Shown here: one piece after another, positions 1-37,293 of the stretch
Numbering within the stretch: the first letter of the stretch is position 1
Layout of the letters: every line of letters begins with the position of its first letter
Source of the DNA: Planctomycetota bacterium
GTDB taxonomy: Bacteria; Planctomycetota; Phycisphaerae; Sedimentisphaerales; Anaerohalosphaeraceae
Length of the DNA stretch: 37,293 nucleotides
NCBI GenBank assembly: GCA_023143375.1
Contig: JAGLHQ010000098.1
Span: 1-37,293 of the forward strand
Direction: 5' to 3'
The notes under the pieces: generated by a model
The model's database searches: none
What the model saw: only the letters and a program-made list of their open reading frames with translations
What the model was told of the DNA's origin: nothing
Program-made: the position numbers and the translations under genes

Positions 1-524
1 CCCGTCTCGCCCATCTCCCAGAAGTTATCCTTCTTACCGCAATACAGGATACGCTCTTTCGGCAGCGACGTTACTCTCGCCCATATCTCAGCCGCTTCGT
101 CGTCCGGCTCAGAACCGTCCTTTTCGTCGCCTTCGAAAACCGTCGCCCAAAGCTTATCCGGATCGATCTTATAGACCTCCGTCAAAAGCTCCCACGCCCA
201 CGTGATAGATTCTTCCTTGAAATAATCGCCAAACGACCAGTTGCCAAGCATCTCGAAAAAAGTATGATGATACGTATCGAAGCCCACCTCTTCAAGGTCG
301 TTATGTTTACCGGAAACACGTATACATTTCTGGCTGTTGGCTGCACGATTACAATCCCCCGCAGACAAACCCAGAAAAATATCCTTAAACTGGTTCATTC
401 CCGCATTGGTAAAAAGCAGTGTCGGATCGTTTAGAGGAACGACCGGCGAGCTTGGAATAAACTTATGTTCTTTATCTTTGAAGTAATCTATAAACGCACT
501 TCTGATCTGGTTCGCTGTTAACAC
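1..524 (-). CDS. alaS: Alanyl-tRNA synthetase, N-terminal part (cut by window edge)
   Basis: The gene runs off the left edge, so only about the first 174 residues are visible. They form the start of the class II catalytic domain of alanyl-tRNA synthetase, which attaches alanine to tRNA-Ala in the cytoplasm. Recognisable stretches are [14 protein letters not shown], the [15 protein letters not shown] region and [17 protein letters not shown], all conserved in AlaRS. The chosen start is GTG at 524, with AGAGG placed 5 bases upstream; the protein then begins [11 protein letters not shown], matching the usual AlaRS N-terminus. It lies downstream of recA on the same strand. recA-alaS neighbourhoods are common in bacteria, and here the two are separated by an inserted element (545-933). 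Confidence 0.95.
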
Positions 525-697
525 TTGATCCTCTACTATAATTCGTAACCGTTCACCGTTTTTTCCTGTCAATCATTCTAAACTCTCTTTTTGACAGGAT
601 TACAGGATTACTATAATTTTTTCATTTTTCTTTCTACTTCTGCCTTATCTTTGGCTAAATCCAAAACCAGCCCAGCAGGCTTGCAGTCCGCTGTAGG

Positions 698-713
698 GTG
701 TGCTTTAGCACAC
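698..713. repeat. Palindrome GTGTGCTTTAGCACAC
   Basis: A perfect 7-bp stem with a two-base centre (GTGTGCT-TT-AGCACAC) followed by CGCGTTTTT. It belongs to the set of palindromes with a CTTTAG-like centre seen at several intergenic places in this window. It lies inside the MITE-like element, so it is either part of that element or nested in it. On the plus strand the trailing T run would let it act as a weak terminator. Confidence 0.6.
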
Positions 714-810
714 GCGTTTTTCTGTTTAAAACATTAGTATTTCGTTAATATTGCAACCTACATTATGCAGTTACAGTTTGTTTTGTCTTGGAAACTAATG
801 GACCGGGAGT

Positions 811-831
811 TTCTCTGCCTTAAGGCAGTTT
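811..831 (-). repeat. 21-bp dispersed palindromic repeat, copy 1
   Basis: The palindrome CTGCCTTAAGGCAG lies within a 21-bp unit that, read on the minus strand, matches 5264-5284 on the plus strand at 20 of 21 positions (shared ends AAACTGCC and GGCAGAGAA). The match extends beyond the palindrome, so this is a true dispersed repeat rather than a chance hairpin. It sits inside the MITE-like element. Confidence 0.65.
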
Positions 832-932
832 TAATTTTGTATTTGTTTCGGATTTCGTGCTTCGGATTTCGATATTATTTATATTTTTATCCTGTTATCC
901 TGTTATCCTGTCAAAATTTCCGTGAACGGTTA

Positions 933-1979
933 CTATAATTCTATGCCTTTTTCTGCAAATATTTTCTGTTCTATCTCGGCCAGAACTTCTGGATTGTCTT
1001 TCAGGAACGTCTTTGCGTTCTCTCTGCCTTGACCGAGCCTTAGTTCGCCGTAGTTGATCCACGCACCGCTCTTTTGCACGATCTCCAGTTCGACGCCAAG
1101 ATCGATAATATCGCCTTCCCTGCTGATACCGCCGTCAAACATAAGGTCAAACTCAGCAGTACGGAAAGGAGGTGCGACTTTATTTTTAACAACACGTCCC
1201 CTGACACGGTTAGCCACAGCTACGCCCTCGGAATTCTTGATCGTCGCGATCCTTCTTATGTCAAGCCTTATCGAACTGTAAAACTTAAGCGCCTTTCCGC
1301 CCGGCGTCGTTTCAGGGTTACCGAACATCACACCGATCTTCATCCGTATCTGGTTGATAAAGATAAGGCTCGTTTTGCTCTTGCTGATAGAACCGGTAAG
1401 CTTCCGCATCGCCTGGCTCATCAGACGTGCCTGCAAACCGACATGCGACTGACCGATATCGCCGGCCATCTCCGCAGCCGGCACCAGCGCCGCAACCGAG
1501 TCAACAACGATAATGTCAACCGCGTTAGACTTGATCAGCATCTCTGCAATATCCAAAGCCTGCTCGCCGGTGTCCGGCTGGCTGACAAGCATACTGCTTA
1601 CATCGACGCCAAGTTTTTTCGCCCACGTCGTATCAAGCGCATGTTCGGCGTCGATAAACGCCGCCACGCCGCCCTTTTTCTGAGCCTCAGCGATAACATG
1701 CAAAGCCAGCGTCGTCTTACCGGATGACTCCGGACCGTAGAATTCGCATACCCGTCCGCACGGAACACCACGCCCGCCAAGGGCAAGGTCCAGCGATATC
1801 GAGCCGGTGCTGATACCCTTGATCTTAGGCATATTCGACTCGTCCATCTTCATGATAGAGCCCGCACCATACTGCTTTTCGATCTGAGCTATCGCACGAT
1901 CAAGCGCCGAACCTTTCGATTCTGTTTTTGTAGCTTTTGTAGCCTTTTTCGTAACTTTTTTCTTCTTTGCAAGTGCCAT
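933..1979 (-). CDS. recA: RecA recombinase
   Basis: RecA, 348 residues, is the ATP-dependent strand-exchange protein of homologous recombination and the co-protease for LexA-type repressors. The Walker A motif GPESSGKT is at residues 82-89, Walker B IIVVD at 156-160, and the DNA-binding L2 loop region [14 protein letters not shown] at about 218-231. A lysine-rich stretch of about 20 residues precedes the usual core, and the acidic C-terminal tail is short. ATG at 1979 has AGGAG about 8 bases upstream. The last base of the stop codon TAG (933) belongs to the terminal repeat of the inserted element; the first two bases come from the target duplication, so the insertion regenerated the stop. alaS follows on the same strand, after the insertion. 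Confidence 0.98.
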
Positions 1980-2011
1980 CGACGTCTCCTGAATATTCTT
2001 CCTTGATTTGA

Positions 2012-2569
2012 TTAATGCAGTTTAGTCCTGCTCAATAGAGTATACTCAGGACCGTCAGATGTCAATTCGCTTTTGTAAATACACACAGAATCTGCAAAAA
2101 AGCTGCCAATTTTCGCCATTTCGTACCCATCGACCAGTTTACTGACGTCTATCGCAGCCTTGGTATTCTTGATCCGGGCCATAGTAAGGTGCGCCGAGTA
2201 CTTCTTGCGATCCGCCGGCCACCCCGCCTCGACCAGCCCCATCTCAATATCCGCCTGAAGTTCCGCAAGCTCCACCGGCGTATCGGTACCCATCCAAAGC
2301 ACACGTGCCGGACGCCCAAAAACCCCAATCCCGTCAACATTGATCGAAAACGCCTGATGACACTCCGCCGCATGACGCACGATCTCGCAAACCTCGCAAA
2401 TAGAATCGTCGCCAACTTCACCAAGAAATTTCAGCGTAAGATGGATAAGTTCAGGACGAACCCACTTAATGCCCCGGGATTGATGGAGGTTACCGCGAAG
2501 CTCTTTCTGCAAGGCACCTATGCCTTTAAGGATGTGAGGTTCGACATCAATGGCTATAAATACACGCAT
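2012..2569 (-). CDS. thpR: RNA 2',3'-cyclic phosphodiesterase (LigT/ThpR family)
   Basis: A 185-residue protein of the 2H phosphoesterase superfamily, formerly called 2'-5' RNA ligase. Family members open 2',3'-cyclic phosphates on RNA ends. Both signature HxT motifs are present: HLTLKF at residues 43-48 and HLTMAR at 127-132, spaced as usual. The N-terminus [10 protein letters not shown] is also typical. ATG at 2569 is preferred; a TTG directly before it would add one residue. The upstream ribosome site is weak (AGGTTG). It lies 32 bases upstream of recA on the same strand and may be co-transcribed with it. Confidence 0.93.
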
Positions 2570-2609
2570 CAACTACAACCTAAAACGGCCCCAGCCGAAA
2601 GCCGGTTCC

Positions 2610-2645
2610 ATTACGAATCACGAATCACTATTCACGAATCACGAT
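2610..2645. repeat. Dispersed repeat with ACGAATCACGAATC units, copy 1
   Basis: Short CACGAATC units are repeated here. The first 22 bases (2610-2631) occur identically at 18356-18377. In both places the repeat lies at the 3' end of a minus-strand gene: here it abuts the PfkB-kinase stop codon, and at 18374 it contains the smpB stop codon. Confidence 0.7.
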
Positions 2646-3551
2646 CTAAAACAGCGTAACCTTACGCAGCGTGTCGAATCTTTCCTCAAGATCGGCCTTA
2701 TCGATAGCCTTGATACCATGAACCGAAAAATCACCGATAGTAAACGACGCAGCTACCGTTCCATAAACGATCGCATTACGCAGTGAGATAACGTCGAGCT
2801 TATTTGTCTCAGCCAGGTAGCCCATCATCGCACCTGCAAACGAATCGCCCGCACCTGTCGGATCGATCACGATAGCCGTCGGAAACGCCGGAAGGATGAA
2901 GCAATCGCCATCGGCATTACACATCATCGAACCGTACTCGCCCTTTTTGATTATCACAACCTTGGGCCCCATGTCGATAATATTCTGTGCAGCCGTCATC
3001 AAATTCCTGTGCCCGGTTAACAACCGTGCTTCACCTTCGTTGATAACCAGCATATCGATACGCTTAAGCAACTCCTTAAGATCGTCGATCGCCGTTACGA
3101 TCCAGTGGTTCATCGTATCCGCTGCCACGAACTTAGTACCCGAAAGCTGATCGAGCAACTGTATCTGCAAAGACGGTGCCGTGTTAGCAAGGAACACATA
3201 TTCGCTGTCTTTGTAAGCATCCGGAACCGCCGGAGGATCTTCGGCAAGCACATTCAGCTCAACACCGTCGGTGTTAGCCTCGTTCATTTCGCCTTCATAA
3301 GAACCCTGCCAGCGGAACGTTTTGCTGCCCTGCCTTATTTCCAAGCCTTCAAGATCAACATCTTTGCCTTCAAATGTTTCATGAAGATCGAACGGGCAGT
3401 CGTCGCCGACGACTCCGAGAAATCTGACCGGTGAAAAGAAATTCGCCGCCATACTGAAATGAACCGCCGAACCGCCAACGCAATTTTCGCTAAACCCAAA
3501 AGGCGTCTTAACTGTATCTATTCCTATCGAACCTGTTACTAATAATGACAT
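2646..3551 (-). CDS. PfkB-family carbohydrate/nucleoside kinase
   Basis: A 301-residue ribokinase-fold sugar or nucleoside kinase. The C-terminal PfkB signature DPTGAGDSFAGAMMGYL is at residues 230-246 with catalytic Asp236 in GAGD. The glycine pair of signature 1 (CVGGSAVHFS) is at 24-33. The substrate cannot be read from the sequence; the short N-terminus MSLLVTGSIGID and the NEGEARLL segment resemble adenosine-kinase-like and other PfkB proteins. The chosen ATG at 3551 lies one base after the gltX stop codon, and GGGGA inside the end of gltX can serve as ribosome site, so the two genes are translationally linked. An earlier in-frame TTG exists inside gltX but lacks support. Confidence 0.9.
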   Translation of the reverse strand: MSLLVTGSIGIDTVKTPFGFSENCVGGSAVHFSMAANFFSPVRFLGVVGDDCPFDLHETFEGKDVDLEGLEIRQGSKTFRWQGSYEGEMNEANTDGVELNVLAEDPPAVPDAYKDSEYVFLANTAPSLQIQLLDQLSGTKFVAADTMNHWIVTAIDDLKELLKRIDMLVINEGEARLLTGHRNLMTAAQNIIDMGPKVVIIKKGEYGSMMCNADGDCFILPAFPTAIVIDPTGAGDSFAGAMMGYLAETNKLDVISLRNAIVYGTVAASFTIGDFSVHGIKAIDKADLEERFDTLRKVTLF

Positions 3552-3552
3552 C

Positions 3553-5172
3553 CTAATCCCCAAATTTCTTTAATGTTATTTCAATTCTGTTTAACGTTCT
3601 GTCCATGCCCAGCATATCCACCGAATCGAAGATCGGAGGACTCACCGTATTACCGCATATCCCAACCCGCAACGGCTGGGCGACCTTACCAAGACCAACT
3701 TCCTTTTCTTCGGCAAGCCCGCGTAAGCACTTTTCGATAGACGCCGGACTTAACTCACCAAGCCCCTTTAAAGTCTCCCCAACCAGCCCTAACATAGCCA
3801 GGCCATCCTTCTTAAGCAAGACCTTTTTGACCGACTTCATATCGTAATCCAGATCGTCATCGTCAGCAAACAGAAAACGGCATTTACGTTCAATATCAGC
3901 CAGCGTCCGCGCCCCCTCATTGATCCGGACCAGACGGGCCAATAACTTATCATCGTCACAAAGCACCACAGAGTTAACAATTTTAAGATAGTTCTTGAAG
4001 TGAAACAACAGTTTTTCCGGCGATAGCATACGAATATGCTCGGTATTGAACGAAAGCAGCTTCTTCCTGTCAAAAAGGCTGTTACTCTTGGCAAACCGCG
4101 ATATATCGAAGCATTCGATAAGCTCGTCCGTCGTCATGATCTCCCTGTCACCGCCCGGGTTCCAGCCAAGCAGAGCAAGAAAGTTGACCATCGTCTCCGG
4201 CAGATACCCGCTTTTCATAAAATCGACAACATTGATCTCCGGCAGACTGATCCCCAGATACCCGGCCATTTTATCGATCACCGGCATATCCGGAACTGCC
4301 TTGCCCTTCAGGAACCTGCTCATCTCCTCGGCATCAATACCAGCCGCTGCCGTAAGTGCATCAAGATCAATGTCGCCGGTCTGCTTGATGATATTCTTTA
4401 GAGCCTTTGGCCGTTCGCGTTTGGAAAGCTTACCGCCCGTTTCGCTCATCGTAACCGACATATGAACATAGACAGGCGTCTTAAACCCAAGCGACTCCTG
4501 CATCGCAACATGCCACGGCGTATTCATCAGATGCTCCTGCCCGCGGATAATATGCGTAATCTCCATAAGCTCATCGTCAACGACACATGCAAAGTGATAC
4601 GTCGGAAACCCGTCGCTCTTTTGAATAATAAAATCGCTAAGCTCGTCCCGCTTAAAGGTACACTCATCGCGAACAACATCAGTGATAACCATGTCCTTGT
4701 CCGGCATAGCGAACCGAACCGTCACCGGACGCCCTTCTTCGCGAGCCTTCTGCGCATCGGCTTCGGTCGGAAGCACCGCAGGCGCTCGGTATATCAATGA
4801 CTTCTTTGCCTTTTCGGCTTGGTCGCGCATCGCCTTAAGTTCTTCGGGCGTATCAAAGCAGTAATAGGCCTTGCCCTCGGCAAGGAGCTTATCCATATAC
4901 TTCTTATATATGTCAAGTCGTTCGCTTTGGGCGTATGGCCCATTGGGCCCGCCAACCTCCGGCCCTTCGTCCCACTCGATACCAAGCCACCGCAAATCGT
5001 CCTGAACCTGCTTAGCCGCTGTCGGAGTGTTACGCTTTTGATCGGTATCCTCGATGCGAAGGATCATCCTGCCATTGTGATGACGTGCCATAAGCCAGCA
5101 AAACAACGCTGTCCTGGCTCCGCCAACATGTAAATAACCCGTAGGTGACGGTGCAAATCTCGTTACTACCAT
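3553..5172 (-). CDS. gltX: Glutamyl-tRNA synthetase with an unusual insertion
   Basis: Class I GluRS, 539 residues with ATG at 5172 (GGAG 9 bases upstream). The HIGH-type motif is PSPTGYLHVGGARTA at residues 9-23 and the KMSKS-type motif is GGKLSKR at 246-252. Normally the KLSKR loop is followed almost at once by the segment leading to GYLPE; here about 59 residues (roughly 255-313) intervene. The inserted stretch contains LTAAAGIDAEEMSRFLKGK and VIDKMAGYLGISLP, which looks like a small helix-turn-helix fold of the XRE type. This explains the length above the usual 470-500 residues. The C-terminal anticodon-binding part appears complete. The kinase gene downstream starts one base after the stop. 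Confidence 0.96.
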   Translation of the reverse strand: MVVTRFAPSPTGYLHVGGARTALFCWLMARHHNGRMILRIEDTDQKRNTPTAAKQVQDDLRWLGIEWDEGPEVGGPNGPYAQSERLDIYKKYMDKLLAEGKAYYCFDTPEELKAMRDQAEKAKKSLIYRAPAVLPTEADAQKAREEGRPVTVRFAMPDKDMVITDVVRDECTFKRDELSDFIIQKSDGFPTYHFACVVDDELMEITHIIRGQEHLMNTPWHVAMQESLGFKTPVYVHMSVTMSETGGKLSKRERPKALKNIIKQTGDIDLDALTAAAGIDAEEMSRFLKGKAVPDMPVIDKMAGYLGISLPEINVVDFMKSGYLPETMVNFLALLGWNPGGDREIMTTDELIECFDISRFAKSNSLFDRKKLLSFNTEHIRMLSPEKLLFHFKNYLKIVNSVVLCDDDKLLARLVRINEGARTLADIERKCRFLFADDDDLDYDMKSVKKVLLKKDGLAMLGLVGETLKGLGELSPASIEKCLRGLAEEKEVGLGKVAQPLRVGICGNTVSPPIFDSVDMLGMDRTLNRIEITLKKFGD

Positions 5173-5263
5173 GCTATATCTCCAGTGAATTCTCGAAAAC
5201 GCCAAATCTACGCCAGAACACCCGCAATGTCAAGCTTGTGTGTTTGATTTTGAAAAGTGCACC

Positions 5264-5284
5264 AAACTGCCTTTAGGCAGAGAA
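5264..5284 (+). repeat. 21-bp dispersed palindromic repeat, copy 2
   Basis: Contains the palindrome CTGCCTTTAGGCAG. It matches the minus strand of 811-831 at 20 of 21 bases. It lies in the 257-base gap between the gltX start and the end of the first sensor kinase. Confidence 0.65.
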
Positions 5285-5347
5285 GCTCTTGATCCATCAA
5301 TTGCCTGAGGGTGACACGTCTGGAATCCGTTATATTCAACAAGGTCA

Positions 5348-5379
5348 AGTGCACCAAAAGTACACCAAAAGTTCACCGG
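5348..5379 (+). repeat. Three 11-base AGTNCACCAAA units in tandem
   Basis: AGTGCACCAAA, AGTACACCAAA and AGTTCACCGG follow each other with a period of 11 bases. A fourth unit AGTGCACCAAA lies at 5256-5266, directly before the 21-bp palindromic repeat. Their purpose is unknown. The spacing close to one helical turn would suit a protein-binding array, but no candidate regulator is visible. Confidence 0.45.
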
Positions 5380-5429
5380 TTGTGAATTTCCCAATGCCGC
5401 CAGTAGGCATTAGTACTCATTCTTTAGGA

Positions 5430-7877
5430 TTATTTGACAGGCAGCGAAACAAAGAACTTGCTTCCTTTTCCCGGTTCTGACTCGGCCCATATACACCCGC
5501 CGTTACGACCTAACGCACGCTTGGTGATCGTAAGACCAAGACCTTGACCGTCTGTTCCGTCATCAGGATTAAGACGATGGAACAACTGGAATATCTTGTA
5601 CTGATGGTCAGGGTGTATCCCAATACCGTTATCCTCAATGCAGTAGATGCTTTCTTTTTCGTAAGCTTCACCGCTGATCTTAATGGAACCTCGCCTTTCA
5701 GGGTCAAGGTATTTCAAGGCATTGCCCAATATATTGCTGAATACCTGGTTGACCTGTTCCGAATCACCGAGGCAATCAGGAAGGCGGGCCATGCTAACTT
5801 CGGCGTCAGCGTCGCTAATCTGAAATGCGAATGTATCTATTATATGCTGCATCATCTTGTTCATGTCAAGTGGTTTGATATCGATATGCTGGCTGCCTAT
5901 ACGAGAAACCTTCAAAAGACCGTCAAGAAGCACCTTCATTTTTATCGCACTGGCAGATATGAACTTTAAGGACTCAGGGATATCCTTTTCAGCTAAAGGC
6001 ATAAGACGCTTCATCACCTCATCACTGACATCAAGACCTTTAAGGATATTTATGATATCTTCACAACTCTCCTTGAGCATTGCACTAAAACCGTTAATAT
6101 TCACCAGCGGGCTTTTAAGATCGTGCGTTGCAATATAAACAATGCTCTGCAACTCATCGTTCTTGATCTCTAAAGTTTTCAGCAGCTTTTCAAGTTCTTT
6201 TTCATTCGCCATCAGTTGCTGATTAGAAGCCTTTAGCTGCTGTTCCGATGACATGAGTTGCTCGTTGAAAGACCGCAACTGCCTGCTTTTTGCAAGGTCC
6301 TCTTCCTCTGCCTGCTTGCGTTCGGTGATGTCACGGACTATTGCTTGCAGATGGACTTTTCCGAAGATATCCACCCGGTTCAATGAAACCTCCGCATCAA
6401 ATGGTGTGCCGTCGTATTTAGCATGTTTCCATTCAAAGAATTGCGGCTCGCCTTGCTGTGCGGCCTTAATTTTCTCAATAGCTTTCTCTTCAGAAGGCCG
6501 CCCGTCCGGCTGAACCTCTGTCGAAAAAAGAATCGGACTTTGACCTACTATCTGTTCCCGCATACAACCAAAAATCTCACAGGCCCTTTGATTGCACTCA
6601 GTAAATATGTTGCCCTCCATGATGAAAATTGCGTCATTGGCAGATTCAAACAATAATCTGTAACGTTCCTTATTTTCCTGCATCGCTTCTTCTGCACGCT
6701 TGCGTTCGGTAATATCATGCAGCATACCAATCGAACGGATGACCTTTCCGGATGCGTCTCGCTCATGGCTGCATTTCTCATGAATGATCCGAATACCCCC
6801 ATCGTCATTGCGTACAATGCGATGCTCGATTTCATAAAAGTCTTTCCCCTCTTCGACCGAGTTGGAATAAGCGGCATTCACAGCCTCGCGATCCTCCGGG
6901 TGCACCGCTCCAAGAAATGCCTCATAGGAAACTTCGAACTGTTCTGGAGCAAACCCGAATATCCGATAGACTTCGTCCGACCAGATGGTTTTATTGGTCA
7001 CACAATCGAGTTCCCAACTGCCAAGTTGAGCTATCTCCTGGGACTTGACCAGCATGAGGTTCTTCTCATACAACGCTTTCTCCGCACGCTTGCGGTCGGC
7101 AAGGGAAACCTGAAGGTTCGTGACCATAGTATTGAATGAGCCTGCAAGAAGTGTTAGCTCATCGTTTCCGTCTCGTTTAATATCTACCCTTGCCTTCTCC
7201 AGATGGTCAAGATCGACCTTTTCGGTTGCTCTGGTCAATATAGACAATGGCCTTTTCAAAATGGATCTGAAAATCCACAGGAAAATAAACCACAAAACTG
7301 TAATTTTAAAAACAGTCGTAACTATCAGTAACAAAAATCCCAGCTTCACTCTGCGAAAGATCACCGATGAACTGGAATATATCGTAGCTTCGCCAAGTTG
7401 TTTCGTTTGACCCTGATAGATGTAAACGATCGGGAATTGATGTTTAAAAAGCTGGTAATTGTACGCATCGCCTTTATGAACCGTCAATTCCTGTTGACTA
7501 ATGCCCAATATGTCAACATGCAAACCGACCTTACCAACTTCATCGTTCTGGGGGAGTATGCCCCCGGTAGCTATGTTCTTTCCGATGTCATTGTTTATCT
7601 CAACACCAACGACCGTAGTAACCTCCAGCATTCCTTTTACTGTAGACCGCAAAGACTCCTCACTCATATTCCACATCTCAACCGCCAGCGCGTGCTCGAA
7701 CGTTCTTTGAATGCCCTCCAGGTCACGGGTGATGTTATTTTTCTGATGGCGATATTCCATAACCATGTGACTCACCGTCACCACAGCGGCGATAACGATG
7801 TACAAAGCGAAAACCACCATCAGCAGCTTTGTTGCTATTGAATGTCTGACCCTCACCATATTTTCCTGTTTCGTCAT
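5430..7877 (-). CDS. Membrane sensor histidine kinase with two PAS domains (module 1)
   Basis: An 815-residue hybrid-free histidine kinase. Order: transmembrane segment at about 17-39, periplasmic sensing region at 40-178, second transmembrane segment at about 179-203, HAMP at about 204-258, PAS 1 at about 280-392, PAS 2 at about 402-518, a coiled linker, HisKA with phospho-accepting His585 in ATHDLKSPL, and HATPase with [14 protein letters not shown] (710-723), DNGIGI (749-754) and GQGLGLT (777-783). No receiver domain is attached and no response regulator gene is near. The ATG overlaps the stop codon of the upstream binding-lipoprotein gene (ATGA), implying translational coupling. The protein is a close paralogue of the kinase at 9659-11737, which has only one PAS domain. 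The periplasmic partner is probably the lipoprotein encoded just upstream. Confidence 0.95.
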
Positions 7878-9040
7878 TTGACAGTAACACCTTCCATAGC
7901 TTCATCCCATAATAATTTTAAACCGTTGCGGTCCCTTTTTGAGTAGGTGTGTTGCAGTATCCGATTCTCGCTGAAGAAATTCGGCTGCCCAACATGCAAT
8001 CGTTCCTTTTCTTCGGCTGTCAACAGATCGCCAATATTGGTAACTATTGGAGTCATCGACATGAGCCGCATTGTATGGTTAATCTGGTGTTCTGTCGAGA
8101 GTAATTTGTTGATGTACTCCTCCGCGACTTTCTTTAAAAACGGCTTATCCGCCAACGCCCAAGTGATCGCATAGTTATAGATCCAGCACGGCATCCCCTC
8201 AGAAGGCTCGGCCATTTTCCATGGTTCCCCACGCTTCTTAAGCGAGTCCAGCGAGTCTCCCCATGATGTGGCAAGAGGCTTGCCCGCGAGATCATCGGGT
8301 TTATCCACGCCAACCCAAAAAGAATTCGCATTGACAGCCAGTTGCCTCAACTTATCTTTGAACTCTTTGTTGTTTAATTTGTCATAACTGCTAATAGATT
8401 CTCTCGGATATCCCAACGCCAACGCAGTGATGTTGCAATTATATATGTATTCGTTTGCAGCTATAACGTATTTACCCTTAAAACGCCGGTCCCACAGTAT
8501 ATCCCAACTCGCCGGCTCATCTTTCAGCAAAGCCGTATTATAAGCCAACCCGTACGGCCCCTGACTGATTGGGGATGCATATACCTTTCCGTCGCTGTAC
8601 AAATGTTCTGCCGTCTGAAGGACAGGTATTACGTGCTGAAAATTCGGTATATTCTTCAAGTCAAGCGGTAGCAAAAGCTTGTTCCGAATGTATTTGAAGC
8701 GTTCGTCCTTGTAATGGTGATGCATCATCATAACCATATCAACGCTTTTGTCTCTTACCGAGTCATAGAAATCATCGGAACCTGTCACATACGCAACTTC
8801 CAGTTTCACTTTGCGATCGTATTTCGTCTCGATATATTTCTCGAATTTCTCGACATGCGCTTTCGAAGCGTGCCCCTCCCAGACCAACAGCCGCAGTACA
8901 TCATCTTGACGCTGAACAGCCTGAGGTTCCGTTTGGGTTTCCTGGGTGGAAACTTCCGGAGCCTTCTTACGGCACCCCGTTGCAAGAACAACACATGACA
9001 GGATCATCAATGTAATTATTGTTTTCAAGTAACATTTCAT
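7874..9040 (-). CDS. PotD-like periplasmic binding lipoprotein (module 1)
   Basis: A 388-residue extracellular solute-binding protein of the PotD/SBP_bac_8 type. The lipoprotein signal peptide ends at the lipobox LATGC with Cys23. The mature fold shows segments typical of spermidine/putrescine-binding proteins: LRLLVWEGH near the start, [32 protein letters not shown] and the late EYINKLLS region. No permease or ATPase gene is nearby, so a transport role is unlikely; the overlap with the kinase gene suggests a ligand-sensing role, by analogy with NspS, the PotD-like partner of MbaA in Vibrio. The ligand is not known. ATG at 9040 has AAGGGAG upstream. It follows the porin-like gene by 28 bases. 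Confidence 0.92.
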
Positions 9041-9068
9041 GGCATCTCCCTTATATCAATATCACAAT

Positions 9069-9539
9069 TTAGAATTCAAATCCATATGATATACCAACCC
9101 AAAACTCGTCTTCTGTGTTGATAGTTTTTTCCATCGATGTCTGGTAGTACAAAGCGGGAGTTATAGTGCCGCTTCCAACTTCAAAGCTTGTTGACAGGCC
9201 CCACGTCATGTGTGACCAGTCATGGTCAACGGCTGATCCTTGACCGTCATTGTAAGTTATGTCCCAGCTAAATGTAAGCGGATTCTCAATTATCTCCAGG
9301 TCAGGCAGATCGCAACTGAAACCGAACAGGTGCGTAAAGCCCTCGACCTTATCAGCAGTTATGGCCCCGCCGCCATGGGCGGCGTGATCGTCATAAATAT
9401 CCTGGCCCCTCCAGATGTACTTACTTACCCAGGTGACATCATAGGAAATACCCAATTCCTTTTCATCTCCACCCGCAAAAGCGATTGAAATATTACCGTT
9501 CAATACAACAGCAATGATAAGTATTACCAGTTTTTTCAC
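9069..9539 (-). CDS. Small outer-membrane porin-like protein
   Basis: A 156-residue exported protein. A signal peptide (MKKLVILIIAVVLNG... to IAFAG) is followed by a region rich in alternating residues beginning SYDVTWVSKYIWRGQDIYDD. This resembles the start of the TorF/Gcw_chp group of putative porins, where a WxSxYxWRG pattern recurs. The last residue is Phe (SYGFEF), as in outer-membrane barrels. It is shorter than the 220-260 residues I would expect, so it may be a reduced barrel with an internal deletion. The start is GTG at 9539 with AAGGAC about 10 bases upstream. It heads the operon porin - binding lipoprotein - histidine kinase; the second module lacks this gene. A ligand-entry role is possible but is inference. 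Confidence 0.72.
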   Translation of the reverse strand: MKKLVILIIAVVLNGNISIAFAGGDEKELGISYDVTWVSKYIWRGQDIYDDHAAHGGGAITADKVEGFTHLFGFSCDLPDLEIIENPLTFSWDITYNDGQGSAVDHDWSHMTWGLSTSFEVGSGTITPALYYQTSMEKTINTEDEFWVGISYGFEF

Positions 9540-9596
9540 ATCTATGTCCTTATCTGTTTCTTTCTAAACCCGTTATGAATATACATATCCGTATTT

Positions 9597-9644
9597 GTCG
9601 GCAAAATCGAAAGGATTTTGTGAGGATAATCCGGATTAAAACGG
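9597..9644 (-). promoter_or_regulatory. Conserved upstream element of sensory operon 1
   Basis: This stretch aligns with 12946-12999, the region upstream of the second sensory operon. Shared pieces, in plus-strand order, are TCGRCAAAA, AGG, TGAGGATAATCC, ATT and AAAC. The two operons otherwise differ at their 5' ends (porin gene here, lipoprotein gene there), so conservation of this block suggests a common promoter or operator. The core is TGAGGATAATCCGGA; at the other copy it is a perfect inverted repeat. Confidence 0.55.
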
Positions 9645-9658
9645 CAATCATGCAAAGT

Positions 9659-11737
9659 TTAGACAGCCACAGGCAGCGAAACAAAGAACTTACTCCCTTT
9701 GCCCGGTTCCGATTCGACCCATGTCCAACCGCTGTTACGATCTAAGGCTCGCTTGGTTATTGTAAGGCCCAGACCCTGGCTATCGGTTGCATCATCCGGA
9801 TTAAGGCGATGGAACAGTTCGAATACTTTACCCTGATGATTCTTATGTATTCCAATACCGTTATCTTCGACGCAATAGATACATTCGCTGTTATCGCATC
9901 TGCCTGTGATATTGATGGAGCCTTTTCTTTCCGGGTCAAAGTACTTTATGGCATTGCCTATGATATTGCTGAATACCTGATTGACAAGCTTTTCGTCACC
10001 CTTACAACCCGGCAACTCTTCGATCGTTACAGATACATCCTGCTCTTTGATCTGGAATGCGAATGTATCTGCTATGTCATGGACCATCTTGTTCATGTCC
10101 AGCGAGTCAATATCGACCTCTTGGCTGCCAACACGAGAAACCTGCAACAGACCGTCAAGAAGCATTTTCATCTTGCTGGTTCCGGCAGATATAAACCCTA
10201 AAGATTCAGGGATTTCTTCATCGATCAAGGGAACTATCCGATGCATTGCTTCATCCCTTACATCAATATCTTTTAATCTCTCTGTAATCTCTCTACAGGT
10301 TTTATTAAGCATATCACTAAAGCCGGTAATATTTACCAGCGGACTCTTAAGATCGTGTGAGGCAATATAAACAATGCTCTTCAACTCTTCGTTCTTGGCA
10401 GAAATATCCTTTAAAAGTTTTTCGCGTTCTTTTTCATTTGTGATTAGTTGCTGGTTAGATGCCTTTAGCTGCTGTTCTGATGACATAAGTTGTTCGTTGA
10501 AAGATCGCAGTTGTTTGTTCTTTTCAATGATCTCTGCCTCCGCCTGCTTGCGCTCGGTGATGTCCATAAAAGTTACAACGGACCCTGTTATTTCGCCATC
10601 GCGTCTTGTAGGATACGACCAGAATTCCGCCGGGAAACTCGTCCCGTCTGCCCGCCACAGAACCTCACCGTCAATATGAACACCCTTTCCAACCTGAAAC
10701 GCCTTATAGATTTGGCATTTCTCGATCGAACAGGCCGACCCGTTGGTATGCGTATGATGAATAACCTCGTGCATGTTTTTGCCAGGAATGTCTTCGGCAC
10801 TATTATATCCAAGCAACTCCAAACAAGCCCGATTGCAGAATGTACAATTGCCATTAAGATCCAAACCGTAAATAGATTCAGCCGTTGAATTGAGCAGCAT
10901 GCGAACCTGCTCCTCGCTTTCCCGAAGTGCCTCCTCGGCACGCTTACGCTCGTCAAGCGATGCCTGAAGGTTCGTGACCATATCATTGAATGAGCCTGCA
11001 AGAAGTGTTAGCTCATCGTTTCCGTCTCGTTTAATATCTACCCTTGCTTTCTCCAGATGATCCAGATCGACTCTCTCGGTTGCTGCGGTCAATATCGACA
11101 AAGGCCTTTTCAAAATAGACTTGAAAATCCACTGAAAAATAAACCACAAGATAGTAATTTTAAAAACAGTCGTAACTACCAGTAATAAAAATCCCAGCTT
11201 CACTCTTCGCAAAATCACAGATTTATTGGAATATATCGTAGCTTCGCCAAGCTGTTTCTTGTCATCATCAAAAGTGTAAACAATTGGAAATCGGTGCTCA
11301 AAAAGTTCGTAATCAGATTCGTCTCCCCGACGATGCATCGAGTGCGTGTGCTTACGGCTCATCATATGAATATGCAGATCAAGCCTGCCAACCTCCCCGT
11401 CCTGTTCAATTATTCCTCCCGTAGTTATACTGTTTCCGCTATCATCGCTGATCTTAACACCAACGATCACAGGTATTTTCAACATTCCTTTCAACGTCAA
11501 ATGCAAGGACTCCTGATCCATTTTCCACATGTCAACCGCCATCGCATGCTCGAACGTTCTTTGAATGTCCTCAAGATCATGGCTGATGTTGTTTTTCTGG
11601 TACCGATATTCCATAACCATATGACTTATCGTCACCACAGCCGCAATAATGATGTATAAAGCGAAAACCACCCGCAGCAACTTTGTTGCTATTGAATGCC
11701 TGCCCCTTACCGTATTTTCCGGTTTCATAGCCCTCAT
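9659..11737 (-). CDS. Membrane sensor histidine kinase with one PAS domain (module 2)
   Basis: A paralogue of the kinase at 5430-7877, 692 residues from ATG at 11737. Order: transmembrane segment at about 20-42, periplasmic region to about 180, second transmembrane segment to about 205, HAMP, one PAS domain at about 280-395, coiled linker, HisKA with phospho-accepting His near residue 461 (ASHDLKSPL) and HATPase with DNGIGI and GQGLGLT. The periplasmic region carries a His/Met-rich loop (HIHMMSRKHTHSMHRR) absent from the paralogue. ATG overlaps the lipoprotein stop as TGATG; GTG at 11740 and ATG at 11728 are alternative starts. No receiver domain and no response regulator are nearby. The binding lipoprotein encoded upstream is the likely periplasmic partner. 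Confidence 0.94.
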   Translation of the reverse strand: MRAMKPENTVRGRHSIATKLLRVVFALYIIIAAVVTISHMVMEYRYQKNNISHDLEDIQRTFEHAMAVDMWKMDQESLHLTLKGMLKIPVIVGVKISDDSGNSITTGGIIEQDGEVGRLDLHIHMMSRKHTHSMHRRGDESDYELFEHRFPIVYTFDDDKKQLGEATIYSNKSVILRRVKLGFLLLVVTTVFKITILWFIFQWIFKSILKRPLSILTAATERVDLDHLEKARVDIKRDGNDELTLLAGSFNDMVTNLQASLDERKRAEEALRESEEQVRMLLNSTAESIYGLDLNGNCTFCNRACLELLGYNSAEDIPGKNMHEVIHHTHTNGSACSIEKCQIYKAFQVGKGVHIDGEVLWRADGTSFPAEFWSYPTRRDGEITGSVVTFMDITERKQAEAEIIEKNKQLRSFNEQLMSSEQQLKASNQQLITNEKEREKLLKDISAKNEELKSIVYIASHDLKSPLVNITGFSDMLNKTCREITERLKDIDVRDEAMHRIVPLIDEEIPESLGFISAGTSKMKMLLDGLLQVSRVGSQEVDIDSLDMNKMVHDIADTFAFQIKEQDVSVTIEELPGCKGDEKLVNQVFSNIIGNAIKYFDPERKGSINITGRCDNSECIYCVEDNGIGIHKNHQGKVFELFHRLNPDDATDSQGLGLTITKRALDRNSGWTWVESEPGKGSKFFVSLPVAV

Positions 11738-12903
11738 CACTCGACGTTGATTCCTTCCATGGCCTCATCCCACAACAATTTTAAACCGTTGCGGTCCCTT
11801 TCTGAATAGGTGTTTTGCAAAATTCGATTCTCGCGGAAGAAATTCGGAGTTCCAATGTGCAATCGTTCCCTTTCTTCAACTGTCAACAGATCGCCGGTGT
11901 TTGTAATTATTGGGGTCAGTGACATCAATCGCGTTATATGATTAATCTGATATTCAGTTGAGAGAAATCTATTGATGCACTCCTCAGCCACCTTCTTAAG
12001 AAATGGCTTATCAGCCAGCGTCCAGGTGATCGTATAATTATCGATCCAGCATGACGTACCCTCTTTCGGCTCAGCCATTTTCCAAAGCTCACCTCTTTCC
12101 TTTAGCCCGCTCATCGAGTCGCCCCACGCTGTAGCCAAAGGCTTACCGGCAAGATCGTCAACTCTGTCAGCACCGATCCAGAAAGAGTGAGCACCGGCAG
12201 CCAGTTGCCTCAACTTATCTTTAAACTCCTTGTTGTTTAGTGCATCGTAACTGCTGACCGATTCTTTCGGATACCCCAACGCCAATGCGGTAATGTTACA
12301 GTTATATATATATTCGTTTGCACCTATGACATACTTGCCCTTGAAACGCGGTTCCCATAGTATATTCCAACTGGAAGGCTCCTCTTTCAGTATGCCGGTG
12401 TTGTACGCCAGCCCGTAAGGACCATGGCTAACCGGCGATGCATACACCTTTCCGTCACTACACAGGTACTCCGCGTTTTGCAGAGTAGGTATCACATTCT
12501 TGAAGTTGGGTATGTTCTTCAGATCAAGCGGCAAAAGAAGCCCGTTCTCGATGTATTTGTATCGCTCGTCTCTAAAATGATGATGCGTCAGCAAAACCAG
12601 ATCAACGCGCTTGCTCCTTATTAATTTATACCAATCATCAGGACCGGACAAATACACCAGCTGTACTTTCACTTTTCGTCCGTACTTCGTTTCGATATAT
12701 TTCTCGAAATCTTCGACAAATTGTTTTGGAGTGTGCCCCTCCCCAGTCAGAATTCGCAAAACATCCTCTTGAACCGAAACAGGCTGAGCCTCCGCCTGGC
12801 CTTGCTCGCCAGCCCGCTGCGGAGCTTTCTTACGGCATCCCACCGCAAGAACAAGGCATGACAAAATAATTAACACGATAATTGACTCAAAACGGTGATT
12901 CAT
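11737..12903 (-). CDS. PotD-like periplasmic binding lipoprotein (module 2)
   Basis: A 388-residue paralogue, of identical length, of the protein at 7874-9040. The lipobox is LAVGC with Cys23. The same landmarks recur: [51 protein letters not shown]. The N-terminal lobe is less conserved (EDVLRILTGEGHTPKQFV here against [18 protein letters not shown]), so the ligand may differ. No ABC permease or ATPase gene accompanies it. ATG at 12903 has AAGGGG upstream. The gene ends inside the start of the kinase gene. It is divergent from the cysteine synthase gene. Confidence 0.92.
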   Translation of the reverse strand: MNHRFESIIVLIILSCLVLAVGCRKKAPQRAGEQGQAEAQPVSVQEDVLRILTGEGHTPKQFVEDFEKYIETKYGRKVKVQLVYLSGPDDWYKLIRSKRVDLVLLTHHHFRDERYKYIENGLLLPLDLKNIPNFKNVIPTLQNAEYLCSDGKVYASPVSHGPYGLAYNTGILKEEPSSWNILWEPRFKGKYVIGANEYIYNCNITALALGYPKESVSSYDALNNKEFKDKLRQLAAGAHSFWIGADRVDDLAGKPLATAWGDSMSGLKERGELWKMAEPKEGTSCWIDNYTITWTLADKPFLKKVAEECINRFLSTEYQINHITRLMSLTPIITNTGDLLTVEERERLHIGTPNFFRENRILQNTYSERDRNGLKLLWDEAMEGINVE

Positions 12904-12945
12904 GGTTTTCCCCTTAGAATGCTCAACATTTTACAAAACCTCGAT

Positions 12946-12999
12946 ACTTATCGACAAAACCCGGAGGCGTCTTGAGGATAATCCTCATTCAAACAACGG
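12946..12999 (-). promoter_or_regulatory. Conserved upstream element of sensory operon 2
   Basis: This copy matches 9597-9644. At its centre, 12973-12987, is the perfect inverted repeat TGAGGATAATCCTCA (7-base arms around one base), a plausible operator for a dimeric regulator. It ends 43 bases before the lipoprotein start codon. The adjoining 13000-13110 is AT-rich and shows nothing else I can name. Confidence 0.55.
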
Positions 13000-13110
13000 T
13001 TTTTTAGGGTTGCCCCGCAAAATAAAAACCGCAAAAAAACCACGCTTTTTCCCGCAATTCTCTAAAAAACACCATTTTTACCACTCCGATATTTTTTTTT
13101 GTTGTTTTTT

Positions 13111-13119
13111 TGCTATAAT
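13111..13119 (+). promoter_or_regulatory. Extended -10 promoter of the cysteine synthase gene
   Basis: TGC followed by the perfect hexamer TATAAT (13114-13119). No good -35 is present; the upstream stretch is T-rich. The predicted transcription start near 13126 leaves a leader of about 28 bases that carries the AGGAG ribosome site. Confidence 0.7.
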
Positions 13120-13153
13120 ACAGAGGTTAATCAATCGCATCAGGAGAATATTA

Positions 13154-14062
13154 ATGTCAATACTATCTTCAATCGGCAATACACCGCTTGTGGAGTTGAA
13201 AAAGCTTAACGAAAACCCGAACGTCAAAGTCTTCGCCAAACTCGAAGGCTCAAACCCGGGCGGATCGATAAAGGACCGCCCTGCGCTGTATATGATCGAA
13301 AAAGCCGAAGAGACCGGCGAACTGACCAAAGACAAGATCATCATAGAGCCAACCTCTGGAAACACCGGCATCGCACTTGCAATGATCGGAGCGGCAAAGG
13401 GGTACAAAGTAAAACTAACACTCCCCGGATGTGTCAGTTCCGAAAGACGCTCGATTCTCGAAGCCTTCGGCGCTGAGGTCGTAATCACAAAAGCGTGCCA
13501 CAAGACCGACGGAGCAATACGTAAGTGCCATGAGCTATACGCCGCCAATCCCGACAAATACTTCTTCCCAAACCAGTTCGCAAATCCAAATAACCCGCTT
13601 AGCCACTATGAAACAACGGCACCGGAGATATTCGATCAAACCGACGGAAAGATAGACGTTTTCATTGCAGGCATGGGAACGACAGGGACGCTTATGGGAA
13701 TATCGAAATTTTTCCGTGAGCAGGCTAAAAACATTAAGATCATTGGAGTAGAGCCTACCCTCAACCACACAATACAAGGTCTTAAAAATATGAAAGAAGC
13801 AATTGTGCCCGATATTTATGACACAGATATGCTTGACGATATAATCGTAATGGAAGACGAAGAAGCCTTTGAAATAACAAAAAGACTTGCCGTAGAAGAA
13901 GGTATCTTCGCCGGTATCTCAAGCGGAGCCGCTATCGCCGGGGCTCTTCGCGTCGCAAAACAGATGGACTCCGGCGTCATCGTTACCATCATCCCAGACA
14001 GAGGAGACCGTTACCTGAGCACCAACCTCTTCCGCTCAGTATGCGCCGAATGCCCCCCGTAA
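13154..14062 (+). CDS. Cysteine synthase (CysK/CysM family)
   Basis: A 302-residue PLP-dependent enzyme that makes cysteine from O-acetylserine (or a related activated serine) and sulfide. The PLP lysine is Lys40 in NPGGSIKDRPA; the phosphate loop PTSGNTGIALA is at 66-76. MGTTGTLMG and the C-terminal SSGAAIAG also fit. The start is ATG at 13154 with AGGAG upstream; an open frame extends to 12902 but lies before the promoter and has no conserved content. The short C-terminus, ending in CAECPP, and the LTLPGCVSSERR segment look closer to CysM than to CysK. It is not in an operon with other sulfur genes. Confidence 0.93.
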   Translation: MSILSSIGNTPLVELKKLNENPNVKVFAKLEGSNPGGSIKDRPALYMIEKAEETGELTKDKIIIEPTSGNTGIALAMIGAAKGYKVKLTLPGCVSSERRSILEAFGAEVVITKACHKTDGAIRKCHELYAANPDKYFFPNQFANPNNPLSHYETTAPEIFDQTDGKIDVFIAGMGTTGTLMGISKFFREQAKNIKIIGVEPTLNHTIQGLKNMKEAIVPDIYDTDMLDDIIVMEDEEAFEITKRLAVEEGIFAGISSGAAIAGALRVAKQMDSGVIVTIIPDRGDRYLSTNLFRSVCAECPP

Positions 14063-14195
14063 CACAGGCTTTCGCATCAAAACTACCGATCATCGCAAAA
14101 AACTTGTTGTTTCAACGCTTTTTTTGTCGAAATAACTGCGTATCCGGTGTATTAATGCCATCATTAAAGTAAATTTTCCAAAGGAACAGGCAAGA

Positions 14196-15923
14196 ATGGA
14201 CAATGCAAGCAACAACGAAACGAACGAAAATACCAACGAATCGCTGGATTTTATCCGCGCGGAGATCGCTGACGATATTAAGAACAATCTAAACGACGGA
14301 CGGGTGCATACCCGTTTCCCCCCCGAACCCAACGGCAGGCTCCACATCGGACACGCAAAGGCATTTTGCCTTAACTTCTCCATCGCAAAAGAGTTCGGCG
14401 GAAAATGCAACCTGCGATTCGACGACACCAACCCGATCAAGGAAGAACAGGAACACGTAGAGGCGATAATGGAAGACGTCAAGTGGATCGGATGGGACTG
14501 GGAGGACCGGCTCTATTTCGCATCGGACTACTTCGACCAGATGTATGAATGGGCGAGGCAATTAATAAAAGACGGAAAAGCCTACGTCTGCGACCTTACA
14601 CCGGAGCAAACCCGCGAGCACCGCGGCTCACTAAAGGAGCAAGGAAAGGAAAGCTCATACCGCAACCGCGACATCTCAGAAAGCCTGGACCTGTTTGAAA
14701 AAATGAAAAACGGCCAGTTCCCCGACGGCACCCGCTGTCTTAAAGCAAAGATCGACATGACCAGCCCAAACATCAACATGCGCGACCCGGTCATGTACCG
14801 CATCCTCCACGCAACGCATCACCGCACAGCGGACAAGTGGTGCATCTACCCGATGTACGATTGGGCGCACGGGCTCGAAGACTCCATCGAAGGAATAACC
14901 CATTCGCTTTGCTCGCTGGAGTTCGAGAACCACCGCCCGCTATACGACTGGTTCATCGACCAACTGAACATCCACCACCCGAAGCAAAGAGAGTTCGCCC
15001 GGCTGAACCTTACATATACGGTAATGAGCAAACGCAAACTCGCAAGGCTCGTCGAAGGCAACCACGTCATCGGCTGGGACGACCCGCGAATGCCCACCAT
15101 CTCCGGCCTGCGACGAAGAGGATACAGCCCAGCAGCCATACGCAACTTCTGCAAAACCATCGGCATCGCAAAAACAGACAGCACGATAGACTTAGCCTTG
15201 CTGGAGCATTGCCTCCGTGACAACCTTAACGCAACATCGAATCGTGTCATGGCCGTCGTCAACCCGCTAAAAGTCGTCATAACAAACTATCCCGACGACC
15301 AGGTCGAAGAGCTTGAAGCCATCAACAACCCGCAGGACGAATCTGCCGGAACACGCAAGGTTCACTTTACAAAAGAACTCTACATCGAGCGTGAAGACTT
15401 CATGGAAGACGCTCCGAGAAAATTCTTCCGCCTGTCTGTGGGCAGAGAAGTACGCCTGCGATACGCATACTTCGTAACCTGCACCGACGTCGTAAAAGAC
15501 GAAAACGGCCAGGTCACCGAACTGCACTGCACGTATGACCCAGCCACAAAAGGCGGCGACGCACCGGACGGCCGAAAAGTAAAAGGAACCATCCACTGGG
15601 TAAGCACCACAGAATCGTTAAAGGCGAAAGTAAACGCTTGCGACAACCTGTTCACAAAAGAAAACCCGGAAGCAACCGAAGATGGACAGGACTTCATAGA
15701 CAACCTTAACCCCGACTCGCTAAGCGTTCTGGAAAACTGCTTTGTGGAAAAATCACTGGCAAACACAACGCCGGGTGATCGCTACCAGTTTGAAAGGCTC
15801 GGATACTTCTGCACAGACACCGAAAGCAGCGAGGGGAATCTTGTCTTCAACAAAACCGTCGGCTTGCGAGACACCTGGGCAAAACTGAAAAAACAAAAAC
15901 AGAACGCACCGAAGAAAAAATAG
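14196..15923 (+). CDS. glnS: Glutaminyl-tRNA synthetase
   Basis: GlnRS, 575 residues, charges tRNA-Gln directly. The HIGH motif lies in [16 protein letters not shown] with HIGH at residues 50-53; the KMSKS-type motif is VMSKRKL starting at 276. [16 protein letters not shown] and [14 protein letters not shown] are family hallmarks, and the two-part beta-barrel anticodon domain follows. The tail is lysine-rich ([11 protein letters not shown]). ATG at 14196 has AAGGA about 10 bases upstream. Codons ending in C are strongly favoured, in contrast to the giant protease gene at 24155. The presence of both GlnRS and GluRS suggests the amidotransferase route is not needed for Gln-tRNA. Confidence 0.97.
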
Positions 15924-15930
15924 TAAAATC

Positions 15931-15964
15931 CGTAGGATGGGCAAATCTTTTGCCCATGCGGTTA
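15931..15964 (+). repeat. Dispersed repeat B, copy 1 (GTAGGATGGGCAA...TTGCCCATGCGGTT)
   Basis: An imperfect palindrome (ATGGGCAAA-TCTT-TTGCCCAT) flanked by CGTAGG and GCGGTTA. Related copies lie at 18223-18256 and, inverted, at 35243-35273. It fills the gap between the ends of two convergent genes and abuts the stop codon of the TauE-like permease gene, so it may also act as a bidirectional transcript end. Confidence 0.75.
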
Positions 15965-16771
15965 CTAAATGCCCGGTTGGACCGTCAGCATCTTTATCGC
16001 CGAAAGCAGCACCACGACGATGAACACTGCGCGTACAACTTTTTTTGGCAGGATGTGCATTGAGTGTCCGCCGATGTAGCCTCCGATAAACGCCGTCGGG
16101 ATAACGCACGCTGCTATCTTAAGCGATTCGACAATACTGATCCCATGGCTTGCAAGCGTTGCGTTTTTATAAATAGCTCCGGCAAACGACGAGCAAATGA
16201 TTACCGCCGCCGAGTTACTCATCGCCCTTTTGATGGGGATCTTCAAGGCAAGCTGTTGCAATATCGTTGCCACCGACCCGCCGCCGATACCCAGCAAACC
16301 GCCGCACACACCCGTAAGCAAGCCGACGCCAAAAGCTTTTCCCTCGTCGTATTTCAGTTCGGGAACCGCAGCGTCATAGCCGCCATCGCTGCTCTTGCGA
16401 AAAAGTTTAACAACGCTCATCACTCCTACATAAAGCAAAAAGCCCCCGAACACCCTCGCCAGCAGGTAGCTGTTTTCGCCCTGGAACAATTTGCTGTTGC
16501 TAACTGCAACGCCTATTGCGGTACCGATCAATGCTCCGGGGATGAGCCATTTGATAACAGATGGAACGATGGCCCTGGCTTTGTGATGCGCAATAACCGC
16601 TGCCGCTGAAACAAAGAATATGCATATCATACAAGCCGCCTGGTACAGGTGCTGGTTTTCACCGCCGATAAGCACCAGTGCAGGTATCATGATTATTCCG
16701 CCGCCGATACCGATAAGCCCGCCAAAAAGCCCCATCACCAAACCGACCAGGATCAAAAGAAGATATTCCAT
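15965..16771 (-). CDS. TauE/SafE-family membrane permease
   Basis: A 268-residue polytopic inner-membrane protein with about eight hydrophobic segments. It has the two glycine-rich half-repeats of the family: GLFGGLIGIGGGIIMIPAL near the N-terminus and GVCGGLLGIGGGSVATI in the middle. Members are linked to export or uptake of sulfite and organosulfonates; the substrate here is unknown. ATG at 16771 overlaps the trpC stop codon (TAATG), so it is translated with trpC. An upstream in-frame start would lie inside trpC and adds only a non-conserved charged stretch. No sulfur gene is adjacent on this strand, although the cysteine synthase gene lies about 2 kb away. Confidence 0.92.
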   Translation of the reverse strand: MEYLLLILVGLVMGLFGGLIGIGGGIIMIPALVLIGGENQHLYQAACMICIFFVSAAAVIAHHKARAIVPSVIKWLIPGALIGTAIGVAVSNSKLFQGENSYLLARVFGGFLLYVGVMSVVKLFRKSSDGGYDAAVPELKYDEGKAFGVGLLTGVCGGLLGIGGGSVATILQQLALKIPIKRAMSNSAAVIICSSFAGAIYKNATLASHGISIVESLKIAACVIPTAFIGGYIGGHSMHILPKKVVRAVFIVVVLLSAIKMLTVQPGI

Positions 16772-17586
16772 TACTTGGCGCCCGCTCCGAATAACTCCAC
16801 AAATTTTTCCTCGATGCTTTCGCTTTCGCAAAGCGTCTGCCCGATAAGCACCGCGCCAACGCCGACGGCGATCATCTTCTCAACGTCGGCCCGAGTTTTT
16901 ATCCCGCTCTCAGCGACAAGACACTTCTTATCGTCGGCCAGCTCAGCCAGCCGAGCAGTGTTATTGATATCGACCTCCATCGTCGTAAGATCTCGGTTGT
17001 TGATCCCCATCACGCTGTAATGCTCCTGCGGAAACCCCAGCAAACTTCGCATCTGCAGCAACGCATCTGCCGAGTGCACCTCGATCAGCGCCGTCATCGT
17101 AAGCTGGTTGGCAAGTATCAGCAGGTCCATAAGCTCCCCCGGCTTCAGCGCCTCGGCGATCAGCAGCACCGCGTCTGCGCCCGCTGCCCGCGCCTCGTAC
17201 ACTTGATACTTATCGACGATAAATTCCTTACGCATCACCGGAACACCCACCGCCGCTTTCACAACCGTTACATATTCAAGCTTTCCCTGAAAATACTTCT
17301 CATCGGTCAGCACGCTTATAGCGTCCGCTCCGCAAGCCTGGTAAGTCGTTGCGATTCTTTCCGGATCGAAATCTTCGCGGATGATCCCCGCAGACGGCGA
17401 CGCCTTCTTTATTTCTGCAATAACGTTTAATCCGCGCCGGTTTTTTTTCGTAACAGCGTTAAAAAAGTTACGGCATTTCGGCATGCTTCCTGCCTTAGCC
17501 ATCAGACTGTCGATCGCGACGACCTCTTTTTGCCGGGCAACCTCAACGCGTTTATCGGCGATTATCTTGTCAAGTATGTTGCTCAT
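16771..17586 (-). CDS. trpC: Indole-3-glycerol-phosphate synthase
   Basis: A 271-residue TIM-barrel enzyme converting carboxyphenylamino-deoxyribulose phosphate to indole-3-glycerol phosphate in tryptophan synthesis. Diagnostic segments are VIAEIKKASPSAGII (residues 55-69), VLTDEKYFQG, VMRKEFIVDKYQVYEARAAGADAVLL (two adjacent conserved strands), GINNRDL and ESGI near the phosphate-binding end. The ribosome site before ATG 17586 is weak. No other trp gene is in the window; instead it is coupled to a TauE-like permease gene by a one-base overlap. Confidence 0.96.
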   Translation of the reverse strand: MSNILDKIIADKRVEVARQKEVVAIDSLMAKAGSMPKCRNFFNAVTKKNRRGLNVIAEIKKASPSAGIIREDFDPERIATTYQACGADAISVLTDEKYFQGKLEYVTVVKAAVGVPVMRKEFIVDKYQVYEARAAGADAVLLIAEALKPGELMDLLILANQLTMTALIEVHSADALLQMRSLLGFPQEHYSVMGINNRDLTTMEVDINNTARLAELADDKKCLVAESGIKTRADVEKMIAVGVGAVLIGQTLCESESIEEKFVELFGAGAK

Positions 17587-17682
17587 AATTAACTATCACA
17601 ATAAAACTGATATTTATACGTGGTCCTCTCTTACTGTGAAACTTACGATTCGTCAGCGCAAACGGAAGAAACACCATTGGTG

Positions 17683-18105
17683 TTAATCTTCCTGTACCGT
17701 CGGTTCGCTGGTAACCTTTACAAACACCATCCGCAATTGATGCAACGCACTTTGCAGAAGCTTCGCCTCCTCATCGCTGATGTTGCCCTTGGTCTTTTCC
17801 TCGATGACGCCAAGCATGTCGATGTTGTACTTAGCCATCGCAAAGTCTGTCGGCGTATCCTGATCCGCTTCGGTCCTGATAACTCCCATCGCAAAGAACG
17901 CCTGCGTCGTCAGCATACTAACCAACCCCGAAAAATCCGCGTCCGGCAGTTGCTGGGGATGCTCAGCCGCCTGCTTTTCGGCAGCTTCCTTTTCCTTCTT
18001 TTCCAGATCGGCCTCTTTAGCAAGCTCTTCCTTTTCCTTTTGAGCCTCTGCCTTCCAGTCCTCGTCGATTATGATCTTTTTCTCGTCCTTTTTTTTCTCT
18101 GCCAT
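17683..18105 (-). CDS. DUF1844 domain protein
   Basis: A 140-residue cytoplasmic protein. A charged, coiled N-terminal half (about 50 residues of Lys/Glu/Ala) precedes the conserved DUF1844 core: DFSGLVSMLTTQAFFAMG, then AMAKYNIDMLGVIEEKTKGN and SDEEAKLLQ. Function is not known; such proteins recur in planctomycetes and deltaproteobacteria. ATG at 18105 has AAGGTGG upstream. A small hairpin AACACCATTGGTGTT covers the stop codon region (17671-17685). Confidence 0.88.
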   Translation of the reverse strand: MAEKKKDEKKIIIDEDWKAEAQKEKEELAKEADLEKKEKEAAEKQAAEHPQQLPDADFSGLVSMLTTQAFFAMGVIRTEADQDTPTDFAMAKYNIDMLGVIEEKTKGNISDEEAKLLQSALHQLRMVFVKVTSEPTVQED

Positions 18106-18152
18106 GATACCACCTTATATCTTTATATTTTAGCCAGGTCACAGACACAACT

Positions 18153-18198
18153 TGTCATCCCAGCGAAAGTCGTAGATGCCTTAGGTGCTGGGATCCAT
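18153..18198 (+). repeat. Dispersed repeat A, copy 1
   Basis: TGTCATCCCAGCGAAAG at one end and CTGGGATCCAT at the other enclose TCGTAGATGCCTTAGGTG. The arms pair to form a stem. The design matches the shorter TGTCATTCCTGCGAAAGCAGGAATCCA-type units near 36250-36866, with an enlarged loop. A second copy, inverted and with extra loop sequence, is at 35168-35229. In both places repeat B lies next to it. Confidence 0.75.
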
Positions 18199-18222
18199 TT
18201 ATACAATTACAACTTGCTTCAA

Positions 18223-18256
18223 CGTAGGATGGGCAACTTGTTGCCCATGCGGTTGT
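18223..18256 (+). repeat. Dispersed repeat B, copy 2
   Basis: CGTAGGATGGGCAACTTG and TTGCCCATGCGGTTGT form an imperfect palindrome. It lies 25 bases after repeat A copy 1; the A-B pair recurs in inverted order at 35168-35273. Confidence 0.75.
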
Positions 18257-18277
18257 AACATGCTGCCCGCCGGGTGC

Positions 18278-18302
18278 CACGGTCAAGCTGAGCTTGACCG
18301 TG
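18278..18302. repeat. Perfect palindrome CACGGTCAAGCT/AGCTTGACCGTG
   Basis: Two 12-base arms around a single G. On the plus strand it is followed by TTTT. Together with repeats A and B, a TAACCC-GGGTTA hairpin (18310-18325) and a CTCGCC-GGCGAG hairpin (about 18337-18351), it makes 18150-18377 a dense palindrome cluster between the DUF1844 gene and smpB. Confidence 0.65.
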
Positions 18303-18355
18303 TTTTCCCTAACCCAGAAAGGGTTATAAAATCAGCCTCGCCAACGGCGAGTTCT

Positions 18356-18377
18356 ATTACGAATCACGAATCACTAT
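18356..18377. repeat. ACGAATCACGAATC dispersed repeat, copy 2
   Basis: Identical over 22 bases to 2610-2631. It contains the smpB stop codon (TAG, 18374-18376 on the minus strand). Confidence 0.7.
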
Positions 18378-18856
18378 CTACGATATTCTTTCATGCTTCT
18401 CGCAACATCTCGTCTCTGCTGGTCCTTCTGGAGCTTTGCTCGTTTGTCGTATTGTCGTTTACCGCGGGCCAGTGCGATCTCGATCTTCGCAAGTCCCCTG
18501 TCATTAAAGTATATCCGCAGCGGCACCAGTGTAAAGCCTCTTTGCTGGAGTTTTACGGTGATCTTATTGATCTGCTGTTTATGCAGCAGCAGCTTGCGGT
18601 TCCGCGTTGGCTCGTGATTATTACCGCTGGCCTCTGCATACTGAGCGATAGAGCACCCCACCAGCCAGCACTCACCGTCGATTATCCGCGCGTACGAACC
18701 TTCAAGGTCCGCCAAGCCCATGCGGACGCTCTTGACCTCGGTGCCGACCAGAGACAGACCCGCTTCGACCTTCTCAACGAGCTCGAAGTTATGATAAGCC
18801 TTGCGGTTCTTGATCTGAACCGACGTATAACCCTTTTTTCCACTACTTTTAGACAT
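18374..18856 (-). CDS. smpB: SsrA-binding protein SmpB
   Basis: A 160-residue partner of tmRNA in rescue of stalled ribosomes. Family segments are NRKAYHNFELVEKVEAGLSL, GTEVKSVR, LADLEGSYARI, NNHEPTRNRKLLLH and the C-terminal basic tail after ALARGKRQYDKR. The start is ATG at 18856 (MSKSSGKKGY); a longer frame begins upstream of the promoter and is not used. No ribosome site is seen, but TGCTATTAT ends six bases before the ATG, so the mRNA is probably leaderless. No tmRNA gene was found in the window. Confidence 0.95.
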   Translation of the reverse strand: MSKSSGKKGYTSVQIKNRKAYHNFELVEKVEAGLSLVGTEVKSVRMGLADLEGSYARIIDGECWLVGCSIAQYAEASGNNHEPTRNRKLLLHKQQINKITVKLQQRGFTLVPLRIYFNDRGLAKIEIALARGKRQYDKRAKLQKDQQRRDVARSMKEYRR

Positions 18857-18862
18857 ACCACA

Positions 18863-18871
18863 ATAATAGCA
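18863..18871 (-). promoter_or_regulatory. Extended -10 promoter giving a leaderless smpB mRNA
   Basis: On the minus strand TGC-TATTAT is followed by TGTGGT and then ATG. A transcript starting the usual 7 bases after the hexamer would begin at the A of the start codon. The DUF2442 gene has the same arrangement (20100-20108). Confidence 0.6.
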
Positions 18872-18908
18872 CAAAACCCCCAAAATGCAATACCGGCAAA
18901 ATTACCCG

Positions 18909-19718
18909 CTATTGTCTTCCATCGTCCAGCCAGTCGCCCGCCATCTTTGCAAGGTCCGCCACGTTGACCACGCAGTCCCCAGTTAGATCGCTATCCGGCT
19001 GAAAAGCACAGTCCGGCGGAACAGTCCCATCATACAAAACGATCTGCGGATAGGATTCGCCAAGGCCTATAGTGAAAGGCGTTCCATCATTCCAGAAACC
19101 TGTAACTTCACCAACGCCATAAATACCGCCGTATGGCTTTGCTTCAAGACCTGTACCAATAATGTTAAATTTCGGTTTCGGCAAAAATTCCGAATAAATG
19201 TTAATACTTGCGTTAATGATACCACCAGATAAATTCACCCGCACATTGCCTATCCCTAGAATCTGCTCCTGAAAGACTCCGCCTGATATATTTACTATAC
19301 AGTTATTACGCAACCAACAATTGGTAATAGCAGCATTACCGGAAACATTAACTACGCTTGAATCATATGGAAGCAGGTAAGAAATTGTTGTGTTTCCTGA
19401 TATATTTGCAGAGCTTTGCATGTACAAGCCTAACTGTTGAATAATATTGCCTCCGATTATATTCGGATCGCTCGTGTCATATGCAGCGAACAAAGTCACA
19501 TCCCCGCCGCTCATATTGAATGCGCTGTCGTCCATCGTGATAACTTTATTAACCGTCCCGCCGGTCATGGTAACAACCGTATCATCGCCTTTAACAACAA
19601 CGGTGTCATAAGTATCCGATGCCGATATGGTCGCATCACTTTCAAATATAGTAACGGCTGCGTGCAGAGTTTGAACCGAAACCAATATGATCATTGCAAC
19701 AAGAATTGTTTTCTTCAT
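18909..19718 (-). CDS. Secreted repeat protein with C-terminal dockerin-like segment
   Basis: A 269-residue exported protein. The signal peptide is MKKTILVAMIILVSVQTLHA. The body is made of short beta-strand repeats with NISGN, NVSGN and MSGG units (about residues 35-165), the pattern of a small beta-solenoid. The C-terminus, DLTGDCVVNVADLAKMAGDW, carries one dockerin-like calcium-loop helix (D-x-T-G-D-x-x-V-N-x-x-D), common at the ends of planctomycete extracellular proteins. Function unknown; surface attachment through the dockerin-like end is inference. ATG at 19718 has AGAAGGG upstream. It stands alone between smpB and the DUF2442 gene. Confidence 0.85.
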   Translation of the reverse strand: MKKTILVAMIILVSVQTLHAAVTIFESDATISASDTYDTVVVKGDDTVVTMTGGTVNKVITMDDSAFNMSGGDVTLFAAYDTSDPNIIGGNIIQQLGLYMQSSANISGNTTISYLLPYDSSVVNVSGNAAITNCWLRNNCIVNISGGVFQEQILGIGNVRVNLSGGIINASINIYSEFLPKPKFNIIGTGLEAKPYGGIYGVGEVTGFWNDGTPFTIGLGESYPQIVLYDGTVPPDCAFQPDSDLTGDCVVNVADLAKMAGDWLDDGRQ

Positions 19719-19826
19719 AATTGTACCCTTCTCTGATCGAGGAATAACTGATTTAAAGTTATCTACGGAATGACCATCATATTACACTGGGTACCATTTT
19801 TCAAGCAAAAAACCGGCTACAAACAG

Positions 19827-20093
19827 TTATTTTTTATCATTGAAGACAAGCGGATATTTGTCCGGCTGTTGGAGTATTTCGAGTGACAGATCGATGTCCA
19901 GGCTCGGCCAATGCAGGTGATGGTTGTGTATGACTTCTAATTCTGTTATCTCGGAAATTCTCGCATCTTTGAACCATGGATATTTCTCGAACGACAGAAA
20001 ATATTCGCTGTCATCTATCAACACCCAGAACCCGTGCTGTGAGATATTAGTAACCTCAACTTCCGAGATGGTTTTTCCATGCTTTTTAACCAT
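19827..20093 (-). CDS. DUF2442 protein
   Basis: An 88-residue protein. The family core is visible: FEKYPWFKDARISEITELEV followed by HLHWPSLDIDLSLEIL. Many DUF2442 genes sit beside DUF4160 genes as putative toxin-antitoxin-like pairs; no partner is present here, so the gene is solitary. The chosen start is ATG at 20093 (MVKKHGK), because the promoter hexamer TATAAT ends six bases before it and no ribosome site exists. An in-frame ATG eight codons upstream would overlap that promoter. Confidence 0.85.
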   Translation of the reverse strand: MVKKHGKTISEVEVTNISQHGFWVLIDDSEYFLSFEKYPWFKDARISEITELEVIHNHHLHWPSLDIDLSLEILQQPDKYPLVFNDKK

Positions 20094-20099
20094 ACAAGC

Positions 20100-20108
20100 A
20101 TTATAGCA
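20100..20108 (-). promoter_or_regulatory. Extended -10 promoter giving a leaderless DUF2442 mRNA
   Basis: On the minus strand TGC-TATAAT is followed by GCTTGT and ATG, the same spacing as at smpB (18863-18871). A weak TTTTCA lies 18 bases upstream as a possible -35. Confidence 0.62.
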
Positions 20109-20117
20109 TAAATTCAT

Positions 20118-20227
20118 AATTTATGAAAATCTGTGAAATCAGTGTAATCAGTGTAATCAGTGGATAGCAATTCGTGACGATTCGTGGCTGAATTCATAAT
20201 TCGTAATTCATAATTTGTAATTAAAAT
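20118..20227. repeat. Degenerate short repeats
   Basis: GTGTAATCA is repeated at about 20143-20160, followed by TTCGTGACGATTCGTGG and three versions of AATTCATAATT/AATTCGTAATT. They resemble the CACGAATC-type tracts at 2610 and 18356. No gene is seen. Confidence 0.4.
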
Positions 20228-20560
20228 CTACCCCAACAGCCGTTGATGAACAAACGCACCGATCGCCCACACTGCAAAGCTGCTTACCAGCGTAACCGGC
20301 AGATTAAGCCTGCTGCGAAAGCAGAATAACGCAGTCACGAAAAACGGCACGCTCGGCACGATCCCCCACAGGGCACCTTTTGTAAAGCTCGTCATCGTAG
20401 CAACGTCGCCGGAATTATCAAGAAACACCCACACCATAATAAGCGCCCCCGTAAGCGGCATCACACCGATAAGACCCGCCAGAGACGGCATCTTTTTAGC
20501 GATTTGCGTACAAACCAAAATCACACACAAGCTTATCACAACCTTGACCACAAAACGCAT
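20228..20560 (-). CDS. DUF3147-like small membrane protein
   Basis: A 110-residue protein with about four transmembrane segments: VVKVVISLCVILVC, LIGVMPLTGALIMVWVF, ALWGIVPSVPFFVTALFCF and PVTLVSSFAVWAIGAF. The order, and the MPLTGALIMVW segment followed by a short DNSGD loop, resemble DUF3147 proteins, which have no established function. ATG at 20560 is preferred because AAGGAG precedes it; the longer frame upstream (to 20635) has no such site and no conserved content. Confidence 0.75.
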   Translation of the reverse strand: MRFVVKVVISLCVILVCTQIAKKMPSLAGLIGVMPLTGALIMVWVFLDNSGDVATMTSFTKGALWGIVPSVPFFVTALFCFRSRLNLPVTLVSSFAVWAIGAFVHQRLLG

Positions 20561-21081
20561 AATGCTCTCTCCTTCCAGCTTTCTGAACCGTACTATTTGA
20601 AAACACCTGTTACACATTACAAGCCAACGGATCACGATCTTATCACCCTACCTGTCACGGCATAGCTTAAGCGAAGCCGGAAAGGGTGCTCATGACATCT
20701 CCCGTATCTTAAAAATAGTAAAACCGGAAAACAGCTTAAACCATTTGCGGCCGACTGAAAAGAAATTATAAAGGAAAACATAGCCCGCCGATTTGTGCGG
20801 TGCGAAACAACTATTGATGACTCGCTAGTTAAATATCCCGAAAAAACGTCATAAGCCCTTACTACAAAGGGTTTTCAGCTTTTAACTTGGTAATCAATGC
20901 GTAAACTGTACCAAATCTCAACTGCCGCAAAATGTGGATAACATGTTCAAAACTTTTCCGTCATAAGGAAAAATACTACGCGACGGCTGCATAAGATGTT
21001 ATACATCCTGTATGAAAATTACTTAAAAACATCCTCCAATATACCCTATCCAAAACAAACGTCCCATAACCTCCCGACTAG
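20561..21081. other. Non-coding stretch
   Basis: About 520 bases without a convincing gene. A small stem-loop is GCCCTT-ACTACA-AAGGGTT at about 20857-20874. One perfect DnaA-box-like TGTGGATAA is at 20933-20941. An ORF of 72 codons from 20996 has no recognisable content and runs out of frame with the better relic at 21082-21279. Confidence 0.4.
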
Positions 21082-21279
21082 AAAAGAGTTACATATGAAA
21101 CCAAAATCTCCTGGATTTACATACCAGTCGGTCGGTTTGTTTACCCCAAAGCCGCAACAGGGAAAACCCTACATCCGGGAACTACCTGGCGCGATTATCA
21201 CTTGTCGTGGATAACTTTTCAAACCAAAGATGACAAAACCGCCAATATCAAGCGATTCATAAAGCATTCAGAGGTCTAA
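21082..21279 (+). pseudogene. Possible gene relic without a start codon
   Basis: An open frame of 65 codons begins right after a TAG and has no ATG, GTG or TTG early in it. Its translation looks protein-like: KISWIYIPVGRFVYPKAATG, then TTWRDYHLSWITFQTKDDKT, then ANIKRFIKHSEV and a stop. I do not recognise the family. It lies three bases from the end of the convergent thiE gene. It could be the 3' end of a decayed gene or chance. Confidence 0.3.
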
Positions 21280-21281
21280 GG

Positions 21282-22337
21282 TTAGGAATGATTAATAATT
21301 GCGTTTTTAAGGCGACTGCACGCATCTGCCGGATCATCGGAGCCGCAAACCCACGAACAAACCGCCACTGATCTTACGCCGAGTTCGAGAATTGTACCGA
21401 TGTTTTCAACGGTAATTCCCCCGATAGCGAGATGATTAATACCACTATCTGCCAGCAGCTCAACGGCTCGGCGCAGATACTCCGGGCCGGCGATGTCGAT
21501 GTTGGGTTTGGTAGGTGTTGCGAAAACCGGACCTAAGGCAACATAGCCGGGCCCCGTCGCGATCGCCGCTTCCAACTGTTCGAGGTTATGAGTGCTCACG
21601 CCGATGATCAACGGCCTGTGCTGGATCGCGCGCACATCATCGACAGCGAGATCGTCCTGGCCCAGATGTACGCCGTCGGCGCCAGCCAGGATCGCAACGT
21701 CCGGGCGATCATTGATAATGCTTATGACATCAGACGTGGCACAGGCAATCACAAACTCACCTGCCAAAGCGAGCAGGCGTTTGTCGGTTATGTTTTTGGC
21801 GCGTAGCTGAACGCAGTCGGCTCCGGCGGCGGCGCAGGCATTTACCAGCGATACAACATCTTCGCTTTGCGTTGCATCGTTTGCGTTAATAAGTACATAA
21901 AGGCTTACAGAGGCGAATCTTGCCGATGTGTTGTCAAACGCCAAAACGTCCTTCTCAAGCGTGTAGGCCTCGAATCTAAGCCTTTCAAACTCATGGTAGG
22001 CTTTGCTGCTTATCGGAGAAACGGTTTCAGCGAGAACTCGCAGAGCTTCTGTGATGCGTTTGGCACCTGCGATAAATCCTTCGCGCAAGTCGGCGCGTTT
22101 TAGCTGGTCGGCGACTTGCAATCCCTGGCCTACATCGGATTCGGCGTCGCGTGCGGCGACGAGATTATCGATGCCTAACTCGCTCACAGCCGAGGAGATA
22201 CGATGCCGGATCTGCTTTGCTCGCGAGCTTAGGGGCTTGCTGCTCAGCGCGAAACGGCAGTACTCTTCCATGACGCGTGCAGCCTCGCGGGCGCGGTTGA
22301 AGTTGGCATCTATTATCCTGTAAACAGCTCTTTGCAT
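21282..22337 (-). CDS. thiE: Thiamine-phosphate synthase with an N-terminal extra domain
   Basis: A 351-residue protein in two parts. The C-terminal part (from about residue 147) is the ThiE TIM barrel that joins HMP-pyrophosphate and thiazole phosphate: GADCVQLRAKN, INDRPDVAILAGADGVHLGQDDL, GVSTHN, YVALGPVFATPTKP and AIGGIT. The N-terminal part (about 1-140, RIIDANFNRAREAARVMEEYCRF...) matches the helical extension of the long cyanobacterial and planctomycete ThiE proteins. ATG at 22337 starts at the conserved domain edge; an in-frame TTG at 22373 is an alternative. Neither has a clear ribosome site; GATAAT lies nine bases before the ATG, so a very short leader is possible. No THI-box riboswitch was seen upstream. 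Confidence 0.93.
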   Translation of the reverse strand: MQRAVYRIIDANFNRAREAARVMEEYCRFALSSKPLSSRAKQIRHRISSAVSELGIDNLVAARDAESDVGQGLQVADQLKRADLREGFIAGAKRITEALRVLAETVSPISSKAYHEFERLRFEAYTLEKDVLAFDNTSARFASVSLYVLINANDATQSEDVVSLVNACAAAGADCVQLRAKNITDKRLLALAGEFVIACATSDVISIINDRPDVAILAGADGVHLGQDDLAVDDVRAIQHRPLIIGVSTHNLEQLEAAIATGPGYVALGPVFATPTKPNIDIAGPEYLRRAVELLADSGINHLAIGGITVENIGTILELGVRSVAVCSWVCGSDDPADACSRLKNAIINHS

Positions 22338-22396
22338 GCGGTGAAGATTATCCGATTTTGAAGTGATAATCAATAGCGCATTTCAAAAGGGATATC

Positions 22397-22551
22397 GGGC
22401 GCAACTGAAGGGACCGGGTCCCCCTTTTTTATAAAATGGGCAAGATAGATACTCACACGTATTTTTCTGGCCTTCCTCTTTTCTTTTTTTCCAGGCGCAA
22501 TCAAGGGAAACCGGGTTCCCTTTTTGGTATAATAGGCAATTTAGAGACTCG
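22397..22551. repeat. Two tandem hairpin repeats upstream of thiE
   Basis: Two related units of about 58 bases start at 22397 and 22492. Both contain GGCGCAA, an inverted repeat and a T run, then ATAAWATRGGCAA and AGAKACTC. The stems differ but pairing is kept: GGGACC/GGTCCC at 22410-22422 and AAGGGAA/TTCCCTT at 22503-22522. On the plus strand each hairpin is followed by T5-T6, so both look like intrinsic terminators, although no plus-strand gene ends here. A minus-strand frame of 73 codons covers both units and shows paired Cys motifs, but this follows from the repeat. Confidence 0.6.
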
Positions 22552-22606
22552 GTTATCAGCTTTCGTCTGGTTTTAAAAAAAAATGTTAAATTTCTACAAA
22601 ACATAT

Positions 22607-22634
22607 TTGACTTGTTATTTATATAGTGTATAAT
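22607..22634 (+). promoter_or_regulatory. Strong orphan sigma-70-type promoter
   Basis: TTGACT (22607-22612), a 16-base spacer and TATAAT (22629-22634). The predicted start near 22641 coincides with a 5' hairpin GACTTA-AGA-TAAGTC (22641-22655). The next plus-strand gene begins only at 24155, so this promoter either drives an RNA gene or gives the protease gene a 1.5-kb leader. Confidence 0.65.
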
Positions 22635-22817
22635 ATATATGACTTAAGATAAGTCAGCATCAACCCAGCAGGGTCAGGATTCAGATCAAGAGATCACGTT
22701 CAGGCAGCAGCCACAGAAATAATCAGTGCCGGCAAAGCCGGACTCCACGCAGTTAAGAAAAGGGGGACAAATAAACAAAGTAATCAAAATTGAATATTGA
22801 AATTGCAAACAGCGCAC

Positions 22818-22850
22818 AAAAAAAGAGCCGGCCTCCTCCGGCCCGGCTCT
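22818..22850 (-). terminator. Intrinsic terminator on the minus strand
   Basis: Read on the minus strand, GAGCCGG and CCGGCTC form a 7-bp GC stem (22825-22831 with 22843-22849) followed by seven T (22818-22824). No annotated minus-strand gene ends here, which points to an unrecognised minus-strand transcript starting somewhere in 22860-24150. Confidence 0.65.
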
Positions 22851-23110
22851 ACTTACACCCTGGCGAGATTGATATCCGTATAGTTCAAGATTTTATCACA
22901 TCTGCGCCAAGAGAGTACTTTATACAATAGCACCATCTATAGGCATGTGATTCATTGAGCAACGGCTATGCCATTTTGCGTGAAATAAATACGATTTTGA
23001 GAAGCTGGTCATAAGTGCCTTGTTTGAAAATTGTTACAAGATCGCTGCATTATTAAAATATATTCCTGAAATGTTAAAGGATTCGGCTATGTTTCGAAAA
23101 TACAACGAAT

Positions 23111-23133
23111 ACCGAAGTTAAGTGTTCGGTTTT
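23111..23133 (+). terminator. Terminator-like hairpin on the plus strand
   Basis: ACCGAA (23111-23116) pairs with TTCGGT (23125-23130), followed by TTT. It would end a transcript of about 490 bases from the orphan promoter at 22607. The stem is short. Confidence 0.4.
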
Positions 23134-23194
23134 AGCGTTCTTATCGGACGTAAGGCTCTGAAATCGGTTGTATTTGTACCGATGTTTATAAAAC

Positions 23195-23217
23195 GCAACG
23201 TCCTTTAGGGGCGTTGC
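23195..23217. repeat. Palindrome GCAACGTCC-TTTA-GGGGCGTTGC
   Basis: A near-perfect stem with a TTTA centre, of the same design as 698-713 and 5264-5284. Confidence 0.5.
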
Positions 23218-23635
23218 TTAAATTGTAATTTAAATCAAAATCAAATATTGAAAATTTGGGTGAAAATGAAATAAGTGCGTTCCGAGCCGATCATGGAGAG
23301 GCGGTGGGTCTGGAAAACGGCTGTGATGGGGCCGTGAGGGCCGAAAAAAGGCTGGAAGTGGTAAAGAGGAGTCGTTTTATTGCGGGAAAAATAACAGAAA
23401 GAACTTACGAAAAAACGTGTTTTTTATGACAAAAAAACACAAAAAAATACAAATGCGCGCACCATAGCGCACCACAGCTACACAAAAGCACACTTTTTGA
23501 AAAAAACCTGAGTAGGAAAAAACTCTTAATAGTGGGTTGTTGGGCTGGAAACGCTAATTGGTGCTTGGGGGTCGGGAAAGTTAGTCGATTTAAAAGATAT
23601 TATTCACTATGAAGGCATGAAGGACATAAAGAAAA

Positions 23636-23860
23636 TCTAAAAGATAAAAGCATTTTTTTAGACAGGATAACAGGACAAGAAAAGGATCTTAAAGAAAGGT
23701 TAAAAGATAAAAACAGGTTTTCAGATAGGATCAATTCAATTTGTTATTTATTAATGACTATTTATTATTGGCGTTGAACCGCTTCGCGGGGCTAGTTAAA
23801 AAGAGAAAAAAACTGATTCACCACGAAGGACACGAAGATCACGAAGAAAAGAAAGGGAAT
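23636..23860. repeat. Degenerate intergenic repeats
   Basis: AAAAGATAAAAGCA...AGACAGGATAAC at 23638-23670 recurs as AAAAGATAAAAACA...AGATAGGATCAA at 23702-23734. GACAGGATAACAGGA resembles the subterminal tracts of the element at 545-933. TTCACCACGAAGGACACGAAG follows at 23817-23840, a tract type often seen between genes in bacteria. Confidence 0.45.
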
Positions 23861-24140
23861 TCCAACTTGCGGCTGGATTAAAAGGTTATTTTTGCCACCG
23901 AGGACAAGAGAAAAAGAGAGAGAAAAAAGGGGAAAGAAAGAAAAAAAGCTGTAACGGGCTTGAGTCAGAAAGAATATCCTAAGTGTTAATATTTGGACTG
24001 GTTAAACTTACTGATTTTTGCATAATAAGCGCCTTTTTACTATTTTTGTCTTGATTTATTATTCGTATATTTTACATTCGTGCCGCAGGAGAAAAAGCTG
24101 ATGAAGAGATCATCAGAACACGTTTCTATTTTTTTATCTT

Positions 24141-24147
24141 AAGGAGG
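24141..24147 (+). promoter_or_regulatory. Consensus ribosome-binding site AAGGAGG
   Basis: The only perfect AAGGAGG noted in front of a gene in this window, seven bases before ATG 24155. It supports that codon as start although the apparent signal peptide begins 39 codons later. Confidence 0.7.
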
Positions 24148-24154
24148 TATCACC

Positions 24155-27100
24155 ATGTTAAGAAAGAGATGTATTGCACTAATGTTAATTGAGGTTCTGT
24201 GCATGTTGAGGACAACGGTAATGAAAGGGTTTCATCGAAACACAGTTTTTTATTCCAAGGGAAGAAGTGCAATGTCCAATCGTAGTGTTTGTTTCATTAT
24301 ATTTTGTTTGTTATTGGCGAATGTAACATTTGCTAAAGGGATTGCCCCTAAAGAGGTATCTTCAGATAACAAAATAATACTGGATTACGAATTTGAGGCG
24401 CCATCAACTTCCAAAGATGTACAGTATGACATAGTTGGCATCGATGGTTTGGCAGATTTTTCTAAGGTAGGGGCACCAGTAGTGCCGGTACAAAATGCAA
24501 CTATTCTGATCCCTTACGGCAAGAAGGTTTCGAAAATCGAAGCAGTGGCATCGGAGTCTGTGAACCTGGACGGTTCATATTTGCTTCGTCCAGGGCAAAA
24601 ACCTGTTCCTCGTTCTTTAATTGCCGAGGCAGTACCAACAAAGCCCGATCCAAAGTACTATAGCAGTAAGCAAGCCTGGCCGGGCAAATATATTAAAAAG
24701 GTAACCACACAGAATCAAAGAGGCTATAAATTACTTATTCTGAATCTCTTTCCTGTTCAGTATGTTCCATCCGAAGGCAAAGTTTCTTATATAAGAAAAC
24801 TAAAGCTTGAGATAACTTTGTCAGAAAGTGACAAGAAGGCTATTTTGAGGCCAGATGGCAAAACAAAAAAAATAATTAAAAGCAAGATCGACAACCCTTC
24901 TTCTGTTAGCAGCTATGAATCTGAAGAAATCGGAAGTTCAGATCAGTCAGGACTGATTCTCGAGGATGTTCAGAGGTCAGGGAAAAGCATTGCTGCAAAC
25001 AAATCGCTACGTGTAGCCAGGAACAAAGCAGGTTTTTTGAAGCATGTTGGCGCTCCGTCAGGTACACAAATTCATGTACGTGATAGCGAGAAGTATAACC
25101 CCGAACAGATTGCGGATAATTTTTTGGAGCAGCAGAAAAAACTTTTTGTAAAAGACAGTTCTAATGTGGCTTTTAAAAAGAAGCGTGTTAAAACTATTCC
25201 CGGTCGTAAAACCAGAACACATGTTCGTTATCAGCAGACCTATGCCGGTATAGAAGTTTTTAACGGCGAACTTATCGTACATGTTAATGACACAAAGGGT
25301 ATTTCTGCAGTATTTAGTGACATAATGGTCGATACGGATATACTCGATAATGGAGAGGTTTCCGTTAATCCTACTCTTGATCGATTGACAGCACGTGAAA
25401 ATGCTGTTGAGTGGCTGAGTTCGCAGAATGAGGGACTTGAAATACAAGCGTCAGAGGCAACCCTTATGGTCTTTGATCCATCCGTTGTAGACCAGAAGGG
25501 GGATGTTCGGTTGGTATGGAAAATTGAAGTTGGCAATGTCGGCGTTCCTAAAGTGAAAGAAATCGCTCTTGTGGATGCACATACGGGCAGCATTGCATTT
25601 CATTATTCCCTGATATACGGGTTAGTGGACCGAGAAATTTACGATTACAGCAACGGTTCTTCTCTCGAACGTTCCGAAGGCGATCCGGTTTCCGGAATAC
25701 CAGCAGTTGACAACGTATACGATTATATCGGTGATACTTATGATTTTTATTTGTCCTATCACGGTCGAGAAGGTTACGACGACCTCGACTCCACGGTGAA
25801 AGCTTATGTTAAAGTTGATTTTGACAATGCTATGTGGAGCGGCAATTCGATGTACGTCGGTGTCGGTAACGATATAGATGACATTGTAGCCCATGAGTTT
25901 ACGCATGGTGTAACTGCCAGCGAATCGGGATTGATCTATAGCAATCAGTCTGGCGCTATTAACGAATCTTTTTCCGATATATGGGGAGAGTTCGTCGACC
26001 TTACCAACAATGCAGGTGATGACTCGGCGGGTGTTCGTTGGCGACTTTTTGAAGACTGGTATTGCTGGGGCGATCCGGACTGGGGCGAATATCCGAATTG
26101 CAGAATATGGAGAAGGATGGACTTCCCGGAAGAGGTGTTTGCCGATAGCAGTTACGGTTATACAGACGATATAGGACGACACCCCGATCGGTTCCTTAGC
26201 CCTTATTATTATTTTGGTACATCTGACGGAGGGGGAGTTCACCATAACAGTTCTGTAGGTAATAAACTATGTTACTTGCTAACCGACGGTGATACCTTTA
26301 ACGGTTATACGATCTCTCCGATGGGTATAGCAACAGTTGCCGACCTTTTCTATGAATGTCAAACTAATTCGCTGACATCATCGAGCAATTATTTCGATCT
26401 CGGAAATGACCTAGTTCAGGCTGCTATCGATCTTGATTTGACTCGGGCCCAAATTGACAATGTCAAAAAAGCTTGTCGTTCGGTTGAGATTTATTTTGAT
26501 CCCGATAGTGATGACCTGAGCATGAGGTATGCAGTTATTACCAGTGCTGCTTTAGCAGATATGGACAACATGCAAGACCCTAATTACAGTTTCCAGGCTT
26601 TATGCGATAGCAAAAGAGCTCGCGGTATTAGTGCGGGAATAATTACTACCGAATGGATATATTCAAATTACACCGGTCAGGATTCACAGGAAAAGATTCG
26701 GAATTTCATAAGTGATGCCTATGAGAACTGGGGGCTTGAGTTTGTGTTACTTGGTGGAGATAAAGGGATCATTCCGCCTCGTATGTTCTATCCCGGCGGT
26801 TTGTATTGGGGTGGCGGAATAGCATCTGATATGTATTACGGTTGCCTTGACGGTTCTTTTGATTCCAGCGGTAATGGTAAATATGGCGAAGTTGGCGATG
26901 GGGCGGATTTCGGTAGTGATAGCGAGGTTGACCTTATTGCTGAAGTATATATAGGCCGTGCATCTGCTGAAGATCCTAACGAAGTTAATAATTTTGTAAG
27001 AAAAACACTTGCATACGAGTCGACAGATGACGACTACCTGAACAATGCCCTTAGCTCTTCAGAAACTCTTACTCCAGGGTCAGATCCCTACTGGTGCAAA

Positions 27101-29785
27101 CCTTACGCTGAACTTATACGTCTTGGTTCAAGTGAAGGCGGTTTTACGACAGTTGGATTTGAGAATCCTACGTTGCCGTATCACAGGAATTTTAATGTGA
27201 CGACATTATATGATGCCGATTACGAATTTGACGGAACATTTGATTATAACGAGGACGGCTGGTCTTCACCAAACGAATTGATCCCCTTGTTGAATGGTCA
27301 AGTTGGTTCCGGTACGCCTCATATGATGTATCACGGTGCTCACGGCAACGAGCAATACTGCATGAAGACATATTTGAATGATGATAATTTTGGAATCGGA
27401 GGAATGGGCAACGATCCCGATCTTTATGGAAAGCTGGACACACTTACGAATACCAACTACTTCTTTATCTATGACGATTCGTGTTTGTCGGGTAACTTTG
27501 CCTATACAGATTGTTGGGCAGAAGTTGCTACAACAATGGATCATGGTGCTTTTGCGATCATAATGAGTTCTGAGGTTGTAGCTTCCAATGGCGGAACTAA
27601 CTGGCCTTCAACTCGTATTGTTCGTGAATTCTTCGACGAGTTGCTCGGTGACGGTAATTTCGAACTTGGAGTTGCGCATTTCAATTCAAAAGAAGGAAGC
27701 ATAGGAAGTATTTCCGATGTTGTAGTTCGCGCTACATATTATCAGTTCAATCTTTTTGGCGATCCTGAACTGAAAATGCGCACATTGCAAGATGAAACCG
27801 GTATCGAGAATGTTACCAGGAAGAATTATTACGATACTATCCAGGAAGCTATCGATGATCCTAACACTCTTGACGGTGATGTTATTGTCCTGGATACTGC
27901 AACATATTCCGGTATAGGCAACCGTGATATAGATTTTAAGGGTAAGTCTATAACAATTAGAAGTATCGACCCCGACGACCCTAGTATTGTTTCCGCTACG
28001 ATTATCGATTGCGATGGTACAAGGGCCGAGCCTCACAGAGGATTCTATTTCCATAACGGTGAATCATCCGGTTCTATAATCGAGGGTCTTACGATCACGG
28101 ACGGTTACGGCGATTTTCAGGGCGATTATTACGCAGGCAGCGGTATCATGTGCGATGGAAGCAGTCCTCAGATAATCAAGTGTGTAATCACCGGTAACGG
28201 AAACGATTCAGTTAATGACGATGTAGATGCCGGCGGAATTGCCTGCTACAACAACTCTAATCCGTTGATATCTGACTGTACCATTAGCAATAATACAGCC
28301 TACTGGTCAGGAGCGATCGACTGTTGGAACAGCAGTCCTGTTATCCGTAATTGTGTCATTAGCGGTAACACAGCTCAGTGGGGCGGTGCAATTTATTTCT
28401 ACGAGAACTGTAATGCCACGCTGGAGAACTGTACAGTCATAAACAACACTGCGATAAACAATGGCGGCGCTCTGATCATGTATCAGGCAACTCCTACAAT
28501 AACAAGCTCTATTGTTTGGGGTAACACGGCAACAATAGGCAGCCAGGTTTATATAGAAGATCTCAATTACGATCCTTTGTTTAGTTACTGTGATATCGAG
28601 GACAGTTTCTCTGGCGGCATCTGGAGATCTGGATTAGGTATTAACGGCGGCGGCAACATCAGCATTGATCCTAATTTTGTTGATGCTGCCAATGGAGATT
28701 ATCATCTGACCCCGCTTTCTCCCTGTATTGATACCGGTGATCCAAGCGGCTCTTATACCGGTCAGACAGATATTGACGGTGATGTTCGTGTGATCGGTGG
28801 TGATGTTGATATGGGTGCCGATGAGTTTAGGCAGGGTGCTCACAATATCGATCAAGACGTCTGGTATGTGATTATTCAGGATGCGATCGATGATGCCTCA
28901 ACTGATGATGTTATAATGGTTTATCCGGGCACATATGAAGAAAATATTGATTTTGACGGTAAGGCGATAACTGTCCGCAGCACCGATCCCGATAACTGGG
29001 CTGTTGTGGCTGAAACGATCATCGATGCCACTGGCATGGGGTATGGGTATGACACCGTCAAATTTGAAAGCGGTGAGGATGCCAGTTCATTCCTGAAAGG
29101 TTTTACAATAATAAATGATTATAATGCTTACGGCATATCATGTTCTGGTTCCTCACCTACTATCGGCAATTGTATTATAGAAACAGCCATGGTTGGGATA
29201 TATTGTAATTCCTCTTTGCCGGCGATAAGCGATTGTATTGTGAGAGACACTGACATTCTCGGTATTATGTTGTATAACTCTTCTGCGGTTATCAGTAATT
29301 GTATCGTGAGCAATACTTGCATGTCTGGTATATCATGTTCTTCCGAGTCCTCTGCGGTTATCAGCAATTGTGTCATAGCCGATACCGATGACGGCGGCAT
29401 AAGCTGCGATTCTACCTCTTCTTTGGAAATAAGCAACAGTACTATAGTTAACAACACTTACTACGGAGTATCCTGCTCGTCTGCTACTATTACCAACTGT
29501 ATTATTTGGGGAAATGGTGACGATCTCTCTGGGTGCAGTGCTACATATAGCTGTTTCTCAGGCGGGACAGGAACGAACATAAGTTCTGATCCGTTATTTG
29601 AGACGGGTACATTTGGTGATTACTATCTGAGCGAAGATGCTATTGAAGGGCAGGAAGATGACAGTCCTTGTATTGATGCCGGTAGTGATACGGCTGCTAA
29701 CCTTGGCTTAGACGAGCTTACCACCAGAACCGATGATGTTACTGATTCCGGTACTGTAGATATGGGTTACCACTATCAGCCGTAA
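24155..29785 (+). CDS. Giant secreted double protease (M4 + C25) with beta-helix regions
   Basis: 1,876 residues from ATG 24155; a signal peptide starts at Met40 (24272: MSNRSVCFIIFCLLLANVTF), which has its own GGAAG site, so that start is possible. Next comes a gingipain-like propeptide (about 75-190, VGAPVVPVQNATILIPYGKK), then FTP/PepSY-like inhibitory regions (about 295-490). The thermolysin-type M4 domain follows: HEFTH at 580-584, third zinc ligand Glu604 in GAINESFSD (the same 24-residue spacing as H142-E166 in thermolysin) and GGVHHNS with His696. A C25 gingipain-like domain (about 785-1200) has YHGAHG (His1063 probable) and DDSCLSGNF (Cys1110). Two beta-helix regions (about 1220-1555 and 1565-1870) end in VDMGADEF and VDMGYHYQ. 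Codon use is AT-rich compared with glnS. It is probably secreted and degrades extracellular protein. Confidence 0.93.
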   Translation: MLRKRCIALMLIEVLCMLRTTVMKGFHRNTVFYSKGRSAMSNRSVCFIIFCLLLANVTFAKGIAPKEVSSDNKIILDYEFEAPSTSKDVQYDIVGIDGLADFSKVGAPVVPVQNATILIPYGKKVSKIEAVASESVNLDGSYLLRPGQKPVPRSLIAEAVPTKPDPKYYSSKQAWPGKYIKKVTTQNQRGYKLLILNLFPVQYVPSEGKVSYIRKLKLEITLSESDKKAILRPDGKTKKIIKSKIDNPSSVSSYESEEIGSSDQSGLILEDVQRSGKSIAANKSLRVARNKAGFLKHVGAPSGTQIHVRDSEKYNPEQIADNFLEQQKKLFVKDSSNVAFKKKRVKTIPGRKTRTHVRYQQTYAGIEVFNGELIVHVNDTKGISAVFSDIMVDTDILDNGEVSVNPTLDRLTARENAVEWLSSQNEGLEIQASEATLMVFDPSVVDQKGDVRLVWKIEVGNVGVPKVKEIALVDAHTGSIAFHYSLIYGLVDREIYDYSNGSSLERSEGDPVSGIPAVDNVYDYIGDTYDFYLSYHGREGYDDLDSTVKAYVKVDFDNAMWSGNSMYVGVGNDIDDIVAHEFTHGVTASESGLIYSNQSGAINESFSDIWGEFVDLTNNAGDDSAGVRWRLFEDWYCWGDPDWGEYPNCRIWRRMDFPEEVFADSSYGYTDDIGRHPDRFLSPYYYFGTSDGGGVHHNSSVGNKLCYLLTDGDTFNGYTISPMGIATVADLFYECQTNSLTSSSNYFDLGNDLVQAAIDLDLTRAQIDNVKKACRSVEIYFDPDSDDLSMRYAVITSAALADMDNMQDPNYSFQALCDSKRARGISAGIITTEWIYSNYTGQDSQEKIRNFISDAYENWGLEFVLLGGDKGIIPPRMFYPGGLYWGGGIASDMYYGCLDGSFDSSGNGKYGEVGDGADFGSDSEVDLIAEVYIGRASAEDPNEVNNFVRKTLAYESTDDDYLNNALSSSETLTPGSDPYWCKPYAELIRLGSSEGGFTTVGFENPTLPYHRNFNVTTLYDADYEFDGTFDYNEDGWSSPNELIPLLNGQVGSGTPHMMYHGAHGNEQYCMKTYLNDDNFGIGGMGNDPDLYGKLDTLTNTNYFFIYDDSCLSGNFAYTDCWAEVATTMDHGAFAIIMSSEVVASNGGTNWPSTRIVREFFDELLGDGNFELGVAHFNSKEGSIGSISDVVVRATYYQFNLFGDPELKMRTLQDETGIENVTRKNYYDTIQEAIDDPNTLDGDVIVLDTATYSGIGNRDIDFKGKSITIRSIDPDDPSIVSATIIDCDGTRAEPHRGFYFHNGESSGSIIEGLTITDGYGDFQGDYYAGSGIMCDGSSPQIIKCVITGNGNDSVNDDVDAGGIACYNNSNPLISDCTISNNTAYWSGAIDCWNSSPVIRNCVISGNTAQWGGAIYFYENCNATLENCTVINNTAINNGGALIMYQATPTITSSIVWGNTATIGSQVYIEDLNYDPLFSYCDIEDSFSGGIWRSGLGINGGGNISIDPNFVDAANGDYHLTPLSPCIDTGDPSGSYTGQTDIDGDVRVIGGDVDMGADEFRQGAHNIDQDVWYVIIQDAIDDASTDDVIMVYPGTYEENIDFDGKAITVRSTDPDNWAVVAETIIDATGMGYGYDTVKFESGEDASSFLKGFTIINDYNAYGISCSGSSPTIGNCIIETAMVGIYCNSSLPAISDCIVRDTDILGIMLYNSSAVISNCIVSNTCMSGISCSSESSAVISNCVIADTDDGGISCDSTSSLEISNSTIVNNTYYGVSCSSATITNCIIWGNGDDLSGCSATYSCFSGGTGTNISSDPLFETGTFGDYYLSEDAIEGQEDDSPCIDAGSDTAANLGLDELTTRTDDVTDSGTVDMGYHYQP

Positions 29786-29809
29786 CGGTTAAATTGCTTT
29801 GATCTATGA

Positions 29810-29841
29810 AGGCCCTGTGATTGATTTTGCAGGGCCTTTTT
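29810..29841 (+). terminator. Intrinsic terminator of the protease gene
   Basis: AGGCCCTG (29810-29817) pairs with CAGGGCCT (29830-29837), followed by a T run. It lies 25 bases after the stop codon, so the protease and the sulfatase are separate transcripts. Confidence 0.9.
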
Positions 29842-29897
29842 ATTAGATATTAGGGATTAATGGATTAACAGATGATGGATGGCGGAAAAGTGAATTC

Positions 29898-29926
29898 TTG
29901 CTAGTTCAAGGCAAGATTGGTATAAT
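29898..29926 (+). promoter_or_regulatory. Promoter of the sulfatase gene
   Basis: TTGCTA (29898-29903), 17-base spacer, then TATAAT (29921-29926) preceded by TGG (extended -10). The start would be near 29933, leaving a leader of about 90 bases. The leader holds GGAGGAGG directly before a six-codon frame (ATGTGTTTTGTAAACGTTTA, then A). Confidence 0.7.
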
Positions 29927-30023
29927 CCTTGACGTTGCAGGAGGAGGATGTGTTTTGTAAACGTTTAAAAAGGGAAATGTCAGTTAAGAATATCAGGAAG
30001 CGACGTTTGAAAGGGATTTGATA

Positions 30024-31520
30024 ATGAGAAAAGTACTCTTTGCCACAATCATGGGTATTACGGTTTTGTTTTGCGGGTGTCAGACAGCGGTACAGGAGAC
30101 TCGGCAGCCTAATATTCTGTTTTTTGCATTGGATGATCTTTGTGACTGGGTTGGGCCCAATGGATATGCGCAGGCTGTGACTCCTAATATGGATCGGCTT
30201 GCCGCAACGGGCGTTACTTTTCGCAATGCTCACACGGCCGGTATCTTCTGTGCGCCGTCGCGTTCTGCAATCTTTACGGGGCAACATGCAACGACAACCG
30301 GCTGTTACAGGACACAGGTGTATCACCACAGCCGGCCGGAGATCCAACCCTTACAGGTTACATTTCAGAAAGGCGGCTACCGCACATACGGCGGCGGCAA
30401 GCTGTTTCACCATCCTGCCGGTTTCGTTGACCTGCGCGGATGGGACGAATTTTTCCTGCGCAGCCAGGGACAGAAAGAAAGCGGATGGGGGCTTAACAGT
30501 TGGTCGGTCAAAGATTCCATTCTTCCCAAGCCGTACCCGAACAGCATTTTTAATCATGACCGAAAACCGGCCAACAACTTTTTCCTCGAATGGGGCAAGG
30601 TTCTCAACAAGGACGAGGAGAAGATGGCCGATACGATCCGTACTAACTGGGCCTGCGATCTTCTGAAGAAAAAGCATGACAAACCTTTCTTTGTAGCTGT
30701 CGGTCTCTATGCACCTCATTTTCCGAATTATTGCCCGGAAAAATATTTCGATCTTTACGATCCTGCAAAGATCAAGGCGCCTCCATATAAAGCGGATGAT
30801 CTTGACGACTTGTCGCCGGGTCTGCGCAAAGCCAAGTACAATCGCGGAGCCCATCATCGCCGTCTTGTTAAGCTCGACGCCGTTGAAGATGCGATACACG
30901 GATATTTAGCTTGCATCTCGTATGCCGATGCAATGCTTGGACGTCTGATGGCTGCTATAAAAGACGGGCCAAATGCCGATAATACCATCATCGTTTTGTG
31001 GAGCGATCATGGTTACCATCACGGTGAGAAATTGGATTGGGGCAAGCACACGCTCTGGCAGCGTACGTCCGGCGTGCCTTTTATCTGGGCCGGTCCCGGT
31101 GTCAAACCCGGAGCCGCCGTCGACTCGACGGTCAGCCTGATCGACATGTATCCGACGCTTGCTGAGGTGTGCAAGTTGCCTGCACCAACCGGGCTTGAGG
31201 GCACTTCACTTGCACCGGTCCTGCATAATCCCGCAGTTGCAAAGGATCGCAATGTACTGCTGCCTGGAATGTATCCCGAAGAATATGCCATCATCAATCA
31301 GAACTGGCGCTACATCCATTACAAAGATGATACCGAGGAACTCTACGATGTCAAACGTGACTTTAACGAATGGAACAACTTGGCCGGCGACAGTAAATAT
31401 GCAGCGACCAAAGCCAAACTGAAGGCTGCTGCGCCTGGCTCGTTTGCACAGCCCGGGCCGGAGAATAATAAATTACGACTCAAAGTTAAAGGCGAAACCT
31501 TTCGTTGGGAACCAAAATAG
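30024..31520 (+). CDS. Lipoprotein sulfatase (iduronate/choline-sulfatase-like)
   Basis: A 498-residue type I sulfatase. It starts with a lipoprotein-type signal (MRKVLFATIMGITVLFCGC, Cys19), placing it in the periplasm or outer membrane. Metal-binding Asp37-Asp38 (ALDDLCDW) is followed by the sulfatase signature CAPSRSAIFTG, in which Cys76 would be converted to formylglycine. The second metal site lies in LWSDHGYHHGEKLDWGKHTL. The layout resembles iduronate-2-sulfatase-like planctomycete enzymes that act on sulfated polysaccharides; the exact substrate is unknown. A maturase gene (FGE or anSME) is needed but not present in the window. ATG at 30024 has AAAGGG upstream; a TTG two codons earlier is unlikely. 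Confidence 0.94.
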   Translation: MRKVLFATIMGITVLFCGCQTAVQETRQPNILFFALDDLCDWVGPNGYAQAVTPNMDRLAATGVTFRNAHTAGIFCAPSRSAIFTGQHATTTGCYRTQVYHHSRPEIQPLQVTFQKGGYRTYGGGKLFHHPAGFVDLRGWDEFFLRSQGQKESGWGLNSWSVKDSILPKPYPNSIFNHDRKPANNFFLEWGKVLNKDEEKMADTIRTNWACDLLKKKHDKPFFVAVGLYAPHFPNYCPEKYFDLYDPAKIKAPPYKADDLDDLSPGLRKAKYNRGAHHRRLVKLDAVEDAIHGYLACISYADAMLGRLMAAIKDGPNADNTIIVLWSDHGYHHGEKLDWGKHTLWQRTSGVPFIWAGPGVKPGAAVDSTVSLIDMYPTLAEVCKLPAPTGLEGTSLAPVLHNPAVAKDRNVLLPGMYPEEYAIINQNWRYIHYKDDTEELYDVKRDFNEWNNLAGDSKYAATKAKLKAAAPGSFAQPGPENNKLRLKVKGETFRWEPK

Positions 31521-31565
31521 GCCTATTCAAATCAAATATTATTACTGACTTTAATTCTCCTCTCA

Positions 31566-31594
31566 TTGTATTCTCATGCTAAATCCTTTATAAT
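31566..31594 (+). promoter_or_regulatory. Promoter ahead of the secretin fragment
   Basis: TTGTAT (31566-31571), 17-base spacer, TATAAT (31589-31594). An AAGGAG ribosome site follows at 31643-31648, six bases before a TTG that opens a 30-codon frame. The fragment may therefore still be transcribed. Confidence 0.6.
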
Positions 31595-31653
31595 CAACAT
31601 TATTGATTCGCAGATCGGAACTATTTAGTTTTTTTTGATACTAAGGAGCAGTT

Positions 31654-32599
31654 TTGACAACTGAGAACTATCCCAGCCAATACACGAAATATCTAACCTA
31701 TAATACTTCGCACGAATCTGCTTATCTACGAAGGTCCTGTAGATGACCTGGCTCGTTTGCATGAACATATAAAGATTATCGACAAGCCTGCACCGCAGAT
31801 CATGGTTGACCTGCTGGCTGTAGAATTGACAGAGGAGGCTAATCGCGAGATCGGTCTCGACTGGACATACACGCAGGGTCATATCGGACTGCTGCAGCCG
31901 ACCGGCAGCGTGATAAACGATCTAACATCGAATATTGTTGGCAATACGGTGGCAGGAACGGGACAACTATTCTATCAGGGTGTGGGATCGCTGCCGCGCG
32001 AATTCTACATTCGCCTAAACGCACTCGTTTCAGACGGTAATGGCTCTATACTGGCAAATCCCAGAACCGTAGCTACCAACGGTAAAGAGGCCACTATCCA
32101 GATTCGCAAAACGCTCAATTACTTTTTCAACGAGGGCTTTGACGATGCCGGGCGAGCTATCATTAAGAAAAGCGATATCTCCGCCGACACCGAGGGTCGT
32201 ATTACTCCAACTCTGCTGGCAGATGGTCGTATTCTTATGAATGTCGATATCAAGGTCGGTAGTTTTACATTCAGTCCCGATGCAGGCCTGCCCGAGCAGA
32301 CTAACCGTGAATCCACAACGGTTGTAACCGTTCACGAAGGGCAAACACTGATCATTGGCGGCCTGCGACAGGAGGAGACAAGCGAAAGCATTACAAAGGT
32401 ACCACTGCTGGGCGATCTACCCATACTTGGAGGACTGTTTAGGAATACAAAAAAAGAGATCAAAAACAGCGTCCTGACGATCTTCGTTACGCCTCATCTG
32501 TTGAAACCTAACGACGGATATACTCCGGAATGGCCTCAGTTGAATAGTGAAGAGTATAAGTTGGTTCCCATAATGGAAAAGCCGCCCGAGAACAAATGA
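31654..32599 (+). pseudogene. N-terminally truncated and frameshifted secretin (GspD/PilQ family)
   Basis: The frame to 32599 encodes the C-terminal beta-barrel domain of a type II/III secretion or type IV pilus secretin: PAPQIMVDLLAVELTEE, GSILANPRTVATNGKEA and the signature KVPLLGDLPILGGLFRN, then VLTIFVTPHLL. It opens only at 31697, after an in-frame TAA, with no ATG; TTG at 31757 lacks a ribosome site. Another frame with a good AAGGAG and TTG (31654) gives TTENYPSQYTKYLTYNTS and stops at 31744, one shift away from NLLIYEGPVDDLARLHEHI. The signal peptide and all N0-N2 domains are missing, and no other secretion gene is near. A remnant is the best reading; a short expressed barrel protein cannot be excluded. 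Confidence 0.75.
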
Positions 32600-32632
32600 A
32601 AATGACAAACCCAGATACATCCCGTCCGCTTT

Positions 32633-34186
32633 TTAGAGGCCCGGTTCCCCTGAAGGCTCCTTTGCCTGTGTTTTCTCTGCGGGAGCAGGTTCCTTTTCAA
32701 CTGACATTGCAGGAACGATCTCTGTCTCACCGTTGAACAGCTTGAAAGTGACGGACTCCTCGAAGTCGGGATCGCACTGTGCGGCCTTGTCAACCAGCTC
32801 GTTAAGTTCGTCGGCTGCGTTCTCGATAAGCTCGTATTTAGCAAGCTGCTCTGCGAGGTTGATCTTGCCGAGCAATGCAAGTATATGGCTCTTTGTTAAG
32901 CTGCATGCCAATTCGTCCCTGCCCCTGCCTGCGCTTTTTTGAAGGTCCTGATACTCTTTGATGGCGTTGTCATATTCTTCCATCGCTTTTTTGCTGTGAT
33001 CGTTGGCCGATCCGCTGTACTGCATTGCAAGACGATCTACACTTCCGGCGCTTCTTCCGTCGATGCTGGAAGATATTGCCTGCAATCGCAGATCCATATT
33101 TCGATAGTGCTCCATCGCAGACAAATCAGTCGTCGCTTTTGCATAATAACTGTCAGCCATTCTGATGGACGAAATATCCCGATTTCCCCTGGACCTGATC
33201 TTCTTGAAATTCTTAAGTGCATCGTCGATGAGCGACTCTATCTGCTCGATGTTTTTTTCATATTCCCCCTGCCTGCTCTTGATATTGTTTGTTAGCTGGC
33301 CAATCCTTGTTTCGGTTGCTTCTATCGCACCTTCGGCATCTCGCATCTGATTTTTTAGTTCGCTGCGTTGCGGAGATCCTTCAAGATCGTCGATCTTTCG
33401 CTGTACCTCTGTCATATCGTTTTGAAGCTTATGCATCAATGGCTCTACAATCGCTATCTGGCTTTGGTACTCCTTGACCTTGTCCAGTGCCGTCTGCGAC
33501 TCGACCAGATATTTCTTTTTTTCAAGCATAAGTTCGTAATGCTCTTTTTCAAGCTGTTGTTTCCGATCTCCGGTTGCTTTCTTTGAGGCATTTATTTTTG
33601 CGTTGGCTGCGTCCTGCAACTCGTTTGTTTGCTCGTGCGCCCGGCGTTCTGCTGCGATAAATTTTCCCTGTTCATCCTGTAGTTGTGAAAGCTGCTGTTC
33701 GACCTTGGCCAGTTCCTTTTCTATGCCGTCGCCATGTTCGGAACCGACGATAAGGCCCTCAAGCTGGACCATTCGCTCGTCGGAAGAATCCATCAGGCTT
33801 TCGAGATGATCCTTTTCGATCTGCAAATAGCTAAGTTTCTCGGCAATTGTCGAAAGTCTATCTATGATATCACTGACGGCGTCTGAGTTTTCGATAAGCT
33901 TGCTTTGATGTTGATCGGCGTAATCGAAGTAAAAGTTGCCTGCGACGAGCAAAGTTGCCTCACCGGCAGGGCCCGCTTTGGAGGCTAGTGTTGCGGCTTT
34001 TTTAATCTCTTTAACGGCCTTGTCGTAATCACCCTTTATCTGTAGTAAAAGCATCGCCTTTTCTGCGCTCTTGGCTGAAGCCTTTGCAGCCTTGCTTTCC
34101 GGGCTTTCCGAACACCCTAAAACGCTAAAAACAACGAAAAGCAACAAAACAAAAACGACCAATCTACTAAAACTATAAACCTTCAC
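32633..34186 (-). CDS. Coiled-coil lipoprotein
   Basis: A 517-residue lipoprotein. The signal peptide MKVYSFSRLVVFVLLLFVVF leads to the lipobox SVLGC with Cys25. The rest is almost wholly helical and charged. A TPR-like Ala-rich section (about 30-90, KGDYDKAVKEIKKAATLASK) is followed by a long heptad-rich coiled coil (about 110-340), then another helical section and a Pro/Glu/Lys-rich tail. No enzymatic motif is visible. It could be a periplasmic scaffold or envelope spacer; the function is not known. GTG at 34186 is preferred because GGAG lies 9 bases upstream; the frame extends to a TTG at 34201 that would overlap this ribosome site. It is convergent with the secretin remnant. Confidence 0.83.
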   Translation of the reverse strand: MKVYSFSRLVVFVLLLFVVFSVLGCSESPESKAAKASAKSAEKAMLLLQIKGDYDKAVKEIKKAATLASKAGPAGEATLLVAGNFYFDYADQHQSKLIENSDAVSDIIDRLSTIAEKLSYLQIEKDHLESLMDSSDERMVQLEGLIVGSEHGDGIEKELAKVEQQLSQLQDEQGKFIAAERRAHEQTNELQDAANAKINASKKATGDRKQQLEKEHYELMLEKKKYLVESQTALDKVKEYQSQIAIVEPLMHKLQNDMTEVQRKIDDLEGSPQRSELKNQMRDAEGAIEATETRIGQLTNNIKSRQGEYEKNIEQIESLIDDALKNFKKIRSRGNRDISSIRMADSYYAKATTDLSAMEHYRNMDLRLQAISSSIDGRSAGSVDRLAMQYSGSANDHSKKAMEEYDNAIKEYQDLQKSAGRGRDELACSLTKSHILALLGKINLAEQLAKYELIENAADELNELVDKAAQCDPDFEESVTFKLFNGETEIVPAMSVEKEPAPAEKTQAKEPSGEPGL

Positions 34187-34329
34187 GTGCAAGTTCTCCA
34201 ATAGTGTATGGGGCGTGTTGCCCTATGGTTATAAGGAATCCGGCTCCTTAAGTGTATCCTAATCTCTTGTTATCGTACTTGTCAAGCCATTTCCCGTCTG
34301 AGGTAGATGTAAACGCCCGAAAATGCTCG

Positions 34330-34358
34330 TTTACACTAACCGGGAACCTCTCTATAAT
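34330..34358 (+). promoter_or_regulatory. Promoter of the TlpA-like gene
   Basis: TTTACA (34330-34335), 17-base spacer, TATAAT (34353-34358). The gap 34187-34494 otherwise shows only a small AAGGA/TCCTT hairpin (34232-34248). The leader of about 130 bases contains no recognised riboswitch. Confidence 0.68.
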
Positions 34359-34494
34359 AAATTGCGAACCCAAAGTCTGGACAAGACGTACCACTTGCAT
34401 CGGGATACTGACCTGCGATTTATACAGAAAAGTTGTCATGCGGGTCGATATCTATACGAACAAGATGCTAAAGAGTTTAAAAAGGATACCGAAA

Positions 34495-35133
34495 ATGGGC
34501 ACAAATAATAAAAATATCGCAAAAAGCTGGCCAGTTCTCGCCGTTTTTCTGCTATTAATCCTGGCCATAACGTGGGCTTTCACAGATAAAGGTATAAATA
34601 ACACGCAGAAGCCGCATATAAACGCATATTCTGCGGCAGGGCACGATGCCATTACCCATAGACCGGTGTCGCTTGAGACAATCGTCAAATATGCAAGGAG
34701 CTGGGGGCCGATATTTACCCAATGGTATGGCAAGCCGGCGCCTGATCTTACATTTGTCGACCTTGACGGCAAGACGCATAAGCTGAGCGAATACGCCGGT
34801 AAAGACGTTCTGGTGCTTTTCTGGGCGACGTGGTGCCCGCCGTGCATATCCGAAATACCGGATTTGATCGAGCTTAGAAAGCAAAAAAGCAACGAAGAAC
34901 TGGCCATAATCGCTATCTCAGATGAGAATAGCGATAAGCTAAAGAGGTTCGCCGCTGCCAACAAGCTGACCTACACGGTTGCAAGCCTGACAGTGGCCCC
35001 TGCGAAACCCTTTTCCGACACAAGAGCTTTGCCAACATCATTTTACATCGACAAACAACAAAATTTTAAACTTGCAACAGAAGGGACTATGTCAATGGCA
35101 GAGATCGTCGCGATCCTTGAATCTGATAAGTGA
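34495..35133 (+). CDS. Membrane-anchored TlpA/ResA-like thioredoxin protein
   Basis: A 212-residue protein with one N-terminal membrane anchor (SWPVLAVFLLLILAITWAF, residues 11-29) and a periplasmic thioredoxin fold of the AhpC-TSA/TlpA type. The start of the domain is GKPAPDLTFVDLDGKTHKLS; the active site is WATWCPPC with cysteines at 114 and 117; the cis-Pro loop is ALPTSFYID. Such proteins reduce disulfides in the envelope, for example during cytochrome c assembly. No cytochrome genes are nearby, so its target is unknown. ATG at 34495 has AAGGA upstream. The open frame continues back to 34252, through the promoter, and that part is not conserved. Confidence 0.9.
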   Translation: MGTNNKNIAKSWPVLAVFLLLILAITWAFTDKGINNTQKPHINAYSAAGHDAITHRPVSLETIVKYARSWGPIFTQWYGKPAPDLTFVDLDGKTHKLSEYAGKDVLVLFWATWCPPCISEIPDLIELRKQKSNEELAIIAISDENSDKLKRFAAANKLTYTVASLTVAPAKPFSDTRALPTSFYIDKQQNFKLATEGTMSMAEIVAILESDK

Positions 35134-35167
35134 TGGATCGGCGAATATTACACATGGTCTCGTTACA

Positions 35168-35229
35168 ATGGATCCCAGCACCACCTAAGGCGTAAACTAA
35201 GGCATCTACGACTTTCGCTGGGATGACAA
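35168..35229 (-). repeat. Dispersed repeat A, copy 2 (inverted, enlarged loop)
   Basis: Same arms as 18153-18198 (TGTCATCCCAGCGAAAG and CTGGGATCCAT on the minus strand), with about 16 extra bases in the loop where CCTTAG is partly duplicated. It is immediately followed by repeat B copy 3. Confidence 0.75.
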
Positions 35230-35242
35230 ATTGTAATAGTTT

Positions 35243-35273
35243 CCGCATGGGCAAGAAATTTGTCCATCCTACG
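35243..35273 (-). repeat. Dispersed repeat B, copy 3
   Basis: On the minus strand CGTAGGATGGACAAATTT and CTTGCCCATGCGG. It abuts the stop codon of the cysteine-cluster gene at 35274, as copy 1 abuts the TauE-like permease stop. Confidence 0.75.
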
Positions 35274-35681
35274 TTATGACTGGTTTTTGTTGAGGGCTGT
35301 TTTTAGGTCGGTGTAATAGTATTCAATGTCAAATTTTTCGCAGATGTTCTTCAATTTTTGCAGAGCCTGTTCGCTCAGGCTGCTTTGCAAATCCGAATCG
35401 CCATTGCACAAGAAAATTCTGCATCCGGCAAAGCGAAATGGGTGGACAGTGCATTTGCCCTCGTGTAGATATGGACAATAACCCTTTGTCATGGGTTTTG
35501 GGTCGGTGACGTTGGCGGTGAAGTGGATCATCTCCGGGCTTGTTACATATAGCCTGTGGTCGTAGGCCTGGAAGTTGCAGCACTTTCCGCACGCGTCGCA
35601 TGCAGCAGTGTTGTTTGCGACTTCGGCGTCGATCCAGTTATAAACTTCCTGCACACTTGCAGCAATAGCATCTCTATTCAT
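35274..35681 (-). CDS. YkgJ-family cysteine-cluster protein (second of a pair)
   Basis: A 135-residue protein of the zinc- or iron-chelating YkgJ family. The cluster ACDACGKCCNFQ (three Cys positions of the CxxCxxCC motif) is near residue 28, with further conserved cysteines in GYCPYLHEGKCTVHPFRFAGCRIFLC. Biochemical function is not established for the family. ATG at 35681 overlaps the 3' end of the upstream paralogue by 8 bases, so the two are translated together. The sequence is clearly diverged from its neighbour; the two probably form a hetero-pair or arose by old duplication. Confidence 0.9.
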   Translation of the reverse strand: MNRDAIAASVQEVYNWIDAEVANNTAACDACGKCCNFQAYDHRLYVTSPEMIHFTANVTDPKPMTKGYCPYLHEGKCTVHPFRFAGCRIFLCNGDSDLQSSLSEQALQKLKNICEKFDIEYYYTDLKTALNKNQS

Positions 35682-36126
35682 CTGACCACCATTTTTTTTG
35701 TTTTCTTAATGCTTCTATTTCCTGAAAGGTGTATAGCTTGCCTCGGTTTATGCCGGAACAGATGGCGGCGGCCTGGTTCCAATCGTCGGGGTGGTCAAGG
35801 TTGTAGTTCCAGAACGGCCAGGTGCGACATTGGTTTGGCCTTACGGGATAAACCGCACAGCCCTTGCCGGTTCCGGTGTCTGTCAAAAAGACGCAGTCCT
35901 TGGTTACGAGATTCTCGTTTATGCTGTATCGGTTGCCGATGCGGCGGAGAAACTCGGCGCTGGTTTTTTCTACGGTCATGCCGAGAAACTTTGCAAGTCG
36001 CTGTATCTCCGGCTTGGTTAGCCAGATGTACCCTTCGTCGGGCCCTGCGCAACAATTACCACAGCCGGTGCATTCAAAGTGCAGGCCGGCTACGTACCAT
36101 GGGGCTTTTTTTGTTTTTCTAGTCAT
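35674..36126 (-). CDS. YkgJ-family cysteine-cluster protein (first of a pair)
   Basis: A 150-residue relative of the downstream protein. The CxxCxxCC motif is ECTGCGNCCAGP near residue 19; DCVFLTDTGTGKGCAVYPVR and PNQCRTWPFW supply the other conserved cysteines. The C-terminus is basic and aromatic (RKQKKWWSDE). ATG at 36126; the ribosome site is poor. It overlaps the next gene by 8 bases. A short open frame upstream (36135-36233) might be the end of a lost neighbour. Confidence 0.9.
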   Translation of the reverse strand: MTRKTKKAPWYVAGLHFECTGCGNCCAGPDEGYIWLTKPEIQRLAKFLGMTVEKTSAEFLRRIGNRYSINENLVTKDCVFLTDTGTGKGCAVYPVRPNQCRTWPFWNYNLDHPDDWNQAAAICSGINRGKLYTFQEIEALRKQKKWWSDE

Positions 36127-36134
36127 AAATTAAC

Positions 36135-36233
36135 TTATACCCAACCCCACGCATTTTTGATCTCAGCGGCTCTTTCATCTGGGTTTTCTGTGCGAAAGTT
36201 TTCAAAACTATGAATGCTTGCATCACCAATCAC
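36135..36233 (-). pseudogene. Possible 3' remnant of a gene
   Basis: A 32-codon frame ending in TAA reads SIHSFENFRTENPDERAAEI then KNAWGWV. It looks protein-like and ends 8 bases before the YkgJ gene, a normal operon spacing. A GTG at 36233 is the only start, without a usable ribosome site; a TGA lies two codons further upstream, and the repeat array begins 17 bases beyond. The body of the gene may have been lost when the repeats arrived. The family is not recognised. Confidence 0.3.
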
Positions 36234-36249
36234 CTTTCAATTTGTCAAA

Positions 36250-36334
36250 TGGATTCCTGCTTTCGCAGGAATGACAACACACAATACATTTCTTTTTCGT
36301 AACACTTGGATTCCTGCTTTCGCAGGAATGACAA
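36250..36334 (+). repeat. REP-like palindromic repeats, left array (2 units)
   Basis: Two units, at 36250-36277 and 36307-36334, 57 bases apart. Each has TGGATTCCTGC, TTTCGCA and GGAATGACAA, giving a GGATTCCTGC/GCAGGAATGAC stem. The spacer CACACAATACATTTCTTTTT is also repeated in the right array. This type of palindrome is widespread in bacterial intergenic DNA and is often mistranslated as CHSCESRNP. Confidence 0.9.
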
Positions 36335-36340
36335 TATGGG

Positions 36341-36694
36341 TTATTTACTGTTTCCGCTGGCAAACATATCACTTTGCTTTTGTAAAAATTGCTGTATTGC
36401 GTTGTCATTTTTATATAAATCATCCCAATCAGGATTACATTTTTCAATCAACTCAATCTTCCATTGTCTCTTCCATTTTTTAATCCGCTTTTCACGGATA
36501 ATAGCAATGTTGATATCCCGAAATCTTTCAAAGTACGCCAGCTTATGAACACCATATCTTTTAGTAAAACCCTCAACAAGGTTGTTCTTATGCTCGTTAA
36601 CTCTTTTAAATAAATTTCTTGTAACGCCTATGTATAGGGTTCCCTTCTTTCTGCTTGCTAATATGTAAACATAATATTGGTACTCTCTTGACAT
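36341..36694 (-). CDS. GIY-YIG nuclease domain protein
   Basis: A 117-residue single-domain GIY-YIG protein of the UPF0213/YhbQ-like group. The two strands YYVYILASRKKGTLYIGVT carry the YVY and YIG motifs; the catalytic Arg lies in TRNLFKRVNEHK, and Glu is expected in the helix around RFRDINIAIIREKRIKKWKR. Such proteins are small putative DNA endonucleases without clear physiological roles. The gene is bracketed by two REP-like units on one side and three on the other, all in the same orientation; the stop codon is 6 bases from the left array. The ribosome site upstream of ATG 36694 is poor. Confidence 0.93.
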   Translation of the reverse strand: MSREYQYYVYILASRKKGTLYIGVTRNLFKRVNEHKNNLVEGFTKRYGVHKLAYFERFRDINIAIIREKRIKKWKRQWKIELIEKCNPDWDDLYKNDNAIQQFLQKQSDMFASGNSK

Positions 36695-36725
36695 TTTTGC
36701 CTGACATCTCTTTTTTTGTTACACG

Positions 36726-36866
36726 TGGATTCCTGCTTTCGCAGGAATGACAACACACAATACATTTCTTTTTCGTTACACTTGGATTCCTGCTTTCGCA
36801 GGAATGACAACACACAACACATTTCTTTTCGTTACACGTGGATTCCTGCTTTCGCAGGAATGACAA
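36726..36866 (+). repeat. REP-like palindromic repeats, right array (3 units)
   Basis: Units at 36726-36753, 36783-36810 and 36839-36866, spaced 57 and 56 bases, nearly identical to the left array. Both arrays end with GGAATGACAATA followed by TGGG (left) or AGGG (right), so the gene between them looks inserted into, or duplicated along with, a single ancestral array. Confidence 0.9.
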
Positions 36867-36906
36867 TAAGGGTATCGACTATAAATTGCCCATCCCTGCA
36901 AACCGT

Positions 36907-37293
36907 TTACCACTTTAGGATTGCACCTGTATCTGCGCTTGTTGCCATTGAGGCGTACTTTGCAAGGTAGCCTGTTGTGATAGCCGGCGTTCTTGGCTTC
37001 CACTCATTTTTGCGCGAAGCAATCTCGTCATCGCTTAGGTTAACTTTAAGAACGCTGTTAGGGATGTCAATATCAATGATGTCGCCTTCTTTTAGCAAAC
37101 CTATCGGTCCGCCGACTGCGGCTTCGGGGCTGATATGGCCGATGCATGCGCCGTGGGTTCCGCCAGAGAAACGTCCATCGGTAATAAGAGCGACCGATTC
37201 GCCGAGGCCTGCGCCCATTATATAGCTTGTGGGGCTTAGCATTTCCTGCATACCGGGGCCTCCCTTTGGTCCTTCGTAGCGGATGACGACGAC
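36907..37293 (-). CDS. ilvD: Dihydroxy-acid dehydratase, C-terminal part (cut by window edge)
   Basis: The last 128 residues of IlvD, the Fe-S enzyme of branched-chain amino acid synthesis. The frame is open to the window end. Landmarks are [44 protein letters not shown] and the final [14 protein letters not shown]. The stop is TAA at 36907-36909. The REP-like array starts 40 bases downstream of the gene's end. Confidence 0.97.

Follow-up and report, generated by a model that had tools for sequence, protein, structure and literature searches.

The similar DNA upstream of two sensor operons in the contig JAGLHQ010000098.1 of a Planctomycetota bacterium (37,293 nt, the whole stretch analyzed and hereafter the window) is best read as an ordinary promoter region that was copied along with its sensory module. 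Most probably, the shared block is the promoter region of a unit encoding a solute-binding lipoprotein (SBP) and a histidine kinase (HK), which was duplicated in tandem. What appeared to be an operator common to unrelated operons becomes a duplicated promoter region in this interpretation. The features are listed in Table 1.

Table 1. Features of the two sensor operons and of their upstream regions (positions in the window)
Feature	Position	Strand	Remarks
HK1, HK2 paralogue (62-63%)	5430..7877	-	one PAS domain more than HK2
SBP1, SBP2 paralogue	7874..9040	-	71% identical to SBP2
156-aa ORF, signal-peptide-like start (by eye), weak Gcw_chp similarity	9069..9539	-	copy 1 only, between block and SBP1
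Weak promoter candidate of copy 1, TTGCCG-N15-TATATT	9578..9604	-	read from sequence and alignment to copy 2
Shared upstream block, copy 1	9597..9644	-	follows the HK2 stop codon directly and precedes the porin-like ORF; same alignment as copy 2
Palindrome counterpart in copy 1 (TCCGGATTATCCTCA on the - strand)	9621..9635		2 mismatches; GGATTATCCTCA identical
HK2, CHASE5-HAMP-PAS-HATPase histidine kinase	9659..11740	-	no receiver-domain match
SBP2, solute-binding lipoprotein (SBP_bac_6)	11737..12903	-	lipobox by eye
Candidate sigma-70-type promoter of copy 2, TTGTCG-N18-TAAAAT	12928..12957	-	24 nt before the SBP2 start codon; 9/12 matches
Shared upstream block, copy 2	12946..12999	-	upstream of SBP2; aligns locally with copy 1 at a score of 56.5
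Perfect 15-bp inverted repeat TGAGGATTATCCTCA (on the + strand, TGAGGATAATCCTCA)	12973..12987		sole exact copy in the genome

Tandem duplication of the sensor operon

Judged from sequence comparison, the two units are a tandem duplication of one sensor operon. They are adjacent, lie on the same strand, and keep the same gene order, with SBP2 followed by HK2 in operon 2 and the 156-aa ORF followed by SBP1 and HK1 in operon 1. Domain matches to SBP_bac_6 and to a CHASE5-HAMP-PAS-HATPase kinase were obtained for both units, the CHASE5 match of HK1 being slightly under the cut-off (24.7 vs. 27 bits); each unit thereby has an SBP gene beside a kinase with a periplasmic sensor domain, the arrangement of SBP-dependent sensor kinases. 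The DNA of the units aligned in two long pieces, with 76% identity over 1930 columns and 74% over 899, neither of which covers the part of the kinases where the PAS domains differ. In trees with the homologues of other bacteria, the homologous genes of the two units were mutually closest, HK1 and HK2 forming a clade with support of 100/100 and SBP1 and SBP2 a clade with support of 82/92, which is below the usual threshold. The homology ends on both sides. Upstream of the GTTT.AAT end of the block no alignment between the copies was found, and the DNA 3' of the two kinases gave no alignment beyond shuffles (382 of 500 reached the score). Ten of the 15 bases before the SBP1 and SBP2 start codons match. 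The comparison thus demonstrates that the two units are paralogous, how their genes are ordered, and at which point the homology breaks off.

The first genes of the two operons had been described as unrelated, a porin and a lipoprotein. They do differ, the 156-aa ORF standing against the SBP lipoprotein, but the remaining genes are paralogous, and SBP1 is the paralogue of the first gene in copy 2. The porin label itself is weak, since the Gcw_chp match of the 156-aa ORF has an E-value of 0.011, below the family cut-off, and no NCBIfam match was found for this ORF. The duplicated segment would have run from shortly before the block to beyond the kinase gene, and a segment with these ends would explain why copy 1 of the block lies directly behind HK2. 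The small porin-like gene that separates SBP1 from the promoter would then have been either gained in copy 1 or lost from copy 2. The outcome is a tandem duplicate of an SBP-kinase sensor with an extra gene behind one of its promoters and with kinases missing the receiver domain that their relatives carry. Such a pair offers a natural test of how a sensor and its promoter diverge together.

Similarity and constraint of the upstream block

Both blocks are read on the - strand, each ahead of - strand genes, and their consensus on that strand is GTTT.AAT..GGATTATCCTCA...CCT...G.TTTTG.CGA.AA.TA. The alignment of the two blocks described in the original prediction was borne out: its local score of 56.5 exceeded those of all 2000 dinucleotide shuffles, the largest of which was 56.0. 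Real upstream DNA proved a harder control, with 25 of 9870 pairs among 141 upstream regions of the same genome reaching 56.5. One unrelated upstream region, that of the gene at 8483 in L152, scored 57.0 with the copy 1 spacer in a longer and gappier alignment, and the best other upstream partner of copy 2 gave a long, gappy alignment with a score of 55.0. The similarity of the blocks is therefore notable mainly because the pair was named beforehand by the paralogy of the operons, and that same paralogy of the SBPs and kinases explains the similarity by common descent.

An alternative is that the block is a mere remnant of the duplication that does nothing today except hold some promoter. We consider this rather unlikely, and its weight varies with the neutral rate chosen. 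Four-fold degenerate sites were identical between the copies at 44 of 96 positions in the SBP genes (46%) and at 101 of 172 in the HK genes (59%), or 54% when pooled by hand. Simulated neutral pairs reached the block score in 41-55% of runs at 54% and in 74-90% at 59%, as expected of a relic, and the whole block is no better preserved than the pooled neutral rate predicts (P 0.41-0.55). The RNA fold, which was no better than that of shuffles (z of 0.53, 0.21, -1.42, and -0.79), is likewise in keeping with a relic. At the SBP rate of 46%, however, the score was reached in only 6-10% of runs, and the 12-bp word GGATTATCCTCA, identical in both block copies, appeared in <1% of runs at this rate, in 3-4% at 54%, and in 5-8% at 59%. 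The 12-bp core thus appears mildly better kept than neutral, depending on the rate chosen (P about 0.03 at the pooled rate).

Candidate promoters in the block

A shared promoter had been offered as the alternative to a regulator-binding site, and this half of the original prediction is the better supported. The block of copy 2 overlaps the TTGTCG-N18-TAAAAT candidate. We surveyed 151 upstream regions from about 374 kb of the same genome, a set without the region upstream of SBP2 itself, probably because the divergent gene has a longer frame that reaches into it. The pattern TTGN3-N16/17/18-TAWWWT occurred in 16, 13, and 7 regions in the sense orientation and in 8, 3, and 2 regions in the antisense orientation at the three spacings, respectively, and the copy 2 candidate, with its spacing of 18 nt, agrees with this upstream enrichment. 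In contrast, the 15-nt spacing of the copy 1 candidate lies outside the 16-18-nt range and was not clearly enriched (5 regions sense, 3 antisense). The copy 2 promoter stays a candidate as well, because promoter-like sites between positions 9000 and 13200 number 8, against 8.6 by chance.

The block is probably the promoter of the two sensor operons. Transcription would start from a promoter of the TTGTCG-N18-TAAAAT type inside it, and if this reading is right, the centre of the 12-bp core falls near -59 and -57 from the predicted starts. Sites at such positions would suit an upstream activator, and the core might accordingly be placed as an upstream regulatory contact for an activator or a response regulator.

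Inverted repeat and search for further operator sites

The inverted repeat claimed for copy 2 is indeed perfect, with 7-bp arms around a single base, whereas its counterpart in copy 1 is broken at 2 of the 14 arm bases. Repeats of the 7-1-7 type (loop up to 1) arose in 54 of 5000 shuffled 100-nt pieces of the same intergenic DNA, and some repeat with 7-bp arms and a loop of at most 6 was present in 242 of 2000 shuffles of the 251-nt spacer.

The palindrome had been proposed as the binding site of a missing response regulator. In this alternative, HK1 and HK2 would phosphorylate one orphan regulator, which would bind TGAGGATTATCCTCA just upstream of the -35 element and feed back on both operons. 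Autoregulated two-component operons with an operator upstream of -35 are known, and the short inverted repeat upstream of a candidate sensor-operon promoter resembles this arrangement; here, unlike in those operons, only one copy of the repeat is perfect, and within the mismatch limits applied the genome yielded no further non-coding sites. The perfect palindrome of copy 2, the 12-bp core common to both copies, its position suited to an upstream activator, and the absence of a receiver-domain match in either HK1 or HK2, which implies that a separate regulator is needed, all speak for such an operator. A precedent is AioXSR, whose regulator binds a conserved sequence upstream of its target promoter (PMC5908839).

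The two broken arm bases in copy 1 and the searches for further sites argue against this proposal. No other occurrence of the perfect palindrome was found in the same genome, which is 85.6% complete. Allowing one mismatch, we found 7 other TGAGGA-N3-TCCTCA sites and 4 other near-copies of the 13-mer, that is, 11 places, 10 of which fall within ORFs of >=100 codons, with the remaining one looking by eye like the beginning of a short coding frame; the ORFs in these searches are script-found frames rather than curated genes. The genome has 39 receiver-domain matches, and their loci, with flanks of up to 1.5 kb clipped at contig ends, contained 8 distinct sites with <=3 mismatches, all inside ORFs, with no non-coding site and no exact GGATWATCC. 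Searching for the core near other promoters and near response-regulator genes, as had been suggested, yielded, within the mismatch limits applied, no further non-coding regulon sites ahead of a regulator gene or of any other gene. The binding-site proposal therefore gained no support from these searches, and we regard it as improbable.

An operator shared across the order was rejected. With <=1 mismatch, TGAGGATWATCCTCA gave 51 sites, spread over 40 of the 161 genomes, and the reversed pattern gave 3, which looked like enrichment, but a hand estimate puts the number for random DNA at about 46. All 7 exact sites outside the window lie inside ORFs, as do 23 of the 25 one-mismatch sites examined (from 43), the other 2 lying between ORFs (L106 and L131); in all, 30 of the 32 examined sites are inside ORFs. 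The excess of exact sites (8 vs. about 1 expected by hand) is taken to be coding bias.

In its most specific form, the regulator proposal holds that the two receiver-less duplicated kinases report to one orphan response regulator that acts through GGATTATCCTCA on both operons and nowhere else. This is very improbable; if true, the palindrome would be a private operator that joins two diverging sensors in one feedback loop. A regulator site in the core is possible, and the evidence for it comes down to the mild preservation of the core.

That the block reflects a genome-wide shared promoter or repeat element, be it an alternative sigma factor site, a dispersed repeat, or an RNA motif, is extremely unlikely: allowing up to one mismatch, the genome holds 130 matches to TTTTGYCGATAA vs. 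75 for the reversed pattern, and TTTTGTCGATAA is also present 159 nt ahead of the start of another gene (at 7433 in L152), but TTTTGYCGAYAA occurs only twice in the 151 upstream regions (0.8 expected), the two occurrences being those of copy 1 and L152, and Rfam gave no match in the region or in the window. The conserved TTTTGYCGAYAA does not look like a genome-wide upstream motif. A sigma-28-like reading of GYCGATAA was rejected, as this motif was not clearly enriched upstream of the 151 genes (6 sense and 3 antisense vs. 6.8 expected on both strands together). An RNA hairpin or riboswitch was likewise rejected on the fold comparison given above and the Rfam result.

Related modules and known systems

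The SBP is rare. In the family, 1 of 39 genomes had a match, and it is the window's own. For the order the figure was 2 of 161, where the additional match is a 39% relative whose gene lies beside a chemoreceptor. Counting the window's own genome, matches were found in 2 of 397 genomes sampled from the class and in 2 of 392 from the phylum. The close SBP-kinase modules are those of a Desulfocapsa MAG (L041) and of three genomes of its order (L061, L062, and L063), in which 6 of 242 genomes had an SBP match. In all four, an SBP 64-69% identical to SBP2 is followed by a CHASE5 kinase, as in the window; they differ from it in having a single SBP match per genome and a hybrid kinase with its own receiver domain. 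No second genome with two SBP matches was found among the family, order, class, and phylum samples and the order of Desulfocapsa. The SBP-kinase pair of the window may have been transferred between phyla and then duplicated.

These relatives add two points against an operator of an orphan regulator. No regulator partner can be read from the four close relatives, because their kinases are hybrids with a receiver of their own. Nor did the block turn up in the regions upstream of six homologous SBP genes, where the best rank was 21 of 300 shuffles; one of these regions (L061) is just 71 nt long up to the SBP frame, and three belong to distant relatives (28, 35, and 39% identity). Among the close modules, the shared block was thus not seen upstream in L041, L062, or the short L061 region.

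AioX-AioS-AioR (PMC5908839) and CuaD-CuaS-CuaR (PMC10384115) resemble the modules of the window in that an SBP gene lies beside a membrane histidine kinase, to which ligand presentation is presumed. PMC5908839 also names TorT and LuxP among SBP-dependent sensor kinase systems. Unlike the Aio and Cua systems, the window combines SBP_bac_6 with a CHASE5 kinase, the whole pair is tandem-duplicated, and no response-regulator gene adjoins it. Our literature search found no paper joining CHASE5 with an SBP and a kinase, or tandem duplication with an SBP and a kinase.

Two of the tested upstream regions, those of L041 and L045, whose better shuffle ranks were 28 and 21 of 300, respectively, contain weak look-alikes of the core that we record as leads only: in L041, TGAGAACTTTCCTCA with 3 mismatches at a distance of about 290 nt from the SBP start, and in L045, TGAGGAATAATCC. 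In the Desulfocapsa genome as a whole, GGATTATCCTCA with one mismatch had 25 matches, compared to 3 for the reversed pattern.

Inverted repeats

The block upstream of the copy 1 sensory unit carries an inverted repeat, CAAAATC-N5-GATTTTG, that lies between the 12-bp core and the -35-like sequence, and the copy 2 counterpart, assigned by eye, is only imperfect. A dispersed inverted-repeat element containing GTGTGCTRAAGCACACCC was observed three times in approximately 374 kb of the window's genome. The flanks of GTGTGCTRAAGCACACCC agree between the copies, with ACGC before and TAC(A/G)GC after, and two of the three copies are located immediately upstream of genes.

Locations of the repeats, receiver-domain runs, and peptidase gene
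Feature	Location	Strand
CAAAATC-N5-GATTTTG repeat	window 9602-9620	
GTGTGCTRAAGCACACCC element	window 696-713	-
GTGTGCTRAAGCACACCC element	L145 (same genome, G000:C36), upstream of ORFs at 3186 and 5932	
Receiver-domain run	G000:C397:11431-13496	
Receiver-domain run	G000:C68:1503-3387	
1876-aa ORF	window 24155-29785	+

Sensory and other genes

The kinases of four close relatives (L041 from a Desulfocapsa MAG, and L061, L062, and L063 from its order) possess a C-terminal receiver domain, whereas those of the window (9659-11740 and 5430-7877) lack it. Elsewhere in the window's genome, two contigs each contain five consecutive receiver-domain matches. In a genome of the window's order (L045, 228-3581), a 39% relative of the solute-binding protein adjoins a chemoreceptor (MCP) rather than a kinase. 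Within the window, one 1876-aa ORF encodes an M4 (thermolysin-type) peptidase together with a gingipain-type C25 peptidase and a right-handed beta helix.

Follow-up and report, generated by a model that had tools for sequence, protein, structure and literature searches.

Among the genes in the window examined here, a 37,293-nucleotide contig stretch from an uncultured planctomycete, one reading frame raises the question of how two mechanistically unrelated proteases came to share a single chain, and what their arrangement implies for their activation. The initial annotation of this DNA proposed that an M4 metalloprotease and a C25 gingipain-like protease lie in one polypeptide, with catalytic residues intact and each with a matching type of propeptide. 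This proposal is confirmed by Pfam, a PDB sequence search and alignment, and both protease domains score above their Pfam cut-offs. The frame is uninterrupted, with no internal stop, and its features are as follows.

24141 to 24148, + strand: strong Shine-Dalgarno-like AAGGAGGT, six bases before the ATG at 24155 (sequence read)
24155 to 29785, + strand: whole open reading frame, nested M4/C25 double zymogen (frame read, 1876 aa)
24272 to 24334, + strand: core of a probable Sec signal peptide, MSNRSVCFIIFCLLLANVTFA, aa 40-60 (sequence inspection and inference)
24344 to 24916, + strand: C25 prodomain (Propeptide_C25; structure matches 4ief and 5mun)
24917 to 26512, + strand: inserted unit, a complete M4 zymogen, about aa 255-786 (alignments with C25 and M4 relatives)
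25172 to 25312, + strand: FTP (fungalysin/thermolysin propeptide) motif, aa 340-386 (Pfam, 6e-11)
25352 to 25603, + strand: PepSY-like part of the M4 propeptide, about aa 400-483 (M4 homology; model match 3nqz_A)
25703 to 26491, + strand: Peptidase_M4 catalytic domain, aa 517-779 (Pfam, PDB sequence search, alignment)
25892 to 25906, 25964 to 25966 and 26240 to 26242, + strand: HEFTH, E604 and H696, respectively (alignment)
26528 to 27778, + strand: Peptidase_C25 catalytic domain, aa 792-1208 (Pfam, alignment, model)
27341 to 27343 and 27482 to 27484, + strand: H1063 and C1110, respectively (alignment to gingipain R)
27872 to 28834, + strand: first beta-helix region, with a choice-of-anchor Q motif at aa 1513-1558 (Pfam/NCBIfam)
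28835 to 29782, + strand: second beta-helix region, best Pfam stretch aa 1681-1807 (Pfam)

Along the frame, Pfam places Propeptide_C25, FTP, Peptidase_M4, Peptidase_C25 and two beta-helix regions, in that order. Every match, judged against curated cut-offs, lies above them, and chance is therefore excluded. The second Met, at aa 40, opens a typical signal peptide, such that 24155 and 24272 are both candidate starts and the double protease is predicted to be an exported protein.

The C25 parts are readily recognized. Propeptide_C25 (PF08126) matches aa 95-227 (1.7e-7), the PDB sequence search returns the Lys-gingipain prodomain (1.4e-4), and the prodomain also matches 5mun_A. It is closed by an IDNPSS..Y motif (aa 245 on) that is present in most of the 18 C25 relatives aligned. 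Likewise, the catalytic domain matches Peptidase_C25 (PF01364) over its full length (profile positions 1-374 of 374; 2e-49) and gingipains K and R in the PDB sequence search. Its catalytic pair, H1063 and C1110, aligns with the gingipain R motif and is invariant in alignment A7 of the C25 relatives (19/19 rows for H1063, 20/20 for C1110). The His/Cys pair first read from HGAHG and SCLSG is thus present, with the refinement that, of the two His in HGAHG, the second is catalytic and aligns to the GH of gingipain R; the first varies.

The M4 catalytic domain is matched by Peptidase_M4 (PF01447, aa 517-587, 2e-13) and M4_C (PF02868, aa 591-779, 1e-26), and by thermolysin in the PDB sequence search (1.2e-29). 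Its zinc site consists of HEFTH at 580-584 (H580 and H584) together with E604, and the spacing of 20 from H584 to E604 is that of thermolysin H146 to E166. H696, in DGGGVHHN, aligns to the GGVHINS of thermolysin and corresponds to the transition-state His (thermolysin H231). The insert can be aligned with stand-alone M4 zymogens from the same class, beginning just behind their signal-peptide region and running through FTP, PepSY and the catalytic domain. Its ~530 residues are an M4 precursor minus the signal peptide.

Between prodomain and C25 domain, the window protein has a linker of 543 aa, compared to 16-63 aa in the 18 C25 relatives. Because this linker holds the whole M4 zymogen, the chain runs pro(C25)-pro(M4)-M4-C25-tail, that is, two prodomains followed by two proteases. 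Hence, the arrangement is nested and not tandem, with the M4 zymogen lying within the C25 activation linker. This order, the domain boundaries and the intact catalytic residues can be read directly from the sequence. Both propeptide types that the initial annotation placed at the N-terminus do exist, but the C25 zymogen is split by the FTP-PepSY-M4 unit, which follows the C25 prodomain and precedes the C25 catalytic domain. A tandem counterpart of the nested case occurs in a Spartobacteria contig (L114, RZZM01000028.1, 9-11774), where a prodomain-C25 unit occurs twice in one 3922-aa frame, at aa 170-653 and at aa 2466-3037.

Structure prediction was carried out with AlphaFold2 on aa 64-1212, using a 19-row alignment. 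Confidence is high for both C25 parts, prodomain and catalytic domain, moderate for the PepSY region and poor for M4, since only two alignment rows cover the latter. In Foldseek searches, this model matches mature RgpB (1cvr, 3e-16), the RgpB prodomain (4ief, 3e-10) and the Kgp prodomain (1e-8), and more weakly the autoprocessed vibriolysin MCP-02 complex (3nqz_A, 7e-3) and thermolysin. Prediction therefore bears out both C25 parts, whereas for M4 it yields a poor model with weak thermolysin and MCP-02 matches. From the single sequence of aa 290-1212, AlphaFold2 produced only an unusable model (pLDDT 32).

A second protein with the same nested order was found in the Phycisphaerae bacterium RS_12_20 MAG (locus L105, JAGLWJ010000550.1), as an open reading frame of 1502 aa with a linker of 558 aa. 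It is 46% identical to the window protein overall, and about 55% in the core. It retains HEFTH, NESFSD, GGVHHN and the C25 His and Cys, and has a Cys where the window protein has N558 (the position of thermolysin N112). Its tail is Asp-rich and EF/dockerin-like. Pfam finds the two beta-helix regions that were initially described for the window protein (Beta_helix, two stretches, 7e-26), but the L105 protein has none, which places the tails outside the conserved core.

Knowledge of the two families suggests how such a chain might be activated. The RgpB prodomain puts an Arg into the S1 pocket and thereby blocks it, and a cut is required for full activity (PMC4357240). M4 propeptides are removed autocatalytically and serve as inhibitor or chaperone (PMC3831164). 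We propose that an ancestral gingipain-like C25 precursor, composed of prodomain, short linker and C25 domain, gained a complete thermolysin-type precursor within its linker. After export, M4 would fold with its own FTP-PepSY propeptide and then cut itself at the PepSY/M4 border, in a self-cleavage zone predicted just past the PepSY part (about aa 484-495). This border has both prodomains on its N-terminal side and both catalytic domains on its C-terminal side, so that a single self-cut there would sever both prodomains from both enzymes. What remains would be M4 and C25 joined in one chain, ending in a beta-helix tail in the window protein or a dockerin-like tail in L105, and this pair would digest extracellular proteins with two complementary specificities.

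We lean modestly toward this overall reading of an exported double protease, a zymogen within a zymogen, that is activated by a single M4 self-cut and acts in extracellular digestion. That it represents the first nested zymogen in which one intramolecular M4 cut removes both prodomains and switches on two catalytic classes is put forward more tentatively, as falling a little short of an even chance. We infer enzymatic activity, activation order, single-cut activation and substrate, with the single-cut reading resting on the domain order together with knowledge of the families. The nested order, which the initial annotation missed, lends support to its suggestion that one protease processes the other. 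Its proposal of cooperative digestion is plausible, and the role is probably extracellular protein digestion, but cell wall or matrix protein as the target is unsupported. Even so, a single cut may be too little for C25, since its prodomain may remain bound after losing the covalent connection and RgpB requires an additional internal cleavage. Alternatively, C25 could cut itself.

The main competing explanation holds that the two proteases are merely tethered, each maturing by its own cuts, and that the nesting is a historical accident with no regulatory role. Each protease unit does have its own full propeptide, RgpB-type C25 enzymes process themselves, and in this class both C25 and M4 proteins are mosaics with many tail types. 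The insertion falls, however, in exactly the segment whose cutting activates C25, and nesting has been retained in two families of the class despite large sequence divergence. We therefore judge simple tethering to be unlikely, while giving it appreciable weight. Among the mosaics, the nearest stand-alone M4 relative (L079 in G013, 3413-16087) starts a 4225-aa frame full of beta-helix-like repeats, and one C25 relative (L080 in G051, 2911-7872) has BACON/HYDIN-like Ig domains spanning about 850 aa ahead of its prodomain and a dockerin after C25.

The hierarchy could also run in the opposite direction, with C25, as an Arg/Lys-type endopeptidase, initiating the process and its linker cuts releasing or trimming the M4 zymogen. 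Segments flanking the FTP are rich in Lys and Arg (aa 226-340), and C25 cuts would be possible there. Yet M4 enzymes normally remove their own propeptide, and C25 must first escape its prodomain, which makes this order of events improbable. Dead protease domains are common in mosaic surface proteins, and the C25 active-site surroundings read DDSC here versus SQGC in relatives. Nevertheless, every catalytic residue tested is intact in both fusion proteins, and it is thus very unlikely that either protease domain is inactive and acts as a binding or folding module.

Maximum-likelihood trees place the window protein and L105 in one clade, both for M4 (100/99) and for C25 (100/100), which argues for a single fusion rather than an assembly chimera. 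Although the window genome is available as a draft in many pieces (409 contigs, 2.89 Mb in total), a chimera or frameshift artefact joining two genes, as the initial annotation had considered, is given a negligible chance, because the independent L105 genome has the same architecture and shares both in-frame joints, composition is even across these joints, and the frame has no stop. The simplest account of the sequences is one old fusion event within Phycisphaerae as a class, after which the two proteins diverged over a long time while retaining both active sites; the single origin and the conservation in two genomes both follow from these comparisons.

To date, the fusion is represented by these two examples, the window protein and L105. 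In the window genome, the nested protein is the sole C25 and the sole M4 match. Across 59 close relatives, C25 occurs in 31 genomes and M4 in 3, with no other case of fusion. The closest M4 units (45-50% over the domain) and the closest unfused C25 units (about 40%) sit on separate proteins. A contig scan that covered 84,980 species, with just two peptide patterns from the C25 alignment as seeds, returned 74 loci, of which L105 carries the fusion and the other 73 do not; an earlier contig scan with the plain protein as query gave no match. No third fusion was recovered from 392 genomes of the phylum by an M4 family search in which part of the M4 matches had their flanks checked for C25, or by a fusion profile from 397 genomes in the class and 51 in the family of L105. 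Likewise, no fusion was found with a junction profile in 376 Bacteroidota genomes, nor in plasmids. These phylum, class, family and Bacteroidota samples overlap and their coverage is partial, and the survey of Planctomycetota for such fusions stands at one further case. Rarity of the M4-C25 nesting is indicated by these results, short of being proven.

Both families are well known, and what is new is the nested arrangement. The open-access literature searched holds no M4-C25 fusion and no bacterial protease that combines two families. The initial statement that no enzyme with both domains has been described agrees with that search, except that the L105 genome carries one more. Compared to the gingipains RgpB and Kgp of Porphyromonas gingivalis (MEROPS C25), the window protein shares the C25 prodomain and a caspase-like catalytic domain with its His/Cys pair, a likeness based on sequence and model matches to 1cvr, 4ief, 4rbm and 5mun at only about 20% identity. 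Unlike gingipains, it has an M4 zymogen in its linker, a beta-helix tail and no T9SS C-terminal domain (no match to Por_Secre_tail or related models in Pfam and NCBIfam). Lacking such a match, the protein does not qualify as a gingipain proper, which would be T9SS cargo. Identity as a PorU sortase was also rejected, as NF033707 scores 21.9 bits where its cut-off is 420.

Thermolysin-like proteases (MEROPS M4; thermolysin, vibriolysin MCP-02) have in common with the window protein the FTP-PepSY propeptide, HEXXH, the distal Glu and the His. Here, in contrast to those enzymes, the M4 unit lies inside another protease precursor and its N-terminal M4 subdomain is short. Exported C25 peptidases of bacteria and archaea in anoxic sediments share the signal peptide, prodomain, C25 domain and mosaic tails, whereas the 18 aligned C25 relatives, with their short linkers, have no M4 unit. 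Protease cascades are usually made of separate proteins. If the proposed activation is true, a cascade within one chain by way of two nested zymogens would be a new coupling of the activation of two mechanistically unrelated proteases. The protein also extends what little has been described of the proteolytic enzymes exported by uncultured planctomycetes of sediments, where C25 peptidases abound. In one estuary sediment, C25 accounts for >40% of the signal-peptide-bearing peptidase genes (PMC6752024).

The neighbors of the gene, which include a ThiD2/ThiE fusion, a sulfatase and a secretin-like frame, indicate no pathway. Upstream, the stretch of about 1.8 kb at 22374-24154 contains no frame >100 aa, and Rfam returned no match when this upstream region was searched for RNA or regulatory elements. 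Directly downstream of the sulfatase, at 31757-32596 on the + strand, a 280-aa frame carries a secretin domain (PilQ/GspD-like, with all matches below NCBIfam cut-offs) and looks like a short or broken secretin.
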